Assembly: GCF_029952525.1 (NCBI RefSeq)
Contig: NZ_JASAOF010000030.1
Coordinates: 1-64,000, forward strand
DNA from: Saccharopolyspora ipomoeae
Lineage (GTDB): Bacteria; Actinomycetota; Actinomycetes; Mycobacteriales; Pseudonocardiaceae
DNA length: 64,000 nucleotides
Direction of reading: 5' to 3'
The notes beneath the pieces were generated by a model, which was given only the letters and a program-made list of their open reading frames with translations, made no database searches and had not been told where the DNA came from. Both the position numbers and the translations under genes were made by a program. Below are positions 1 through 64,000 of the stretch, one piece after another (within the stretch, counting starts at the first letter, position 1; each line of letters opens with the position of its first letter).

Positions 1-1396
1 GCCGCTGGTGGACTACGGGCTGGACTCGATCCTGGTGCTGCAGCTGGTCAACGCGCTGCGCGAGGACCTGCCGGACATCTCGCCCGCGATGATCTTCGAC
101 GCGGGCGGTGTCGACGGCCTGCTCGCCCGCTGCGGGGCGCGGCAGCGGTGGGACCTGTCCGGCAGCCAGCGCCTCGTCCACCGCGACCACGTGCGCTGGG
201 GCGGGTCGAGCACCTACAACCTCCCCCTGCTGTTCGAGATCCGCGGTGAGCTCGACGAAACCGCGCTGGAGCGGGCCGTGCGCGAGCAGGCCCGGCTGCA
301 CCCGGTGCTCACCGCGGCGGTCGTCGAGCAGGACGGCGTCCCGCAGCTCGAACTCGACCCGTCCCGGACGCCCTCGTTCGAGCGGATCGAGCTGCGCGCC
401 GGAACACGGGACGAGCAGCTGGCCGCGCTGCGCGACCTCGTGGCCGAGGAGTTCGACCTGGCCACCGGGCCGCTGGTGCGGGCGCACCTGGTCGGGCTGC
501 CCGACCGGCGGCGGCTGCTGCTGATCACCGCGCACCACCTGCTGCTCGACGGCACGTCGACCGCGCTGCTCGTGCGCGGCCTGCAGGACGCCTACGGAGG
601 CTCCGCGACACCACCGCGCGCCACGTTCGGCGACTTCACCGCGTGGGAGCGGGACCTGCTGACCGGCCCCGGAGCCCGCGCGCACCGGGACTTCTGGCTG
701 CGCGAGCTGGATGGCGCGCCGACGAACCTCGCGCTGCCCCACGACCGGAGGCCCGAGCCGGACCGGATGCCCCGGATCCGGGTCCTGACCCGGGAGGTGC
801 CCGCGCAGCAGGCCGACGCGCTGGCGGCGTGGGCCGCGCGGCACCGGACAGGTCTGGCCACCGCCCTGTTCGCCACCTGGGTCGTCTTCCTCGGGAAGGT
901 GACCGGCCAGCGCGACCTCGTCGCGGGGCTGACCGCGGCGGCCCGCCCGGAGGAGCGGTTCCAGGACGTCGTCGGCCAGTTCGCCACGCGGCTGCCGATC
1001 CGCTGCACCACCACCGGCGATCCCGCGGAGGTGCTGGAGTCGTTGCGGGACAAGGTGCTCGCCGGGATCGAGCACAGCGCCTACCCGCTGCGGGAGATCG
1101 CCCGCGCGCTGGGGCGGGAGGACGAGCCGCTGGCGCGGACGAACTTCCTGTTCCAGAACTTCGCCGGAGCCGACCTGCTCACCGGCGAGGCGGCGGGGGA
1201 GCCGCGGCTGCACCCCTTCGCCGACCTGCCCTACACCGGGGAGCACGCGCTCGCCGCCGAGGTCTACCGCAGCGGCGCCGGCTTCAAGGTCTTCCTCAAG
1301 TACGACGCGAACCTCTTCGACGACGCCACCGCGCGGCGGCTGGCCGACGAGTGGTTCTCCTCGCTGCGCGCCGGATCCGGCGCGCAGGAACTGTGA
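1..1396 (+). CDS. NRPS C-terminal fragment (PCP + terminal condensation domain), 5' truncated
   Basis: The frame is already open at the window edge, so this is the 3' end of a larger non-ribosomal peptide synthetase. It begins inside a carrier domain: the DYGLDSI box carries the serine that takes phosphopantetheine. A complete condensation domain of about 400 residues follows, with the canonical HHLLLDG catalytic motif (HHxxxDG) around residue 180 and later conserved C-domain blocks. No adenylation, thioesterase or reductase domain follows, so the enzyme ends in a C domain. Terminal C domains can release chains by amide or ester formation. The next gene starts 23 bp downstream, and the OYE, SDR, P450 and CAR-type genes that follow on the same strand look like its tailoring and release enzymes. 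Product unknown. Confidence 0.9.
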   Translation, partial: PLVDYGLDSILVLQLVNALREDLPDISPAMIFDAGGVDGLLARCGARQRWDLSGSQRLVHRDHVRWGGSSTYNLPLLFEIRGELDETALERAVREQARLHPVLTAAVVEQDGVPQLELDPSRTPSFERIELRAGTRDEQLAALRDLVAEEFDLATGPLVRAHLVGLPDRRRLLLITAHHLLLDGTSTALLVRGLQDAYGGSATPPRATFGDFTAWERDLLTGPGARAHRDFWLRELDGAPTNLALPHDRRPEPDRMPRIRVLTREVPAQQADALAAWAARHRTGLATALFATWVVFLGKVTGQRDLVAGLTAAARPEERFQDVVGQFATRLPIRCTTTGDPAEVLESLRDKVLAGIEHSAYPLREIARALGREDEPLARTNFLFQNFAGADLLTGEAAGEPRLHPFADLPYTGEHALAAEVYRSGAGFKVFLKYDANLFDDATARRLADEWFSSLRAGSGAQEL

Positions 1397-1419
1397 CCCC
1401 CAACCGGATTGGAACAGCG

Positions 1420-2511
1420 ATGGCTACTCTGGACGAACCGTTCGCGGTGGGCGACCTGCAGGTGCGCAACCGCATCGCGATGGCCCCGATGACTCGGATG
1501 CAGTCGCCCGGCGGCGTGCCGGGGCCCGAGGTCGCCGACTACTACGCCCGCCGCGCGCGCAACGGCGTCGGGCTGATCTTCACCGAGGGCACCTACGTCG
1601 GCCGCCCGCAGGCGGCCGAGCACGAGGGCGTGCCGCACTTCCACGGCGAGCAGGCCCTGGCCGGTTGGCAGGAGGTGGCCCGGCGGGTGCGCGAAGCGGG
1701 CGGCCGGATCATCCCGCAGCTGTGGCACACCGGCCTCACCCGCGGCGACCTCGACCCGCCCGCCGAGGGTCCCTCCGGCATCGGCCTGGACGGCGCCCCG
1801 CACGGGGTCGCGATGACCCGGCAGGACCTCGACGCGGTGATCGCGGCCTTCGCCGAAGGCGCCGCGCACGCCGAGCGCCTCGGCTTCGACGGCGTCGAAC
1901 TGCACGGCGCGCACGGCTACCTCATCGACTCGTTCCTGTGGGAGCGCACCAACCGGCGCACCGACGGATACGGAGGTGACCCGGCCTCCCGCGCCCGCTT
2001 CGCCGCCGAGATCGTGCAGGCCGTCCGCGCCGCCGTCAGCCCCGGATTCCCCGTGTTCTTCCGGTTCTCGCAGTGGAAGGTCGGCCACTACGACGCGCGG
2101 ATCGCGGAGAACCCGGACGAGCTCGCGGCGCTGCTCGGCCCGCTGGCCGAGGCCGGCGTGGACGTCTTCCACGCCTCCACCCGCCGCTACTGGCTCCCGG
2201 AGTTCGAGGGCAGCGACCTCAACCTGGCCGGGTGGGCGCGCAAGCTCACCGGAAAGCCCTCGGTGACGGTCGGTTCCGTCGGGCAGGCCCAGCAGTTCGG
2301 CGACGGCGGCGGCCTCGCCGAGGGCTACACCACCGAGTCGAGCGTCACCGGCATCGAGGAGCTGCGCGAGCGCCTCGCCCGCGACGAGTTCGACCTCGTC
2401 GCCGTGGGCCGGACCCTGCTGTCCAACCCGGACTGGGCCGACAAGGCGCTGCGCAACGACCTCACCGACATCGCGCCCTACGACCCCGCCGTGCTCGCGA
2501 CCCTCTCCTAG
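1420..2511 (+). CDS. Old yellow enzyme family NADH:flavin oxidoreductase
   Basis: 363-residue FMN-dependent ene-reductase of the OYE/2,4-dienoyl-CoA reductase N-terminal family. It begins with the typical AVGDLQVRNRIAMAPMTRM segment and contains the HGAHGYLIDSFLWERTNRR block that lines the flavin site of this family. The length is normal for a single-domain OYE; there is no C-terminal Fe-S/FAD part as in true dienoyl-CoA reductases. The ATG is preferred because the frame stays open far upstream into the NRPS gene without homology. It sits 23 bp after the NRPS stop and 40 bp before an SDR gene, so it is probably a tailoring reductase of the cluster. The substrate cannot be read from sequence. 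Confidence 0.9.
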   Translation: MATLDEPFAVGDLQVRNRIAMAPMTRMQSPGGVPGPEVADYYARRARNGVGLIFTEGTYVGRPQAAEHEGVPHFHGEQALAGWQEVARRVREAGGRIIPQLWHTGLTRGDLDPPAEGPSGIGLDGAPHGVAMTRQDLDAVIAAFAEGAAHAERLGFDGVELHGAHGYLIDSFLWERTNRRTDGYGGDPASRARFAAEIVQAVRAAVSPGFPVFFRFSQWKVGHYDARIAENPDELAALLGPLAEAGVDVFHASTRRYWLPEFEGSDLNLAGWARKLTGKPSVTVGSVGQAQQFGDGGGLAEGYTTESSVTGIEELRERLARDEFDLVAVGRTLLSNPDWADKALRNDLTDIAPYDPAVLATLS

Positions 2512-2551
2512 AACCCCACCGAAACTCCCGGAAACAGCGAAGGACATCGAC

Positions 2552-3313
2552 TTGAGCAACGACGACCTCACCGGCAAGCGCGCGGTGGTGACCGGCGGCA
2601 GCCGCGGCATCGGCGCCGCGATCGCGCAGAACCTGCTCGACGCGGGCGCCACCGTGGTCACCGCCGCCCGCAGCGCCACCGACGACACCCCGCCCGCCTC
2701 GAAGTTCATCGCCGCCGACCTCAGCACCCCGGAGGGCGTGCAGGAGTTCGCCGACACCGCGCTCGGCGTGCTCGGCGGCGTCGACGTCGTGGTGAACTGC
2801 GCGGGCGGCTGCCGCTCCTTCCAGACCGCGCTGGAGATCGAGAACGACTGGCAGCACACGATGAACGTGAACTTCCTGTCGGCCGTGCGGCTCAACGCCG
2901 CGCTCGTGCCGTCCATGCGGGAGTCCGGCGGCGGGGTGATCGTGCACATGTCGTCGACCGCGACGATCTCCTCCTACCCGATGATCCTGCACTACGCGGC
3001 CGCCAAGTCCGCGCTGGAGGTCTACAACAAGGGTCTCGCCGTCGAACTGGCCCCGCACGGGATCCGGGTCGTGTCGCTGTGCCCCGGCAACGTCGAAACC
3101 CCGGGCGCGGACGCCGCGCGCGACCAGATCGTCGACTACCTCGGCCTGGACCCGAACGACGACCACGCCCAGCGGTGGGCCGAGGAGGTCCCGCTCGGGC
3201 GGATCGGCCGGTCGCAGGACATCGCCGACGCCGTCAGCTTCCTGGTCTCCGATCGCGCCTCCTGGATCACCGGCAGCAACCTGGTGATCGACGGCGGCAA
3301 GAGCGCGATGTGA
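2552..3313 (+). CDS. Short-chain dehydrogenase/reductase
   Basis: 253-residue classical SDR acting on a keto/hydroxy group with NAD(P). It has the nucleotide motif TGGSRGIG (residues 14-21), the NCAG structural motif near 82, and the active-site Tyr148-x3-Lys152 with serines just upstream (SSTATISS). The C-terminal GSNLVIDGG is typical of the family. The start is a TTG preceded by GGAAACAGCGAAGGACA. Same-strand neighbours (OYE upstream, P450 47 bp downstream) place it in the biosynthetic operon as a probable tailoring oxidoreductase. Cofactor preference and substrate are not determined. Confidence 0.92.
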   Translation: MSNDDLTGKRAVVTGGSRGIGAAIAQNLLDAGATVVTAARSATDDTPPASKFIAADLSTPEGVQEFADTALGVLGGVDVVVNCAGGCRSFQTALEIENDWQHTMNVNFLSAVRLNAALVPSMRESGGGVIVHMSSTATISSYPMILHYAAAKSALEVYNKGLAVELAPHGIRVVSLCPGNVETPGADAARDQIVDYLGLDPNDDHAQRWAEEVPLGRIGRSQDIADAVSFLVSDRASWITGSNLVIDGGKSAM

Positions 3314-3359
3314 CCGGCGACCGCAGACCGACCACCCCGCAGGCGGAAGGACGCACACC

Positions 3360-4556
3360 ATGACGGCGACAGAGCACGAGGTTCCCGACTACCCCTTCGC
3401 CCCGCCCGACCGGCTGCGCGCCGACCCCGAGGCGCTGCGGCTGTCCGGTGCGCACCCGGTGCTGCGGGTGCGCCTGCCCTACGGCGGCGAGGGCTGGCTG
3501 GTGACCCGGCACGCGGACGTGCGCACCGTGCTGGCCGACCCCCGGTTCAGCAGGGCGGCCGCGGTCGGCCCGGACGTGCCGCGCACGGTCGCGGCCGGGC
3601 TGCCCGGCACGTCCATGCTCAGCATGGATCCTCCCGAGCACAGCAGGCTGCGGCGCCCGGTGGCCAAGGTGTTCACCGCCCGCCGCGTCGAGGATCTGCG
3701 TCCCCGCGCCCAGGAGGTCCTGGACGGCCTGCTGGATCGCATGATCGAGGCGGGCCCGCCCGCGGACCTGACGGCGGCGCTGACCTGGACGCTGCCGATC
3801 ACCGTGATGTGCGAGCTGCTCGGCGTGCCGGTGGACGACCGGGAGCACTTCACCGCCTGGGTGGACCGGCTGCTGATCTTCTCCGATCCGGCCGAGTCCG
3901 CGCGGGCGCGCGAGCAGCTCAACGAGTACCTGATCGGGCTCATCGCGGAACGCCGCGCGGCACCCGCCGAGGACCTGCTCAGCGCCCTGGTGCAGCTGAC
4001 CGGCGAGGACGGCGGGCTCGACGACGCGGACCTGGTCAGCATCGGGGTCAGCCTGCTGTCGGCGGGGCACGAGGCCACCGCCAACCAGCTCGGCAACTTC
4101 GTCTACACGCTGCTGACGCACCCCGAGGTGTGGCAGCGGATCGTCGCCGACCCGTCGCTGGTGCCGGGCGCGGTCGAGGAGCTGTCCCGGTACGTGTCCA
4201 ACAGCGCCACCGCCGGGTTCACCCGCATCGCCACCGAGGACGTGGAACTCGGCGGCGCGGTTGTGCGCGCCGGGGACGCGGTGGTCTGCGAGCTGGGCGT
4301 GGCCAACCGCGACCCGGACGTATTCGACGAGCCCGACGTGCTCGACATCCACCGCGGGGCCGTCCCGCACGTGACCTTCGGGCACGGGCTGCACCACTGC
4401 CTCGGCGCGCAGCTGGCCCGGATGGAGCTGCGGATCGTGCTGGAGACGCTGTCGGCGCACCTGCCGGGTTTGCGCCTGGCCGAGCCCGCCGAGGAGCTCA
4501 CCTGGCGCGAAGACCGCCTCATCCGCGGGCTGCACGCCCTGCCGGTGACCTGGTGA
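3360..4556 (+). CDS. Cytochrome P450
   Basis: 398-residue soluble bacterial P450. Visible motifs are the I-helix AGHEAT (oxygen activation), the K-helix EELSR (ExxR) and the haem-binding [10 protein letters not shown], with Cys347 as the thiolate ligand. Length and motif spacing match actinomycete CYP105/107-like class I enzymes, which need a separate ferredoxin and reductase; neither is next to it. The ATG has AGGCGGAAGGA upstream. It is in one transcription direction with the NRPS and CAR genes and ends 26 bp before the CAR start. Probable role: hydroxylation or oxidative cross-linking of the cluster's intermediate. Confidence 0.93.
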
Positions 4557-4582
4557 CCCCTCACACCCACGGAAGGCTGCGC

Positions 4583-7500
4583 ATGTCCGAATCACTGCAA
4601 GGAATCAGCGCCGCGGTGCACGACTCCGGCACCGGGATCGCCGAGGTGATGGCCGCGGTGTCCGAACAGGACACCGGCCAGGGTCTCGCCGAGGTCATGG
4701 CCTCGCTGCTGGAGGGCCACGGCGACGAACCGGCGCTGGGCGAACGCGCCACCGACCCGGCGACCGGGCAGCTGCTGCCGCGGTTCGACGTGCTCACCTA
4801 CCGGCAGCTGTGGGAGCGGGTGAAGCAGGTCGCGGCGGCCTGGCACCACGCCGGGCTGCGCCCCGGGGACCGCGTCTGCTACCTGGGCTTCACCAGTGCC
4901 GACTACGTGACGCTCGACCTCGCGGCGATCCACCTGGGACTGGTCGCGGTGCCGCTGGCGGCCGGAGCCCCGCAGGCGCAGCTGGACCCGATCGTCGCCG
5001 AGACCGAGCCGGTCGTGCTCGCCGCCGGTGCGGGCTACCTGGACACGGCGGTGGAGTGCGTGCTCGCCGGGACCTCGGTGCGCAGCCTGGTGGTGTTCGA
5101 CCACGAGCGGTCCGGGGCGGCGGTCGAGGCCGCGCGGGAACGCCTCGCCGCAGCGGGCAGCGAGGTCGCCGTCGAGACCTCCGGCGATCTGCGCCGCCGG
5201 GGCGCGGAGCTGCCGGCGGCGCCCCTGTTCGTCCCCGACGAGGGCGACGACCCGCTGGCGCTGATCATCTACACCTCGGGCAGCACCGGTGCGCCCAAGG
5301 GCGCCATGTACACCCAGCGGCTCGTCGGCACCGCCTGGTACGGGTTCACCTACGGCTCGGCGGACGTGCCGGTGGTCGGCGTGCACTACATGCCCTTGAG
5401 CCACCTGGCCGGGCGGTACTCGGTGATGACCTCGCTGGCGCGCGGCGGGACCGGCTACTTCACCGCCGCCGCCGACCTGTCCGCGCTGCTGGAGGACTTC
5501 ACGCTGGTCCGGCCCACCGAGCTGACGATGGTGCCGCGGGTCGCCGACATGCTCTTCGAGCACTACCGGTCCGAAGTGGACCGCAGGAGCGGTGAACCCG
5601 GGGACGTGGAGGCCGCGGCCCGGGCCGGTGTGCGCGACGAGCTGCTCGGCGGGCGCGTCGCCAAGGCGATGGTCGCCAGCGCACCGCTGCCCGCCGAGAT
5701 GAAGGCGTTCCTGGAATCGTGCCTCGGCGTGCAGGTCCACCTCGGGTACGGCTCGACCGAAGCGGGCGGGGTGCTGCTGGACTCGGTGGTGCAGAGCCCG
5801 CCGGTGCGCGACTACAAGCTCGTGGACGTCCCGGAGCTGGGCTACTTCACCACCGATTCCCCGCATCCGCGCGGAGAGCTGCTGCTCAAGTCCGACGTGA
5901 TGATCTCCGGCTACTACCGGCGACCCGAGCTGACCGCGCAGATCTTCGACGCGGACGGCTACTACCGCACCGGCGACATCATGGCCGAGCCCGCGCCGGG
6001 CCGGCTGGTGTTCGTCGACCGCGCCAAGGACGTGCTCAAGCTCTCCCAGGGCGAGTTCGTCGCGGTCTCCAGGCTGGAGACGGTGTTCAGCGGTAGTCCG
6101 CTCGTGGAGCAGATCTTCCTGTACGGCAACGGGGAACGCGCCTACCTGCTCGGCGTCGTGGTGCCGTCCTCGGCCGCACCGGTCGGCGAGGGCGAGGCCG
6201 CGCTGAAGGCGGCGCTGCTGGAATCCCTCCAGGACATCGCGCGCGATGCCGGGCTCAACTCCTACGAGATCCCGCGCGATCTGCTGATCGAGACCAAGCC
6301 GTTCAGCCCGGCGAACGGGCTGTTGTCGGACAACCTCAAACCGCTGCGGCCCCGGCTCAAGGAGCGCTACGGGCCCGAGCTGGAGCGGCGCTACGCAGAG
6401 CTCGCCGAGCAGCACGTCGAGCGCTTGAGCGAGCTGCGCCGCGGCGGCGCGGACCGGCCGGTGCTGGAGACGGTCACCCGGGCCGCGCAGGCGGTGCTGG
6501 GATGCTCGGACGCCGAGCTGCGCCCGGAGGCGCACTTCACCGAGCTGGGCGGGGATTCGCTGGCCGCCTTGTCGTTCGCCGGGCTGCTGGAGGAGATCTT
6601 CGGGGTCGAGGTCCCGGCCGCCGCGGTGCTCAACCCGGTCGCCGACCTGGCGGGCCTGGCGGGGCGCATCGCGTCCGGACGCACCGGCGCGACCGAGCGG
6701 CCGGTGGCGGGCGCGGTGCACCGAGGCGAGCGGTTGCGCGCCGACGAGCTCCAGCTGGAGGAGTTCCTCGACGCCGACCTGATCGCCGCCGCGCCCGGCC
6801 TGCCTGCTCCGGAGGGCCCGGCCCGGACCGTGGTGCTGACCGGCGCGAACGGCTACCTCGGCCGGTTCCTGTGCCTGGAGTGGCTCGAACGGCTCGCCCC
6901 GGTCGGCGGCACCCTGATCTGCCTGGTGCGCGGCGCGGACGCCGAGCAGGCCGCGCGGCGCCTGGAGGAAGCCTTCGACAGCGATCCGGAGCTGCACCGC
7001 CGCTACCGGGAGCTGGCCTCCGGCACGCTGGAGGTCCTGGCCGCCGATGTCGCCGAACCGCGGCTGGGACTGGACGAGGACACCTGGACCCGCCTCGCCG
7101 CCAACGCCGATCTCGTGGTGCACCCGGCCGCCCAGGTCAACCACGTGCTGTCCTACGCGCAGCTGTTCGGCCCGAACGTGGTGGGCACCGCCGAGGTGAT
7201 CCGCCTGGCGCTGACCGACCGGCGCAAGCCGGTGACGTTCCTGTCCAGCATCGCCGCGGTCCCCACCGGGGACGCGGCCGAGGACGCCGACGTCCGCCGC
7301 GCCGCGCCGGTCCGCGAGCTCGACGACGGCTACGCGAGCGGCTACGCGAACACCAAGTGGGCCGGGGAAGTCCTGCTGCGCGAGGCGCACGACCGGTGCG
7401 GGCTCCCGGTGGCGGTGGTCCGCTCGGACATCCTGCTCGCGCACCGCCGGTACGGCGGGCAGCTGAACCTGCCGGACGTGTTCACCCGGCTGCTGCTGAG

Positions 7501-7990
7501 CCTGCTGGCCACCGGCATCGCGCCTCGCTCGTTCTACCGGGGCGGGGAGCGCGCGCACTACGACGGGCTGCCGGTCGACTTCACCGCCGCGGCGGTGGCC
7601 GAGCTGGGTGCGCAGATCTCCGAGGGCTTCCGCACGTACCACGCGGTGAACGCCCACGACGACGGGATCTCGCTGGACACCGTCGTGGACTGGCTCGTCG
7701 AGCTCGGGCACCCGATCCAGCGGATCGAGGACTACGACGACTGGTTCACCCGCTTCACGACCGCGCTGCGGGCCCTGCCGGAGCGGCAGCGCGCGCACTC
7801 GCTGCTACCGCTCCGGCACGCCTTCGAGCAGCCGGGCGAAGCGGTCGCCGGTTCGGCGATCCCGGCCGAGCGGTTCGACGAGGCCGTGCGCGCGTCCGGC
7901 ACCGACGTCCCGCACCTGACGGCCGAGCTCATCGGCAAGTACGTCACCGACCTGCGCGCCCTCGACCTGCTGCAGGGCGCCGAGAACTAA
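4583..7990 (+). CDS. car: Carboxylic acid reductase-type A-T-R enzyme
   Basis: 1135-residue three-domain enzyme: an AMP-binding adenylation domain ([11 protein letters not shown] near residue 229), a carrier domain with GGDS (Ser659, the phosphopantetheine site) and a NAD(P)H thioester reductase domain ([12 protein letters not shown] near 750; YxxxK in YANTKWAGE near 920). This is the architecture of Nocardia/Mycobacterium carboxylic acid reductases, which reduce a free acid to an aldehyde via acyl-AMP and enzyme thioester. Its length is close to that family (about 1170). The ATG with GGAAGG upstream is chosen because the A domain starts right after it; the longer open frame overlaps the P450. 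A separate phosphopantetheinyl transferase is required and none is seen here. It could make an aldehyde building block or reduce the NRPS product. Confidence 0.92.
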
Positions 7991-8003
7991 CCGGAGGAAT
8001 CCA

Positions 8004-8363
8004 GTGGACACCGACATCAACGACCTGCTCGACGAGGGCCTGCGCCTGCTGGAGGCGAAGGACTTCGACGGGTTCCGGGCGCGCTGCACGCCCGGCGCGA
8101 GCCTGTGGGAGAACGACGGCAACGGCGAGCAGACCATCGACCAGCGGATGGAGCAGTTCGCGGAGTTCGCCGTGAACGTGGAATCGCTGCACTACGACGT
8201 GTTCCGCCGGTTCGAGCGGGACGGTGAAGTGCTGCAGCAGCACGTGCTGCACGTGCTCGGCACCGACGGGTCGCGCAACCAGGTCCACGCCGCGGTCTAC
8301 TTCCGCTTCGACGGCGACCTGATCGACCGGATCGAGGAGTACGGCTATCAGGTCCCCGCCTGA
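8004..8363 (+). CDS. SnoaL/NTF2-like small protein
   Basis: 119-residue protein with the SnoaL-like cone fold pattern: an N-terminal helix pair (LLDEGLRLLEAKDFDGFRAR), then WENDGNG and alternating strands ending YFRFDGDLIDRIEEYG. Members of this superfamily act as polyketide cyclases, hydroxylases, isomerases, or only bind ligands; the active residues are too variable to assign one here. The GTG start has GGAGG 8 bp upstream and lies 13 bp after the CAR stop, so the two are probably co-translated. Probable accessory enzyme of the biosynthetic cluster. Confidence 0.75.
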   Translation: MDTDINDLLDEGLRLLEAKDFDGFRARCTPGASLWENDGNGEQTIDQRMEQFAEFAVNVESLHYDVFRRFERDGEVLQQHVLHVLGTDGSRNQVHAAVYFRFDGDLIDRIEEYGYQVPA

Positions 8364-8409
8364 CGCCGCACCGCCCCCACCCAGAGCAGTCCGGAAAGGA
8401 CGGTCAGAG

Positions 8410-9414
8410 ATGGCCCGCGTCGCCCGCTTCCACCAGGTCGGCGGACCGGAGGTCCTCCGCGTCGAGGAGGTCCCCACCCCGGAACCCGGCCCGGGGGAGG
8501 TGCTGATCGAGACCAGGGCGCTCGGCCTCAACCGGGCGGAGCTGGAGTTCCGCGCGGGGCGCTACGGGCAACCGTCCCTGCCGTCCGGGATCGGGTTCGA
8601 GGCGGCGGGCGTGGTCCGCGCCGTCGGCGCCGGGGTCGCGCACGTCGCGCCGGGAGCAGCGGTCAGCGTGCTCCCGGCGTTCGGCCCCGGCACCTACGCC
8701 CTGCACGGCGACGCCGTGCTCGCCCCCGCCGACGCCGTGGTCGAGCACCCGCCGAACCTGAGCTGGGAGCAGGCCGCGGCGGTGTGGATGAGCTGCACCA
8801 CCGCCTACGGCGGTCTCGTCGAGACCGCCGGGGTGTCGGCCGGGGACGTGGTGCTGATCCCCGCCGCTTCCAGCGGCGTCGGCCTCGCGGCGATCCAGCT
8901 CTGCACCGCGCTCGGCGCCCGCCCGATCGCGCTCACCCGCACCGGCGGCAAGCGCAGCGCGCTCCGCGGCGCCGGAGCCGCCGAGGTCATCGCGACCGCG
9001 GAGCAGGACGTCGTCGCGGAGGTGCGGCGGCTGACCGGCGGCCGCGGAGCCCGGGTGGCGTTCGACCCGGTCGGCGGCGCGGGCTTCACCGACCTGTCCG
9101 CCGCGCTGGCCCCCGGCGGGATCGCCGTCGTCTACGGCACTCTCGCGGGAGGGACGACGCCGCTACCGGTCGGGGACGTGCTGGCCAAGGGCCTCACCAT
9201 CCGCGGCTACGCCCTGTTCGAGACCACCGGTGACCCGGACCGCCGCACCGCGGCGATCGAGTTCCTCCACGCCCACCTGGCCGACGGCACCCTCGTCCCG
9301 CACATCGGCGCGACCTTCCCCTTCGACCGGATCGCCGACGCCCACACCCACATGGAGTCCACCACCCACCTCGGCAAGATCGTCCTCCGCACCGACCGTC
9401 AAGCACGGCCGTGA
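8410..9414 (+). CDS. Zinc-independent quinone oxidoreductase / MDR-family dehydrogenase
   Basis: 334-residue medium-chain dehydrogenase/reductase of the NADPH:quinone reductase (zeta-crystallin) branch. It starts MARVARFHQVGGPEVL, has the GroES-like N-terminal half and a Rossmann half with IPAASSGVGLAAIQL around residue 155. The cysteines and histidines that bind zinc in alcohol dehydrogenases are not evident. These enzymes reduce quinones or enones with NADPH. It is the last gene of the plus-strand biosynthetic run; the next gene faces it from the opposite strand with only 11 bp between the stops. It could serve the cluster as an enoyl/quinone reductase or be a detoxification enzyme. Confidence 0.88.
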   Translation: MARVARFHQVGGPEVLRVEEVPTPEPGPGEVLIETRALGLNRAELEFRAGRYGQPSLPSGIGFEAAGVVRAVGAGVAHVAPGAAVSVLPAFGPGTYALHGDAVLAPADAVVEHPPNLSWEQAAAVWMSCTTAYGGLVETAGVSAGDVVLIPAASSGVGLAAIQLCTALGARPIALTRTGGKRSALRGAGAAEVIATAEQDVVAEVRRLTGGRGARVAFDPVGGAGFTDLSAALAPGGIAVVYGTLAGGTTPLPVGDVLAKGLTIRGYALFETTGDPDRRTAAIEFLHAHLADGTLVPHIGATFPFDRIADAHTHMESTTHLGKIVLRTDRQARP

Positions 9415-9425
9415 GGGCAGCATGG

Positions 9426-10718
9426 TCAGTTGAATCCCATTCCGCGCCTGCCGGTTTCGTTGAGCTGGTCGTGGGTGAACCGCCCGGTCCAGTCCCGCTC
9501 GTAGTGCTCCGGTGGGAAGTCGGTGGGGCTGGAGCCGGTGAGGAAGGCTTCGCGGACGGAGGCGGCGTAGGCCTCGTTGCGCGGGCACCACGGGGCGGCG
9601 GGGATGTACATGACGTTGCCCCATCCTTGCTGGTCGGCGACCGGTGCCACGCTGTGGATCATGTCGCAGTGCCACCAGACGGAGTCCCCGGCCTCGATGT
9701 CGGGGATGCCGACGAGGCCCTCCAGCAGGTCGGTGTGCCACTTGTGGGTGGCGGGGAAGACCTGGTTGGTGGTGACACCGCACATGTCGTCGTCGGGGAC
9801 GTCGGCGAGCAGGGGGCGCAGCACGAGGTACGCCATGGCCTCGGGGATCGGGACGGTGTGCAGGACGCCCTGATCGTGGTCCATGTCGGACAGGGCGGTC
9901 CAGCCCTGGAAGGTCCGGAACGCCGAGCACATGGTGGAGCCGGGGTACTGGGGACCTGAGGTGCGGTGGGCGGCGTCCCAGGGGTCGTACTGCTCGACGG
10001 TGCCGTCGAAGAGGTGCCTGAACGCCCGCTGGTAGGACTCGGTCATCCACAGGTCGAGCGTGCCGGGGTCGCAATGCGTGCCGAGCCCGGCGGAGTCGGC
10101 ACCCGGCGGACGGCGGCGGATGCGATCGGGGTACATGGCGTCGCGCGCGGGGTCGAACCACTGCACGCCCTCGGATTCGTGCTTCCAGAAGGAGTTGAGG
10201 AACGCCTGCACCTCGGCCATCCGGGTGCTCTGCCGGGCTTCCATCTGGGCTGGAGACCAGTAGATCGGGTAGATCTCCGGTTTCGACCCGACGCTGCCGA
10301 AGAAGTCGTCGCCCGGCCCCCGGTAGGTCTCGAAGAAGTTGTTGCGCTCGACGTAGTCGACGATGTCGGCGTCCCAGGCCAGGGCTTGGTCGCGGTCGAA
10401 GTGGCCGCGCACCACCAAGCAGCCTCGCCGCTTGAGCTGGTCGATCTGCTCGGCGCTGACGGTTCCGCCGGCGATGTCGGCGTAGTCGATGACCGGCCAC
10501 ACCGGCTCGCCGCGTTCCTGTGCCGCCTTGATCTCGCTCACGCGCTCGGTGATGCGCTGCTCCACGACGGCGAAGACCTCTTCGACGGTGCGTCCTGAAG
10601 CTTCGATGCGAGCGCGCAGCGCGGGCTTGATCTGCTGGATCGCGGCGGACAGGTCATCAGGTGTGCTCTCCCAGTGAGGCAGCGCAGGTGTCCGCCGCGC
10701 GTCGGATGTGGTGGTCAC
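9426..10718 (-). CDS. DUF1479 family Fe(II)/2-oxoglutarate-type dioxygenase
   Basis: 430-residue protein matching the DUF1479 (E. coli YbiU-like) family, which belongs to the phytanoyl-CoA/2OG dioxygenase fold. The putative iron ligands are visible: HCD in GLGTHCDPGTLDLW and the distal histidine in WWHCDMIHSV. The N-terminal helical part (IKPALRARIEASG) and the GCLVVRGHFDR segment are family hallmarks. The start is a GTG with AAAGGAG 6 bp upstream and a good sigma-70-type promoter behind it. It is convergent with the quinone oxidoreductase gene. Some actinobacterial relatives sit in natural-product clusters, but whether this one belongs to the cluster at 1-9414 is not shown by sequence. Confidence 0.82.
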   Translation of the reverse strand: MTTTSDARRTPALPHWESTPDDLSAAIQQIKPALRARIEASGRTVEEVFAVVEQRITERVSEIKAAQERGEPVWPVIDYADIAGGTVSAEQIDQLKRRGCLVVRGHFDRDQALAWDADIVDYVERNNFFETYRGPGDDFFGSVGSKPEIYPIYWSPAQMEARQSTRMAEVQAFLNSFWKHESEGVQWFDPARDAMYPDRIRRRPPGADSAGLGTHCDPGTLDLWMTESYQRAFRHLFDGTVEQYDPWDAAHRTSGPQYPGSTMCSAFRTFQGWTALSDMDHDQGVLHTVPIPEAMAYLVLRPLLADVPDDDMCGVTTNQVFPATHKWHTDLLEGLVGIPDIEAGDSVWWHCDMIHSVAPVADQQGWGNVMYIPAAPWCPRNEAYAASVREAFLTGSSPTDFPPEHYERDWTGRFTHDQLNETGRRGMGFN

Positions 10719-10746
10719 GTCGAACTCCTTTGGTCAGGACTCCTAA

Positions 10747-10776
10747 CTAATAGGGGAATCCCAAGCAGGGTGTCAA
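10747..10776 (-). promoter_or_regulatory. Sigma-70-like promoter of the DUF1479 gene
   Basis: On the minus strand there is a perfect -35 TTGACA (10776-10771), an 18-bp spacer and a -10 TATTAG (10752-10747; 4 of 6 match). It ends 28 bp before the GTG start. CCTA-N5-TAGG dyad symmetry overlaps the -10 and could be an operator. Both boxes are visible; use in vivo is inferred. Confidence 0.5.
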
Positions 10777-10940
10777 CCCGCGGTGTTCGACTGGAGGAGT
10801 CGGACACGGTGTCGCGAGTTGATCACGCCTTGTTGGGATCGGAATTTGATACGGCGAAGCGGACGTATGCACTACTCGCTTCGCTGCATATGAATCTTCG
10901 AGCTGTATTGCACCCGGCCGGACCTGCTCTATCGGTTAGG

Positions 10941-12281
10941 TCATCGCCCGATGATCTCCCTTGCGGTCGCGCTTCCGGAGCGAACAGCGCCTTCCATGTA
11001 GCCGTTCCACTGCACGGCGTACTCGGCGCCGGCCCAGTGGATGCGGCCGATCGGTGGCCGCAGCATGTCGCCGTAGCTGGTCCACACTCCGGGTGCGAAG
11101 TGGGCGCCGTAGCAGCCGCGGGTGAACTCCTCGGCGCTCCAGTCCTTTTCCACGTACGCGGTCGGGGTGGCCGCCTGCGGACCGAGGTGGCGGACGAAGG
11201 AGTCGATCACGGCTCGGCGGCGATGGGCCTCGGGGAGTCGCTGCCAGCGTCGGGCTTCGCTGCCTTCGACGAAGCCGAGGAGGATGCCGATGTCGGCGTT
11301 CGGCGGGGAGACGTCGAAGGTGACCTTGACCGGGCCGGTGTCGCAGGCGATCTGGCCGTTGAGCCCCTGTTCGCGCCAGAACGGCGTCGGGTACGCCGCG
11401 AAGGTCTTGGCAACGGTGCCGGCCGGAAGTTTTTGGGTGAGCTGGTCACGCCAGGCGGGAAGCACGGGGTCGTAGCGCAGACGTCCGGCGAGCGTCGGCG
11501 AGAGGGCGACGATGACACGCTCGGCCGTGAAGTCCTCGCCGTCGCGGGTGGTGACCGTGACGGCGGTGGCGTTGTGGGTCACTGAGGCGACCGGGGTGGA
11601 CAACCTGATGTCGAGGCCCTCGGCGAGACGTTGGGCCACCAGGACGGAGCCACCGGCGACGCGGTCCTGCTGGGCGCCGCGGTCGACGCTGAGGAGGGTC
11701 TCGAGGTCGGTGTTGCTGACCGCGTAGAAGAGCGCGTGCAGCAGGGATAGGTCGCTGGTGTCGGCGGCGAAGATCGCTTCGGTTGCGACCCTGAAATAAG
11801 CCCGCCCGCTCGGGGTTCGCAGGGCGCGTCTTACCCAGGTCTCGAAGGTCTGGCTGTCGAACTGGCGCGCTTTCGGGTGCGCCCACGGATGAGCGGGGTC
11901 GATGGTGCGGGCGAGCCTGCCGAAGCGAGCCAGGCCTTGGGCGAGGTCGGCGAGCGCGACCGGGTTGAGCCGCGGGACGGCGCCCTTGGTGCCGTCGACG
12001 AGGGCGCGTCTGCCGCCGAGCTGGATGAGCATCTTGCCCTCGTCGTTCCAGGTGCGGAAGGTTTCCAGTCCGAACTCGTTGACGAGCCCGTACATCCGGG
12101 AGTGCCCCTCGCCGATCCAGGTGCCGCCGAGTTCGATCGGGTACCCCTTGATCTCGCCGCCCTCGATCCGGCCGCCGACCCGATCGCGAGCCTCGAGAAC
12201 GACTACTTCGGCTCCGGCCTGGGTGAGTTCCCGTGCAGCGGAAAGTCCCGCCAGTCCTGCACCGACGACCACGACCTTCAT
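10941..12281 (-). CDS. Flavin monoamine oxidase family protein
   Basis: 446-residue FAD amine oxidase. The N-terminus MKVVVVGAGLAGLSAARELT is the Rossmann FAD motif, followed by the VVLEARDRVGGR signature. The C-terminus IHWAGAEYAVQWNGYMEGA is the FAD-contacting block of MAO/putrescine oxidases. Substrates of the family are primary amines, polyamines or amino acids, oxidised to imine with hydrogen peroxide production. The ATG at 12281 is preferred over a longer frame because the Rossmann motif starts there, with GAGGGAGAA upstream. It is divergent from a TetR gene; two copies of a GGTCA-TGACC palindrome lie between them, so the TetR protein probably represses both. Confidence 0.9.
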   Translation of the reverse strand: MKVVVVGAGLAGLSAARELTQAGAEVVVLEARDRVGGRIEGGEIKGYPIELGGTWIGEGHSRMYGLVNEFGLETFRTWNDEGKMLIQLGGRRALVDGTKGAVPRLNPVALADLAQGLARFGRLARTIDPAHPWAHPKARQFDSQTFETWVRRALRTPSGRAYFRVATEAIFAADTSDLSLLHALFYAVSNTDLETLLSVDRGAQQDRVAGGSVLVAQRLAEGLDIRLSTPVASVTHNATAVTVTTRDGEDFTAERVIVALSPTLAGRLRYDPVLPAWRDQLTQKLPAGTVAKTFAAYPTPFWREQGLNGQIACDTGPVKVTFDVSPPNADIGILLGFVEGSEARRWQRLPEAHRRRAVIDSFVRHLGPQAATPTAYVEKDWSAEEFTRGCYGAHFAPGVWTSYGDMLRPPIGRIHWAGAEYAVQWNGYMEGAVRSGSATAREIIGR

Positions 12282-12305
12282 GATTTTCTCCCTCGGTTCC
12301 AGCGA

Positions 12306-12323
12306 TTCGGTCAGCTGACCGAA
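12306..12323. promoter_or_regulatory. TetR operator 1 (18-bp perfect palindrome)
   Basis: TTCGGTCAGCTGACCGAA is a perfect 18-bp inverted repeat, 25 bp upstream of the amine oxidase start. The same core recurs at 12377-12392. Size and symmetry are those of TetR-family operators, and a TetR gene begins at 12406. Confidence 0.75.
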
Positions 12324-12376
12324 TTGGGTCAGGTTAGGAGCACCACACGTGCCTTGCAAGGGTTCGTGGCAAAATC

Positions 12377-12392
12377 TCGGTCAACTGACCGA
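12377..12392. promoter_or_regulatory. TetR operator 2
   Basis: TCGGTCAACTGACCGA has 7-bp arms identical to operator 1 around a 2-bp centre. It ends 14 bp before the TetR gene start, overlapping its leader just upstream of the ribosome site (AGAGAGG). This is consistent with autorepression. Confidence 0.75.
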
Positions 12393-12405
12393 AAGAGAGG
12401 TGGTC

Positions 12406-13002
12406 ATGCCGTACATCGAGGCAGCGGTACGCCGACAGCAGTTCATCGCGGCCGCACGCATCGCCCTGCTCGCCCATGGCGTTGCCAAGACCTCGCTGCG
12501 CGTCGTCGCTGCCGAGGCAGGCGTGCCACTGGCCACCATGCAGTACGTCTTCCCATCGAAGGAGAAGCTGCTCCGTGCTGTGATCGAGGACGTCGTCGAC
12601 GAAATCGCCCACGTCCTCGCCGACTCCGCAGCCACCGATCAGGGGTTGGCGAACGCGATCCGCCAGGGACTCGATACTTACTGGGGCCAGCTCGTCCGGA
12701 ACGGGCGCGAGCTGCAGCTGCTGCAGTACGAACTCACCATGTATGCCCTGCGTACCCCCGGCCACGAGGATCTCGCCCGAGTCCAGTACGAGCGCTACGC
12801 CGCCGTCGTTGCCGACTGGTGCAGACACGCCGCCGAGCACGCGGGCGAAACCGCCGTTGTTTCCTTCGACCACCTCGGACGCATGATCGTCGCCGGTGTG
12901 GACGGCCTGATCCTGCAATACGTCTGCGACCCTGACGACGCACGTGCGCGAAAGGGGCTGGAGGCGTTGGCGGAGATGGCCAAGGCGTTGGCGGGAGTGT
13001 GA
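12406..13002 (+). CDS. TetR family transcriptional regulator
   Basis: 198-residue regulator. The N-terminal helix-turn-helix is clear: RQQFIAAARIALLAHGVAKTSLRVVAAEAGVPLATMQYVFPSKEKLL in pattern, ending in the YVFPSKEKL recognition-helix exit typical of TetR/AcrR proteins. The C-terminal part is a helical ligand-binding and dimerisation region ending EALAEMAKALAGV. The ATG with AAGAGAGG upstream is preferred over an earlier in-frame codon that lies in the operator region. It is divergent from the flavin amine oxidase, with twin palindromes in between, so an amine or its aldehyde is a plausible inducer (inference). Confidence 0.9.
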   Translation: MPYIEAAVRRQQFIAAARIALLAHGVAKTSLRVVAAEAGVPLATMQYVFPSKEKLLRAVIEDVVDEIAHVLADSAATDQGLANAIRQGLDTYWGQLVRNGRELQLLQYELTMYALRTPGHEDLARVQYERYAAVVADWCRHAAEHAGETAVVSFDHLGRMIVAGVDGLILQYVCDPDDARARKGLEALAEMAKALAGV

Positions 13003-13299
13003 CGACTATCGATCCGTCCCGACCGCGATCGTTCGTGGATCCTCCTCAGCGGTCGAGTCCGTCAAGGCAACCTGATGACCATTGCCTGCAGCCACACAGA
13101 CGACGGCAGGCCCAAGGCCATACCGGGGCTGGCGTCCCTGGATGTGGCCTGGCGGGAACCCAAACGCTCTCGCGTTGCTGGTACCTCAAGCCAGAAGGGC
13201 CGGAACTGGGGCCGGGGCTGGTGGAGACGGTTGTCGCGGAGATAGGCGAAGGTAGCTGTCGAGTGCTGTTTGGGCAACACTCCTGACTAAACTCTCGGC
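13003..13299. other. Intergenic stretch, no recognisable gene
   Basis: About 300 bp between the TetR stop and the ROK start. Short open frames exist on both strands (for example 72 residues on the minus strand at 13062-13280), but they have no recognisable motif and no clear ribosome site. Composition is slightly less GC-rich than the flanks. The ROK promoter must lie in its right part; no convincing -35/-10 pair was identified. Confidence 0.4.
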
Positions 13300-14439
13300 A
13301 TGTCCTCCGCCAAGCCGTCCCTGGAGCTGTTGCGCTCGCTGACCGATGAGCACGTGCTCCGGGCCGTCATGGACCAGCGCCGGATGACGCGAACGGAGAT
13401 CGCCGCGCGCACGGGGATCTCGAAGCCGACGATCTCCGACAGCGTGCGCAGGCTCAGCGAGGCCGGCGTGCTGGTGGACACGGGCGAACGAACGACCGGT
13501 CGTGGGCGGGCGGGCTCGTACTACTCGTTGAGCGAGGAGTGCGGGGTGGTGATGGTCGCGAGCATCACGCCGTCCGGGGTGATCGCTGAGGCCGCGGACG
13601 CGTTCGGCCGCGTCCTCGCCCGAGAGCAGGAGCGGATCGGAAGGTCGCCCGGCGTGGAGGTGGCGGCGGACGCGCTGGCGGAGGTCGCCGCCCGGCTCCG
13701 GCGCGCTGTTCGCGGCTCGATCCGGTGCGCCGTGGTGAGCGCCGCCGACCCCGTCGATCGCGAGACCGGGCGCCTGGTGGAGCTGCCGGACGTCCCCTTC
13801 CTCGTCGGGGAGCTGGATCCGGTCGCCGTGCTGGAACCGCTGGTCGAAGGCCCGGTGCTGGTCGACAACGACGTCAACTGGGCCGCCCGTGCCGAGCGCG
13901 GCGCGGGCCGCGCGGCCGGTGTCGACGACTTCGTCTACGTCTACCTGGACGAAGGTCTCGGGTGCGCGGTCGTCACCGACGGCGCGGTGCGGCGCGGGCA
14001 TCGTGGTCTCGCGGGCGAGATCGCGCACCTCCGCACCGAGGGCCCGGACGGAGGGGTCGTGCCGCTGATCGAGGTGTTCGCGGCGCTCGGGCTTCGTCGG
14101 CGGGCGTCGACCGCTGTCGACGTCGAGGCGTTGCGGAGTGCGATCGAGGCGGACGGCGAGGCCGGCGACCGGATGCGCCGGGCGCTCGCGCGCGCGGTGC
14201 GCGGCGTGCTCGCGGCCGCCGTCGCGCTGGCGGACCCCCAGCTCATCGTGCTGGGCGGGGCCTGGGGCACCGAGCCGGCGATGGTCCGGGCCATCGCCGG
14301 GCTGTTCGCCGAAGCGCCGCGCCACGTCCCGGTCGTCCCGGCCGAGGTGCCCGAGCCGCAGGTCGCCGGTGCCCGCGCCCGAGGTGTGGAGGAACTCCGG
14401 GACCGCATCATCGCCGGTTCCTCACCGCGGCCGTCATGA
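13300..14439 (+). CDS. ROK family transcriptional regulator
   Basis: 379-residue protein: an N-terminal winged helix-turn-helix (RMTRTEIAARTGISKPTISDSVRRLSEAG in outline, residues about 28-56) followed by a ROK sugar-kinase-like fold with VLVDNDVNWAARAE around residue 185. The zinc-binding CxCGxxGC motif normally found after the ROK EIAHL segment is absent: here EIAHLRTEGPDGG follows directly. Catalysis is therefore unlikely, and a purely regulatory role fits (NagC/XylR type). No adjacent sugar operon is present, so its ligand is unknown. Its stop overlaps the stop of the convergent alkyl sulfatase gene by 6 bp. Confidence 0.88.
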   Translation: MSSAKPSLELLRSLTDEHVLRAVMDQRRMTRTEIAARTGISKPTISDSVRRLSEAGVLVDTGERTTGRGRAGSYYSLSEECGVVMVASITPSGVIAEAADAFGRVLAREQERIGRSPGVEVAADALAEVAARLRRAVRGSIRCAVVSAADPVDRETGRLVELPDVPFLVGELDPVAVLEPLVEGPVLVDNDVNWAARAERGAGRAAGVDDFVYVYLDEGLGCAVVTDGAVRRGHRGLAGEIAHLRTEGPDGGVVPLIEVFAALGLRRRASTAVDVEALRSAIEADGEAGDRMRRALARAVRGVLAAAVALADPQLIVLGGAWGTEPAMVRAIAGLFAEAPRHVPVVPAEVPEPQVAGARARGVEELRDRIIAGSSPRPS

Positions 14440-16359
14440 TCTTCGAACGCGGTGGTCGCGGGGCGTGACGATGGTGAAGTCCGGGTCGGGTTCGTCGAGG
14501 TGGCCGAACAGCTCGGCGATGAGGTTCGGGTCGCCGGTGATCTCGGCGCGGCCGCGTTCGGCGAGGTCGGCGGCCGTGGTGGTGCCGAGCAGGACGCTGC
14601 GCAGGTCGGGCTCGTCGAGGACGACTTCGACGTCGGGTTCACCGGCCGCCGGTCCGGTGCCGACGACGTGGGTGAGCACGCCGTTGCGCAGGCGCTGGGT
14701 GTGCTGCTGGTCGCTGGGGAGGCTCCAGCGGACGGTGATGTCGGCGTCCCAGCTGCCGGGACCGTCGAGGCGGATCGCGAGGGCGTCGAAGAGCTGGTCC
14801 AGGGTCAGCGCGTCGAGCACGTCGGGTGCGGAGGTGACCGTGGGGGTGCCGACCGGGCCGTTGCGGAGTTCGTGGGCGCCCATGAGGTAGAAGTTGCGCC
14901 AGGTCCCGTTCTCGCAGCCGTACCCGAGCTGTTCCAGGGCGTCGGCTTGCAGCGAGCGGGCCGTTTCGTGGTCGGGCTGTGCGAACACGACGTGGTTGAG
15001 GACCTGCGCGACCCAGCGGAAGTCGCCTTCGTCGTAGGAGTCGCGGGCGCGGCGGACGACTTCGTCGGCACCGCCCATGAAGTCGACGTAGCGCTCGGCG
15101 GCCTCGGTCGGCGGGTGTTCCCAGAGGTGGGCGGGGTTTCCGTCGAACCAGCCCAGGTACTTCTGGTAGACGGCTTTGGTGTTGTGGCTGACCGAGCCGT
15201 AGTAGCCGTGGGTGTGCCAGGCCCGTTCCAGGTTGGGCGGCATCGCGATCTGCTCGGCGATCTCCAGGGGAGTGAGCCCCCGGTTGAGCAGGCGCAGGGT
15301 CTGGTCGTGCAGGTAGGCGTAGAGGTCGCGCTGCTCGGAGAGGAACTCGACCAGCCGGTCACGTCCCCACACCGGCCAGTGGTGCGAGGCGAAGGCGACG
15401 TCGGAACCACCGGCGAACAGTTCGATGGCTTCGGTGAGGTAGTGGGCCCAGGCGCGGGGGTCGCGCACTTCGGCACCGCGCAGCGTCAGCAGGTTGTGCA
15501 GCGTGTGGGTGGCGTTCTCGGCGGTGCACAGCGCGGCGTGGTCGGGGAAGTGGATGTTGAGCTCGGCGGGTGCTTCGGTGCCGGGCGTGAGCTGGAAGTC
15601 CATCCGGATCCCGTCGACGGTTTCCGACTGGCCGGTGGCGGTGATGTCGTGGGTCGGCGGGACGAGGCCGACGCGGCCGGTGGAGGTGGTCGGCCCGAGC
15701 CCGGCGCCGATCTGGCCCTGCGGGCCCTTGGCGAGGGCGGCCCCGTACATGTAGGCGGCGCGGCGGGCCATGGCGGTTCCGGCGTAGATGTTCTCGCTGA
15801 CGGCGTGGGTGAGGAAGCCCTGCGGCGCGAGGACGGGAATCCCGGCGGCGAGCTCGTCGTCGCCGATCACTCCGCGCACGCCGCCGAAGTGGTCGGCGTG
15901 GCTGTGCGTGTAGAGCACGCCGGTCACGGGGCGGTCACCGCGGTGGCCGCGGTAGAGGGCGAGCGCCGCCGCGGCGGTCTCGGCCGAGAGCAGCGGGTCG
16001 ATGACCAGGACGCCGCGCGATCCTTCCACGACGGTCATGTTGGACAGGTCGAAACCGCGGATCTGGTAGATGCCGTCGGTGACCTCGAACAGACCGTGCT
16101 GGGAGCACAACCGGCTCTGCCGCCACAGGCTCGGGTTGGCGGTGTGCGGGCAGTCCTGCGCGAGGAAGCCGTAGGCGTCGAGGTCCCACACGACGGCGCC
16201 GTCGGCGTCGCGGATCAGCGGCTCCGACGCCGTGCCCAGGAACCCCCGTCGGGCGTCGTCGAGGTCGCGGGTGTCGTCGAAGGCGAAGCTCTCCCGCACC
16301 GAGGCGTTACCGGCGACGATTCCCGGCTGTGCGGCTTGCGGACCGGGGCTCTGGGACAT
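14434..16359 (-). CDS. SdsA1-type alkyl sulfatase (metallo-beta-lactamase fold)
   Basis: 641-residue class III alkyl sulfatase that hydrolyses alkyl sulfate esters to alcohol and sulfate. The N-terminal metallo-beta-lactamase domain has the binuclear zinc motif THSHADHFGG, with further ligands in TAENATHTLHN and FASHHWPVWG. The dimerisation domain (YGSVSHNTKAVYQKYLGWFDGNPAHL, in outline) and a C-terminal SCP2-like domain follow, as in Pseudomonas SdsA1. The ATG at 16359 is chosen for its AGGAGG 4 bp upstream; the frame is open further upstream without homology. No Sec signal peptide is evident, unlike SdsA1, so it is probably cytoplasmic. Likely role: sulfur or carbon scavenging from alkyl sulfates. 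Confidence 0.92.
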   Translation of the reverse strand: MSQSPGPQAAQPGIVAGNASVRESFAFDDTRDLDDARRGFLGTASEPLIRDADGAVVWDLDAYGFLAQDCPHTANPSLWRQSRLCSQHGLFEVTDGIYQIRGFDLSNMTVVEGSRGVLVIDPLLSAETAAAALALYRGHRGDRPVTGVLYTHSHADHFGGVRGVIGDDELAAGIPVLAPQGFLTHAVSENIYAGTAMARRAAYMYGAALAKGPQGQIGAGLGPTTSTGRVGLVPPTHDITATGQSETVDGIRMDFQLTPGTEAPAELNIHFPDHAALCTAENATHTLHNLLTLRGAEVRDPRAWAHYLTEAIELFAGGSDVAFASHHWPVWGRDRLVEFLSEQRDLYAYLHDQTLRLLNRGLTPLEIAEQIAMPPNLERAWHTHGYYGSVSHNTKAVYQKYLGWFDGNPAHLWEHPPTEAAERYVDFMGGADEVVRRARDSYDEGDFRWVAQVLNHVVFAQPDHETARSLQADALEQLGYGCENGTWRNFYLMGAHELRNGPVGTPTVTSAPDVLDALTLDQLFDALAIRLDGPGSWDADITVRWSLPSDQQHTQRLRNGVLTHVVGTGPAAGEPDVEVVLDEPDLRSVLLGTTTAADLAERGRAEITGDPNLIAELFGHLDEPDPDFTIVTPRDHRVRRS

Positions 16360-16672
16360 CACGCCTCCTGACTCGGGTCCCGGTGGACCGTGCGCGGCCG
16401 ACGACATCGTCACCGGCCGCGAACCCGAACGCCACCGGAGGGGCGAGCGGCCCACCGCGGAGCGATAGCCGGGGTGCTCCGGCACCAGGTGTGCGCAACC
16501 GCAACACCGGTACCTCCGCACGCGGGTTTTCCCGGGTGCGGTGAGGTGGAACACGGCCAAACCGGGACGAAATACCTGGTCGGAGGACCCCCGCCCGGCT
16601 GCATGCTCGAGGAGGTTCCCCGGGAGGGGACGTTTTCGAGAGTCGGTTCAACGGCTGCGGGAGGGAAAGCCG

Positions 16673-17119
16673 ATGGTTCAGATCGCCGAGGTCACCGGAC
16701 TGTTCGACCGGCGCGCATCGGACGACGCGCCGACGCAGGGGCTCGCCGTCACCGGGCGGTGGGGCGAGTTGATCCCGACGCCGCGCGAGGCCGGGACGAG
16801 CACGCGGTTGGTGGTCGAACGAGGAGCCGACGAGGGTGCGGAGTTCGTGATCTCCGCTCCGCTGACGGTGATCGGACGTCACCGCGACTGCGACATCGTG
16901 ATCGACGACGTGACGGTGTCCCGGTTCCACGCTGAGCTGGAGATCGTGGACGGGCGGTACTTCCTCCGCGACAGCGGTTCGCTCAACGGGATCTACGTCA
17001 ACAGGCGGCCCGTGCAGCGCGTCGAGCTGTTCGAATCCGATGAGATCTGGATCGGCAAGGCGCGGTTCACCTTCCACACCGGCGCAGCGGCGGACCTCGC
17101 GGTGCCCGCCCAGCGGTGA
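16673..17119 (+). CDS. FHA domain protein
   Basis: 148-residue protein with one forkhead-associated domain in its C-terminal two thirds. The phosphothreonine-binding residues are visible: the IGRHRDCDIVI strand with Gly-Arg, then SRFHAELE (Ser, His) and the DSGSLNGIYVN loop (Asn). The first about 50 residues are probably disordered. FHA modules read Ser/Thr kinase signals in actinomycetes (GarA/EmbR type). No kinase or phosphatase gene is adjacent, and the partner is unknown. A GC-rich hairpin follows 10 bp after the stop. Confidence 0.9.
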   Translation: MVQIAEVTGLFDRRASDDAPTQGLAVTGRWGELIPTPREAGTSTRLVVERGADEGAEFVISAPLTVIGRHRDCDIVIDDVTVSRFHAELEIVDGRYFLRDSGSLNGIYVNRRPVQRVELFESDEIWIGKARFTFHTGAAADLAVPAQR

Positions 17120-17129
17120 GAACGGGCGT

Positions 17130-17150
17130 CCCGGCGGGGAGACCGCCGGG
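17130..17150 (+). terminator. Hairpin terminator after the FHA gene
   Basis: CCCGGCGG-GGAGA-CCGCCGGG forms a perfect 8-bp stem with a 5-nt loop, 10 bp after the FHA stop. No T tract follows, which is common for actinomycete terminators. Confidence 0.55.
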
Positions 17151-17260
17151 CGCGCGCCTCGCCGCGTCCGCCCGCGTGAGCTGACGACGCGCGCGGCGGA
17201 GCTCGACGCGCCCGAGCGCCCGCATCGAAACCCGGCTGCTCGCAGCCGCGATCCGGCGGC

Positions 17261-18049
17261 TCAGGGCCGCGCCGCTTTCAGCGAGTCGCTCAGCCGCCGG
17301 GCCGCCGCGCGCACCGCCTCGGCCCGCACGTCGCCGTCCGCCCCGGTGAAGTCCTCGCTGTGCCCGCCGAGGCTGATCGTGCCGACCAGCGACTCGCGCG
17401 AACCGAGGATCGGGGCGGCCACGGCCGAGACCCCGTGCAGGTAGTCGTTGCGGCTGCGCGAAACGCCCTCGGCGCGAACGTGATCCAGGTGCGTCGCGAA
17501 CTCCCCCGGCTCGGAGTGGGTCGTCTCGGTGAAGGCCGGGAGCGGCTCCCGCAGGACCCGGCGACGGAGCTCGGGGTCGAACGCGACCATCGCCACCGGC
17601 GCGGCTGCGGCGTGGTACGGCAGGACCGATCCGATCGAGACGGCGGCCAGCACCATCGGTTTGCCGCCCTCGACCCGGTCGATGCACACGGCCCCGGCGG
17701 GGGACGGGACCATCAGGAACGCCGTGTCGCCGAAGTCGGACGCCAGCGCTTCGAGCTCCGGCCGTGCTTCGGTCCGCAGGTCGAACCCGGCGAGCGCGGC
17801 GGCGCCGATGGTGAACATCGGCATCCGGACCCGGTAGGCCCCGCTGTGGTCCCGGTGCACCCAGCCGGCCTCGACGAGGGTGCTCATCAGCCGGTGGACG
17901 GTCGGCTTGTTGAACCCGCTGGTCGCCGTGAGCTCGGCGAGCGTGATCACGGGCCGCTCGGCGCTGAACTGCCCCAGCAGCTGACAGGCGCGCAGCACCG
18001 ATCCGACGGTTTCCCGCCCGGAGCTGTCCTCGACAGCTTCTCGTGCCAC
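17261..18049 (-). CDS. IclR family transcriptional regulator (lyase/hydratase operon)
   Basis: About 262 residues. The N-terminal winged HTH reads TLAELTATSGFNKPTVHRLMSTL, followed by the IclR effector domain with SPAGAVCIDRVEGGKPM and a C-terminal DYLHGVSAVAAPILG block. The GTG at 18049 is chosen because GGGAGG lies 5 nt upstream. An ATG at 18118 (285 residues) is possible, but it would place the start codon inside a TTGACA box and add 23 residues without family similarity. It is divergent from the C-C lyase gene; the intergenic GTATCG-N5-CGATAC dyad is its likely operator. It probably senses the substrate or a product of the pathway at 18183-25535. Confidence 0.88.
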   Translation of the reverse strand: MAREAVEDSSGRETVGSVLRACQLLGQFSAERPVITLAELTATSGFNKPTVHRLMSTLVEAGWVHRDHSGAYRVRMPMFTIGAAALAGFDLRTEARPELEALASDFGDTAFLMVPSPAGAVCIDRVEGGKPMVLAAVSIGSVLPYHAAAAPVAMVAFDPELRRRVLREPLPAFTETTHSEPGEFATHLDHVRAEGVSRSRNDYLHGVSAVAAPILGSRESLVGTISLGGHSEDFTGADGDVRAEAVRAAARRLSDSLKAARP

Positions 18050-18150
18050 CGCCACCTCCCCTCTCGTGTTTCGGGACAGCGTCAGGCTAGCGGCCTGCTG
18101 ACCGAAGCGGCTTGACATGGTCGTGTCCCTCGCGCACAGTTTCGGAACGC

Positions 18151-18167
18151 GTATCGCATCACGATAC
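18151..18167. promoter_or_regulatory. Probable IclR operator
   Basis: GTATCG-CATCA-CGATAC is a perfect 6-bp dyad with a 5-bp centre, 15 bp before the lyase start and between the divergent IclR and lyase genes. A TTGACA box at 18112-18117 lies upstream of it on the plus strand with a poor -10, so the dyad would sit just downstream of the transcription start. Confidence 0.55.
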
Positions 18168-18182
18168 ACAAGGGAGCTGTCA

Positions 18183-19046
18183 GTGGATCTGCGAGAGATG
18201 ACCACCGAAGGACTCGTCTACGCACCCGGCGTCTGGGACGGGTTGACCGCGCGGCTGGCCGAGCAGGCGGGCTTTCCCGCGCTGTGCGCGTCCGGGTTCG
18301 CGATCTCGGCCGCGCTGGGCTACCCGGATGCCGAGCTCTACACGATGTCGGAGAACCTGCACGCCGTCCGGACGATCCGCGAGGCGAGCCCGCTACCGGT
18401 CATCGCCGACATCGACACCGGCTACGGCAACGCCGTCAACGCCGCGCGAACAGCCCGCCGGTTCGCCGATGCCGGGGTCGCGGCGGTGTTCATGGAGGAC
18501 CAGCGCTCGCCCAAGCGCTGCCCGCTGATTCCCGGTGCCGAGCTCGAACTGCTCGACCTGGCGGAGGCCACGGGCAAGATCCGCGCCGTGCGCGACGCCG
18601 CGCAGGAGACCGGAATGCTCGTGATCGCCCGGACCGATGCCAAGGGGGACGAGGCGCTCCGCCGGGCCGTGGCCTACGTCGAGGCCGGAGCCGACCTGAT
18701 CATGCCGGTCACCAAGACCTTCACGACCGTCGAGGAGTGGCGGCGCTGCCACGAGTTCACCGGAGCACCGCTGATGGCGACCCTGACGGCCTCGGCCTGG
18801 ACCGAGCGGGAGTTCACCCCCGAGGTGATGGAGCAGATCGGCGTCCGCATCGCGCTGCTGCCCACCCAGCTGCTGATGGCGGTGACCGGTGCCGCGCAGG
18901 AGTGCCTCAGCCGCCTCGCCGCGGGCGAACCGCCGGCCCAGGTCGGCGCGGGAGCCACACCGCACCACGAATTCGTCGAGCTCATCGGGATGCCCGAGAT
19001 CGAGCGGCAGCAGCACGCGTACCTGCCCGCCACCGAGACGGTCTGA
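18183..19046 (+). CDS. Isocitrate lyase/PEP mutase family C-C lyase
   Basis: 287-residue alpha/beta-barrel enzyme of the ICL/PEPM superfamily (methylisocitrate lyase, 2,3-dimethylmalate lyase, oxaloacetate hydrolase group). Metal-binding residues are visible in ADIDTGYGN (Asp76, Asp78) and MEDQ (Glu105). The gating-loop motif is KRCPLI rather than the usual KRCGHL; the catalytic Cys113 is kept but Gly-His is replaced, so substrate specificity differs from textbook lyases. The GTG is chosen with AAGGGAG 7 nt upstream. It starts an operon with aconitase-type subunits 10 bp downstream, which suggests cleavage of a 2-hydroxy acid made by that hydratase. It could instead be a decarboxylase or hydrolase. 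Confidence 0.87.
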   Translation: MDLREMTTEGLVYAPGVWDGLTARLAEQAGFPALCASGFAISAALGYPDAELYTMSENLHAVRTIREASPLPVIADIDTGYGNAVNAARTARRFADAGVAAVFMEDQRSPKRCPLIPGAELELLDLAEATGKIRAVRDAAQETGMLVIARTDAKGDEALRRAVAYVEAGADLIMPVTKTFTTVEEWRRCHEFTGAPLMATLTASAWTEREFTPEVMEQIGVRIALLPTQLLMAVTGAAQECLSRLAAGEPPAQVGAGATPHHEFVELIGMPEIERQQHAYLPATETV

Positions 19047-19056
19047 GGGAGGCGCA

Positions 19057-20325
19057 ATGGCGAGCACGATCACCGAGAAGATCCTGGCCAGGGCGGCGGG
19101 CGTCGACGTCGTCAAGGCGGGCGACAACCTGCCCGCGCGCCCCGACTACATGATCGCCTACGACTTCCCCGGCTACACCGATGTGATGTTCCGGCAGATG
19201 CACGACGACTTCGGCATCCGCGCGCTGGCCGAACCGGAGCGCTACGTGGTCTTCATCGACCACATGCTGACCAAGGGAACCGAGAAGGAGCAGGAGGTCC
19301 ACCAGGTCACCCGCGACTGGTGCGCGTTCTACGGCATCGAGCTGCACGAGGCCCGCGGCATCGGCCACCAGGTGATGGCCGAGCTCGGCTACGCGCTGCC
19401 CGGCAACTTCCTGATCCACTTCGACGGCCACATCTCCGGCGCGGGCGCGTTCGGCGCGCTGGGGTGGGGCGTGCGCCGGGACCTGCTGGAGGCCTGGGTC
19501 TCCGGGCAGATCTACCTCGACGTCCCCCGCACCACGAGGTTCGAGCTGACCGGTGAGTTCGCTCCGGGCGTCGACAGCCGGGACCTGGTGCACCACATCA
19601 TCGGCGAGTTCGGGGCCGACGGGTGCGCGCACCAGGTGATGGAGTTCGCCGGGCCGGGCGCGCGGGCGATGTCGATCGACCGCAGGCAGGGCCTGTGCGG
19701 AATGGCGATGTTCACCGGGGCGGTGTCCGCGGTGTTCGAGCCGGACGAGGCCGCGCTCTCCTACGCGCGGCGGGTCGCCGCAACGGATTTCACGCCCCAG
19801 CTGCCGGACCCGGGTGCCGACTACGCGGCGGTGCACACCATCGACCTGTCCGCGCTGAGCCCGCAGGTCGTGCTGCCGGGGTCGGCTCGCTCCGCCAACA
19901 CCCGTCAGGTCGTGGAGCTGTCCGGAACGCCGGTCACCAAGGCGTTCATCGGTTCCTGCGCCAGCGGGCGGATCGAGGACATCCGGGCGGCCGCGCTCGT
20001 CCTCGACGGGAGGAAGGTCGCCCCGGGGGTCGAGCTCAACGTGGTCCCGACCTCGGACGCGGTGCACCGGCAGGCCGAGGACGAAGGGCTGCTCGATGTG
20101 CTGCGGGCGGCCGGGGCGCACATCGCCCGCTCCAGCTGCGACTTCTGCTTCGGCTACCAGAAACCGCTGCAACCGGACGAGAACTGCATCTCCACCGGCG
20201 TGCTCAACATCTCCGGCCGCATGGGCAGCACCGACGCGAACATCTACATGGGATCGGCGTTCACGGTGGCGGCCAGCGCGGTGACCGGCACGATCGCCTC
20301 GGCGGGGGAGGTGACGCGTTCATGA
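19057..20325 (+). CDS. Aconitase-family hydratase large subunit (LeuC/HacA/DmdA-like)
   Basis: 422-residue large subunit of a two-subunit aconitase-family dehydratase. The [4Fe-4S] ligands are visible: Cys301 in FIGSCASGR, and Cys361 and Cys364 in SSCDFCFGYQ. The size and separate small subunit match isopropylmalate isomerase, homoaconitase and dimethylmaleate hydratase. Biosynthetic LeuCD normally sits with leu genes, which are absent here. The gene lies between a C-C lyase and a transporter, so a catabolic hydratase feeding the lyase is more likely. Its stop overlaps the small-subunit ATG (ATGA). SD AGGGAGG precedes the ATG. Confidence 0.9.
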   Translation: MASTITEKILARAAGVDVVKAGDNLPARPDYMIAYDFPGYTDVMFRQMHDDFGIRALAEPERYVVFIDHMLTKGTEKEQEVHQVTRDWCAFYGIELHEARGIGHQVMAELGYALPGNFLIHFDGHISGAGAFGALGWGVRRDLLEAWVSGQIYLDVPRTTRFELTGEFAPGVDSRDLVHHIIGEFGADGCAHQVMEFAGPGARAMSIDRRQGLCGMAMFTGAVSAVFEPDEAALSYARRVAATDFTPQLPDPGADYAAVHTIDLSALSPQVVLPGSARSANTRQVVELSGTPVTKAFIGSCASGRIEDIRAAALVLDGRKVAPGVELNVVPTSDAVHRQAEDEGLLDVLRAAGAHIARSSCDFCFGYQKPLQPDENCISTGVLNISGRMGSTDANIYMGSAFTVAASAVTGTIASAGEVTRS

Positions 20326-20867
20326 GCGCCGCCCGCGACTACCCGCCGCCACCGGACCTCATCCGCGGGCGCGTGGCCTGGGTGTTCGGCGACGACTTCG
20401 ACATCGACCTGGTGATCGGGGTCGAGAACATCAAGTCCTACGACGCGGAGTTCTTGCGCGGCAAGGTCATGCAGGCCTACGACCCCACCTTCGCGGACCG
20501 CGTCCGGCCCGGCGACGTCATCGTCGGTGGCCGCAACTTCGGCTACGGCCACCCGCACTACCCGCCGATGGTGGCGCTGCGCGACCTGGGCATCGCCGCG
20601 GTGCTGGCCGAGTCCTTCTCCCCGGGGTTCTGGCGCGGCGAGACCCACAACGGCATGCCGCTGCTGACGGTGCCCGGCATCAGCACGGCGGTCACCACCG
20701 GTGACGCCGTGCAGGTCGACTGGCGAGCGGCGGTGGTCGGCCTCGACGGCGGCACCGAGCTGCGCGGCGACCCGCCGAGCGCCCGCGTCCGCCGCGTGAT
20801 CGAAGCCGGCGGTTCGGTCAAGCTGCTGCTGGCCGAGCACGCCCGCAACCCCAGTCCCCAGCACTGA
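20322..20867 (+). CDS. Aconitase-family hydratase small subunit (LeuD/HacB/DmdB-like)
   Basis: 181-residue small (swivel) subunit that completes the hydratase of the preceding gene. It has GRVAWVFGDDFDIDLV at the N-terminus and the substrate-loop block VGGRNFGYGHPHYPP, where LeuD/homoaconitase have G-x-NFGxGSSRE. The usual SSRE is replaced by HPHYP, so the substrate-binding loop is atypical for both isopropylmalate and aconitate. Translation is coupled to the large subunit by the ATGA overlap. The unusual loop supports a non-standard hydroxyacid substrate. Confidence 0.88.
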   Translation: MSAARDYPPPPDLIRGRVAWVFGDDFDIDLVIGVENIKSYDAEFLRGKVMQAYDPTFADRVRPGDVIVGGRNFGYGHPHYPPMVALRDLGIAAVLAESFSPGFWRGETHNGMPLLTVPGISTAVTTGDAVQVDWRAAVVGLDGGTELRGDPPSARVRRVIEAGGSVKLLLAEHARNPSPQH

Positions 20868-20908
20868 CCGTTCCTCGACCCGGTCAACGACGATCAGGAG
20901 TCAGCACC

Positions 20909-22225
20909 ATGTCCGAGACGGCCCCACCAGCCGCCGCACCCACCACCGGAGCCTCGCCTGCGATGGCTCGACGCGCCGCCGCCGCGGGAGGCGTCGGCAC
21001 GCTGATCGAGTACTACGACTTCAGCGTCTACGCCTTCCTCGCGGTCACCATCGGCCCCCTGTTCTTCCCCAGCGGCCAGCCGGCCGTGTCCCTGCTGCTC
21101 ACCTTGGCGGTCTTCGGATCGGCCTACGTCATGAGACCCGTCGGAGGCTGGTTCTTCGGCAGGCTCGGCGACCGTCGCGGACGTCGACGGGCGCTCGTCG
21201 TGACGGTCGTGGCGATGGGGATCTGCTGCGGCCTGCTCGGGCTCCTGCCCACCTATTCCGCCGTCGGGGTCCTCGCCCCGGTGCTGCTGGTGCTGATCCG
21301 CCTGGCGCAGGGCTTCTCGGCCGGTGGCGAGATCGGCGGCGCGGCGACCTACGTCGCCGAGTCGGCGCCGGTCAAGCGCCGCGGGCTCTACGGCTCGGTC
21401 ACGGCGCTCGGCTCGACCCTCGGGTTCGCGGTGTCCGCAGCGGTCGTCGGCCTGGTCAGCACCTTGACCACGGCTGAGCAGATGACGGCCTGGGGCTGGC
21501 GGATCCCGTTCCTGATCTCCATCCCGCTGGCGATCCTCTGCCTGTGGGTTCGGGTCCGGCTGGAGGACACCGCGGAGTTCGCCGAGATGGCCGACAAGCG
21601 GGAGGTGGTGCGCAGCCCGCTGCTGCAGGTCGTCAAGCAGCACCCGGTGTCCATCCTGCGGGTCATCGGCATCGCGATCGCCATGAACGGCAGCGGCTAC
21701 ATCGGGCTGACCTACTTCAACGTCTACCTGATCAACGACCTCGGCTTCGACAAGCAGGCCGTGTACTGGACCTCGGCGCTGGGGATCGGGCTCGCCTGCG
21801 TCACCTACCCGATCGCGGGTGCGCTGTCGGACCGGTTCGGGCGGCGGCCCGTGCTGATCACCGCCTACGTCGGTTACCTGGTCATCGCGTGGCCGTCGTT
21901 CGCGATCCTCGGCGCGACGTCGAGCATCCTGGTCGTCGGGCTCGTGTACGTCGTGTACATGTCGTTCAACGGGTTCGCGCAGGTCCCGGCCTTCCCGCAG
22001 TTCACCGAGCTGTTCCCGCGGCAGGTGCGCTACACCGGCGTGGCGCTGGGCTTCAACATCGGCACGATCATCGCCGGCGGCACCGCTCCCTACATCGCCG
22101 CACAACTGGTGCAGAGCACGGGAAACCCGATGGCGCCCGCGTTCTGGGTCATGGGGGTGGCGGTCGTCGGTTTGATCACCGTGCTGACCCTGCGCGAGAC
22201 CGGCAGGGACCGCTTGCCGGTCTGA
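20909..22225 (+). CDS. MHS-type MFS transporter (metabolite:proton symporter)
   Basis: 438-residue 12-helix major facilitator protein of the metabolite:H+ symporter group (citrate, dicarboxylate, shikimate, betaine). It opens with GTLIEYYDFSVYAFLAV, the hallmark first-helix sequence of that group, and has the loop motif GRLGDRRGRRRAL between helices 2 and 3. The ATG has AGGAG 9 nt upstream. It sits between the hydratase and the flavoprotein genes on the same strand, so it is the probable uptake system for the pathway's organic acid substrate. Confidence 0.9.
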   Translation: MSETAPPAAAPTTGASPAMARRAAAAGGVGTLIEYYDFSVYAFLAVTIGPLFFPSGQPAVSLLLTLAVFGSAYVMRPVGGWFFGRLGDRRGRRRALVVTVVAMGICCGLLGLLPTYSAVGVLAPVLLVLIRLAQGFSAGGEIGGAATYVAESAPVKRRGLYGSVTALGSTLGFAVSAAVVGLVSTLTTAEQMTAWGWRIPFLISIPLAILCLWVRVRLEDTAEFAEMADKREVVRSPLLQVVKQHPVSILRVIGIAIAMNGSGYIGLTYFNVYLINDLGFDKQAVYWTSALGIGLACVTYPIAGALSDRFGRRPVLITAYVGYLVIAWPSFAILGATSSILVVGLVYVVYMSFNGFAQVPAFPQFTELFPRQVRYTGVALGFNIGTIIAGGTAPYIAAQLVQSTGNPMAPAFWVMGVAVVGLITVLTLRETGRDRLPV

Positions 22226-22331
22226 CCGCCCGGTTCACCGCAGTGTCGCGAGCGAAATCCGTCCGCACGCACCGCAGGAGGTCGACCGTGCTCGATTCGC
22301 GCTGTTCCGCAACGGGTTCCGAGGCGTCGGG

Positions 22332-23933
22332 ATGACCGGCACCAGGGAGGTCGACCTCCTCTGCGTCGGCGGTGGGCTCGGCGGTCTCGCCGCCGCGCTG
22401 CGGGCCGCCGACCTCGGCGCCGAGGTCCTCGTGGCCGAACGATCCGACGTGGTCGGCGGAGTCGCGGCGTACAGCGGGGGTTTCGCGTGGGTGGGCGGGG
22501 ATCCGCTGATGCCGGAACCGGGCGACGCCCTGGAGTCCGTCGAGTCCTACTTGGACCACGTCCAGGGCGAACGTCCGGTGGATCGGGAAGCCCGCCGCGC
22601 GTACCTGCACGCCGCGCGGGAGGCGACCGCGTGGTTCGCCGCGGCCGGTGTTCCGTTCCGGGTGATCCCGGGCGCGCCGGACCTCTACCACCCGGCTCCC
22701 GGATCGACCGCCGGAGGACGGCTGCTCGAATGCGTCGTCGACGGCCGGGACCTCGGCGCGTGGCGCCCGCACCTGCGGCAGGGGCCGTACTACGACATCG
22801 GTGTGAGCCGCACCGAGTCGTACTCGGCCGCCCGGGAGGAGGTGATCGACGATCGCCTGACGCACGGCATGGGCCTCGTCGGCGCCTTCGCGCGGGAGGC
22901 GCTCGTGCGCCGCGGGGTGGAGTGCCTGCTCGAACGCAGGGTGCGCGAGCTCCTGGTCGAGGGCGGGGACGTCGTCGGTGCGGTGCTGGACGGGCCGACC
23001 GGGCGAACCCGGGTCCGGACCCGTCGCGGGGTGCTGATCGCCGCAGGCGGCTACGGCGGTTCACCGCACGCGGCGGAGCTGGAGGACGTACCGGCGCTGG
23101 TCGAGAGCGCCCCGCCCGTCGTCGACGGGGACTCGATCGCTCTCGCGGAACGAGCAGGTGCGGGGCTGGTTCGCGGCGCCGACCCCTTCTTCAGCGTCGG
23201 GTACGGGTTCCCCGGGGAGGTCCACCCCGGCACCGACGTCGCCCTCGTGCGGCCCCTGCTGACGCACCTCGGCCTTCCCCATTCCCTGATCGTCAACCGC
23301 GACGGGCGCAGGTTCGGCGACGAGAGCTACTACGGCGCGTTGATCAGCGCCCTGCGCCGATTCGACACCCGCCTTCGCCGGTGGTCGAACGTGCCGTGCT
23401 GGTTCGTCGTCGACGACGAGTTCCGCGCGCGCTACCGGCTGGGGCCGTACGCGGCGGGGGAGCGCTGGCCCGACTCGATCCCCCGGGCGGACAGCATCAC
23501 CGGGTTGGCCGCGGCGGTGGGCATCGACCCCGAAGGGCTGCGGGCGACCGTCGCCGAGTTCAACCGCGCGGCCGATCGCGGTGAGGACCCCGAGTTCGAG
23601 CGCGGTACCCGGCCGTTCGTGCGGCGGACCTACGGCGACGCCGAGCACGGGCCGAACCCGTGCCTGGGCGCCGTGCGGACCCCGCCGTTCTACGCCCTCG
23701 AACTGTCCCTGGTCGGGTTCGGCATGGGCACGCTCGGGCTGTGGATCGACCGGGACGCCCGCGTGCTCCGGCGCGACGGGTCCCCGATCGGCGGCCTCTA
23801 CGCCACGGGCAATGCCGCCGCGACCCGCGAGCTGCGCGGGTACGTGACGGGTCTCGCCAACGCCCGCAACTACACCTACGCCTACCGAGCGGCCGGACAC
23901 GCCTGCGGCCGCAGCGGAGACACGACCCTCTGA
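22332..23933 (+). CDS. FAD-dependent dehydrogenase (fumarate reductase/3-ketosteroid dehydrogenase family)
   Basis: 533-residue flavoprotein with an N-terminal Rossmann motif (VGGGLGGLAAALRAADLGAEV), the VGGVAAYSGG segment and a central capping domain, as in succinate dehydrogenase/fumarate reductase and KstD-type enzymes. The C-terminal FAD block is divergent (GLYATGNAAATRELRGYV), so it is not a standard SDH flavoprotein. These enzymes introduce or remove a C=C next to a carboxyl or keto group. In this operon it could desaturate a substituted succinate to give the alkene that the aconitase-type hydratase hydrates. It starts 106 bp after the transporter gene and ends 9 bp before the CoA ligase gene. 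Confidence 0.85.
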   Translation: MTGTREVDLLCVGGGLGGLAAALRAADLGAEVLVAERSDVVGGVAAYSGGFAWVGGDPLMPEPGDALESVESYLDHVQGERPVDREARRAYLHAAREATAWFAAAGVPFRVIPGAPDLYHPAPGSTAGGRLLECVVDGRDLGAWRPHLRQGPYYDIGVSRTESYSAAREEVIDDRLTHGMGLVGAFAREALVRRGVECLLERRVRELLVEGGDVVGAVLDGPTGRTRVRTRRGVLIAAGGYGGSPHAAELEDVPALVESAPPVVDGDSIALAERAGAGLVRGADPFFSVGYGFPGEVHPGTDVALVRPLLTHLGLPHSLIVNRDGRRFGDESYYGALISALRRFDTRLRRWSNVPCWFVVDDEFRARYRLGPYAAGERWPDSIPRADSITGLAAAVGIDPEGLRATVAEFNRAADRGEDPEFERGTRPFVRRTYGDAEHGPNPCLGAVRTPPFYALELSLVGFGMGTLGLWIDRDARVLRRDGSPIGGLYATGNAAATRELRGYVTGLANARNYTYAYRAAGHACGRSGDTTL

Positions 23934-23942
23934 GGAGTTCCG

Positions 23943-25535
23943 ATGCCGATGCGCAGCCCGTACCCGGACGTCGACGTGCCCGACGTGTCGTTGACCGAGT
24001 TCCTGTTCGGAGCCGATGTCGGGAACCACGCCGGAGCGACCGCCCTCGTGGACGGGACCACCGGCGACGCGATGACTTTCGGACGGTTGCACGCCGCGGT
24101 GGAGGACGTCGCGGCGGGGCTGCACGCCCGGGGAGTCCGGACAGGCGACGTGATCGGGCTGGTCGGATCGAACTCGCCCCGATGGGTGCTGGCCTTCCAC
24201 GCGGCGTTGCGCGCCAACGCCACCGTGACGACGTGCAACCCGCTCTACACGACGGGGGAGCTGGCGAACCAGTTCACCGACTCGGGAGCCGGATTCGTCA
24301 TCACCGACGGCAAGTCGCGCGAGAAGGTGGTGGAGGCCGCGGCGAAGGCCGGCCTGGGCGCGGACTCGGTGTTCACCCTCGACGCGGCCGACGGCCACAC
24401 CGGCCTGGAGGAGCTGGCCGCGGCCGGAGGGGAGGCGCCGACCCCGGCCGTCGGGGCCGAGGACACGGCCGTGCTGCCGTACTCCTCGGGAACCACCGGG
24501 CGCGCCAAAGGCGTCGTGCTGACCCACCGCAACCTCGTCGCCAACGTCCTGCAGTTCGACCGGATGGTGACGTCGACCAGGGGGAGTGCCCAACTGGCGG
24601 TGCTGCCGCTGTTCCACATCTACGGCATGACGGTGCTGATGAACCACAGCCTGCGCACCCGCGCGCCCCTGATCACGATGCCGCGCTTCGACCTGGCCGA
24701 GATGCTGCGCCTGGTGGACGAGCACCGCGTGCGCAAGCTCTACGTCGCACCGCCCACCGTGCTGGCGCTGGCGAAGGACCCGCTCGTCGCCTCCTACGAC
24801 CTGTCGAGCCTGGAGATGGTCTTCTCCGGTGCCGCACCGCTCGACGGCGAGCTCGGCGGGGCGCTCACCGACCGGCTGGGGTGCGCGGTACTCCAGGGCT
24901 ACGGGATGACCGAGATGTCACCGGTGTCGCACGCGATACCGGAGGACCGGCTGGACCTGGACCCGGCGAGCTGCGGGTTCGGACTGCCCGGGATCGAGTA
25001 CCGGCTGGTCGACCCCGCGACGGGCGAGGAGGTCGGACCCGGCGAGCGCGGGGAACTGCGGGTGCGGGGCCCGAACGTGATGTCCGGGTACCTGAACAAC
25101 GCCGAGGCCACGGCGCAGACCCTCGACGAGGACGGGTACCTGCGCACGGGCGACGTCGCGACGGCGACCGCGGAGGGCGTGATCACGATCGTCGACCGCG
25201 TCAAGGAGTTGATCAAGTACAAGGGTTACCAGGTGCCACCGGCGGAGCTGGAAGCGGTGTTGCTCACCCATCCCGCGATCGACGACGCGGCGGTGATCGG
25301 AGTCCGCGACGCCGGTGGTGAGGAGGTGCCGAAGGCCTTCGTCGTGCGAAGCGGGGGGAGTGCGCTCACCGCGGACGACGTGATCACGCACGTGGCCGAT
25401 CGAATCGCCCCGCACAAGAAGGTCCGGGCCGTCGAATTCGTCGACGCGATCCCCAAATCGGCGTCGGGCAAGATCCTGCGCAACAAGCTGCGCGAGGCCG
25501 AGCTCAGCGAGGTCCCCCACCCGGCGTCCCGTTGA
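23943..25535 (+). CDS. Acyl-CoA synthetase (4-coumarate-CoA ligase-like)
   Basis: 530-residue ANL-family ligase. The P-loop-like motif is PYSSGTTGRAKGVVLTHRN (about residue 180), with QGYGMTEMSP and the hinge/A8 segment LRTGDVATATAEGVITIVDRVKEL in outline. The C-terminal catalytic lysine lies in PKSASGKILRNKL. It activates a carboxylic acid to its CoA thioester with ATP. The substrate is unknown; as the last gene of the operon it may activate the carboxylate released by the C-C lyase, or the pathway substrate itself. SD GAGGAG is 5 nt before the ATG. It is convergent with the asparaginase gene, 65 bp between stops. Confidence 0.88.
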   Translation: MPMRSPYPDVDVPDVSLTEFLFGADVGNHAGATALVDGTTGDAMTFGRLHAAVEDVAAGLHARGVRTGDVIGLVGSNSPRWVLAFHAALRANATVTTCNPLYTTGELANQFTDSGAGFVITDGKSREKVVEAAAKAGLGADSVFTLDAADGHTGLEELAAAGGEAPTPAVGAEDTAVLPYSSGTTGRAKGVVLTHRNLVANVLQFDRMVTSTRGSAQLAVLPLFHIYGMTVLMNHSLRTRAPLITMPRFDLAEMLRLVDEHRVRKLYVAPPTVLALAKDPLVASYDLSSLEMVFSGAAPLDGELGGALTDRLGCAVLQGYGMTEMSPVSHAIPEDRLDLDPASCGFGLPGIEYRLVDPATGEEVGPGERGELRVRGPNVMSGYLNNAEATAQTLDEDGYLRTGDVATATAEGVITIVDRVKELIKYKGYQVPPAELEAVLLTHPAIDDAAVIGVRDAGGEEVPKAFVVRSGGSALTADDVITHVADRIAPHKKVRAVEFVDAIPKSASGKILRNKLREAELSEVPHPASR

Positions 25536-25600
25536 ACTTCGACGATCCGTCGGGCGATCTCGCTCGACGGGGCCGGATCACCGTTCGGCCAGTCGTGGAG

Positions 25601-26608
25601 TCAGCCGCGGACCGGCCGCCGCGTCGGGAAGAGCTCGTCGAGGGGGATGCCCGCGGACAGCCCGAAGAGCAGGCGCAGCCGTGCCTTCGGCGCGGAAAGC
25701 GTGCTCGCGAAGTGCAAGCCGGATCGGCGGAGGTCCATTTCGGACCCCCCGCCGCTGTACGTCTCGCGCAGCAGTGCGCCGTCGGGACAACGACTGGTGA
25801 CGACGACGGGAGTGCCCGCCCGGGCGAGCCGAACGAGTGCTGCGCCCAGGGACGGCGAGACGTGTCCGGCGCCGAGGGCGGCGACCACGACGCCGTCGAC
25901 GGTGCCCGGGTCGGACGTCAGGGCGTCGGCAGCGGAGCCGTCGACGCCGGTCGCCGCGTGGACGAGGCCGATCCGCGCGGTCGGCGGGTTCGAGCGGGGC
26001 AGGCGGTCGGTTCCCGGCGCGGGCCCCAGGAGCAGTTCGACCTCGTCCTCCGCGACGAAGCCGACGGGTCCCGCCGCGGGGGAGGCGAACGCGGCGACGC
26101 GGGCGCTGTGCATCTTGGTCACGAGCCTGGCGACGTGCACCTCGTCCTGGAAGACCACGACCGGCCCGTACGGCGCGAGCGAGGGATCGGCCGCGGCGAC
26201 GAGGGCCGCGCGCACGTTCGCCGGACCGTCGGGCCCGGAGTGGTGCGGCGAGCGCATCGCGCCCGTGATCACCACGGGAACCCTCGGTTCGACGAGCAGC
26301 GCCAGCGCGTAGGCGGTCTCCTCCAGCGTGTCCGTGCCGTGGGTGATGACGACGCCGTCGCGGCCCGCCGCGATCTCCTCGTCGACCGCGGTCGCGAGCG
26401 TCCAGAGGTCGTCGACCGTCAGCTTCCGCGAGGACCGGCCGAGGACGTCGCGCGGTACGACCTCGATCCGCTCGGGGAGATCGGGCGCGGGAGGCGTCAG
26501 CGCGGCGACGCCGACGTGGTCCTGGTTCCCGGTCGTGGGCGGTGCCACGGCGATGGTGCCGCCGGTCGCGAGCAGACCGATCGAGCGGGTGGTCTCCGGC
26601 GAACCCAT
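25601..26608 (-). CDS. L-asparaginase
   Basis: 335-residue asparaginase/glutaminase-fold enzyme. Both threonine motifs are present: LLATGGTIA at the N-terminus (nucleophile Thr) and VVITHGTDTLEETAYAL (Thr-Asp with the downstream Lys region). It hydrolyses asparagine to aspartate and ammonia; no signal peptide is seen, so it is likely cytoplasmic. The ATG at 26608 overlaps the TGA of the upstream IclR gene (ATGA), so the two are translationally coupled. The gene is therefore controlled with the IclR that faces the orotate-type operon, linking it to aspartate and ammonia release. Relatives acting on other beta-amides cannot be excluded. Confidence 0.9.
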   Translation of the reverse strand: MGSPETTRSIGLLATGGTIAVAPPTTGNQDHVGVAALTPPAPDLPERIEVVPRDVLGRSSRKLTVDDLWTLATAVDEEIAAGRDGVVITHGTDTLEETAYALALLVEPRVPVVITGAMRSPHHSGPDGPANVRAALVAAADPSLAPYGPVVVFQDEVHVARLVTKMHSARVAAFASPAAGPVGFVAEDEVELLLGPAPGTDRLPRSNPPTARIGLVHAATGVDGSAADALTSDPGTVDGVVVAALGAGHVSPSLGAALVRLARAGTPVVVTSRCPDGALLRETYSGGGSEMDLRRSGLHFASTLSAPKARLRLLFGLSAGIPLDELFPTRRPVRG

Positions 26609-27387
26609 CAGGACTGGGCGTCGGGGTTGCCGAGCTCCGCGGACATGCGAGCGGCGGCCCGCAGCGCCGCGCCCGTGAGCCGCTCGCGCACCTCGGCGTC
26701 GGCCACGCGCGAACCCGGTGCGGTGATCGTGACGCTCGACAGCACGTGGTCGTCGCCGTCCCGGATCGGCGCCGACACGGCCCACGCGTCCGGGTCGAGC
26801 TCGTTCTCGCACACCGCGTAGCCCTTCTCGCGGACCTGCTTGAGCACGTGCATCACGTCATCGACGTGATGCGGCGTTCCAGCGGTGTACTCGGTGAGAT
26901 CGGCTTGTTCGAGCAGGGCTCGCACCATCTCCTCGTCGAGGTGGGCGAGTATCGCGCGGCTCGACGCGGCGGCGTGCAGCGGCATCTCCTGCCCGATGCG
27001 GACGAACAGCCGCAGCGCGTGCTCGGCCTCCACGATGGACACGCAGACCGGGGCGTCGCCGATGAGCTCGGTGAGGAACACCGTCTCGCCGGTCTCGTCG
27101 GCGGCTTCGGCGAGCGCCGCGGGCGGCTTGACGAGGCGGGCGCCGTGCGAGCCACCGCGGCCGGCGAGCGCCCGGGCGGCGCGGCCGACGAAATACCGCT
27201 TGGTGACGGGGGAGCGGCGGAGGTAGTCGGCCTGGTCGAGCGTGGTGAGGATGCGGTGCAGGCTGCCGAGCGGGATGTCGAGCTCGTCGTGCAGCTCTTG
27301 CAGGGTCAGGCCGGACCGCGCCGCACCGACCGCGTTGAGCACCTCCACGCTGCGAACGATGACCTCGAGTGGGCGTGCGGTGGTCAT
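26608..27387 (-). CDS. IclR family transcriptional regulator (orotate-type operon)
   Basis: 259-residue IclR protein: the winged HTH SGLTLQELHDELDIPLGSLHRILTTL (outline, residues 25-50), then the effector-binding domain with VCVSIVEAEHALRLFVRIGQ and a conserved C-terminal DDVMHVLKQVREKGYAVCENELDPDAWAVSAPI region (outline). It is co-translated with the asparaginase gene downstream and divergent from the operon at 27564-36189. A textbook IclR palindrome, TGGAAA-N4-TTTCCA, lies in the intergenic region and a near copy lies before the dihydroorotate dehydrogenase gene. It probably controls asparaginase and the whole ureide pathway. Activator or repressor is not decided. Confidence 0.92.
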   Translation of the reverse strand: MTTARPLEVIVRSVEVLNAVGAARSGLTLQELHDELDIPLGSLHRILTTLDQADYLRRSPVTKRYFVGRAARALAGRGGSHGARLVKPPAALAEAADETGETVFLTELIGDAPVCVSIVEAEHALRLFVRIGQEMPLHAAASSRAILAHLDEEMVRALLEQADLTEYTAGTPHHVDDVMHVLKQVREKGYAVCENELDPDAWAVSAPIRDGDDHVLSSVTITAPGSRVADAEVRERLTGAALRAAARMSAELGNPDAQS

Positions 27388-27495
27388 CGGCGTGCTCTCC
27401 TCCCGTGCTCGTCGTGCGTCGTCGGCAACCCTAGCTGAGCCGCGACCGGGGTTGACAACGTCGCGAACGGTCGTTCAAGCTCAGCCTAACCGAAC

Positions 27496-27511
27496 TGGAA
27501 ACATCTTTCCA
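27496..27511. promoter_or_regulatory. IclR operator 1
   Basis: TGGAAACATCTTTCCA is a perfect 6-bp dyad with a 4-bp centre. It closely resembles the known E. coli IclR consensus (TGGAAAT-N-ATTTCCA). It lies between the divergent IclR and OCD-family genes, 52 bp before the latter. A TTGACA box at 27452-27457 lies upstream. Confidence 0.75.
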
Positions 27512-27563
27512 ATATGAGTGTCGGTGGGGTGGCGGGCGGAACTCGGCCGCCGGGAAGGAAGGC

Positions 27564-28436
27564 ATGCCGCGGATCCTGACCGACCACGACGTCGACGCGC
27601 TGCTGCCGCCCCCGCGAGCGCTCGCGGACGTGCGCACGGCGTTCGAGCTGCTCGGCGCAGGGGAGGCGTGGGACGAACCGCGCCGCCGCAGCACCGGCGG
27701 GAACGTCACGCTCAACGTCATGTCCGCGATCGCGCCGACGCTCGACGCGGTGGCCGTGAAGTCGTACCCGGTGGTGCGCACCGGCACGAATCGCGCGAGC
27801 GCGATCGCGGTGGTCGTCTACACCTGCGAGACGGTTTGCCTGCTGGGAACCGGTTTTCAGGCACCGGCGCAGGTGAGCGCGCTCGTCGACGTGCTGCCGA
27901 AGCTGCGCCGAGTGCTGGTCGTCGGACGCGACGCGACGCGGGCAGCCGCCACCGCGGGCGGGCTGCGGCTGGCGCATCCCCGGCTGGACGTCGAGGCCGG
28001 GACGAGCCCGGAGCGCGCGGTGCCGCGCGCCGACGTCGTGATCACCGCGACGGGCGCGGTCGAGCCGCTCTTCGACGGCGGACTGCTGCGCGCGGGCACG
28101 CACGTCAACGCGGTCGGCAGCAATCACGCCGCACGCAGGGAGCTCGACCGGTCGGCGTTCCAGCGGGCGGCGCACGTCGCCGTCGACTCGGCGGCGGTCG
28201 CCGCGCTCGAATGCGGAGATCTGCTCGCGAACGGGCTCGATCCCGCCGAGGCGACCGAGTTCGCCGACATCGTCGCGGGCCGGGTTCCCGGCAGGGGAGA
28301 CGGGGACGACATCACGGTCTTCGAATCGCACGGGCTCGCCATCCAGGACCTGGTGTGCGCGGTCGGCGTGCTCGACGGAGCGCGGGAACCGGGCGCAGCC
28401 GCGGAAGTCCCAGGAGAATCAGGAGAAGACGCATGA
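27564..28436 (+). CDS. Ornithine cyclodeaminase/mu-crystallin family protein with internal deletion
   Basis: 290-residue member of the OCD/mu-crystallin family (ketimine or iminosuccinate reductases, alanine dehydrogenase, ornithine cyclodeaminase). Visible are the VAVKSYP lysine segment, the Rossmann motif LLGTGFQAPAQ, NAVGSNHAARRELD, and the DDITVFESHGLAIQD C-terminal signature. Relative to the family there is an in-frame gap of roughly 35-40 residues between AIAVVVY and CLLGTGFQA, which removes the LxDG...LTxxRTGA block containing the substrate-binding arginine. Family proteins are usually 310-340 residues. It may be inactive, structural or altered in function. It is the first gene of the operon, and its stop overlaps the next ATG. 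Confidence 0.82.
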   Translation: MPRILTDHDVDALLPPPRALADVRTAFELLGAGEAWDEPRRRSTGGNVTLNVMSAIAPTLDAVAVKSYPVVRTGTNRASAIAVVVYTCETVCLLGTGFQAPAQVSALVDVLPKLRRVLVVGRDATRAAATAGGLRLAHPRLDVEAGTSPERAVPRADVVITATGAVEPLFDGGLLRAGTHVNAVGSNHAARRELDRSAFQRAAHVAVDSAAVAALECGDLLANGLDPAEATEFADIVAGRVPGRGDGDDITVFESHGLAIQDLVCAVGVLDGAREPGAAAEVPGESGEDA

Positions 28437-29851
28437 GGTTGCACATCACGGGTGGCCGGTTGGTCACCCCGGCAGGCGTGCTCGACGCGGACCTGCTGTG
28501 CGTGGACGGCAAGATCGCGGCGATCCTCGATCGCGGCGCCGAGGTCGAGGCCGACGAGCGGTACGACGCCGGGGGCAAGCTCGTGTTCCCCGGGTTCATC
28601 GACCCGCACGTGCACTCCCGCGACCCCGGGGCGAGTCACAAGGAGGACTTCGACCACTCGACGCGCGGTGCGCTCGTCGGTGGCGTGACCACCGTGCTGG
28701 AGATGCCGAACGCGATCCCGCCGGTCGACTCCGCGGAGGTGTTCCAGGAGCGCCGTCGGCAGCACGAACAGCACGCGTGGACGGACTTCGGGCTGTGGGG
28801 CCTCGCGCTGGGCGAGACGAACATCGACCAGATCGGCCCGCTGTTCGAGGCCGGCGCGGTCGCGGTGAAGCTGTTCTGGGGTTACGCGCTGCACAAGGAG
28901 ACGCGCTCGCTGGTCTACAACGTCGGCGACGAGAAGCCCGAGAACCTGCTGCCGCCACCGCCGAACGGCCAGGTGCTGCAGCTGTTCGCCGAGGTCGCCA
29001 AGCACGGTGGTGTGCTGGCGGCGCACTGCGAGGACAAGGACGTGCTCGCGACCAGCCAGGAGGCGCTCGGCCACCCCATCGAGTCCTACGAGGACCTCCT
29101 CGCCGCGCGGCCCGCGGTCGCCGAGGCCACGACGATCTCCATCGCCTCGCAGTTCGCGAAAGCCACCGGATGCCGGTTCCACGTCGTGCACCTCGCGTCG
29201 GAGATGGGCCTCGACGCCGTGCGCACGGCGCAGCGCAACGGCGTGTCGGTCAGCGCGGAGACCTGCCCGCAGTACCTGACGCTGACCGACGCCGACTACC
29301 CGAAGGTCGGCCCGGTGATGAAGGTGTACCCGCCGGTGCGCGGGCAGGGCGACCAGGACGCGCTGTGGGAGGGCTTCAACGACGGCGCCATCTCGTCGGT
29401 CGGCTCGGACCACGCGCCGCACACCGTCGAGGAGAAGGCGCGCGGCTTCGAAACCCAGCCCGCGGGCGCGGTCGGCTGCGAGACCTTCGGCCCCGTGCTG
29501 CTGGACGCGTTGGCGCGCGGCAGGACCACCGCGGAACGGCTCGCGGCGGTGGCCTCGACGGACACCGCGAAGTTCTACGGGCTCTACCCGCGCAAGGGCG
29601 TCATCCGGCCGGGCAGCGACGCCGACCTGGTCATCGTCGACCCCGAACTGCGCCGGACGGTGCGCAACGACGAGCTGATCGCGAAGCAGCCGGTGAGCCC
29701 GTGGAACGGCTTCGAGCTGGTCGGCGGCCCCGTCGCAACGGTGCTGGGCGGCCAGGTCGTCGTGCGCGATCGGGAGATCGTCGCCGAGCGGCGCGGCCGC
29801 TTCGTCGCAGCCGACCACTCCGCGCACCGCGCCGATCGGCAGACGGCATGA
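28433..29851 (+). CDS. Dihydroorotase/allantoinase-type cyclic amidohydrolase
   Basis: 472-residue metal-dependent cyclic amidase. The binuclear metal site is complete: His59-x-His61 in DPHVHSRDPG, Lys146 (carbamylation site) in VKLFWG, His198 in AAHCED, His253 in VVHLAS, and Asp326 in GSDHAPH. Arg63 after HxH and Asn93 in LEMPNAIPP are the positions that bind the substrate carboxylate in dihydroorotases; dihydropyrimidinases lack them. It should therefore open dihydroorotate (to N-carbamoyl-aspartate) or an allantoin/carboxylated-hydantoin analogue. It overlaps the preceding and following genes by ATGA, so stoichiometric co-translation is likely. The biosynthetic pyrC normally sits with pyrB/carA, which are absent here. 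Confidence 0.9.
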   Translation: MRLHITGGRLVTPAGVLDADLLCVDGKIAAILDRGAEVEADERYDAGGKLVFPGFIDPHVHSRDPGASHKEDFDHSTRGALVGGVTTVLEMPNAIPPVDSAEVFQERRRQHEQHAWTDFGLWGLALGETNIDQIGPLFEAGAVAVKLFWGYALHKETRSLVYNVGDEKPENLLPPPPNGQVLQLFAEVAKHGGVLAAHCEDKDVLATSQEALGHPIESYEDLLAARPAVAEATTISIASQFAKATGCRFHVVHLASEMGLDAVRTAQRNGVSVSAETCPQYLTLTDADYPKVGPVMKVYPPVRGQGDQDALWEGFNDGAISSVGSDHAPHTVEEKARGFETQPAGAVGCETFGPVLLDALARGRTTAERLAAVASTDTAKFYGLYPRKGVIRPGSDADLVIVDPELRRTVRNDELIAKQPVSPWNGFELVGGPVATVLGGQVVVRDREIVAERRGRFVAADHSAHRADRQTA

Positions 29852-31194
29852 GTTCCGTCGAGGAACTCACCTCGGGCGTGCGCGCGGCGATCGAGCAGGC
29901 GTGCGCACTCGCGCGGGAACCCCTGTCCGACGACGTGCGCCGGCACGCGGCGCACGTCGTCGCCGACGCGGTCGGCGTGAGCATCGCCGGTGGTCGGACC
30001 GCCGAGATGACGCGCCTGCGCGGAGCCGACGACGAGCTCGGCGGGCCCCCACCGGCGGGTGGCTCGACCGTGCTGGCCGCGGGCGCCGAGCTCGCGTCGG
30101 CCGAGCACGCCGCGTTCCACAACGCGACCGCGGGCAGTTTCCTCGAACTCGACGAGGGCACCCGTCCGACGGGCCACCCGGGCATGCACCTCGTGCCCGC
30201 GGCGCTCGCCGTGGCCGAGGCGACCCATCGGTCCGGGGCGGCGCTGCTCGGCGCGGTCGTCGCGGGTTACGAGGTGAGTTCCAGGCTGCTCGCGGTGTTC
30301 CGGCTGCGACCACCGACGCATCCGCACGGCCACCTCGCCGGGATGGGCGGTGCCGTGGCCGTGGCGCTGCTGCTCGACGAGGACCCGCTGGCGGCCGCGG
30401 CGATCGCGGCGACGACGCCGGTCGTGCCCGTCTGGAACGCCTGCTACGTCGGCGCGACCGCGCGCAACACGGCGATGGGGCTGGCCGCGCAGACGGCCGT
30501 GCGCTCGATCCGGTTGCTGCGCGCGGGTTTCACCGGTTCCATCGAATCGATCCCCGCGCTGTTCGGAGGGCTGACCGGCCAGCCGGTGGACGATGCGGCG
30601 TTGCGGGAGCCGGTGGAGCACGCGCGGCCGCGGATCCTGCGCAACTACTTCAAGCGGCACAGCGCGTGCGCGCTGACGCACGGCGCGATCGACGCCGTGC
30701 TGTCGTTGCCGGCTGTACCCGTGGCGGACATCGAGTCGGTCGAGATCCACACCGTCGGCAACAACCTCAAGCTGGACAGGCAGCCGGCTCCGAACGACCT
30801 GTCGGCGCGGTTCTCGTTGCCCTACGCGGTCGCGGCGGCGCTGACGCATCGCGCGTCGACGGTCGAGACCTTCGACTACGACCCCGATGTGGCGGGGCTG
30901 GCCGCGAAGGTCGCGGTCAGCGCGAAGCCGGAGTTCGACCGGCGCTGGCCGGACCACGCGCCGACGGAGGTCGTCGTCCGCACCTCGGCCGGGACGTTGT
31001 CGGCGGTGGTGGACGACCCGCGCGGGCACCATCACGACCCGCTGTCGTCCGACGAGCTGCGCGCGAAGTTCGTCGGCCTCGTCGGTGGCGCGCAGGTCGA
31101 TGAGACCGCGCTGTGGCAGCGGATTCTCGCGCTCCCCGATGTCGACGACTGCTCCGAGGTGCTCCGTCCGCTGCGCGCTGTGTCACCCGTGTAG
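29848..31194 (+). CDS. MmgE/PrpD family protein
   Basis: 448-residue member of the MmgE/PrpD superfamily (2-methylcitrate dehydratase, cis-aconitate decarboxylase, iminodisuccinate epimerase). Typical segments: ADAVGVSIAGG near the N-terminus, HNATAGSFLELDEG, HPGMHLVPAALAVAE, and KRHSACALTHGAIDAVLSL in the middle. Family activity ranges from dehydration to epimerisation at carbons next to carboxylates, so the reaction is not predictable. Between an amidohydrolase and an orotate-reductase-like gene, racemisation or epimerisation of a ring or carbamoyl intermediate is a reasonable guess. Start ATG overlaps the upstream stop. Confidence 0.87.
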   Translation: MSSVEELTSGVRAAIEQACALAREPLSDDVRRHAAHVVADAVGVSIAGGRTAEMTRLRGADDELGGPPPAGGSTVLAAGAELASAEHAAFHNATAGSFLELDEGTRPTGHPGMHLVPAALAVAEATHRSGAALLGAVVAGYEVSSRLLAVFRLRPPTHPHGHLAGMGGAVAVALLLDEDPLAAAAIAATTPVVPVWNACYVGATARNTAMGLAAQTAVRSIRLLRAGFTGSIESIPALFGGLTGQPVDDAALREPVEHARPRILRNYFKRHSACALTHGAIDAVLSLPAVPVADIESVEIHTVGNNLKLDRQPAPNDLSARFSLPYAVAAALTHRASTVETFDYDPDVAGLAAKVAVSAKPEFDRRWPDHAPTEVVVRTSAGTLSAVVDDPRGHHHDPLSSDELRAKFVGLVGGAQVDETALWQRILALPDVDDCSEVLRPLRAVSPV

Positions 31195-31265
31195 CGGGCG
31201 TGTTTCGGCCTCGCGCGAGCTCTTGACAGCCGTGGTGTGCCGGGGAGAAGCTCCCGTTCTCGTAG

Positions 31266-31281
31266 TGAAAAGAGGTTTCCA
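31266..31281. promoter_or_regulatory. IclR operator 2 (one mismatch)
   Basis: TGAAAAGAGGTTTCCA matches operator 1 at 27496 in both arms except one base, with the same 4-bp centre. It overlaps the ribosome site and ends 2 bp before the TTG start of the dihydroorotate dehydrogenase gene. A TTGACA box at 31223-31228 suggests an internal promoter. Confidence 0.6.
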
Positions 31282-31283
31282 CT

Positions 31284-32261
31284 TTGAAGGCGACAGCATT
31301 CGTCGACGAGACGCGGAGCCCGGCGACCACGGGCGTCCCACCGGTGGACCTGAGCGTCGGGCTCGGTGACCTCACGCTGGCGAACCCGGTGATGCCGGCC
31401 TCCGGCTGCTTCGGTCCCGAACTCGGCGGCCTCACGCGGGTCGAGGCGCTCGGTGCCGTCGTCACGAAGACCGTCTTCGTGCACGCCAGGCCGGGAAACC
31501 CGACCCACCGGATCACCGAGCTGCCGCACGGGATGCTCAACAGCGTCGGCATTCCGAGCGCCGGGGTGGTGCCGTTCCGCGAGGCGGGGCTCGGCGGGTA
31601 CGCGGGGCTCGGCGCGCCGGTCGTGGTGAGCGTCGGCGGACTGTCCGCGCAGGAGTACTGGGACGTCGTCGACGAGCTGTCGGAGTCGCCGCACGCCGCG
31701 TTCGAGGTGAACGTCTCCTGCCCCAACCTCGAACGCGGAGGTGCGACGCTCGACACCGACCCCCGCGCGATGGGCGAGGTCGTGGCCGGAGTGGTCGCGC
31801 GCAGCGCGAAACCCGTGTTCGTCAAGCTGAGCCCGCAGCTGCAGACGATCGGTGACGCGGTGCGAGCGGCCCGCGACGCCGGCGCGACCGCCGTGACGGT
31901 GTGCAACAGCTTCCCCGGCATGGCCGTCGACGCCCAGCAGCGGAGTTCCGCGCTGGGCAACGAGACCGGCGGCGTGTCGGGCCCGATCGTCAAGCCGCTC
32001 GCGCTGCGGCTCGTGTGGCTCGCCGCGCGCGCCGCCGACATCCCCGTCATCGGGTGCGGGGGGATCCGATCGGCGAGCGACGTCGCGGAGTTCCTCGTCG
32101 CGGGGGCCACCGCCGTCCAGATCGGAACCGCCACGTTCGCGCGGCCCCACCTGATGGCCCAGATCGTCGAGGAGCTCCCGGCACTGGCTGCGCGGCTCGG
32201 TGTCGCCTGCCTCGCGGAACTCATCGGCACCCTCTCCACTCAATCGGAGGACCAGCGATGA
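31284..32261 (+). CDS. pyrD: Class 1 dihydroorotate dehydrogenase (PyrD-B type)
   Basis: 325-residue FMN barrel enzyme. The active-site loop is EVNVSCPNLERGG with Cys146 as catalytic base, which marks class 1; class 2 enzymes have serine. IGCGGIRSASDVAEFLVAGATAVQIGT (outline) is the C-terminal FMN-phosphate site. With the PyrK-like gene at 35353 it would form a class 1B heterotetramer that exchanges electrons with NAD. Actinomycetes normally make pyrimidines with a class 2 quinone-linked enzyme, so this copy is probably catabolic and could reduce orotate to dihydroorotate. The TTG start has GAGG 8 nt upstream, overlapped by an IclR-type palindrome. Its stop overlaps the transporter ATG. Confidence 0.9.
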   Translation: MKATAFVDETRSPATTGVPPVDLSVGLGDLTLANPVMPASGCFGPELGGLTRVEALGAVVTKTVFVHARPGNPTHRITELPHGMLNSVGIPSAGVVPFREAGLGGYAGLGAPVVVSVGGLSAQEYWDVVDELSESPHAAFEVNVSCPNLERGGATLDTDPRAMGEVVAGVVARSAKPVFVKLSPQLQTIGDAVRAARDAGATAVTVCNSFPGMAVDAQQRSSALGNETGGVSGPIVKPLALRLVWLAARAADIPVIGCGGIRSASDVAEFLVAGATAVQIGTATFARPHLMAQIVEELPALAARLGVACLAELIGTLSTQSEDQR

Positions 32262-33565
32262 CCGAAGACGACGAGCAGAGAATGAGAGCGGCCGAGGAGG
32301 TTTCCGCCATCGGCGCGGAGGACGGACAGCCGCAGGAGGTCACGCCGTACGGCAAGAAGGCGGTCTTCGGCGCCACGGTCGGCTACGCGATGGACGGCTA
32401 CGATCTCCAGATCCTCGGCTTCGCCCTGCCCGCGATCACCGCGAGCCTCGGGCTCACCGATACCGAGGGCGGACTGCTCGCCACGATCACCCTGATCGGC
32501 ACGGTGACGGGCGCGATGTTCTTCGGCGCGCTCGCCGACCGCTTCGGCCGGGTGCGCGTCCTGACCTACTCGATCCTGCTGTTCGCGATCTTCACCGGGC
32601 TCACGGCGCTGTCGCAGGGATTCGTGGAGCTCGCGGTGTTCCGGTTCATCGCAGGCATGGGCATCGGCGGTGAGTTCGGCATCGGCATGGCGCTGGCCGC
32701 GGAAGCGTTCCCCGCCCTCAAGCGCGCACGTGCGACGTCGTGGGTCGGCGTCGGTTTCCAGCTCGGCGTCCTGCTCGCGGCGCTGATCTCGGCCCCGGTG
32801 ATCGCGTGGTGGGGCTGGCAGGGGCTGTTCGTGATCGGTGTCTTCCCCGCGCTCGTCGCGATCGCGCTGCGCATGCGGCTGGAGGAGCCGGAGGCGTTCG
32901 TCCGGTCCCGGGCGAGGGTCGAGGCGGGCGAGAAGCAGGAGAACCCGTACCGGCTGCTCGTCGCCGACGCGAGGACGATCCGCACGAGCCTCGGCATCGT
33001 GATCATCTGCTCGGTGCAGAACTTCGGCTACTACGGCATTCTCACGTGGCTGCCGACGTACCTCACCAAGCAGCTGGGGCTGAGCACCACCAACTCCGGG
33101 CTCTGGACGGCCGCCACCGTGATCGGCATGATCTCCGGGATCATGATCTTCGGCCAGCTGGCCGACCGGATCGGTCGCCGCCGCTCGTTCTGGATCTTCC
33201 AGGCCGGCGCGTTCATCTCGCTGTTCGCCTACAGCCAGCTCACCTCGCCGATGGCCGTGCTCATCGGCGGTGCCGTGATGGGCGTGTTCGCCAACGGCAT
33301 GCTCGGCGGCTACGGAGCGATCATCGCCGAGAACTACCCGACCGCGGCACGGGCGACGGCCCAGAACGTCCTCTTCGGAATCGGGCGTGGTGTCGGCGGG
33401 TTCGCTCCTCTCGTCGTGGCGCTCGTCGCCGGTTGGCAGGGGTTCGGCGCGGCGCTGGGCTTCCTCGCGCTGATCTACATCGTCGACATGGTGGCGATGC
33501 TGCTCATCCCGGAACGCGGTGGCAAGCGGCTCGACGGCGCGGTCGCGGACGGCGCTGTCGCGTGA
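32258..33565 (+). CDS. MFS transporter (aromatic acid/ureide:H+ symporter-like)
   Basis: 435-residue 12-helix major facilitator. The YAMDGYDLQILGFALPAI first helix (with the DGYD motif) and GALADRFGRVRVL loop are those of the aromatic acid:H+ symporter group (PcaK/BenK), and a second DRIGRRRS loop lies mid-protein. A cytoplasmic N-terminal extension of about 40 residues precedes helix 1. The ATG overlaps the dihydroorotate dehydrogenase stop, so it belongs to the ureide operon and most likely imports its substrate; orotate is a planar aromatic-like acid and would fit. Specificity is inferred from context only. Confidence 0.88.
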   Translation: MTEDDEQRMRAAEEVSAIGAEDGQPQEVTPYGKKAVFGATVGYAMDGYDLQILGFALPAITASLGLTDTEGGLLATITLIGTVTGAMFFGALADRFGRVRVLTYSILLFAIFTGLTALSQGFVELAVFRFIAGMGIGGEFGIGMALAAEAFPALKRARATSWVGVGFQLGVLLAALISAPVIAWWGWQGLFVIGVFPALVAIALRMRLEEPEAFVRSRARVEAGEKQENPYRLLVADARTIRTSLGIVIICSVQNFGYYGILTWLPTYLTKQLGLSTTNSGLWTAATVIGMISGIMIFGQLADRIGRRRSFWIFQAGAFISLFAYSQLTSPMAVLIGGAVMGVFANGMLGGYGAIIAENYPTAARATAQNVLFGIGRGVGGFAPLVVALVAGWQGFGAALGFLALIYIVDMVAMLLIPERGGKRLDGAVADGAVA

Positions 33566-33626
33566 CGGCGCGGACGCGTTGCGGGCTGACCGTTTCCGAC
33601 GCACGACTGCTGGAAAGCGAGGAATA

Positions 33627-34103
33627 GTGCCGAACACGACGACACCGACGTCTGCGCTGCGCGCGCTCGGCGTCGAGGCGGACACCTACGGTCCGACGGT
33701 CAACACCGGAGGCTCACCGCGCCACGTCGAGGTGCTCGGACGCGCTTTGGCGGAGGAGCTGCGCGCGTCGAACGCCGAAACGCTGGTCATCTGGAGCACG
33801 CCCGATGAGGCGGTGCTGGCCCACGCGGTCGCGCTGCAGCTCGGTGCGACCGTCCGGAGGGCGTCCGAAGTGGAGGGAATCCTGACGCTCGACGAGCCGA
33901 TCGCGGAGGGCCAGCGCGCCGCGCTCGTCGCGACCCGGTGGGAAGGTCGCTGGCTGGCGAAGCTGCGCGAGTTCGTCGTCGGCAGCGGTGGCGAGCTCGT
34001 GGCGGCCGCGGCCGTCGTCGGTTCCGAGGCGCTCGACGACGTCACCGGCCTCCCCACGGCGGCGCTCGTGCAGGCGCACGAGGCGGAGGAACTGCGCCGA
34101 TGA
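33627..34103 (+). CDS. Phosphoribosyltransferase-like protein lacking the PRPP loop
   Basis: 158 residues with the strand-helix order of a type I phosphoribosyltransferase (orotate PRTase-like): ETLVIWSTPDEAVLAHAVALQLG, then GILTLDEPIAEGQRAALVATRW, then GGELVAAAAVVG (outlines). Where real PRTases carry the acidic PRPP motif (two acidic residues plus TTG), this protein has LVATRWEGRWLAKL (residues 100-113), so PRPP binding and catalysis are not expected. The family assignment is by pattern only and is uncertain. GTG start with GCGAGG upstream; its stop overlaps the start of the M20 hydrolase gene. A ligand-binding or subunit role for orotate is possible. Confidence 0.6.
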   Translation: MPNTTTPTSALRALGVEADTYGPTVNTGGSPRHVEVLGRALAEELRASNAETLVIWSTPDEAVLAHAVALQLGATVRRASEVEGILTLDEPIAEGQRAALVATRWEGRWLAKLREFVVGSGGELVAAAAVVGSEALDDVTGLPTAALVQAHEAEELRR

Positions 34104-35356
34104 CGTCTCTCCGCGCGGACGGCGGGCGGTTGCGCGACCTGCTCGACGGGTTCGCCGCGCTCTCCGAGAGCGACAGCGGGCCGGGCGTGACCAGGCTGGC
34201 CTACACGGCCCTCGAACGTCGTGCCCATGCGCTCTTCTCCGAGACGATGTCCGCGCTCGGCCTGAGCACGTGGGTCGACGCGGCGGGCAACACGCTCGCG
34301 GAACGGCCGGGCACCGGTGCCGGCCTCCCGGCGATCGGCACCGGGTCGCATCTGGACAGCGTCCCCAACGCGGGCTCCTACGACGGGATCGTCGGGGTGT
34401 GCGCGGCGATGGAAGTGGCGCGGCTGCTGGTCGAGCACGACATCGCGCACCGGCACCCGCTGCGGTTCGTCGTGTTCGCGGCCGAGGAGGGCGCGCGCTT
34501 CGGTCAGGCGTGCACCGGCAGCAGGATCGCGGCCGGACTCACCGGTTCCGACGACCTGCCGTCGAAGGTGGACGCCGACGGCGTCACGCTCGCCGACGCG
34601 ATGGCCGGTGTCGGCCTCGACCCGTCGACCGTCGAGGACGCGCGGTGGGAACCGGCCGACTGGGCCGCTTTCGTGGAACTCCACATCGAGCAGGGCAGCG
34701 TCCTGGAGACCGAGGGGGTCCGGCTGGGCGTCGTGGATTCGATCTCCGGAAGCACGAGGCTGCGGCTGGATCTCCGCGGCCGCGCGACGCACAGCGGCGG
34801 TACGCCGATGCACCTGCGCGCTGACGCGATGGCCGCGGCGGCCGAGATCGTGCTCGCGGTCGAGGCGCTGGGCGAGGACGAGCGCAACGTCGGGACCAGG
34901 ACGACCGTCGGCAGGCTCGACGTCGCACCGGGTTCGATGACGACGATCGCGGGCAGCGCCTCGCTGTGGGTCGACGTTCGGGGCACGGACGCGGGACGGC
35001 AGCGGGACACCGCCGCCGAGATCGTGCGACGGGCGAAGCGGATCTGCGACGAGCGGGGGATCGGATTCTGCCACGAGCAGCTCGCCGACACCCCACCGGT
35101 GGAACTGCGCGCGGGCATCCGCGACGAGCTCGCCGCGTCGTGCCGAGCGGTCGGGGTCGAACCCCGGGTGCTGACCAGCGGCGCCAGTCACGACGCGCAG
35201 CAGGTCGACCGGGTGGCTCCGGCGGGCATGCTCTTCGTGCCGAGCGAGGCGGGCATCAGCCACGACCCGGCGGAGCGCACCGACATCGACGACATCGCGC
35301 TCGGCACGACGGCGCTGGTCGCCGGGCTGCTGCGCCTGGACGGGAGCCTGCCGTGA
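34100..35356 (+). CDS. M20 family N-carbamoyl-amino acid hydrolase (ureidosuccinase-like)
   Basis: 418-residue M20/hydantoinase-carbamoylase family amidohydrolase. Metal ligands visible: His84 in GTGSHLDSV, Asp95 in GSYDGIVGV, Glu129-Glu130 in FAAEEGARF and a later His in ELHIEQG. The lid/dimerisation domain has GRATHSGGTPM. The enzymes cleave N-carbamoyl amino acids to the free amino acid, CO2 and ammonia. After the dihydroorotase-type enzyme, the natural substrate would be N-carbamoyl-L-aspartate, giving aspartate. It could alternatively be allantoate or beta-ureidopropionate. ATG overlaps the upstream stop and its own stop overlaps the PyrK-like GTG. Confidence 0.9.
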   Translation: MTSLRADGGRLRDLLDGFAALSESDSGPGVTRLAYTALERRAHALFSETMSALGLSTWVDAAGNTLAERPGTGAGLPAIGTGSHLDSVPNAGSYDGIVGVCAAMEVARLLVEHDIAHRHPLRFVVFAAEEGARFGQACTGSRIAAGLTGSDDLPSKVDADGVTLADAMAGVGLDPSTVEDARWEPADWAAFVELHIEQGSVLETEGVRLGVVDSISGSTRLRLDLRGRATHSGGTPMHLRADAMAAAAEIVLAVEALGEDERNVGTRTTVGRLDVAPGSMTTIAGSASLWVDVRGTDAGRQRDTAAEIVRRAKRICDERGIGFCHEQLADTPPVELRAGIRDELAASCRAVGVEPRVLTSGASHDAQQVDRVAPAGMLFVPSEAGISHDPAERTDIDDIALGTTALVAGLLRLDGSLP

Positions 35357-36189
35357 TCGCATCCGCTGAGCTGAACGTCCTCGGCGGTGAGCTGCCGGCG
35401 CCGGTGTCCGAGCGCGCGCCGGTGCTCACCAACCGGGCGCTGTCCGACCGGTACCGGGTGCTGCGGCTCCGGTCCGAGACGATCGCGCGCCGCGCGCGGG
35501 CGGGGCAGTTCGCGATGGTCGCGCCGGACGCGCGACCGGGCACGGTGCTGCCGCGACCGATGGCGATCTACGCGCGGGACGTCGAGCGAGGAGTCGTGGA
35601 GATCGTGTACGGCGTCGTCGGCGACGGCACGAGGTCGCTGGCCGCCATCGCCGAGGGCGAGCACGTCGTCGTGACCGGACCGCTGGGGCACGGGTTCACC
35701 ATCACCGACGAGGCGCGGCACGTCCTGCTCATCGGGCGCGGTGTGGGAACGTGCGCGATGACGAGCGTCGCGCAGGACCTCGCCGGGACGTCGGTGCGCG
35801 TGTCGGCCGTGCTCAGCGGTCGCGACCGCACGGCGGTGCTCGGCGAGGACGTGCTCCGCCGTTGCGGGGCCGAGCTGCTCCTCGTGACCGACGCGGACGG
35901 CACCAGCCGGGTTTCCGCCGTGCGCGAGCGCCTGCACCGCGCGTTCGACGACGACCCGCCGCAGCTGGTTCTGACCAGCGGGTCCGAGCGGCTGACCCGG
36001 TTGGCCGCGCAGCTCGCCGCGCGATGGCGCGCCGGCGCGCAGGTCTCGATCGAGGCGCACATGGCCTGCGGGCTCGGCTACTGCCACGGCTGCGCCGCCG
36101 GAGACGGCGACGGCACCCGCGAGGCGCCGCTCGTCTGCCGCGACGGCCCGGTGTTCGGCATCGGCGCTGATCCCGACCCGAGGCCGTGA
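35353..36189 (+). CDS. pyrK: Dihydroorotate dehydrogenase electron-transfer subunit (PyrK-like)
   Basis: 278-residue FAD/[2Fe-2S] protein of the PyrK group. The FAD-binding RPMAIY lies at residues 68-73, the NAD-binding domain starts at LLIGRGVGTCA, and four cysteines (239, 244, 247 and 262) in ACGLGYCHGC...LVCRDGPVF match the PyrK cluster signature exactly. It shuttles electrons between NAD(H) and the FMN of PyrD. Its presence with a class 1 PyrD four genes upstream argues strongly for a working PyrDK complex. GTG start overlaps the upstream TGA. The two subunit genes are not adjacent, which is unusual. It is the last gene of the operon. Confidence 0.92.
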   Translation: MIASAELNVLGGELPAPVSERAPVLTNRALSDRYRVLRLRSETIARRARAGQFAMVAPDARPGTVLPRPMAIYARDVERGVVEIVYGVVGDGTRSLAAIAEGEHVVVTGPLGHGFTITDEARHVLLIGRGVGTCAMTSVAQDLAGTSVRVSAVLSGRDRTAVLGEDVLRRCGAELLLVTDADGTSRVSAVRERLHRAFDDDPPQLVLTSGSERLTRLAAQLAARWRAGAQVSIEAHMACGLGYCHGCAAGDGDGTREAPLVCRDGPVFGIGADPDPRP

Positions 36190-36231
36190 AAGCGGTCGAG
36201 GCGCGCCGCCCCCGCTCGGCGGGGCAGCGGG

Positions 36232-36966
36232 TCATGGCGCGGTGTCGACCTGGTCGAGGTGGCGGAGGGTGGTGGCGATGATCTGCTGCTGGGCTTGCTC
36301 GCGGGTGGTGCCGGGCCGGCCGTCGCCGCGTTGCGGGCCGTAGTCGCCGAAGTGGGCGTGAACGGCGCCGGGGACGGGCACGAACTCCGTGTTCGGCGGC
36401 AGGGGTGCGCCGAGCACGTCGGGCGTGCGGGAGAGGGCGTCGTGGGTGCCGTAGATCGAGGTGACGGTGAGGTCGCGGCGGTCGCGGAGGCTGATGTCGG
36501 GATAGCTCGCCCACAGCAGCAGACCGCGGACCTCGTCGGGGTGGTGGGTGGCCAGCCGCGCTGCGGTGGGGCCGCCGAGAGAGTGCCCGGCGGCGACCCA
36601 GCGGCGTGGTGGTCCGGCGCGGGTGAAGAGGTGCCGGCCTTGCTGGGGTTGGAGGATCGCCATCCCGAAGGGGGCTTTGAGCACCACCACCACGTAGCCG
36701 GCTTCGGCCACCGGGCGCAGCAGGGGCAGGTAGGCGCGGGAGTCGACGCCTGCTCCCGGGTGGAACACCAGACCTGTTGCGCGGACGGGAGTTCGAGCTG
36801 GGCGCAGTTCGATCTCAGTGGGCCGGTCGACGACGGTGACGTCCGGTCCGGACCGCATCGCGTCGCGAGCCCGAGGGGTGGCGGCGAGGGGCTGGGCGTA
36901 GAGCAGGACCGCGCAAACGGCCGCGGCGAGCAGCGCAGCCAGCGGTCGGGTGATCCACCGGCGCAT
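36232..36966 (-). CDS. Alpha/beta hydrolase, secreted or membrane-anchored
   Basis: 244-residue serine hydrolase fold. The nucleophile elbow GHSLGG lies near residue 110, GTHDAL fits the acid position, and VHAHFGDYG the catalytic histidine. The N-terminus RRWITRPLAALLAAAVCAVLLYA is a positively charged signal or anchor, so it probably acts outside the membrane. The ATG at 36966 gives that signal; the frame is open further without homology. It is convergent with the ureide operon and divergent from a small membrane protein gene. Substrate unknown; similarity is to dienelactone hydrolase/chlorophyllase-like proteins. Confidence 0.8.
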   Translation of the reverse strand: MRRWITRPLAALLAAAVCAVLLYAQPLAATPRARDAMRSGPDVTVVDRPTEIELRPARTPVRATGLVFHPGAGVDSRAYLPLLRPVAEAGYVVVVLKAPFGMAILQPQQGRHLFTRAGPPRRWVAAGHSLGGPTAARLATHHPDEVRGLLLWASYPDISLRDRRDLTVTSIYGTHDALSRTPDVLGAPLPPNTEFVPVPGAVHAHFGDYGPQRGDGRPGTTREQAQQQIIATTLRHLDQVDTAP

Positions 36967-37045
36967 GACGGGAAACCTCCAACGGTGCGGCCGCGCTCGG
37001 GTGACGGTGGCACCGCGAGGTGGCGGGCCGCGTACTCTCGGTGGC

Positions 37046-37249
37046 ATGAGGACGAGGGCGGGACGTGGCGGGAACTGGTTCCTGAGCGCGCTGTCGCTGA
37101 TCGTGCTGGGGGTGGTGATCGGGATCGCGATCACCAGCTGGGAACCGATCAGCGCGATGCACCCGGCCTACGGGATCACCTTGGCCGTGGCGGGAGCCGC
37201 GGCCGTCGCGGGCCTGGTCTCGGCCGGGTGGTCCTGGCACCGCCGCTGA
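37046..37249 (+). CDS. Small two-helix membrane protein
   Basis: 67 residues: a basic N-terminus, then two hydrophobic segments (WFLSALSLIVLGVVIGIAIT and YGITLAVAGAAAVAGLVSA) joined by a short loop, ending WSWHRR. No family is recognised. Start ATG after GGTGGC; no strong ribosome site is seen. It is divergent from the alpha/beta hydrolase gene and stands alone. Confidence 0.55.
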   Translation: MRTRAGRGGNWFLSALSLIVLGVVIGIAITSWEPISAMHPAYGITLAVAGAAAVAGLVSAGWSWHRR

Positions 37250-37573
37250 TCGTGGTCGCCGATCGTTCGGTGATCTGCTGCGGCGGTGGGTCAGCACGAT
37301 CACGACACGACTCCATCCTCGACACCACCGGCGACGTCAGCACGCCGATTATCCCCATCGGACCCGAGCTCACCGGAGTCGGAGTGCCGAGGATCGACGA
37401 CCGCGACCCTCATGAGCGCCGCTCGCGGCGAGCGAGAAGAACTTTCGCGTTTCCGCCGTGCGGGCGTCCGCTCACTGTGGTTGCGACGGGTCGACCACCG
37501 GATTGACACTGCTCGACAGGTCGAAGTGGACGATCGCGCAGGTAACCGGGATGGCGAGGTTGCGGAGGGAACC
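37250..37573. other. Intergenic stretch before the sugar porter gene
   Basis: 324 bp without a convincing gene. A TTGACA box (37503-37508) lies 66 bp before the porter ATG but has no good -10 at 16-18 bp. No repeats or strong dyads were noticed. Confidence 0.35.
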
Positions 37574-38980
37574 ATGGCGCGCGCTCCAGGTGAAGAGCAC
37601 GCCCGGGTAGCCGGGACGGGGAGGTTGACGGGAGGGGCGCTGGTGGCCGGCGCCTCGGTCGTCGCGGCGCTGGGCGGTCTGCTGTTCGGTTACGACACGG
37701 GTGTCGTCGCAGCAGCGCTGCCCTACATCAGCGACGCGTTCGGGCTCGGCGAGACGATGAAGCAGGTGGTGACCGCGGCGCTGCTGGCAGGTGCCGTTAT
37801 CGGTGTGATCGTCGGTGGCAAGGTCGCGGATCGGTTGGGCCGCAAGCGGACGCTGATCGGCGTCACCGTCCTGTACGCACTGGCGACGCTGGGATCAGCG
37901 GTGGCTCCCGGTGCCGGATGGCTCATCGTTTCGCGGGTGTTCCTGGGCGTGGCGATCGGCATCTCCTCGCTGGTCGTGCCGACCTACATCGCCGAGCTCG
38001 CGCCGCCGCGCAACCGAGGCAGACTCGTGTCGCTCCACCAGTTCATGGTGACCGTCGGGATCTTGATGGCCTACCTGGTCGGCTACGGGCTGTCCGAGTC
38101 CGCTTCGTGGCGTTGGATGATCGGGGTGGGCGTGCTGCCCGCGGTGCTGATGTCGGTGGGGCTGCTGGGCCTCCCGGAATCCCCTCGCTGGTTGCTCTCG
38201 CACGGGAAGGAAGCCGAAGCGCGGGGTGTCCTCGTGCGAACCCGGCGAGCGGACGAGGTCGAGGCGGAGATCGCGGAGATCCGGGAGGCGGTTCGCGCGG
38301 AGGGACGAATCACCTACCGGGAGCTGCTCGGTCCGCGCTACCGCCGATGGGTTTCGGTCGGTGTCGTCGCGGCGGGGGCGAGCCAGGTCGTCGGTGTGAA
38401 CGCGATCATCTACTACGTGCCGACCATCTTGGAGGACGAGGGGTTCGGCAAGACCGCGGCGATCGGCGTTTCGGTGGCGATCGGGGTGGTGAACGTGCTG
38501 TTCACCCTGCCCGCGCTGCTCTGGATCGACCGGGCGGGCCGCCGCCCCTGGATCCTGGGCGGTACGGCGGTCATCGTGCTCGCGCTCGTGGCGATCGGGG
38601 TCGTGTTCCTGTTCCCGCTGCAGGGCGCGACCGTGAGCTGGCTGATCGTCGTGCTCATGATCTACGAGTCGGCGTTCGCGTGCAGCCTCGGCATCGCGAT
38701 CTGGTTGGTCAACAGCGAGATCTTCCCCAACAACGTTCGAGGTCAGGCGGCATCGTTCGGAATCGTCACCCACTGGGCGATGAACCTCGTCGTGTCGCTG
38801 ACCGTCCTCACCCTGATCTCCGCGCTCGGTGCATCAGTGGTGTTCTGGATCTACGCGTTGCTCGGCGCGCTGTGCCTGGGCTACCTCTACCGGTGGCTCC
38901 CGGAGACCAAGAACCGCAGCTTGGAGGAGATCGAGGCCAGCCTCACGACCGACCGCGGCGACTCCACCCGCGCGCGCTGA
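37574..38980 (+). CDS. Sugar porter family MFS transporter
   Basis: 468-residue, 12-helix sugar:H+ symporter (XylE/GalP/AraE type). Signature segments: GGLLFGYDTGVVAAALPY in helix 1, GGKVADRLGRKR loop, PESPRWLLSHGKEAEA at the central loop, QVVGVNAIIYYVPTI in helix 7, DRAGRRPWI, and PETKNRSLEEIE at the C-terminus. All are diagnostic of the family. SD GGAGG 5 nt before the ATG. It stands alone; no sugar kinase or isomerase is adjacent, so the substrate is not inferable. Confidence 0.93.
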   Translation: MARAPGEEHARVAGTGRLTGGALVAGASVVAALGGLLFGYDTGVVAAALPYISDAFGLGETMKQVVTAALLAGAVIGVIVGGKVADRLGRKRTLIGVTVLYALATLGSAVAPGAGWLIVSRVFLGVAIGISSLVVPTYIAELAPPRNRGRLVSLHQFMVTVGILMAYLVGYGLSESASWRWMIGVGVLPAVLMSVGLLGLPESPRWLLSHGKEAEARGVLVRTRRADEVEAEIAEIREAVRAEGRITYRELLGPRYRRWVSVGVVAAGASQVVGVNAIIYYVPTILEDEGFGKTAAIGVSVAIGVVNVLFTLPALLWIDRAGRRPWILGGTAVIVLALVAIGVVFLFPLQGATVSWLIVVLMIYESAFACSLGIAIWLVNSEIFPNNVRGQAASFGIVTHWAMNLVVSLTVLTLISALGASVVFWIYALLGALCLGYLYRWLPETKNRSLEEIEASLTTDRGDSTRAR

Positions 38981-39001
38981 TCCACAGGGCCCGGAGTTCG
39001 C

Positions 39002-39025
39002 CGCGGGGAGTCGGCACTTCCCGCG
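39002..39025 (+). terminator. Possible hairpin terminator after the sugar porter
   Basis: CGCGGGGA and TTCCCGCG form an 8-bp stem (one G-T pair) around an 8-nt loop, 22 bp after the stop. No T tract. Confidence 0.35.
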
Positions 39026-39080
39026 CGGGTGGTTCGTTGATACTGCAGAGCCGGATCGACGAACATCGGAGGAGTTGGCC

Positions 39081-39356
39081 ATGAGCCTCATCGGCACCCT
39101 GCTGGGGTACGTCCTGTCGGCGTACCTGCTGCTGCTCATCGCTCGGATGGTGCTGGATTGGGCTCGGGCCGCGACCGAGGGGCCGCCCTGGGTGAGACGT
39201 GCTCGCGCGCTGACCCACGCCGGGACCGAGCCGGTGATCGCGCCGGTGCGGCGGGTGCTGCGACCGGTGCGCGTCGGAGAGCTCTCGATCGACCTGGCCT
39301 TCACCGCCGTGTTCGTGGTCGTCCTGATCCTGCGTTCGGTCGCCTTCAGCTTGTAG
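39081..39356 (+). CDS. YggT family membrane protein
   Basis: 91-residue protein with the YggT pattern: a first helix with YLLLLIARMVLDW, a cytoplasmic loop containing [18 protein letters not shown] (the conserved P-x-RR region) and a second helix. In actinomycetes this family usually sits after sepF/divIVA in the division cluster; this copy is isolated beside an Fpg-type glycosylase. Function unknown. SD GGAGG 8 nt upstream of the ATG. Confidence 0.85.
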   Translation: MSLIGTLLGYVLSAYLLLLIARMVLDWARAATEGPPWVRRARALTHAGTEPVIAPVRRVLRPVRVGELSIDLAFTAVFVVVLILRSVAFSL

Positions 39357-39368
39357 TGGCGAGCGACG

Positions 39369-40157
39369 TCAGGACGGCTGGCAACGGGGGCACCAGACGG
39401 TGCTGCGCCCTCCGATCCTGCTCCGCCTCAGCGGTGTCGAACACCGCGGGCACCGGGCGTCGCGCTCGTTGCGGTGCCCGGTCAGCCAGGACGGGCGGTC
39501 GGGGACGTGCCCGACGCGCGACGAGCTGCGCAGCACCGAGCCCAGCCGGGCGTGCAACCTCGCCCAGCGGGCCGAGTCGAGGTCGGTGGTCCTCAGCGTC
39601 GGAGCCAGCCGCGAGCGCCACAGGATCTCGTCCACGCACAGGTTGCCCAGGCCGGCCACGACCGCCTGGTCCATCAGCGCTGGTTTGATCCGGCGTTCCG
39701 TGCGCGTGAGCCGCGCGCGCAGGTCGCGGCGGCTCACCCCGGCGGCGTCGGGGCCGAGGTCGCCGAGCAGGTCCTCGACCTCGGAGGCCTCGGTCGCCAA
39801 CCGCAGCCCGGTCAGCTTGCGCATGTCCCGGTAGCGCAACGCTCCTTCGCGGAACTCGAAGACGACGCGGTCGTGCCGGTGATCGGTTTGCTCCCCCGGT
39901 GTCCACACGAAGGCGCCGGTCATGCCGAAATGCGCCAGCAGCTGCGGGTAGCCGGACCGGCTGCGGGTCGGAACCCGAAGCCACTTGCCGCACCTGCTCG
40001 GCTCCGCGATCACCTCGCCCCGGAGAGCACGTGCGAACTCCTCCGGCGAGGTGCGCACGACGCCCGCGTCGAGCACCCGCACCGCCGCGACCTCCGAGCC
40101 CACGACGTGGTCGCTGACCACGCGGCGAAAACCTTCGACGTCGGGAAGTTCCGGCAT
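39369..40157 (-). CDS. Fpg/Nei family DNA glycosylase/AP lyase
   Basis: 262-residue bifunctional base-excision enzyme. The N-terminal MPELPDVE supplies the catalytic Pro2 and Glu3, Lys58 is in CGKWL, the helix-two-turn-helix DQAVVAGLGNLCVDEILW binds DNA, and the C-terminal zinc finger has CPRC...CPRC with a GGRSTVWC arginine segment. The N-terminal sequence after PELPDVE is closer to actinobacterial Nei/Fpg paralogs than to canonical MutM (PELPEVE). It is downstream of a small DUF gene on the same strand. It removes oxidised bases. Confidence 0.92.
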   Translation of the reverse strand: MPELPDVEGFRRVVSDHVVGSEVAAVRVLDAGVVRTSPEEFARALRGEVIAEPSRCGKWLRVPTRSRSGYPQLLAHFGMTGAFVWTPGEQTDHRHDRVVFEFREGALRYRDMRKLTGLRLATEASEVEDLLGDLGPDAAGVSRRDLRARLTRTERRIKPALMDQAVVAGLGNLCVDEILWRSRLAPTLRTTDLDSARWARLHARLGSVLRSSSRVGHVPDRPSWLTGHRNERDARCPRCSTPLRRSRIGGRSTVWCPRCQPS

Positions 40158-40164
40158 GGCCCAC

Positions 40165-40623
40165 CTACGCGTGATCGCTGCCCGGGGTGTGCGGATCGCT
40201 TCCCTGGCCGAAGGTCGCCAAGCGCTCGACGAGTGCGGCGTCGTCGGGGTCCAGGGGCATCGGTTGCTCGACGTGCCCGGTGCGGTCTCCGGTGGCGAGC
40301 ACGCCCAACCAGCCCGCCGCCTCGTCCGGATCGGGGAGCAGCGCGGCGGCGTCGGCTTCCTGCCCGACGCGGTAGCAGCGGCGGTTTCCCTCGGTGAAGC
40401 TCCAACCGAGGTACGGCGTCCACTCCACGGTCAGCTCCGGCGCGCCGCTGATCACGATCTCGACGGTCATCCGCTGCCGGTTCAGGCGGGCGGTGTCCAG
40501 TTCGATCTCCATCGCCCGGGCGGCCTCGCGCACGTCGTCGAGGTAGCCGGCCATCGCGTCCACCGTGCCGAGTCGTCCCTCGGTGCGGTCGCGCACGTGC
40601 CTGTCCAACGGGTCACCGTTCAT
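40165..40623 (-). CDS. Small actinobacterial protein, DUF6292-like
   Basis: 152-residue soluble protein. The segment VDAMAGYLDDVREAARAM, then TVEWTPYLGWSF and LLPDPDEAAGWL, resembles the DUF6292 pattern (helix, a W-x-x-x-x-GW strand, and a P-x-P helix). That is a pattern-level match. No catalytic motif is seen. ATG at 40623 is chosen since upstream residues look non-coding. It lies 7 bp upstream of the glycosylase start and is probably co-transcribed. Confidence 0.6.
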   Translation of the reverse strand: MNGDPLDRHVRDRTEGRLGTVDAMAGYLDDVREAARAMEIELDTARLNRQRMTVEIVISGAPELTVEWTPYLGWSFTEGNRRCYRVGQEADAAALLPDPDEAAGWLGVLATGDRTGHVEQPMPLDPDDAALVERLATFGQGSDPHTPGSDHA

Positions 40624-40723
40624 CGCCGCGTTCCACCAGCCTTCACGGGCGGGGTCACCTCGGTGTTCCCGCCACCCGCCGGGCGCGAAACCCGAAGCGC
40701 CGTGGCCCACCGCCGGACGTGCG

Positions 40724-41353
40724 TCATCCGCTCGCGGTGTCGCCGTAGATGCGCAGGCGGAGTTCGCGGGCTTTGCTCATGTGGTCGCGGGCGAGGTCGT
40801 GCGCGCGTTCGGCGTCGCCCCGCTCGATCGCCGCGATGATCGCCTCGTGCTCGCCGATCGCCTCCTCCCAGCGGCCCGGCAGCGCCAGGGTCGTGGCCGG
40901 GTAGCGGGTGAGGTGGTTGTTCAGCCGGGTGAGCAGGTCCACGACGGTGCCGTTGTGGCTGGCCGCCCAGATCGCTTCGTGCACCGCCAGGTTCGCCGCG
41001 GCCATCTCCGCCGGATCCGATGTCGGCGTCGCCGACATCTCCTTCTGCGCGCGGGAGATCCGGACGAGGTCGAAGTCGGTGCGGCGCTGCGCGGCGGCCG
41101 ACGCGGCGGTGGCCTCCAGGGAGACGCGCACCTCGTAGATCTCCAGGATCTCCTCGGGGCTGCGGGTGCGCACCCGCATGCCCCGTTGACCGCGTTCGAC
41201 CAGCCCGTCCTGCTGGAGCCTGCGCAGCGCCTCGCGCACCGGCGTCCGGCTGGTCCCGTAGCGTTCCGCCAGGGCCAGTTCCGCCAGGGCCGCGCCCGGC
41301 TCCCAGGTGCCGTCGACGATCTCAGCGCGCAGCCGGTCGTATACCTCGGACAG
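40724..41353 (-). CDS. FadR-type GntR transcriptional regulator (probable CTG start)
   Basis: About 209 residues with a GntR winged helix (VYDRLRAEIVDGTWEPG..., TSRTPVREALRRLQ) and an FCD ligand-binding domain (EIYEVRVSLEATAAS, VHEAIWAASHN, EHEAIIAAIERGDAERA). The first GTG in frame (41239) falls inside the HTH and cannot be the true start. The complete HTH requires the CTG at 41353, which has AGGAGG 6 nt upstream; no ATG, GTG or TTG lies in frame between there and the Tct genes. It is the last gene behind tctCBA and is likely to control that operon and the divergent dehydrogenase through GTATAC sites. Confidence 0.85.
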   Translation of the reverse strand: MSEVYDRLRAEIVDGTWEPGAALAELALAERYGTSRTPVREALRRLQQDGLVERGQRGMRVRTRSPEEILEIYEVRVSLEATAASAAAQRRTDFDLVRISRAQKEMSATPTSDPAEMAAANLAVHEAIWAASHNGTVVDLLTRLNNHLTRYPATTLALPGRWEEAIGEHEAIIAAIERGDAERAHDLARDHMSKARELRLRIYGDTASG

Positions 41354-41382
41354 TTCGTCCCTCCTCGGATCGGGTTCGCTCA

Positions 41383-41396
41383 GTATACGGCCGTAT
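41383..41396. promoter_or_regulatory. GntR-type palindrome upstream of the regulator
   Basis: GTATACGGCCGTAT contains the 12-bp perfect palindrome ATACGGCCGTAT and a GTATAC core. It lies 29 bp upstream of the GntR start, in the gap after tctA. The same GTATAC core occurs at 44511-44516 before tctC and the dehydrogenase gene. Confidence 0.5.
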
Positions 41397-41422
41397 GCAC
41401 TGCTCCTCGCGGCGCAACGCGC

Positions 41423-42934
41423 TCACGTCAGGTCCGCGCCCTCCCGAGCACGCCGCTGCCGCCGCACCACCGGCACGAGGGCGGAGAGCAGCAGCGACAA
41501 CGCCACCACCGCCCACAGCGCGATCGTGATCGGGCCGGAGACCAGGATGGACGGGTCCCCCTCGGAGAGCACGAGCGCACGGCGGAGCTGCTGCTCGGCG
41601 ATCGGACCCAGGATGAGCCCGACGATCGCCGGGGCCGGTGGGATGCCGGCTTCGCGCATGAGCAGCCCGAGCAGGCCGAGTCCGCAGAGGACGAGCAGGT
41701 CCGCGGTCGTGCCTCCGGCGGCGAAGGCGCCGAGCGCGGCGAACACCAGCACCCCGGCGTAGATGGTGTGCGGCGGGATGGTGAGCATGCGCGCCCACAC
41801 CTTCACCAGCGGGAGGTTGAGCACCAGCAGCATCACGTTGCCGACGTAGAGGCTGGCGATCAACGTCCACACCAGCGGACCGGACTCGGTGAACAGCTCC
41901 GGTCCGGGTTGCAGGCCGTAGGACTGGAACGCGGTGAGGATCACCGCGGCGGTCGCCGAGGTGGGCAGGCCGATGGTCAGCAGCGGGACGAGAACCCCTG
42001 CCGCGGCGGCGTTGTTGGCCGCTTCCGGACCGGCCACCCCTTCGATCGCGCCGCGCCCGAAGTCCTCGGGGTGCCGCGACAGCTTCTTCTCGACGGTGTA
42101 GCTCAGGAACGTGGGGACCTCGGCGCCGCCCGCGGGCAGGCTGCCGATCGGGAAGCCGAGCGCGGTGCCGCGCAGCCAGGCCGGCCACGAGCGGCGCAGG
42201 TCGTCGCGCGACAGCGCGGTGCGGCCGTGCACCGGTTGGACGCTCGACTGCCCGTACCTGCTGATCAGGCGGGTGAAGGTCTCGCCGAGCGCGAACAGGG
42301 CCACGACGACGATGACGACGTCGATGCCGTCGAGCAGAGCTTCGGCCCCGAACACCAGCCGCGGCTGTCCGGTCTGGGAGTCGATGCCGATCAGTCCGAT
42401 GGTGATGCCGACCAGCAGGCTCGCGATGCCCTTGAGCAGGTTCGGGCCCAGCAGGGCGGAGACGGTGGTGAACGCGACCGCCATCAGTGCCACGTACTCG
42501 GGCGGTCCGAACCCGGTCGCGAAGTCGGCGACGAGCGGGGCCAGGAAGGTCAGTCCGATGGTTCCGATCGTGGCGGCCACGAAGCTGCCCAGCGCGGCGG
42601 TGGCGAGCGCTGCCGCGGCCCGGCCGGCCCGCGCCATCTTGTTGCCTTCGAGCGCGGCGATCATCGACGCGCTCTCGCCGGGTGTGTTGAGCAGGATCGA
42701 GGTGGTCGATCCGCCGTACATGCCGCCGTAGTAGATCCCGGCGAACAGGATCAGCGCGCTGGAGGGTTCCAGCCGGAAGGTGATCGGCAGCAGCATCGCC
42801 ACCGTCAACGCGGGGCCGATGCCGGGCAGGACGCCGACCGCCGTGCCGATCGTGACGCCGACCAGCGCCCACAGCAGGTGCGACGGGGTCAGCGCGGCCG
42901 CGAAACCGTCGAGCAGGAGTCCGATCTGGTCCAT
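41423..42934 (-). CDS. tctA: Tripartite tricarboxylate transporter large permease TctA
   Basis: 503-residue membrane protein, about 12 helices. It matches the TctA family: [20 protein letters not shown] near the N-terminus, [20 protein letters not shown] with the signature loop, and [15 protein letters not shown] in the second half. It is the main transmembrane subunit that imports tricarboxylates with a cation gradient. It is 1 bp from tctB, which is behind tctC, so the order is tctC-tctB-tctA. The divergent gene encodes a tricarballylate dehydrogenase-like flavoprotein, so tricarballylate or citrate is the probable substrate. Confidence 0.93.
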
Positions 42935-42935
42935 C

Positions 42936-43430
42936 TCAGAACCCCCAGGGGCCGGTGGGCAGGGTGAGCCCGATTAGTCGGTCGAAGACGACGAACACCA
43001 GGGCGGCGAGCGACCACCCGTGGGCGACGACGTGCCAGCCGCGGGGTGCGCCGAGCAGCAGCGCGGCCGCGATGAACAGACCTGCGGAGGTCACGACGTA
43101 GCCGAGCACCGGCAGCAGCAGCGCGAAGGCCACCAGCGCGGCGACCAGGGCGCAGAGGCGCAGCGCGGAGCGCGATCGCAGCGGAACTCCGGCCGCTGCC
43201 GAGCGCAGTTCGGCCGAGGACCGCGCGACCAGCCCGATCCCGACGACGCCGAGCAGCGATCCCAGCACCAGCGGCACGGTCGCCGGTCCCGCCACGCCCT
43301 TGCCGGTGTCGGGCAGCGCGATCGCGTCGGTGATGACCAGGATTGCGGCGACCACCATGAGAGCGCCGAAGAGCGTTGAGCTGAGGGCCGTCCTGCGATC
43401 GCAGCCCTGTTCCGGTTCTGAGGTCATCAT
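42936..43430 (-). CDS. tctB: Tripartite tricarboxylate transporter small permease TctB
   Basis: 164-residue, four-helix membrane subunit: [71 protein letters not shown] (outlines) and a last helix ending [14 protein letters not shown]. TctB proteins are poorly conserved but the size, helix pattern and C-terminal G-x-x-LP-x-G-P motif fit. Start ATG at 43430 (GGGGAGG upstream) overlaps the TctC stop. Confidence 0.85.
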
Positions 43431-44461
43431 CGCCTCCCCAATCCGATCTCGGCGAGCAGCTCCGCCACGCGGGACTCCTCGGAGCGCACGAACTCCTCGA
43501 ACTCGGGGCCGGCGAGCGTCGCGTCGCCCCAACCCCGGCGGGCCAGCGCCTCGCGCCAACCGGGGGTTCTCGTCATCTCCAGCAGCACTTGCTCCAGCGC
43601 GTGCTCGTGTTCGGCGGAAATGCCCTTCGGCGCGACGACACCGCGCCAGTTCTGCAGTTCCACGTCGAGCCCGGTTTCGCGCAACGTCGGCACGTCGGGC
43701 AGTTCGGGGAGCCGGTGCGGGCTGGACACCGCGAGCGCGCGCACCTGACCGGCTTCGATCTGCGGCCGGATCTCCGACACCCCGGAGATGCCGAGGGACG
43801 AGCGGCCGGACAGCAAAGTGGTGAGCGCTTCGCCGCCCCCGGAGTGCGCCACGTAGCTGACCTCGGCGGGGTTGGCCCCGGCGGCTTTGGCCAGCATCGC
43901 CGCGAGGATGTGCTCGACCCCGCCGGCGGAGCCGCCCGAGATCGAAACACCGCGCAGGTCGGCGCGCATCGCGTCGGCGACCGAGGTCATGTCCCGCAGC
44001 GGTGAGTCCGCCGAGGTGACCACGACCTGGTAGTCGGTGGTGAGCCGGACCAGCGGGACGGTCTCCGACAGCGAGTGCGGCGAGTCGTTGGTCTCGGCGG
44101 CGCCGATCATGATCAGCCCGGTGGTCATCAGCTGGCTCGGGTCGCCCTGGTGGCGGACGAACTGGCTGAGCCCGATCGTTCCGCCCGCGCCGCTGACGTT
44201 GTAGACCTCGCTGCGCCCGACGAGATCGCGCAACGCGCTCTGCATCTCGCGGGAGGTCTGGTCCCAGCCACCACCGGGAGCCGCGGGCGCCATGATCCGC
44301 AACTGCTCGCCTGCGAGAACCCGGGCCGCGGCGCCGCGTTCGGGGTCCTCCCCGGGATCAGTGGCGACCAGCGCGCCGGTCGCGAGAACGGCGACGGCCA
44401 GCGGCGCCCAGTAGGTCCATCGTCGCCGGGGTGCGGTGTCCTGCCGTCTTCTGTTGCGCAT
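43427..44461 (-). CDS. tctC: Tripartite tricarboxylate transporter substrate-binding protein TctC
   Basis: 344-residue extracytoplasmic receptor. An RNRRR...RRRW basic head and a single hydrophobic segment (WAPLAVAVLATGALVA) provide a signal peptide or anchor; there is no lipobox cysteine. The Bug/TctC fold is shown by APAAPGGGWDQTSREMQ near residue 70, VYNVSGAGGTIGLSQFV, and HRLPELPDVPTLRETGLDVE toward the C-terminus. It captures the substrate for TctAB. It is divergent from the tricarballylate dehydrogenase gene with a 92-bp shared regulatory region carrying a TGTATACA element. Confidence 0.92.
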   Translation of the reverse strand: MRNRRRQDTAPRRRWTYWAPLAVAVLATGALVATDPGEDPERGAAARVLAGEQLRIMAPAAPGGGWDQTSREMQSALRDLVGRSEVYNVSGAGGTIGLSQFVRHQGDPSQLMTTGLIMIGAAETNDSPHSLSETVPLVRLTTDYQVVVTSADSPLRDMTSVADAMRADLRGVSISGGSAGGVEHILAAMLAKAAGANPAEVSYVAHSGGGEALTTLLSGRSSLGISGVSEIRPQIEAGQVRALAVSSPHRLPELPDVPTLRETGLDVELQNWRGVVAPKGISAEHEHALEQVLLEMTRTPGWREALARRGWGDATLAGPEFEEFVRSEESRVAELLAEIGLGRR

Positions 44462-44509
44462 AGAGCTCCATTGCTCCCTCGGGCTGTTCTGGACATCGTG
44501 GTGCACGAA

Positions 44510-44537
44510 TGTATACAGTCACATGCAGTCGGATACA
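44510..44537. promoter_or_regulatory. GntR-type operator between tctC and the dehydrogenase gene
   Basis: The element starts with the perfect palindrome TGTATACA (44510-44517). GGATACA at 44531-44537 makes an imperfect inverted repeat with TGTATAC across 14 bp. It lies in the divergent promoter region and shares the GTATAC core with the site before the gntR gene at 41383. Confidence 0.55.
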
Positions 44538-44553
44538 AGACCCGGGAGGAAGA

Positions 44554-46044
44554 GTGCGACAACAGGACCGCTCAGCGGCTGGTGACGTGGTGGACGTCGT
44601 CGTGGTCGGAGGCGGCAACGCCGGTTTCAGCGCAGCGCACGCCGCGGCCGAGCGCGGTCGGCGCGTTCTCCTGCTGGAGCGAGGAGCGCCCGCGGAAGCC
44701 GGCGGCAACAGCTACTACACCGCGGGCGCGTTCCGCATCGTCCACAGTGGTCTTGAGGACGTCGCCGACCTGCTCGACGACGACGAGCGGCACGCCATCT
44801 CGGTCCTGCCGCCCTACGCGCCGGAGGACTTCGCCGCCGACATGGCGAAGGTGACCGAGGGGCGCAACGATCCGGCGCTCACCGACGTGCTGATCGGCGA
44901 CAGCCAGGACGCGCTGAGGTGGCTGCGCGGGAAGGGGTTGCGCTTCCGGCTCATGTACGAGCGCCAGGCCTATCCCGACCACGAGCAGCGCCAGGTCTTC
45001 TGGGGCGGGCTGGCCGTCGGGAGCACGGGCGGCGGCAAGGGGTTGATCGAACAGCACACGGCGGCGGCCGAGTCGGCGGGCGTGGAGATCCGCTACGGAG
45101 TCCGCTGCCGGGAACTGGTGCTGGAGGGCGGTGCGGTGGTCGGGGTGGCCTACACCGATCCCGAGGGCGAGCGCCGGGAGGTGCGCGCGGAGTCCGTCGT
45201 GCTGGCCGCAGGTGGTTTCGAGGCCAACGCGGACATGCGCCGCGAGCACCTCGGCGAGGGGTGGCAGCAGGCCAAGGTTCGCGGAACGCCGCACAACACC
45301 GGCGACATGCTCACCGCCGCGATCGCCGCCGGGGCGGCGACCCACGGGGACTGGGGCACCTGCCACAGCGTGGCGTGGGACGCCTGGCACGAGCACAACG
45401 AGAGCAACCGCGAGTTCACCAACCAGCTCACGCGCGGCGGGTACCCCTTGGGCATCGTGGTCAACTCCGCCGGGCGACGATTCCTCGACGAGGGAGCGGA
45501 CTTCCGCAACCTGACCTACGCCAAGTACGGCGCCCGGATCCTGGCCCAGCCCGGCGGTTCCGCGTTCCAGATCTTCGACGCCACCACCCGCCCCTGGCTG
45601 CGCGCCGAGGAGTACGACATGCCCGGTGCTTCGGTCGTGGTGGCCGACACCATCGAGGAACTGGCCGCGGGCACGGGTGTTGACGCCGCGGCGCTGCAGA
45701 GCACCGTGGCCGAGTTCAACGCGTCCGTCGACCGCTCCACCGAGCTCGACGCCGCGGTCCTGGACGGTCGCCGCGCAGCGGTGACACCGCCGAAGTCGAA
45801 CTGGGCCATCCCGCTGGAAACCGCCCCGTACTACGCGTTCCCCGTGACGTGCGGCATCACCTTCACCTTCGGCGGGCTGCGAGCCGACACCAGCGGTCGG
45901 GTGCTCGACGACGCGAACGCGCCGATCCCGGGCCTGCTCGTCTGCGGTGAGATGCTCGGCGGCCTGTTCAGCGGGAACTACCCGGGCGGCACGGGTCTGA
46001 CCTCGGGCGCGGTCTTCGGGAGGAGGGCGGGCGCCCTCGCCTGA
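44554..46044 (+). CDS. tcuA: FAD-dependent tricarballylate dehydrogenase (TcuA-like)
   Basis: 496-residue flavoprotein of the fumarate reductase family. The FAD motif is VVVGGGNAGFSAAHAAAERG, GGNSYYTAGAFRI follows, and the C-terminus GGLFSGNYPGGTGLTSG is the conserved block of TcuA/CobZ proteins. TcuA oxidises tricarballylate to cis-aconitate; in Salmonella an Fe-S/haem protein TcuB reoxidises its FAD, and none is seen here. The GTG start has GGAGG 5 nt upstream. The divergent TctCBA transporter would import the acid. A 17-bp stem hairpin follows the gene. Confidence 0.88.
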   Translation: MRQQDRSAAGDVVDVVVVGGGNAGFSAAHAAAERGRRVLLLERGAPAEAGGNSYYTAGAFRIVHSGLEDVADLLDDDERHAISVLPPYAPEDFAADMAKVTEGRNDPALTDVLIGDSQDALRWLRGKGLRFRLMYERQAYPDHEQRQVFWGGLAVGSTGGGKGLIEQHTAAAESAGVEIRYGVRCRELVLEGGAVVGVAYTDPEGERREVRAESVVLAAGGFEANADMRREHLGEGWQQAKVRGTPHNTGDMLTAAIAAGAATHGDWGTCHSVAWDAWHEHNESNREFTNQLTRGGYPLGIVVNSAGRRFLDEGADFRNLTYAKYGARILAQPGGSAFQIFDATTRPWLRAEEYDMPGASVVVADTIEELAAGTGVDAAALQSTVAEFNASVDRSTELDAAVLDGRRAAVTPPKSNWAIPLETAPYYAFPVTCGITFTFGGLRADTSGRVLDDANAPIPGLLVCGEMLGGLFSGNYPGGTGLTSGAVFGRRAGALA

Positions 46045-46071
46045 CCCGGCGGCGCGCGTGCAGCGCAGCAG

Positions 46072-46112
46072 CGGAGGCCCCCGGCCGGTGGTGACCCGGC
46101 CGGGGGCCTCCG
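46072..46112 (+). terminator. Strong hairpin terminator after the tcuA-like gene
   Basis: GGAGGCCCCCGGCCGG pairs perfectly with CCGGCCGGGGGCCTCC around a 7-nt loop, plus one more closing pair. It starts 27 bp after the stop and separates the unit from the SPFH genes. No T tract. Confidence 0.75.
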
Positions 46113-46152
46113 TCCGCCGGGGGATGCCGTCGCCGTTCGAGGCGATCGGCTC

Positions 46153-46170
46153 CAAAGTGATATCACTTTG
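46153..46170. promoter_or_regulatory. 18-bp perfect palindrome upstream of the SPFH gene
   Basis: CAAAGTGATATCACTTTG is a perfect, AT-rich palindrome in an otherwise GC-rich region, 45 bp before the SPFH ATG. GCTAGACTCCTGCTAG follows immediately. The ribbon-helix-helix protein encoded downstream is the obvious candidate to bind it. Confidence 0.7.
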
Positions 46171-46215
46171 CTAGACTCCTGCTAGTAGGCCGATCACCGA
46201 CAGTCAGGAGAGCTC

Positions 46216-47130
46216 ATGACCGCGGAACGCGACACCGACGCGAAGCCGGTGCGGATGCCCGAATCGCCGGTCGTCGAACAGCAGGCGTTCCGGCTGCCGG
46301 GCGTGCTGATGGCCGTGGTGGCGCTCGTGCTCGTGCTCGGTGGTGGCGGGGTGCTGTTCGCCGGGATCGTCGTCGACGCGGTCCTCCTGATGGGGCTCGG
46401 GCTGGTGCCGGGAGTCGCCGGACTCGTGCTGCTGGGCGGGCTCATCGCGGTCGCGCCCGGCGAGGCGCGCGTGCTGCAGTTCCTCGGCCGCTACACCGGC
46501 ACGGTGCGCTCGACCGGCCTGCACTGGGTGAACCCGTTCAGCAGCAAGACGAAGGTGTCCACCCGGATCCGCAATCACGAGACCGCTGTCATGAAGGTCA
46601 ACGACTCGGACGGCAACCCCATCGAGATCGCCTCCGTGGTGGTGTGGCAGGTCGCCGACACGGCGCAGGCCACGTTCGCCGTCGACAGCTTCGTCGAGTT
46701 CGTCGAGACCCAGACCGAGACGGCGGTCCGGCACATCGCCACCAGCTACCCCTACGACGGCGACGAGGACCAGCCCTTCTCGTTGCGGGACAACGCCGAC
46801 GAGATCACCGGCAAGCTCTCCGCCGAGATCGCCGCTCGGGTGCGGGCGGCCGGCGTCGACGTGGTCGAGTCCCGGCTCACCCACCTCGCCTACGCTCCCG
46901 AGATCGCCCAGGCCATGCTGCAGCGCCAGCAGGCCGGTGCCGTCGTCGCAGCCCGGCAGCGCATCGTCGAAGGAGCTGTCGGCATGGTCGACCTCGCGCT
47001 GCAGAAGCTCTCGGAGCGCGAGGTCGTCGACCTGGACGAGGAGCGCAAGGCGGCCATGGTCAGCAACCTGCTGGTCGTGCTCTGCGGGGACACCCAGCCC
47101 GTGGTCAACACGGGCTCGCTCTACCACTGA
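46216..47130 (+). CDS. SPFH/band-7 domain membrane protein
   Basis: 304-residue stomatin/prohibitin-family protein. Two N-terminal hydrophobic stretches ([21 protein letters not shown] and [24 protein letters not shown] in outline) anchor it. The SPFH domain begins [29 protein letters not shown], and the coiled-coil-prone region [23 protein letters not shown] follows. It probably forms an oligomeric membrane scaffold; partners are unknown. The RHH protein gene lies 104 bp downstream on the same strand. The ATG has AGGAG 6 nt upstream. Confidence 0.9.
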
Positions 47131-47234
47131 TCGGGTCGTGACATCGTGGCGAGCGGTCCACGGCTCCTGCCGGAAGGGCAGGACCGGTAGGACCGCGGAA
47201 GACCGTCGCGACGGTCGAGAGAGGCGGTGAGGGC

Positions 47235-47438
47235 ATGGTCGCGCGGAAGGGTTTCCTGCTCCGGTTGGACCCGGCGATCCACGACGCGCTCGCCGTGTGG
47301 GCGCGGGACGAGCTGCGCAGCACCAACGCGCAGATCGAGTTCCTGCTGCGGCGAGCTCTCGCCGACGCCGGACGGCTCCCCTCCGACGCAGGTGGACCGG
47401 CCAAGCGCGGCAGACCCCCGAAACCGACCGCGGACTGA
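47235..47438 (+). CDS. Arc-type ribbon-helix-helix DNA-binding protein
   Basis: 67 residues: KGFLLRLDPAIHDALAVWARDELRSTNAQIEFLLRRAL in outline, i.e. a basic beta strand (FLLRLD) followed by two helices as in Arc/MetJ/HicB-type RHH proteins. A Pro/Lys-rich tail ends GRPPKPTAD, an AT-hook-like GRP segment. It most likely binds the palindrome at 46153 and autoregulates the SPFH operon. No toxin gene is adjacent, which argues against a toxin-antitoxin pair. Confidence 0.8.
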   Translation: MVARKGFLLRLDPAIHDALAVWARDELRSTNAQIEFLLRRALADAGRLPSDAGGPAKRGRPPKPTAD

Positions 47439-47465
47439 CCGAGCCGCTCCGGGCCAGGACCCGAC

Positions 47466-48233
47466 TCAGCCGTGCAGGGCGAGGTAGGGCGCGAGCGCGA
47501 GGAGGGTGACGATCAGCGCGAGCTTCAGGCTGCGGGTGGGCAGGGCGTGGGCGATCTTCCAGCCGAGCACGACCCCGGCGAGCTCGGGGAGGCCGACCAG
47601 CGCGGCCAGCGGCCAGTTGATGGCGCCGTGGGCGAGGTAGCCGAGCGAACCCGCGGTGGCGATGACCACCGACTGCGCTTGCGCGGAGGCCAACGATTCC
47701 AGCACCGGCACGCCGAGCGCCACCAGCAGGGGAACGGTGAGCATCGGGCCGCCGATGCCCACCACGCCCGAGACGAGGGCCACCGCGAAGCCGAGCCCGA
47801 CGACCAGCGTCGCGGGCGGGTGCGCCAGCCGTTCCGCCGACGAGTGGTGCTCGCGGTACCACACCAGCGCGGCGACGGCCGCCAGGAGCACGCCGAGCAC
47901 GACCCCGAACGCGCGCTGGGACACCAGGGTGTTCAGCAGCACGCCGATGGGTGTGCCGACCACGGCCGTGCAGGCCAGGATCAGTGCGGTGCGGCGGGTT
48001 TCGGGCTCGCGCAGCTGCCCGGAGCGGGTGTAGGCGGCGGTCCCGAGAACGCCGGTGGCGACGTGGGTGACGATCGCGGTGCCCGCGACCTCAGCGGGCG
48101 AGAGGTCGGTCAGGGCGAACAGCCCGATCGTGGGCAGCACGCCGCCGGGGCCGACCGCGGTGATCCCGATCCCTCCGGCGAGGCCCAGCAGCCCGAGCAG
48201 CACCAGCACGGGCAGGGGGAGCGCGGCCATCAT
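47466..48233 (-). CDS. TSUP (TauE/SafE) family sulfite/organic anion exporter
   Basis: About 255 residues with eight hydrophobic segments and the duplicated TSUP pattern: GGIGITAVGPGGVLPTI in the first half and SGVVGIGGPMLTVPLLVALGVP in the second. These permeases export sulfite, sulfoacetate or related anions. The start is uncertain: two adjacent ATGs at 48233/48230 lack a clear ribosome site, and a GTG at 48290 is too close to GAGGAA. It follows IlvD on the same strand at 132 bp; no functional link is evident. Confidence 0.85.
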   Translation of the reverse strand: MMAALPLPVLVLLGLLGLAGGIGITAVGPGGVLPTIGLFALTDLSPAEVAGTAIVTHVATGVLGTAAYTRSGQLREPETRRTALILACTAVVGTPIGVLLNTLVSQRAFGVVLGVLLAAVAALVWYREHHSSAERLAHPPATLVVGLGFAVALVSGVVGIGGPMLTVPLLVALGVPVLESLASAQAQSVVIATAGSLGYLAHGAINWPLAALVGLPELAGVVLGWKIAHALPTRSLKLALIVTLLALAPYLALHG

Positions 48234-48364
48234 CGGGCGGCCGACGATCGGTCGGGGGAGTGCACGGCGTAGCTCACCGGCACAGCTCACTTCCTCGGCC
48301 GGGTGAGGTCAAGGCCGACGATGCCGGGTCTGGTGCGCCGAGAACGCGGGGCACGCACCGGTGC

Positions 48365-50038
48365 TCAGGAGCAGACCGCTCCGTTCGCGGCGGAGCCGAC
48401 GAGCTTCGCGTACTTGGCCAGCACGCCCGTGCGGTGCCCCGGGGAGCGCGGGGTCCAATTGTTCCGCCGCCTCTCCAGCTCGTGCTGCGGGATGTCGAGG
48501 TCGAGGGTCTTGGCGGCCATGTCGAGCACGATCGGGTCGCCGTCGGCCACCAGCGCGATGGGGCCGCCGTCGGTGGCTTCCGGCGCGACGTGCCCGATGC
48601 ACAGGCCGGTCGTCGCTCCGGAGAAGCGCCCGTCGGTGACGAGCAGCACGTCCTTGCCCAGGCCCGCACCCTTGATCATGCCGGTGACGGCGAGCATCTC
48701 CCGCATCCCGGGGCCACCGCGCGGGCCCTCGTAGCGGATCACCACGACGTCGCCGGGGACGACGGTGCCGTCGGCGACGGCGTCGAGAGCGCCCTGCTCG
48801 CCGTCGAAAACCCTGGCGCGGCCGCGGAATTCGGCGGCGTCGAAGCCCGCGGACTTGACCACGGCGCCGTCCGGCGCCAGCGAGCCGCGCAGGACGGTGA
48901 TCCCGCCCGTCGGGTGGATGGGGTCGTTCATCGCGTGGATCACGGTGCCGTCGAGGTCCGGCGGGTCGATCTCGGCGAGGTTGTCGGCGACGGTGCGGCC
49001 GGTGCAGGTGAGCGCGTCGCCGTGCAGGAGACCGGCGTCCAGCAGCGCCTTCATCACCACGGGCACCCCGCCGACCTGGTCGACCGTGCTCATCACGTGC
49101 GCGCCGAAGGGCTTGACGTCGGCCAGGTGCGGGACCCGGTCGCCGATGCGGTCGAAGTCGTCGAGGGCGAGCGGCACCTGCGCCTCGGCGGCGATCGCGA
49201 GCAGGTGCAGCACGGCGTTCGTGGACCCGCCGAACGCCAGCACGACGGCGATCGCGTTCTCGAACGCCTCGCGGGTCAGGACCTGCCGGGCGGTGATCCG
49301 CTGCTCCAGCATCCCGATCACCGCCTCGCCCGAGGCGCGGGCGATGCCGTCGCGCCGCCGGTCGACGGCGGGCGGGCTCGCCGAGCCCGGCAACGCCATG
49401 CCCAGCGCCTCGGCGGCGCTGGCCATCGTGTTCGCCGTGTACATGCCGGCGCAGGCGCCTTCGCCCGGGCAGATGGCGCGCTCGATCTCGGTGAGCTCGT
49501 CGCGGCTGATCAGCCCGCGGGCGCAGGCGCCGACGGCCTCGAACGCATCGGCGATGTTGACCTCGCGCCCGTCGACGTGCCCGGGCAGGATCGTCCCGGC
49601 GTAGACGAAGGTGGCGGCCAGGTCGAGCCGGGCGGCGGCCATCAGCATCCCGGGCAGCGACTTGTCGCACCCGGCGAGCAGGACGGTGCCGTCGAGCCGT
49701 TCGGCCTCGACGACCGTCTCCACCGAGTCGGCGATGATGTCGCGGCTGACCAGCGAGTAGTGCATGCCGACGTGACCCATCGAGATGCCGTCGGAGACCG
49801 AGATCGTGCCGAACTCCATCGGGTAACCGCCCGCGCGGTGCACGCCTTCCTTCGCGGCCTGCGCCAAGCGCTGCAGGGACAGGTTGCACGGCGTGATCTC
49901 GTTCCAGCTCGACGCGATGCCGATCTGCGGCTTGGCGAGGTCGGCATCGCGCATCCCGACGGCGCGGAGCATGCCGCGCGCGGCGGTGCGCTCGATGCCT
50001 TGCGTGACCTGGCGGGAGCGAAGTTCGAGGTCGGACAT
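48365..50038 (-). CDS. ilvD: Dihydroxy-acid dehydratase (IlvD/Edd family)
   Basis: 557-residue Fe-S dehydratase. Family blocks with cluster cysteines are [27 protein letters not shown] and [16 protein letters not shown]; the C-terminal [17 protein letters not shown] is the diphosphate/substrate loop. Length and motifs match IlvD of valine/isoleucine synthesis (2,3-dihydroxy-acid to 2-keto-acid). The neighbouring hexuronate genes raise the alternative of a sugar-acid dehydratase, since that subfamily shares the fold. A strong terminator separates it from the TRAP genes, favouring an independent role. ATG at 50038 has GAGGAG upstream. Confidence 0.9.
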
Positions 50039-50140
50039 CACGGCTCCTCGGCGCGGAGTGGACGGGACGACGAACCTCACGATGGCAGCCCGCGGCCGCG
50101 CAGGCACGCTTGGACACGCGAGAGTTGATGATGCGGACGT

Positions 50141-50177
50141 GGGAGGAGCGCCCTGCGCGGGGCAGGGCGCTCCTCCC
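50141..50177 (-). terminator. 16-bp perfect hairpin between dctM and ilvD
   Basis: GGGAGGAGCGCCCTGC pairs perfectly with GCAGGGCGCTCCTCCC around a 5-nt loop. It starts 13 bp after the dctM stop on the minus strand and is among the most stable hairpins in the window. It should end the GH31-TRAP transcript before ilvD. Confidence 0.8.
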
Positions 50178-50189
50178 GGAGGGCGAGCG

Positions 50190-51494
50190 CTATTCGAGCA
50201 GACCCATCAGGCCCGGCAGCCCCAGGGACAGCGCGGGGATGAAGGTGACGGCGACGAGCAGCAGGACGAGCCCGACGAAGTGCGGGATCAGCTTCGGGAC
50301 GACCCGCTCGATCGACTCCCCGCTGACCCCGGTCCCGACGAACAGGACCGAACCGACCGGCGGCGTCATGGTGCCGATGCACATCGCGAGGATGAGCACC
50401 ATCCCGAACTGGACCGGGTCCATCCCGATCTCCTCGGTGATGGGCAGCAGGATCGGCGTGAAGATCAGGATCGCGGGCGTGATGTCCATGAACGTGCCCA
50501 CGACCAGCAGCAGGAGCAGCATCAGCACCAGGATGATCGCCTGCGAGTCGGCCACCGACAGCAGCGCGTCGGTGATCGCCCCCGGGATGCCGGTGTAGGC
50601 CATCACCCACGACATGCCCGCCGAGGCGGCGATGAGGAACATGACGATGCCGGTGGAGACGATCGTCCGGGTCACGACGTCGGTGAACGACGCCCACGAC
50701 ATGCTCCGGTACGCCAGCGACAGCACCAGCGTGTACAGCACGGCCACCGCGGCGCCTTCGGTCGCGGTGAAGATCCCGAAGACGATCCCGCCGACGACCA
50801 CGACGATCAGCAGCAGGCCGGGCAGCGCCCGCAGCAGGCAGCGGAAGCCCTCGCCGACCGTGACGCGCTCGACCTTGGGGTAGCGCTGCCGCCGGGTGAA
50901 GACGTAGGCGATCACCATGATCACCAGGCCCATCAGGATCCCCGGCACGTAGCCCGCCATGAACAGCGCCGATACCGACACCCCACCGGCCACCGTCGAG
51001 TAGACGATCGCGGCCGTCGTCGGCGGGATGAGCAGGCCCGTCGGGGCGGAGGCGATGTTGACCGCGGCGCTGAAAGCCGGGTCGTAACCGGCCTTCCGCT
51101 GGCGGTCGTGCAGCGTGCTGCCGATCGCGGCGGCCGAGGCCACGGCGGAGCCCGACAGGGCTCCGAAGAGCATGTTCGCCAGCACGTTGGTGTGCGCCAG
51201 CGCCCCGGGCACGCGGCCCACCGCCACCAGGGCGAGGTCGACCAGGCGCCGCGCGATGCCACCCGTGTTCATGATGTTGCCCGCGAAGATGAACAGCGGG
51301 ACGGCCAGCAGCGAGAAGCTCTCGATGCCGACGTTCATCTGCTGGCCGATGATGTAGGTGGAGTCGTCCCACGGCAGGAAGACCAGTGCGGTGATGAACG
51401 AGGCCACCCCGAGCGACACCGAGATCGGCACGCCCGCGAACAGCAGGACGAAGAACGCGGCGAACAGGATCGAGACGGCGGTGAGAGCACCCAT
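50190..51494 (-). CDS. dctM: TRAP transporter large permease DctM
   Basis: 434-residue, 12-helix large subunit of a tripartite ATP-independent periplasmic transporter. Hallmarks: [79 protein letters not shown] (outlines) and [12 protein letters not shown] near the C-terminus. It drives Na+-coupled uptake of acids. ATG overlaps the dctQ stop. With GH31, mannonate dehydratase and uronate isomerase nearby, uronates are the likely substrate. Confidence 0.94.
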
Positions 51495-52006
51495 CAGTCC
51501 GTTCCCTCCGTCTCGATCGTGACCTCGCGGAGGAGGTCTTCCCAGATGTTGAGGACCTGCGCGAACGCGATCGCCAGACCGGCGACCGGCCCGATCGCGT
51601 AGACCAGGCCGCGGGGAATCCCCAGCAGCGCCGAGTAGTCGGCGCTGGCGCTCCACGCCAGCATCGCGCCGCCGATCACCAGCACGATCACGGCGAAGGC
51701 CAGCACCAGGACGTCCGAGCCGAGCACGAGGGCGCGGCGCACCGCGGGCCCGAAGCGGTCCAGCAGCACCACCAGCGACATGTGCTTGCGGTGCAGGAAC
51801 GCGTACGCGGCGCTGACCATCGAGGTCCAGATGAGCGCGTAGCGCACCAGTTCCTCGGTGAAGGCGGCGGGCGATCCCAGCACGTAGCGGGTGAAGACCT
51901 GGAAGAGCACTAACAGGGTCATGATCACCAGCAGGACGCCGGCGAAGCCCGCGAGCGCGGCGCCGAGCCCCTGGCGCACCCGGGCGAGACGGTCGAGCGC
52001 GGTCAT
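51494..52006 (-). CDS. dctQ: TRAP transporter small permease DctQ
   Basis: 170-residue four-helix subunit. The second half of helix 1 (VLLVIMTLLVLFQVFTRYVLGSPAAFTEELVRYALIW in outline) contains the conserved QVFTRY...WTEEL-type segment (here FTEEL), followed by HRKHMSLVVLLDRF. It couples the receptor to DctM. Start and stop overlap both neighbours by ATGA, so dctPQM are translationally coupled. Confidence 0.92.
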   Translation of the reverse strand: MTALDRLARVRQGLGAALAGFAGVLLVIMTLLVLFQVFTRYVLGSPAAFTEELVRYALIWTSMVSAAYAFLHRKHMSLVVLLDRFGPAVRRALVLGSDVLVLAFAVIVLVIGGAMLAWSASADYSALLGIPRGLVYAIGPVAGLAIAFAQVLNIWEDLLREVTIETEGTD

Positions 52007-53040
52007 GGAGTTCCTCGCTTCCCAGCCGAGCCGATGACGGACAGGAGCTCGGCGACCTGCGGGTACCGCTTCGCGTACTGGTCGATCACCGGCCTGGTCG
52101 CCGCGCGGAAGGCGTTGGTGTCGACGTCGGTGATGAACTCGACGCCCATCGCCTTCGCCTCGGTGATGGCCTCCTGGGTCGTCCGGGCCCAGTCGGCCTT
52201 CTGGCGCTCGGTCGACGCCCGGGCGGCCTCGGTGAGCAGCTGCTCGTCGGCAGGGGCGAGCCGATCCCAGGTCTCGGTGCTGATCACGAGCATGTCCGGG
52301 ATGCGGGTGTGCTCGGTCATCGAGAAGGCGTGGGAGACCTCGCCGTGGGCGCTGTCGGTGAGCACGGTCTCGTTGCTCTCGGCGCCGTCGATCAGGCCGG
52401 TCTGCAACGAGGTGTAGGTGTCGCTGAAGGCCATCACGACCGGGGCCGCGCCCAGCGCTCCGACGAAGTCGGTCTGCGACCGCATGTCCTGCACGCGGAT
52501 CTTCTGCCCGCGCAGGTCTTCCGGGGTCCTGATCGGCTTGTTGCCCGTGTAGAAGGACCGCGCCCCGGAGCTGTAGTAGGTCAGGCCGACGAAACCCTCG
52601 TCGGCGGTCGAGCGCAGGTAGTCGGCCATCTGAGGTGAGTCCATCACCTCGTAGAACTCCTGCTCGGAGTCGAAGAGGTAGGGCAGGCCGAAGGTGTTGT
52701 AGCCGGGGTCGTAGGTCGCCAGTCCCGGCGCGCTGACCCGGGTCATGTCGACGATGCCCTGGTGCAGCTGTCCCAGCACCTCGGGTTCGTCGCCGAGCTG
52801 GCCGTTGCCGTAGATCTTGACCGCGATGCGTCCGCCGCTTCGACGCTTCACGTCCTCGGCGAAGGACGCGAGGGCCTTCGAGGTGACGTGATCGTCGCCG
52901 AGGTTGTTGGCGAGGGTCAGCACCAAGGGGTTCTCCGGCGTCGCCTCAGCGCTCGTCCGCGCGCCGGACGCCGGCGCGCACGCGGCGAGGGCCGCAACGA
53001 GGACCAGGGCGACGATGCCGCTGATCAGTCGTTTCCTCAT
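52003..53040 (-). CDS. dctP: TRAP transporter substrate-binding lipoprotein DctP
   Basis: 345-residue receptor with a lipoprotein signal peptide: MRKRLISGIVALVLVAALAAC, the lipobox being LAAC. The DctP fold shows GRIAVKIYGNGQLGDEPE, PYLFDSEQEFYEVMDS and the GQKIRVQDMRS segment, with the arginine that binds a carboxylate. Uronate and sialic acid TRAP receptors share this layout. It is 11 bp after the GH31 stop on the same strand. Ligand inferred from context: glucuronate/galacturonate or a glucuronoside. Confidence 0.92.
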   Translation of the reverse strand: MRKRLISGIVALVLVAALAACAPASGARTSAEATPENPLVLTLANNLGDDHVTSKALASFAEDVKRRSGGRIAVKIYGNGQLGDEPEVLGQLHQGIVDMTRVSAPGLATYDPGYNTFGLPYLFDSEQEFYEVMDSPQMADYLRSTADEGFVGLTYYSSGARSFYTGNKPIRTPEDLRGQKIRVQDMRSQTDFVGALGAAPVVMAFSDTYTSLQTGLIDGAESNETVLTDSAHGEVSHAFSMTEHTRIPDMLVISTETWDRLAPADEQLLTEAARASTERQKADWARTTQEAITEAKAMGVEFITDVDTNAFRAATRPVIDQYAKRYPQVAELLSVIGSAGKRGTP

Positions 53041-53051
53041 GCCTGCCTTTC

Positions 53052-55571
53052 TCACATGCCGATCATGTCGACCGGCTCGAAGGAGATCGTGGCGACCAGA
53101 TCGCCGCCGTGGTCGGGGGTTTTGACGAGCGCGGAGCCGAGCGCGATGTCGTAGTACCAGCCCGCCTCCGCCTCGTCGAAGCGAGCGCGGTGCAGGAACT
53201 GCGGCAGCCGCCGGCCGTCGAGGTCGACCCGGTGGGGGCACTGGCCGGGCCGGACGACGTCGAAGAGCAGTCGTCGCACGGTGCTGCGGTGCTCGCCGCG
53301 CCGGGTCAGCTCCAGGCGCACCTGCTCGCCCGCGGTCATCCGGATCTCGGTCTCGCGGAAGGCACCGTCCTCGTGGGCGCGGGTGAGGCCGTCGTCCTCG
53401 TAGAGGGTGAACCGGGCGTCGCGGTCGGGGACGCAGATCAGGCGCAGGTCGGTGACCTCGTCGCGGGTGAGGCTGCGCAGCTGGTTCTCCGCGACCGGGA
53501 CGATGCCGCCGCCGCGCAGGAACAGCGGGATCGAGCCGAGGTCCACCGGCAGTTCCACGACCTGCCCGCCCTGGTGGCGCTGCCGGGTCCAGGCGTCGTA
53601 GAACACCTCGCCCGCCGGGAGCCGGACCGAGCGGGTGCGCGCTCCGGGGGTGAGCACGGTGGCGACGAGCAGCGCGTCGCCGAGCATGAACTCCTCGGCG
53701 CTCTCGTCCACGCCCGGGTCGTCCTGGAAGGCGCTGACCAGAGCCTCCATGATCGGCCACCCGGTCGCCGAGGCGCGCGCCGCGAGCGAGTACAGGTACG
53801 GGAACAGCCGGTAGCGCAGCTTGATCGCGTCCCTGACGTGATGGGTGTGGTCGGGGTACATCCACGGCTCGGTCACGGTGTTGTCGGAGTTGACCGAGTG
53901 GATGGAGAACCGGGGCTGGAAGATGCCGTGCTGCACCCACCGCACCAGCAGCTCGGGCTCCGGAGCGGGACCGTGGAAACCGCCGATGTCGCAGCCGTGG
54001 TGCGGGAAGCCGGACAGCCCCATGCCGAGGATCGTGGCGATGTTGTGCCGCAACGATTCCCACGAGGTGGAGTTGTCGCCCGCCCAGCTCTGGGCGTAGC
54101 GCTGGATCCCCGCGTGACCGGAGCGGCACACGATGTAGGGGCGCGCCGACGGGTTCGTCGCGGCGATGCCGTCGCGGGTCACCCGGCACATCAGGTTCGA
54201 CATGACGTTGCGCAGCCGGGCGACGGTCGCACCCGCGCCGTCGAAGTCGACGCCGGAATCGGTGTCGATGATGCCGTCGTACTCGCAGTTGTCGTTCCAG
54301 ACCGAGGTCGTGCCCTTGTCGAGGACCGCTTCGGTGAGCCAGCGCTGCCACGCCGCGCGAGCGTCGGGCTTGGTGAAGTCGACGAAGCGACCCGGCCCGC
54401 CCCACCAGGCACCGGCGGCCGGGCCCGCGCCGGCCGTCGCGACCGCGTCCGCGCTCCGGGTGACGAAGACGTCAGCTTCGGCGAACTCGTCCAGGCGGGG
54501 GTGGACGTCGAGGACACCGGGCTTGACGTTCGGGGACACGGTGATGCCGCGCTCGGCCATCGAGGCGAAAAAGCCTTCGGGGGAGGGGAATCGGCGCTCG
54601 TTCCAGGTGAAGACGCACCGCTTCGGCCCGGCCTCGGTCGGCTGCGTGGTGTAGCCGGAGGAGAGCTGGAAGCCGTCGACGGGGATGTCCTCGGCCCTGG
54701 CGATGTCGATGAAATCGGTGATGGCGCGGTCGCTGTCGGCGTCGAGCTCGGAGTAGTACATCGATGAGGCGAGGTAGCCCAGCGCGTACTTGGGCAGCAG
54801 CGGCGGCCTGCCGGTCAGCGCGGTGTAGCGGCGCACCACGTCCCGGATCGCCGGACCGGCGATCAGGAAGAGGTCGATGTCGCCGCCGTCGGCGCGGTAG
54901 CGGCTGTGCGGCGGCCAGTAGTTGCTGCGCTCCCGGCCGAGGTCGAGGTCGCAGTCGTAGGTGTTGTGGTAGAAGTAGCCGACCGCCTTGCGGCTCGTCC
55001 GGTTCATCTTGAGGTAGAACGGGATGTGCTTGTAGAGCGGGTCCGTCTCCCGCGCGTCGTAGCCCAGCGCGTCCTTCGGGCTCATCGTGATGAGCTTCTG
55101 CGCCTTGTTCAGCGGCCCCGTGGTCTCGCCGAAACCGTAGAAGGCGTCGTCGCGCGAGATCTCGCTGGAGTGGATGCGGCGGCCGTTGGAATCCTCCCGG
55201 TAACCGAGCCCGACCACGTCGGAGTGCAGCAGCGCTCCCTCGTCGTCGTGCACGCGGATCCGGAACGGGTCCTTGTCGATGTCCACCCGGAGGCCACCGC
55301 CGGTGACGCGGACGAGTTCGCCCAGGTCCTCGACGTCGAGCGGCAGCGCTGTCACGCGGGTGCGCTCGTCGGCCATGAACTCGTCGAGCCGGTCCGGCCA
55401 CGCCGTCGTGGTGAGCGTGTAGGACTCCTCGGCGAAGTCGCCGTCGAAACCGGCGCGGATCCGCAGGACGCCGTCGCTCGGGACGACGAGCCGGATCTCC
55501 ACGCCGTCGGTGTGGACGTGGACCCGGTCACCGGCCCGTTCCACTCGTTCGACTCGTGATGTGACGCGCAC
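53052..55571 (-). CDS. GH31 family glycoside hydrolase (alpha-glucosidase/alpha-xylosidase-like)
   Basis: 839-residue GH31 enzyme. An N-terminal beta-sandwich (SRDDAFYGFGETTGPLNK) precedes the catalytic barrel. The nucleophile is the Asp of SVWNDNCEYDG and the acid/base is in SWAGDNSTSWESL; the C-terminal beta domains include FLRGGGIVPV. The GTG at 55571 is preferred because the upstream part of the frame is low-complexity His/Arg-rich. The WNDNxE form of the nucleophile motif differs from the common WxDMNE, so substrate differs from YicI. Located with a uronate TRAP system, it may release the imported sugar from an oligosaccharide. No signal peptide, so it is intracellular. Confidence 0.9.
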   Translation of the reverse strand: MRVTSRVERVERAGDRVHVHTDGVEIRLVVPSDGVLRIRAGFDGDFAEESYTLTTTAWPDRLDEFMADERTRVTALPLDVEDLGELVRVTGGGLRVDIDKDPFRIRVHDDEGALLHSDVVGLGYREDSNGRRIHSSEISRDDAFYGFGETTGPLNKAQKLITMSPKDALGYDARETDPLYKHIPFYLKMNRTSRKAVGYFYHNTYDCDLDLGRERSNYWPPHSRYRADGGDIDLFLIAGPAIRDVVRRYTALTGRPPLLPKYALGYLASSMYYSELDADSDRAITDFIDIARAEDIPVDGFQLSSGYTTQPTEAGPKRCVFTWNERRFPSPEGFFASMAERGITVSPNVKPGVLDVHPRLDEFAEADVFVTRSADAVATAGAGPAAGAWWGGPGRFVDFTKPDARAAWQRWLTEAVLDKGTTSVWNDNCEYDGIIDTDSGVDFDGAGATVARLRNVMSNLMCRVTRDGIAATNPSARPYIVCRSGHAGIQRYAQSWAGDNSTSWESLRHNIATILGMGLSGFPHHGCDIGGFHGPAPEPELLVRWVQHGIFQPRFSIHSVNSDNTVTEPWMYPDHTHHVRDAIKLRYRLFPYLYSLAARASATGWPIMEALVSAFQDDPGVDESAEEFMLGDALLVATVLTPGARTRSVRLPAGEVFYDAWTRQRHQGGQVVELPVDLGSIPLFLRGGGIVPVAENQLRSLTRDEVTDLRLICVPDRDARFTLYEDDGLTRAHEDGAFRETEIRMTAGEQVRLELTRRGEHRSTVRRLLFDVVRPGQCPHRVDLDGRRLPQFLHRARFDEAEAGWYYDIALGSALVKTPDHGGDLVATISFEPVDMIGM

Positions 55572-55639
55572 GTGAACTTCTCTCGATCTGGCGAAGTGTT
55601 CGCCGACGTTGGGGCAGCACCGGCGATGACGATGGTGCG

Positions 55640-55667
55640 GCACCGGCCGCGGTGACGCGGCCGGTGC
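55640..55667 (-). terminator. Hairpin between manD and the GH31 gene
   Basis: CACCGGCCGC and GCGGCCGGTG pair over 10 bp, extended by one G-C pair, around a 6-nt loop. It lies 6 bp after the mannonate dehydratase stop, so GH31-TRAP expression may need its own promoter or read-through. Confidence 0.6.
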
Positions 55668-55672
55668 GCGGC

Positions 55673-56911
55673 TCACCAATCGTGAACGGTGCCGTCCTGG
55701 AGCCGGTTGACCGGCAGGTACGCCCGCTCGTAGGGGTGCTGCGCCGCCAGCTCCTCGTCGAAGTGGATGCCCAGACCGGGCTCCTCACCGGGGCGCAGGC
55801 CACCGCCGGCGAACTCGTAGGTCGGACCGAAGACCGCCCGCGTCTGCTCGCTGTGGACCATGTACTCCTGGATGCCGAAGTTGTGCAGCGCCGTGCCCAG
55901 GTGCACGGCGGCGGCCAGGCCGACCGGCGAGACGTCGGTCGGCCCGTGCATGCCGGACTTGACCTGGTACATCGCCGCGTAGTCCATGATCCGCCGCACG
56001 CTGCTGATGCCGCCCGCGTGCGTGATCGGCGAGCGCACGTAGTCGATGAGCTGCTCGCGGATCAGGTGCTGGTAGTCCCACACGGAGTTGAACACCTCGC
56101 CGATCGCCAGCGGCGTGGTGGTGTGGTGACGCACCCAGCGCAGCGCTTCCTGGTTCTCGGCGGGGGTGACGTCTTCGAGCCAGAACAGGTCGTAGGGCTC
56201 CAGCGACTTGCCGAGCTTGGCTGCCTGGATCGGGGTGAGGCGGTGGTGCGCGTCGTGCAGCAGCGCGATGTCCTCGCCGAACTCCCCGCGCACGGCCTCG
56301 AACACCGAGGGAACGTGCCGCAGGTAGGCGCGGGTGTCCCAGTTCTCCTCGGCGGGCAGCGCCGATCGGCGGGCGGGCTCGTAGTCGTAGCGGGTGTCGT
56401 CGCCGATCGAGGCGGCCGCGCTGGAGGCCACGCCGTACACCGAGTCCAGCCCGGGCACGCCGGTCTGGATGCGGATGGCGCGGAAGCCCTCCTCCAGGTG
56501 CTGTCGCACCGAGTCGAACAGCTCGGGGATGTCCTTGCCGCTGGCGTGGCCGTAGACCAGGCAGCGCTCGCGGGAGGCGCCGCCGAGCAGCTGGTAGAGC
56601 GGCAGGCCGGCGACCTTGGCCTTGATGTCCCACAGCGCGGTGTCCACGGCCGCGATCGCGGCCATCGTCACCGGGCCGCGCCGCCAGTAGGCGCCGCGGT
56701 AGAGGTACTGCCAGGTGTCCTCGATGGCGTGCGCGTCGCGCCCGATCAGCAGCGGCACGACGTGGTCGGTGAGGTAGCTGGCCACCGCCAGCTCGCGGCC
56801 GTTGAGCGTGCCGTCGCCGTAGCCGACCACCCCGTCGTCCGTGGTGATCTTCAGCGTGACGAAGTTGCGCCCCGGGCTGGTGACGATGACGTCTGCGCGC
56901 TCGATGAGCAC
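55673..56911 (-). CDS. manD: D-mannonate dehydratase family protein (ManD, enolase superfamily)
   Basis: 412-residue enolase-superfamily dehydratase. ManD signatures: [13 protein letters not shown] (Tyr/His segment), RIQTGVPG, the metal ligands in [11 protein letters not shown] (Asp-x-His), [12 protein letters not shown] (Glu) and AIGEVFNS (Glu), then HAGGIS. This matches the RspA/ManD group, which dehydrates D-mannonate (sometimes gluconate) to 2-keto-3-deoxygluconate. It fits directly after glucuronate isomerase and a fructuronate reductase encoded on the other strand. It is divergent from the LacI gene; a LacI-type operator lies between. Confidence 0.9.
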
Positions 56912-57020
56912 TGGTCCTCCTTGACTGGGAACGACGAGCGGTCGCCGGTCCGCGGGCTCGTGACCGCTGCGGTGGCCGTGCGGCTCGTGGTCGGTTCAAC
57001 GTAGGAGTGACCGCGTATGC

Positions 57021-57036
57021 TGACAACCAGTTGCCA
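57021..57036. promoter_or_regulatory. LacI-type operator 1
   Basis: TGACAACCAGTTGCCA is a near-palindrome with CAAC-N2-GTTG arms, in the divergent region between manD and the lacI-type gene. GTTGCC recurs 4 bp after it. It matches the operator before uxaC (58093) in the CAAC/GTTG arms. Confidence 0.6.
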
Positions 57037-57094
57037 TTTGTTGCCAACATCAACAGCGACCGCCTCGGCGGCGCTCCGACCACGGAGGTGCGCG

Positions 57095-58090
57095 GTGGAC
57101 CAGCCCCGGCCGACCATCTACGACGTCGCCCAGCACTGCGGCGTCGCGGCCTCCACCGTGTCGCGCACGTTCTCGCATCCCAGCCGGGTCAACCCCGCCA
57201 CCCGCGAGAAGGTCCGCGCCGCCGCCGAGGAGGTCGGCTACCTCCCGCGCCCGCTGGCGCGCGCGGAGGCGCCCGGCCGCACGCGGACGATCACCCTGGT
57301 GGTCACCGACATCGCCAACCCGTACTACGTCCCGCTGATCAAGGCGGCCCAGTCCCAGGCGCTGGAGAAGGACTACACGCTGGCCCTGACCGACAGCGAC
57401 GAGTCACCGCACGTCGAGGTCAGCAACCTGCGGCAGCTGCTCGCGACCACCAGCGGTGCCATCCTGGCCACCTCCCGCCTGTCCGACGAGGTCATCCGCC
57501 AGATCGCCCAGCACCGCGCGCTGGTCATCGTCAACCGCGAGATCGAGGGGGTCCCCAGCCTCGTGGTCGACACCGCCGGGGGGATGCGCAAGGCCGTCCG
57601 CCACCTGGCCGCCATCGGGCATCGCCGCATCGCCTACCTCGCCGGGCCCCGCAACTCCTGGATCAACAGCGCGAGATGGCGCGCGGTGCAGGACGAATCC
57701 CGCTCGCTCGGCATCGACGCGGCGTTCGTGGGCCCGCACGTGCCCAACCTGCGGGGCGGGCACGAGGCGGCCGACGCGCTGATGCTGGAGCGCGCGACCG
57801 CCGCCATTGCCTACAACGACCTCATCGCCATCGGCGCCCTGCAACGCCTGCAAGCGGCGGGTGTCAGCGTGCCCGCGGACTTCAGCCTCATCGGCTGCGA
57901 CGACATCTTCGGGGCCGACCTGACCGCACCGGGCCTGACCACGGTCGCCGGGCCGACCGAACGGCTCGGCAGGTCCGCCGTCGACGCGCTGCACGCCCAG
58001 CTCACCCACCGCGCTCGGGTCGAGTCGACGCTCTTCGACGCCCACCTCGTCACGCGCGGCTCCACCGCCGCCCCGCGGGATGACAACTGA
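57095..58090 (+). CDS. LacI family transcriptional regulator of hexuronate genes
   Basis: 331-residue regulator: the HTH TIYDVAQHCGVAASTVSRTFSHPSRV (outline) with the hinge VGYLPRPLAR, then a periplasmic-binding-protein-like domain from ITLVVTDIANPYYVPLI onward to GCDDIFGADLTAPGLTTV. The GTG at 57095 has GGAGG 7 nt upstream and puts the HTH at residue 6 or so; the longer frame is rejected. Palindromes with CAAC-N2-GTTG lie on both sides, before manD/lacI and before uxaC, so it probably controls both directions, with glucuronate or fructuronate as inducer (inference). Confidence 0.9.
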   Translation: MDQPRPTIYDVAQHCGVAASTVSRTFSHPSRVNPATREKVRAAAEEVGYLPRPLARAEAPGRTRTITLVVTDIANPYYVPLIKAAQSQALEKDYTLALTDSDESPHVEVSNLRQLLATTSGAILATSRLSDEVIRQIAQHRALVIVNREIEGVPSLVVDTAGGMRKAVRHLAAIGHRRIAYLAGPRNSWINSARWRAVQDESRSLGIDAAFVGPHVPNLRGGHEAADALMLERATAAIAYNDLIAIGALQRLQAAGVSVPADFSLIGCDDIFGADLTAPGLTTVAGPTERLGRSAVDALHAQLTHRARVESTLFDAHLVTRGSTAAPRDDN

Positions 58091-58113
58091 TGGCAACTAG
58101 TTGCATCCGTTGT
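58083..58113. promoter_or_regulatory. LacI-type operator 2 (nested palindrome before uxaC)
   Basis: The core GCAACTAGTTGC (58093-58104) is a perfect 12-bp palindrome. It is flanked by ACAAC (58083-58087) and GTTGT (58109-58113), which form an outer dyad. It begins inside the last codons of the lacI-type gene and ends 22 bp before the uxaC ATG. Confidence 0.65.
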
Positions 58114-58135
58114 TCGTGATGAGCACGCTGCTCGC

Positions 58136-59635
58136 ATGGACCGTGGCACGGCAGCATCTCCTGGGACCCCGCACGACCACGAGCGCGCGAGCACCCCACC
58201 GCCCTCCCGGGGCTCGGGCCGGGTGGCGCTCACCCCGCACCCGGACCGGTTGCTCCCGCCCGACCCGACCCGGCGCGGCATCGCGCGGCGGCTCTACGAC
58301 AGCGTCCGCGACCTCCCGCTGATCAGCCCGCACGGGCACGTCGAGGCGAGACTGCTCGCGACCGACGAGCCGTTCACCGATCCGGCGTCGTTGCTGGTCA
58401 CGCCCGACCACTACATCACCCGGCTGCTGCACGCCCACGGCGTGCCGCTGCCCCGCCTCGGTCTGCGCGACAGCGCGGACGGCGCCGCTCCGGCCGCACC
58501 CAGGGAGGTGTGGCGGACCTTCTGCGAGCACTGGCACCTGTTCCTGGGCACCGCGTCCCGGGGGTGGCTGGAGGCCGAGCTGCACGACGTGCTCGGCGTG
58601 ACGGTGCAGCCCTCGGCCGACACCGCCGACGAGCTGTTCGACGAGATCACGGCCCGGCTGCGCGAACCCGAGTTCCGGCCCCGCGCGCTCCACGACTCGT
58701 TCGGGATCGCCGCGCTGGCCACCACCGACGACCCCGCCGACGACCTGTCCCACCACGCGGCCCTGGCCGACGACCCGTCGTGGTCGGGCCGCGTGCTGCC
58801 GACCTTCCGGCCCGACCGCCACCTCGACGCGACCGCGCCCGGTTGGAGCGCCGCCCTGGACGACCTGGCAGCCGCCAGCGGCATCGACACCGGCGACTAC
58901 GACGGGCTGGTCCGGGCGCTGGAGAACCGGCGCGAGCACTTCCGCGCGCACGGCGCCACCGCCACCGATCACAGCGCCCCCGACGCGCGCATGGCCTTCC
59001 TGGACCGCGACCGCGCGCAGCGCCTGTTCGCCGAGGTCAAAGCCGGGACGGCGAGCGCCGAGGACGCCCGGCTGCTGTCGCAGCAGCTGCTCGGCGAGAT
59101 GGCGCGCATGTCCAGCGAGGACGGCATGGTCATGGCGCTGCACACCGGCAGCAGGCGCAACCACCACCCGGGGACGGCGCGCCGCTTCGGTCCCGACACC
59201 GGTCACGACATCCCGCTGCAGGCCGAGTTCACCCGCGCGCTGCAACCGATGCTGGAGCGGTTCGGCACGAACCCGCGGTTCCAGACCGTGCTGTTCACCC
59301 TCGACGAGACGGTCTTCTCCCGCGAACTCGCCCCGCTCGCCGGGTTCTACCCCTCGGTCTACCTCGGCGCGCCGTGGTGGTTCCTCGACGCGCCCCGCGC
59401 GATGCACCGCTTCCGCGACGCCGTCACCGAGACCGCGGGCTTCTACCGCAACGCGGGCTTCATCGACGACACCCGCGGGTTCTGCTCCATCCCGGCCCGC
59501 CACGACACGGCCCGCCGGGTCGACGCGGCCCACCTGGCGGGACTGGTCGCCGAACACGTCATCAGCGAGGACGACGCCGCCGTCGTCATCCGCGATCTTC
59601 ACGACCTCCAGCCGAAGAGGGCGTTCCGACTGTGA
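58136..59635 (+). CDS. uxaC: Glucuronate isomerase
   Basis: 499-residue UxaC-family isomerase (D-glucuronate/D-galacturonate to fructuronate/tagaturonate), amidohydrolase fold. Metal-binding His-x-His in LPLISPHGHVEARLL; the region MALHTGSRRNHHPGTARRFGPDTGHDIPL (outline) and FYPSVYLGAPWWFLDAPRAM (outline) are conserved UxaC blocks. A Pro/Ser-rich N-terminal extension of about 25 residues precedes the core; the true start could be a few codons later. Its stop overlaps the next GTG, so the isomerase and reductase are co-translated. Confidence 0.92.
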   Translation: MDRGTAASPGTPHDHERASTPPPSRGSGRVALTPHPDRLLPPDPTRRGIARRLYDSVRDLPLISPHGHVEARLLATDEPFTDPASLLVTPDHYITRLLHAHGVPLPRLGLRDSADGAAPAAPREVWRTFCEHWHLFLGTASRGWLEAELHDVLGVTVQPSADTADELFDEITARLREPEFRPRALHDSFGIAALATTDDPADDLSHHAALADDPSWSGRVLPTFRPDRHLDATAPGWSAALDDLAAASGIDTGDYDGLVRALENRREHFRAHGATATDHSAPDARMAFLDRDRAQRLFAEVKAGTASAEDARLLSQQLLGEMARMSSEDGMVMALHTGSRRNHHPGTARRFGPDTGHDIPLQAEFTRALQPMLERFGTNPRFQTVLFTLDETVFSRELAPLAGFYPSVYLGAPWWFLDAPRAMHRFRDAVTETAGFYRNAGFIDDTRGFCSIPARHDTARRVDAAHLAGLVAEHVISEDDAAVVIRDLHDLQPKRAFRL

Positions 59636-60933
59636 CGGCACGACTGACCCGCGCCTCCGCCGGTGTCCGCCCACCGGCCCCGGTGCGGGCCGTCCACCTG
59701 GGGCTGGGCGCGTTCCACCGGGCCCACCAGGCCGCGTACACGATGGCCGACCCGGACTGGGGCGTCGCGGCCTACACCTTCCGCAACACCGAGCTGCCGC
59801 GCACCCTCACCGAGCAGGACGGGCTGTTCTCGTTGCAGGTGCGCGACGACGGCGACACCGAGGCCGTGATCGTCGACGCGATCAGCCGCGCCCACCCCGG
59901 CTGCGACTCCGAGCAGTGGCTCGCCGATCTCGCCTCGCCCGAGGTGGCGCTGCTGACGCTGACCATCACCGAGGCCGGGTACCGGGTGTCCGGCGATCCG
60001 GACGGGACCGCGATCGGCCGCGTCCTCGCCGGGCTGCGCGGGCGCTACCGCGCGGGCGGCGCCCCCATCGCGCTGGTCCCGTGCGACAACCTGCCGGGCA
60101 ACGGCGGCGTGCTGCGCGAGGCGATCCGCACCGCCGCCGCGCGGGAGGACGCGGGTTTCCGCGCTTGGGCCGAGGACCAGGTGTCGTTCGTCGACACCGT
60201 CGTCGACCGCATCACGCCCGCCACCACCGAGCAGGACCTCGCCACCGCCGCGCAGCTGACCGGGTTCGAAGACCGGGCCCCCGTGGTGACCGAACCCTTC
60301 AGCGAGTGGCTGCTGGCCGGGGACTTCCCGCTCGGCAGGCCCGCGTGGGAGGAGGCCGGTGCCCGGTTCGTCGACGACCTAGCCGCCTACGAGCAGCGCA
60401 AGCTGTGGTTCCTCAACGGTGCGCACACGCTGCTGGCCTACGCGGGTTTGGCGCTGGGATGCGCGACCGTCGACGAGGCCGTCCGGCACCCGGTGCTGGC
60501 CCGGCTGACGGCCTTGTGGTGGGACGTCGCATCGCGCCACGCGTCGCTGCGGGCGCAGGAGCTGGCCGACTACCGGCAGCGCCTGCTGCTGCGCTTCTCC
60601 TCGCGCGGGGTGCGGCACAACCTGCTGCAGATCGCCTCCGACGGGTCCCAGAAGATCCCGGCCCGCATCCTGCCGGTGCTGCTCGCCGAACGCGCTGCGC
60701 AGCGGATGCCCGACGCACCCGTCGCGGCGCTGGCCGGCTGGCTGATCCACCTGCGCGAGAACCCGGTCACCGACCCGTGCGCCGACGAGCTGGTCCCGCT
60801 GGCCCGCTCGGCGGACGCCGTCCGCGCGGTTCTGTCCGCCGTGGACAGCAGCCTCGCCGAGGACCGCGAGCTGGTGGCCGCGGTGGGGGACCACGTCCAA
60901 CGCCTGCGCGAGGCCACCGGCCGGATCGCGTAG
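59632..60933 (+). CDS. uxuB: Mannitol dehydrogenase family / fructuronate reductase-like
   Basis: 433-residue polyol/uronate dehydrogenase. The N-terminal NAD site is AVHLGLGAFHRAHQAAY; the active-site block KLWFLNGAHTLLAYAGLALG carries the catalytic Lys and His-Asn of the mannitol dehydrogenase fold; SRGVRHNLLQIASDGSQKIPAR in outline is conserved. After UxaC it should reduce fructuronate to D-mannonate, the substrate of ManD. The GTG overlaps the uxaC TGA. Tagaturonate reductase is the alternative. KDG kinase and aldolase are not in the window. Confidence 0.88.
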   Translation: MTARLTRASAGVRPPAPVRAVHLGLGAFHRAHQAAYTMADPDWGVAAYTFRNTELPRTLTEQDGLFSLQVRDDGDTEAVIVDAISRAHPGCDSEQWLADLASPEVALLTLTITEAGYRVSGDPDGTAIGRVLAGLRGRYRAGGAPIALVPCDNLPGNGGVLREAIRTAAAREDAGFRAWAEDQVSFVDTVVDRITPATTEQDLATAAQLTGFEDRAPVVTEPFSEWLLAGDFPLGRPAWEEAGARFVDDLAAYEQRKLWFLNGAHTLLAYAGLALGCATVDEAVRHPVLARLTALWWDVASRHASLRAQELADYRQRLLLRFSSRGVRHNLLQIASDGSQKIPARILPVLLAERAAQRMPDAPVAALAGWLIHLRENPVTDPCADELVPLARSADAVRAVLSAVDSSLAEDRELVAAVGDHVQRLREATGRIA

Positions 60934-61007
60934 CACCGGGAGGGGCCCCGGCCGGGTCTGCTCCGCCGGTCCGGCAGGGGTGCCACCCCGGGAGCGACAA
61001 TGGGTGG

Positions 61008-62351
61008 ATGAGCCTGCGGTGCAGCAGCGTCGTCGAGTTCCCGGTCGAGGAGGTGTTCGCCTGGCACGCGCGCCCGGGTGCGATCACGCGGCTGACACCG
61101 CCCTGGCAACCGGTCCGCGTGCTCGGCGAGGCGACCTCGTTGCGCGACGGCCGCGCGGTGCTGGGCTTCCCGGGTGGACTGCGGTGGGTGGCCTCGCACC
61201 GACCCGACGGCTACCGGCCACCGCACCGCTTCGTCGACCAGCTCACCTCGCTCCCGCTGTCGGCGGTGCTGTCCTGGCGCCACACGCACGAGTTCACGAG
61301 CCTCGACGAGCGCAGCACGCGGGTGACCGACACCGTCGAGACCGCCGTGCCCGAGCGCGCGTTGCGAGCGATGTTCACCTACCGGCACGCCCAGCTCCGC
61401 GACGACCTCGCCGCCCACGCCCGCGCCCGGGCGTGGGCGGCGTCGCCGAGGACCGTGGCGGTCACCGGTTCCTCCGGACTGGTGGGGCGCGCCGTGACCG
61501 CGCTGCTGACCACGGGAGGCCACCAGGTGATCCGGCTGGTGCGGCGCCCGGCCCGATCCCGCGACGAGCGCCAGTGGCGGCCCGAGGACCCGGCGCCGGA
61601 CCTGCTCACCGGCGTGGACGCGGTGATCCACCTGGCCGGGTCCCCGATCGCAGGTCGCTTCACCGACGCGCACGAGGCGGCGATCCGCGACAGCCGGGTT
61701 CGCCCCACGCGCCGGTTGGCGGAGCTGGCGGCGACCGGTGGTCCGAGCGCGTTCGTCTCCGCCTCCGCGGTCGGCTACTACGGCACCGCCCGGGGCGACG
61801 AGATCCTGACCGAGTCCAGCCCGCGCGGTGACGGCTTCCTCGCCGAGGTGGCCGCCGACTGGGAAGCGGCCACGACACCGGCCGCCGAAGCCGGATTGCG
61901 CACGACGAACGTGCGCACCGGCATCGTGCAGAGCCCGCGCGGCGGCGTCCTCGCGCTGCAGCACCCGCTGTTCTCCGCGGGACTGGGCGGTCGGCTCGGT
62001 GACGGCCACCAGTGGACGCCGTGGATCGGCATCGACGACCTGTCCGACATCTACCTGCGCTGCGTCCTCGACCCCGGCCTGTCCGGTCCGGTCAACGCCG
62101 TGGCCCCCGTCCCGGTGCGCAACGCCGACCACGCCGCGACGCTGGCGCGGGTGCTCTCCCGCCCGGCCCTGCTGCCGGTGCCCGAGCTGGGCCCTCGCCT
62201 GCTGCTCGGGGAGCGGGGCGCCCGCGAACTCGCCTTCGCCGATCAACGAGTGCACCCCGAGCGGCTGCGGCGAGCCGGGCACCGGTTCCGCCACCCGCAC
62301 CTGGAAACCGCGCTGCGGCACGTCTTCGGCCGACCCGCACCCGGAGGGTGA
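61008..62351 (+). CDS. TIGR01777 family epimerase with N-terminal SRPBCC domain
   Basis: 447-residue fusion. Residues 1-140 form an SRPBCC/START-like ligand-binding domain (SSVVEFPVEEVFAWHARPGA, HRFVDQLTSLP). The rest is an NAD-dependent SDR-like epimerase with VAVTGSSGLVGRAV, AVIHLAGSPIAGRF and SASAVGYYG. This two-domain form is common in actinobacteria (YfcH/SulA-type proteins); function is unknown. The ATG lies downstream of the uxuB-like gene by 74 bp, with no functional link evident. Confidence 0.9.
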   Translation: MSLRCSSVVEFPVEEVFAWHARPGAITRLTPPWQPVRVLGEATSLRDGRAVLGFPGGLRWVASHRPDGYRPPHRFVDQLTSLPLSAVLSWRHTHEFTSLDERSTRVTDTVETAVPERALRAMFTYRHAQLRDDLAAHARARAWAASPRTVAVTGSSGLVGRAVTALLTTGGHQVIRLVRRPARSRDERQWRPEDPAPDLLTGVDAVIHLAGSPIAGRFTDAHEAAIRDSRVRPTRRLAELAATGGPSAFVSASAVGYYGTARGDEILTESSPRGDGFLAEVAADWEAATTPAAEAGLRTTNVRTGIVQSPRGGVLALQHPLFSAGLGGRLGDGHQWTPWIGIDDLSDIYLRCVLDPGLSGPVNAVAPVPVRNADHAATLARVLSRPALLPVPELGPRLLLGERGARELAFADQRVHPERLRRAGHRFRHPHLETALRHVFGRPAPGG

Positions 62352-62470
62352 ACCCGGTGACCGCACGCCTCCCGCTCGGGTCGGCTCCCGTGCCGCTGAT
62401 CCGGACTGCGACCTGCACCGGAGAGGGTGATGCTGGTCCGAACAGCACCTCGACGGAGGAGGCGTGGACG

Positions 62471-62956
62471 ATGTCCAGTCCTACGGGGGAACAAGGCAGC
62501 ACCAGCGGTGCTGAACGGGCGGAACAACGGCGGGCTCCCGAACAGGGCCGCGAGTGGGCGGTCTCGCACGCACGATCGAGTTCCAGGGACGCGAACTGGT
62601 TGGCCTTCGGCGGCTGGATGCTCATCCTGGTCGGCGCGTTCAACCTCATCGCCGGCCTGGCGGCGCTGTTCCGGCCCGACTACTACGTCGTCGGGGCGGG
62701 GGAGCTGCTGATCTTCGACTTCGGCGTCTGGGGCTGGGTGTGGCTGGCCGTCGGCTTGGTGCAGGTCCTGGCCGGTGCCGGCTGCCTGAGCGGGCAGGCG
62801 TGGGCGCGGATCGCCGGAATCGGCCTGGCGGGGCTGGCCGCGATCGCGCACGTGGCGTTCCTCGCCGCGTTCCCGGTCTGGGAGCTCATGCTGATCGCGC
62901 TGTCCGTGCTGGTGATCTACGCGCTCGTCGTCCCGGACAAGGACGCCACGGCCTGA
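62471..62956 (+). CDS. DUF7144-type four-helix membrane protein
   Basis: 161 residues: a hydrophilic N-terminal about 40 residues, then four helices. The blocks WLAFGGWMLILVGAFNLIAGLAALF, DYYVVGAGELLIFDFGVWGW and the last helix LIALSVLVIYALV match the pattern of the actinobacterial DUF7144 membrane proteins. Function unknown. It stands alone. Confidence 0.75.
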   Translation: MSSPTGEQGSTSGAERAEQRRAPEQGREWAVSHARSSSRDANWLAFGGWMLILVGAFNLIAGLAALFRPDYYVVGAGELLIFDFGVWGWVWLAVGLVQVLAGAGCLSGQAWARIAGIGLAGLAAIAHVAFLAAFPVWELMLIALSVLVIYALVVPDKDATA

Positions 62957-63050
62957 ACGAGGACCTGCCTCACCGGGGGCAAGACCGGAAACCCGGGTGG
63001 CTCGAACCGGATTCGTTTTTGCGGGTCTCGGCGGGCGGCTCTAGCCTGCG

Positions 63051-63647
63051 GTGGTGGTCGTGCAGCGGTTGCAAGCCGTCGCGTTGGTCCTCGGGCCGGT
63101 GGTGTTCGCCGCGTCGCCTCTGTTCTGGGTCGACGGCCACTACGGCGTGACCGGTGGTGTGCTGATCGCCTTGTCCATGATCCCTTGGGTTTTCGGGTTG
63201 ATCGGTGAGTACGACCGGTTGCGGCAACGGGTTCCGGTGATCGCGGCGTTGTGGCTGGTTCTGCTGCTGGTGGGGATGTTGGGCAGCATCTCCTTCGGGC
63301 TGCAGGGATTCTTCGAAGCGGCCCTCGGAGTGCCGGGCCGGATCGGGGTGGCGAGCTTCGCGGACCTGCCGCCGGAGAGCGTGCTCGTGCTGTGGCTGCC
63401 GGGGCCGGCGTTCCCCGCGGCGATGCTGGTCTTCGGCGTGCTCCTGGTGTGGACGCGGTCGGCGCCGTGGTGGGACGCGGCGTTGATCTGCCTGGCCGCC
63501 GTGGCCTTCCCGCTCGGCCGCGTTCTGCGCCTGGAGTGGGTCGCCTACGTGGTGGACCTGCTCGTGATCGTCGCCTTCGCCCACCTCGCCTGGCGTGCGT
63601 GGCGTCGCGCCGGTCGGGACGCCGCGGCTTCTCCGGGCGCCACGTGA
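63051..63647 (+). CDS. Hypothetical multi-pass membrane protein
   Basis: 198 residues with about six hydrophobic segments (for example VPVIAALWLVLLLVGMLGSI and FPAAMLVFGVLLVW) and a basic C-terminus (WRAWRRAGR). No family recognised. The GTG start is tentative; several GTG codons follow each other. It ends 20 bp before the next gene. Confidence 0.6.
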   Translation: MVVVQRLQAVALVLGPVVFAASPLFWVDGHYGVTGGVLIALSMIPWVFGLIGEYDRLRQRVPVIAALWLVLLLVGMLGSISFGLQGFFEAALGVPGRIGVASFADLPPESVLVLWLPGPAFPAAMLVFGVLLVWTRSAPWWDAALICLAAVAFPLGRVLRLEWVAYVVDLLVIVAFAHLAWRAWRRAGRDAAASPGAT

Positions 63648-63667
63648 CGACACCAGTGAGGTGAGTG

Positions 63668-64000
63668 ATGGATCTCCAGTTCCTGCGGCCGCTCTTCGAC
63701 GGCGATGGCGACGTCGCTTCGGTCCACCTCGACACCAGCCGCGGAACCGCGGACTCGGACAAGCAGATCGAGCTCCGGTGGCGCGCCGCCCGCAGCGCGC
63801 TCGCCGAGCAGGGCGCCGACGCGGACGCGCTCGCGGCGCTGGACGGTGTGGTCGGGGGAGCGAGAGACGTGCCGGGTCCGCAGGGGGAAGCGCTGTTCGC
63901 CTCGGGCGGCCGGGTCCTGGCCGTGCACACCATGTCCGAGCCGCCGAGCGGCGACACCGCGGTGAACCTCCCGGTGGCCGACCCGCTGCCGCTCGCGCTC
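63668..64000 (+). CDS. baeRF/Rv2629-like protein, N-terminal part (truncated by window)
   Basis: 111 residues visible. The start MDLQFLRPLFDGDGDVASVHLDTSR and the helix KQIELRWRAARSALAEQGADADAL (outlines) match the N-terminus of the actinobacterial Rv2629/baeRF family, related to eRF1/Vms1 and proposed to act on stalled or hibernating ribosomes. The rest of the gene lies beyond the window. Confidence 0.75.
   Translation, partial: MDLQFLRPLFDGDGDVASVHLDTSRGTADSDKQIELRWRAARSALAEQGADADALAALDGVVGGARDVPGPQGEALFASGGRVLAVHTMSEPPSGDTAVNLPVADPLPLAL

Follow-up and report, generated by a model that had tools for sequence, protein, structure and literature searches.

Whether a gene cluster that combines dihydroorotate dehydrogenase (DHODH) and a dihydroorotase-like enzyme with a carbamoyl-amino acid hydrolase serves to build pyrimidines or to degrade them is the question raised by a locus of Saccharopolyspora ipomoeae, contained in a 64,000-nucleotide stretch of contig NZ_JASAOF010000030.1 (here termed the window). 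Accounts of pyrimidine breakdown mostly begin with uracil or thymine. An earlier note on this DNA proposed that eight genes at positions 27564 to 36189 form an operon leading from orotate to aspartate. All eight genes are present, but the proposed unit proved too narrow, as it left out the iclR and asparaginase genes; the whole cluster occupies positions 25601 to 36189 and comprises the following features:

25601 to 26608, minus strand: asparaginase-family hydrolase, 335 aa (PF00710/PF17763), accessory
26608 to 27387, minus strand: IclR-family regulator, 259 aa (PF01614/PF09339)
27496 to 27511: palindrome TGGAAACATCTTTCCA, probable IclR-binding operator for the first block
27564 to 28436, plus strand: ornithine cyclodeaminase (OCD)/mu-crystallin-like dehydrogenase, 290 aa (PF02423), accessory, possibly inactive here
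28433 to 29851, plus strand: cyclic amidohydrolase, 472 aa, proposed dihydroorotase (TIGR00857; R63, N93, D326, H330)
29848 to 31194, plus strand: MmgE/PrpD-family protein, 448 aa (PF03972/PF19305), accessory
31266 to 31281: palindrome TGAAAAGAGGTTTCCA, probable IclR-binding operator for the second block
31284 to 32261, plus strand: class 1B DHODH catalytic subunit, 325 aa, TTG start (NF005574)
32258 to 33565, plus strand: MFS transporter, 435 aa, putative importer of orotate (TIGR00895, under cut-off)
33627 to 34103, plus strand: phosphoribosyltransferase (PRT)-fold protein, 158 aa, PRPP loop unrecognizable (Foldseek; no Pfam or NCBIfam match)
34100 to 35356, plus strand: M20 N-carbamoyl-amino-acid hydrolase, 418 aa (TIGR01879)
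35353 to 36189, plus strand: PyrK-like FAD/[2Fe-2S] subunit, 278 aa (PF10418; aligned with 5ksw_B)

The iclR and asparaginase genes, the start codon of the latter overlapping the stop codon of the former, are divergent from two blocks, OCD-amidohydrolase-MmgE and DHODH-MFS-PRT-like-M20-PyrK. The families of the eight genes, in order, are OCD/mu-crystallin, cyclic amidohydrolase, MmgE/PrpD, DHO_dh, MFS, no match, M20 and DHODB Fe-S. Most junctions overlap, as had been claimed (4-base ATGA/GTGA overlaps at five of seven), and gaps of 89 bases, containing an operator-like palindrome, and 61 bases precede the DHODH and PRT-like genes, respectively. A search for co-occurrence of the eight families, suggested in the earlier note, found the same order, including a divergent iclR, in six other genomes of the family sample (L023 to L028); it also recurs in three named records, and this recurrence indicates that the arrangement is more than chance. 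One of the three duplicates a genome among the six, and in another, L070, the OCD and amidohydrolase genes are in pieces. Carriers of the cluster include Prauserella cavernicola and Pseudonocardia acaciae. Elsewhere in the genome, locus C4 holds another amidohydrolase-MmgE pair.

The DHODH scores above the curated cut-off of the PyrD signature NF005574 (299.8 bits; cut-off, 269) and below that of TIGR01037 (258.9; cut-off, 270), and the catalytic Cys146 lies in SCPN (within NVSCPNL), where the earlier note had placed it. Its best solved relatives are 5ue9, 5ksw and 1ep1; the 1ep1 entry bears the title DHODH B PyrD subunit. The PyrK-like protein carries an FAD/NAD domain and a four-cysteine [2Fe-2S] motif, and its alignment with 5ksw_B, a PyrK chain of known structure, includes all four cysteines; the PyrK equivalog models all remain below their cut-offs (best, 105.8 against 219). 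By signature and partner the two proteins fit a class 1B PyrD-PyrK pair, in line with the class 1 enzyme and PyrK subunit first described. In the DHODH tree, the window sequence falls inside a set of 37 rows (support, 100), 27 of which have an M20 gene nearby, two pairs among these being the same genome twice; a further 28 class 1B rows, which come from other actinomycetes and were compared by sequence alone, stand apart from it.

These assignments bear on reductive uracil or thymine catabolism of the Pyd type with an unusual dehydrogenase, in which the order of the chemistry (reduction, ring opening, decarbamoylation) would be alike and the amidohydrolase and M20 families overlap. We regard it as very improbable: the PyrD score contrasts with 97.5 bits for PreA, the partner is PyrK and not PreT, the amidohydrolase holds a carboxylate-binding triad missing from the genome's own dihydropyrimidinase, and the gene for that dihydropyrimidinase lies elsewhere (TIGR02033, 566 bits; cut-off, 393).

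The presence of PyrD, PyrK and a dihydroorotase relative in a genome with no class 2 DHODH above cut-off could also indicate a spare or salvage set for pyrimidine biosynthesis. The earlier note would have accepted this had no other pyrD or pyrC existed; a pyrR-pyrB-pyrC-carA-carB-pyrF operon is, however, present at locus C11, together with a second, divergent class-1-like DHODH in place of class 2. As claimed, no pyrB, carAB or pyrF is found among the clustered genes, so the cluster neither holds the genome's only pyrC and pyrD nor is linked to the other biosynthetic genes. The separate class 2 pyrD for which the note had suggested a search was not found above cut-off in this genome, and its premise of class 2 as the normal actinomycete enzyme oversimplifies: the 100-genome family sample splits exactly into 25 genomes with the C11-type enzyme, which lack class 2, and 75 with class 2, and of the 394 genomes examined from the class, 137 have a class-1-type match (E <= 1e-50). 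A further DHO_dh match (C12) was rejected as a DHODH, being by sequence another, nitronate monooxygenase-like flavoprotein. The window DHODH was matched in 12 of 297 family genomes, ten of them with the cluster. Seven of these ten fall in the 100-genome sample: six also carry class 2, whereas the genome of the window itself has the C11 type. Given also that the M20 enzyme would destroy a biosynthetic intermediate and that the operator-like site is confined to this cluster, a spare biosynthetic role has very little probability.

The amidohydrolase exceeds the cut-off of the subfamily-level dihydroorotase model TIGR00857 (292.2 bits; cut-off, 279.05), yet scores higher, though below cut-off, with the allantoinase model TIGR03178 (324.4; cut-off, 357.85); among the best 25 of its 56 matches, the dihydroorotase equivalog models are under their cut-offs. 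Arg63 and Asn93 are present as claimed and, with His330 and Asp326, correspond by motif position to Arg60, Asn89, His306 and Asp302 of the M. jannaschii dihydroorotase, in which these residues contact carbamoyl-aspartate. The carboxylate-site residues differ in the genome's own two allantoinases and dihydropyrimidinase. An allantoinase (AllB) assignment was rejected on the TIGR03178 score and these residues, and allantoin catabolism as the role of the cluster was set aside on the same family scores and residues. The same Arg, Asn and His are kept in relatives from clusters without DHODH, where relatives at 53 to 63% identity adjoin MmgE, and are therefore no proof that dihydroorotate is the substrate. 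Its identity to the two dihydroorotases of such clusters used for comparison is no more than 28%, a point against the assignment. We propose it as a non-orthologous dihydroorotase.

The M20 protein is a carbamoyl-amino acid hydrolase by family, as stated earlier, passing both TIGR01879 (380.2 bits; cut-off, 204) and NF006771 (406.9; cut-off, 399); its best solved relative is the N-carbamoyl-L-amino acid hydrolase 3n5f, its motifs are common to its relatives, and its best equivalog match, below cut-off, is the N-carbamoyl-glutamate hydrolase ErtE. The MFS protein falls short of the aromatic acid/H+ symport family TIGR00895 (312.4 bits; cut-off, 418.55). It is 54% identical to the transporter of a cluster in Variovorax, which argues for the core of an orotate route, since the PyrC encoded in that cluster scores above the TIGR00856 cut-off. 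In loci L071 and L074, a PyrC-like dihydroorotase replaces the amidohydrolase, and DHODH, M20, PyrK and a related MFS (58 to 62%) are kept; the substitute dihydroorotase was family-scanned in L029 only, where it exceeds the TIGR00857 cut-off (350.5 bits) and stays under that of the equivalog (484 against 538).

In light of the separate biosynthesis genes, the M20-linked DHODH set, the interchange with PyrC-like enzymes and the carboxylate-binding residues, the conversion of orotate via dihydroorotate and N-carbamoyl-aspartate to aspartate is the best reading of the cluster, and one that we consider probable. The MFS protein would bring orotate into the cell, PyrD-PyrK would use NADH to reduce it to dihydroorotate, ring opening by the amidohydrolase would give N-carbamoyl-aspartate, and the M20 enzyme would release aspartate, CO2 and NH3, such that orotate would serve as a source of nitrogen and carbon under the control of an inducible operon. 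Comparison thus supports the core of the route first suggested, but leaves the OCD, MmgE/PrpD, asparaginase and PRT-like genes unaccounted for.

A TGRAAA-N4-TTTYCA palindrome precedes both gene blocks, with no third site in the genome's contigs, and is conserved in relatives. With up to two mismatches allowed on both strands, the window contains seven matches against 0.30 expected, a count reached in none of 100 shuffles. The two palindromes are likely IclR operators and the cluster is likely inducible; IclR is presumed to repress both blocks through them and to be released on inducer binding. The nearest NCBIfam model to the regulator is BhcR (124.7 bits; cut-off, 350). Involvement in the beta-hydroxyaspartate cycle was rejected, since IclR and OCD match the BhcR and BhcD models at scores far below cut-off.

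The PRT-like protein, whose gene adjoins that of M20 in window-type clusters, has no Pfam or NCBIfam match. Its structure model (pLDDT, 94.5) gave 50 best Foldseek matches that are phosphoribosyltransferases or unnamed project or hypothetical proteins (best E, 5e-9), with phosphoribosyltransferases at the top, and a PRT fold is therefore predicted. Type I phosphoribosyltransferases are marked by a PRPP loop with an acidic pair and a TTG-like segment; inspection by eye of a 16-row alignment found neither in this protein. With its PRPP site no longer recognizable, the protein may have a helper or sensing role in which it binds orotate or an intermediate of the pathway.

The genes without a place in the route, OCD, MmgE and asparaginase, count against the orotate reading. 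The asparaginase, the sole PF00710 match in the genome's contigs, has orthologs (67 to 77%) beside iclR in each of the nine distinct clusters (the window and eight relatives) that carry OCD and MmgE. The OCD protein matches PF02423 (113.7 bits; cut-off, 24), but alignment with full-length relatives reveals an in-frame gap of 35 residues, which hold the RT..A segment present in seven distinct full-length relatives. This is the substrate segment of the ornithine cyclodeaminase/mu-crystallin family, and the window OCD is possibly inactive. MmgE/PrpD matches both domain models, with motifs conserved in its subclade; it carries Arg in a KPxHxG-like segment where solved members have Lys, so that their reaction is not transferable. 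An iminodisuccinate-type epimerase or cis-aconitate-type function, similarity being remote and this segment different, is not claimed.

Such a trio would be as central as DHODH if the operon degraded some other cyclic ureide or imide that is carboxylated and related to aspartate, such as an orotate derivative with a substituent or a hydantoin with an acetate side chain. The joint occurrence of the trio in nine clusters would suit such a substrate, as would amidohydrolase-MmgE pairs without DHODH, found with asparaginase in genomes G192 and G259, with PRT-like and M20 genes in four genomes of another family, and again at C4. Locus L075 (20.9 kb), however, keeps the amidohydrolase and the rest with no OCD, MmgE or asparaginase found, L071 and L074 carry a PyrC-like enzyme in its stead, the DHODH retains its class 1B signature, the transporter resembles that of the Variovorax cluster, and the window OCD has lost its segment; on balance, we consider a different ureide unlikely. 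Under the orotate route, the three proteins may form an optional trio whose substrate would be a related ureide or by-products of the aspartate type.

The arrangement is not restricted to this actinomycete: similar clusters exist in Proteobacteria, in Chloroflexota and on plasmids. Of at least 559 loci, the 80 named ones with the highest scores were surveyed, a choice that makes the sample uneven; PyrK was present in 79, M20 in 56, a dihydroorotase-type gene in 45 and M20 together with a dihydroorotase in 36; the 24 loci without a nearby M20 include eight from Cryobacterium inside the window's DHODH set. Genes annotated as OPRT adjoin such clusters in Variovorax and Paracoccus, and a nucleoside phosphorylase or hydrolase adjoins others. 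A broader reading, which we advance tentatively as possible though less than probable, is aerobic orotate assimilation across at least Actinomycetota, Chloroflexota and Proteobacteria, frequently accompanied by a PRT-fold protein that, in actinomycete clusters, would act beside the M20 hydrolase as a non-catalytic orotate-binding sensor or subunit. In Pseudonocardiaceae, this pathway would have merged with a second, aspartate-ureide module (amidohydrolase, MmgE, OCD and asparaginase), which would supply the dihydroorotase and may racemize or recover N-carbamoyl-aspartate.

The impression that such an operon was undescribed is borne out in the open-license PMC literature searched, where titles and abstract beginnings, among the matches listed, contained no description of genes for orotate catabolism. 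The cluster offers concrete candidate genes for orotate turnover. If true, an orotate route equipped with a dedicated importer and repressor would account for second copies of class 1B DHODH and dihydroorotase besides the biosynthetic set, and would caution against the annotation of such copies as biosynthetic pyrimidine genes that is found in some public records. In the PRT-like protein, moreover, the PRT fold has been conserved although no PRPP site is recognizable, which makes it a useful test case.

Among known systems, the orotate fermentation of the anaerobe Clostridium oroticum, described by enzymology, involves the same reactions as are proposed here, with a class 1B PyrD-PyrK acting on orotate. 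The window, by contrast, presents a defined operon from an actinomycete that is presumably aerobic, and includes IclR, MFS and PRT-fold proteins, another dihydroorotase candidate and three extra genes. The C. oroticum class 1B DHODH is listed in PMC10395836. Reductive pyrimidine degradation (PydA/PreAT, PydB, PydC), as outlined in PMC7332683, likewise proceeds through reduction, a cyclic amidohydrolase and decarbamoylation, whereas the window has PyrD and PyrK for PydA/PreAT, carboxylate-binding residues in the amidohydrolase and an M20 enzyme of the carbamoyl-amino-acid type. Family X1 of the DHODH superfamily, placed near PreA/PydA and purine genes by Barba et al. 2013 (PMC4016543), similarly sets a DHODH relative beside hydantoinase and M20 genes, but the window enzyme, compared with X1 by description, fits PyrD 1B with PyrK. 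The ergothioneine utilization proteins ErtE (362.9 bits) and ErtD (256.1) are among the better matches of the M20 enzyme and the amidohydrolase, although far under their cut-offs of 520 and 650. Finally, the cluster shares DHODH and dihydroorotase chemistry with the de novo pathway (pyrBC-carAB-pyrF and pyrD) but, without pyrB, carAB or pyrF, adds to it an M20 carbamoylase.

The eight-gene operon at 27564-36189 described in the earlier note is borne out by open frames on a single strand, with 4-base overlaps at five of the seven junctions. Its limits have to be widened, as a divergent iclR gene and an asparaginase-family gene belong to the unit too. The Pfam and NCBIfam models identify the eight products, in order, as OCD/mu-crystallin, cyclic amidohydrolase, MmgE/PrpD, class 1 dihydroorotate dehydrogenase (DHODH), MFS transporter, a protein without a hit, M20 carbamoylase and PyrK. 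The features of the unit outside these genes are as follows:

25601-26608, minus strand, asparaginase-family gene, its start codon overlapping the stop codon of iclR
26608-27387, minus strand, iclR, divergent from the eight genes
27496-27511, palindrome TGGAAACATCTTTCCA, between iclR and the first gene (OCD)
31266-31281, palindrome TGAAAAGAGGTTTCCA, in the 89-base gap 5' of the DHODH gene

With at most two mismatches and both strands counted, the palindrome has 7 matches in the window against 0.30 expected, a number reached in none of 100 shuffles; two of the seven represent a single imperfect site within OCD, and another is at 57021. Without mismatches, TGRAAA-N4-TTTYCA occurs only at 27496-27511 and 31266-31281 in the 6.63-Mb sequence of the window's own genome, in which its reversed control has zero matches. 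Among 10 distinct window-type clusters (the window, L023 to L028, L070, L072 and L075, with L069 being the same stretch as L024), the first palindrome is kept in all 10 (at most one mismatch) and the second in 9 (at most two mismatches), L023 being without it. IclR is predicted to bind both palindromes.

Aligned with seven distinct full-length relatives, the window OCD gene lacks 35 codons in frame near 27831, among them those of the RTAA segment. The solved relatives of MmgE are all remote (best 57.8 bits), and it carries Arg where these have Lys. At the window edge (8-4556), a condensation-domain protein is encoded with a cytochrome P450 nearby, and a nonribosomal peptide cluster may end here.

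The window cluster is not the pyrimidine-biosynthetic set, a role left to it by the earlier note should no other pyrD or pyrC exist. Contig C11 of the same genome carries pyrR-pyrB-pyrC-carA-carB-pyrF (pyrB, pyrC and pyrF by family scores; pyrR, carA and carB read from the sequence) and a second DHODH:

G000:C11:412814-413830 (6812-7834 of locus L035), divergent class-1-like DHODH, NF005574 score 173.7 bits, below the cut-off of 269

The premise that actinomycetes normally use a class 2 enzyme holds for 75 of 100 family (Pseudonocardiaceae) genomes but fails for the window's own, in which no class 2 DHODH exceeds the cut-off. Since the genomes with the C11-type enzyme (25 of the 100, E <= 1e-60) and those with class 2 over cut-off are exactly complementary, the C11 DHODH is the likely biosynthetic enzyme of this genome, as judged from gene distribution, and its type is probably an unrecognised biosynthetic DHODH replacing class 2 pyrD.

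The catalytic and carboxylate-binding residues named for the proposed route from orotate via dihydroorotate and N-carbamoyl-aspartate to aspartate are in place. Cys146 of the DHODH is invariant together with its neighbours Asn143 and Asn148 in an alignment of 10 sequences; the best solved relatives (5ue9, 5ksw and 1ep1) are all PyrD chains from class B enzymes. The residues at which PyrK aligns with 5ksw_B include four cysteines. The amidohydrolase has Arg63 and Asn93, as well as D326 and H330. In the substrate-bound dihydroorotase of M. jannaschii, Arg60, Asn89 and His306 touch the alpha-carboxylate of carbamoyl-aspartate and Asp302 lies at the carbamoyl group (PMC12809426), a pattern which R63, N93, H330 and D326 resemble when matched by motif position rather than by alignment. 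This pattern is common to the genome's own pyrC product and two cluster dihydroorotases, and is lacking in its two allantoinases and its dihydropyrimidinase; for the amidohydrolase itself, the allantoinase model gives a higher score than the dihydroorotase model does.

The gene proposed for this step varies between clusters. Loci L071 (Streptomyces) and L074 (Nonomuraea) resemble the window in DHODH (60-64%), MFS (58-62%), M20 (61-64%) and PyrK (55-56%), and harbor no window-type amidohydrolase; a gene with 57% identity to L029's PyrC-like dihydroorotase is present, and the amidohydrolase is thus read as filling the dihydroorotase slot. Conversely, L075 (Pseudonocardia acaciae) retains the amidohydrolase (80% identity) while OCD and MmgE are absent and asparaginase was not found, so that this trio, which occurs together in the other nine clusters, is read as optional. 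An amidohydrolase in the dihydroorotase slot with an optional trio would be the simplest reading of these gene contents. 

The cluster may instead act on a different carboxylated ureide, as amidohydrolase and MmgE adjoin each other in clusters without DHODH, their amidohydrolases carrying the same residues as that of the window. Amidohydrolase, MmgE and asparaginase stand in a row in two family genomes (L171 and L172; G192 and G259), and PRT-like (phosphoribosyltransferase-fold), M20 (57%), amidohydrolase and MmgE genes do so in four genomes of another actinomycete family (L177-L180). The recurrence of such pairs makes the window cluster look like two modules joined under one predicted operator. 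By eye, the L171/L172 neighbors (CaiB, enoyl-CoA hydratase, FAH, alcohol and aldehyde dehydrogenases) have a CoA- and dehydrogenase-related look, and L177/L178 are flanked by luciferase-like monooxygenases, a DUF1028 protein, further amidohydrolases and a peptide-type ABC transporter. Locus L039 of the window's own genome (G000:C4:78000-94000) holds amidohydrolase, two MmgE/PrpD, IclR and MFS genes and, by eye, a gene resembling an Asp/Glu-type racemase.

The window DHODH was matched in 12 of 297 family genomes (E <= 1e-30), seven with a window-type cluster, three with a second type and two with neither (G106, a short stretch, and G016, 37% identity), for which no further cluster gene was found in the 19.9 kb read. 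The co-occurrence proposed earlier was found: iclR and the eight genes recur in unchanged order in six other family genomes. Second-type clusters (L029-L031) encode nucleoside phosphorylase, ABC transporter, DHODH, IclR, PRT-like, M20, PyrK and PyrC-like dihydroorotase, the phosphorylase and dihydroorotase having been family-scanned in L029. A nucleoside hydrolase or phosphorylase adjoins the cluster at L074 8948-9880 and L029 9020-9721, and a riboside (orotidine?) may therefore feed some of these pathways. In Pseudonocardia sp. CNS-004 (L070, 6100-8430), OCD and amidohydrolase similarity is in fragments, as if from broken frames or draft errors.

Scans of named genomes (at least 559 loci with DHODH relatives) and plasmids (84 records, all below 60% identity) revealed clusters from Actinomycetota, Chloroflexota, Bacillota and Proteobacteria. 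Within 7 kb of the DHODH gene in the best 80 of the at least 559 loci, PyrK was present in 79, M20 in 56, a dihydroorotase-type gene in 45, an OPRT- or PRT-like gene in 40, and M20 and dihydroorotase together in 36; 24 had no M20 nearby, some being cut by contig ends. In a DHODH tree (124 rows, quick method), the window falls in a set of 37 rows (support 100), of which 27 are M20-linked (including two same-genome pairs, L024/L069 and L029/L082) and 10 comprise eight Cryobacterium rows, L078 and L090, the last near a contig end. The Cryobacterium DHODH of this set adjoins PyrK, with M20 and dihydroorotase not found nearby (L085-L089, L092, L095 and L130). Class 1B enzymes widespread in the class, placed here by DHODH sequence, form a separate supported set of 28 rows. 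A third set (42 rows, support 97) is made up of M20-linked rows from Proteobacteria; it does not join that of the window, and the tree thus does not establish a single origin of catabolic use. Variovorax locus L149 is annotated as MFS-PyrK-PyrD-M20-PyrC-regulator-OPRT, and its PyrC reaches 433.6 against a TIGR00856 cut-off of 292.95; identity to the window is higher for MFS (54%) than for DHODH (44%), PyrK (33%) or M20 (31%).

A PyrK-PyrD-M20-PyrC cluster is also carried by Klebsiella pneumoniae plasmid pBckp091-1 (L151, 9154-13302) from a milk isolate, approximately 1.4 kb from lacYZ with a gene-table gap between, and 53 Klebsiella plasmid records contain it with at least 99% identity; the sources of 20 of these include mastitis milk, raw milk, urine and blood. 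Milk naturally contains orotic acid (PMC12111157).

In the window and its window-type relatives, the gene for the PRT-like protein (158 aa, 33627-34103) immediately precedes M20, the Variovorax OPRT gene lying farther from M20. The AlphaFold model of the protein from a 16-row alignment (pLDDT 94.5) gave 273 Foldseek matches at E <= 0.001, the best 50 being phosphoribosyltransferases, orotate enzymes included, or unnamed project proteins. A longer relative in L177 exceeds the Pfam Pribosyltran cut-off (29.4 versus 26.3), and the PRPP loop motif was not recognisable in the 16-row alignment. We read the protein as a phosphoribosyltransferase fold turned to another use.

The proposed conversion of orotate to aspartate follows the chemistry classically described for Clostridium oroticum, and among the matches listed in the open-licence PMC literature no paper describes an orotate-catabolic operon. 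The most interesting aspects here are the breadth of the cluster family and its PRT-like companion.
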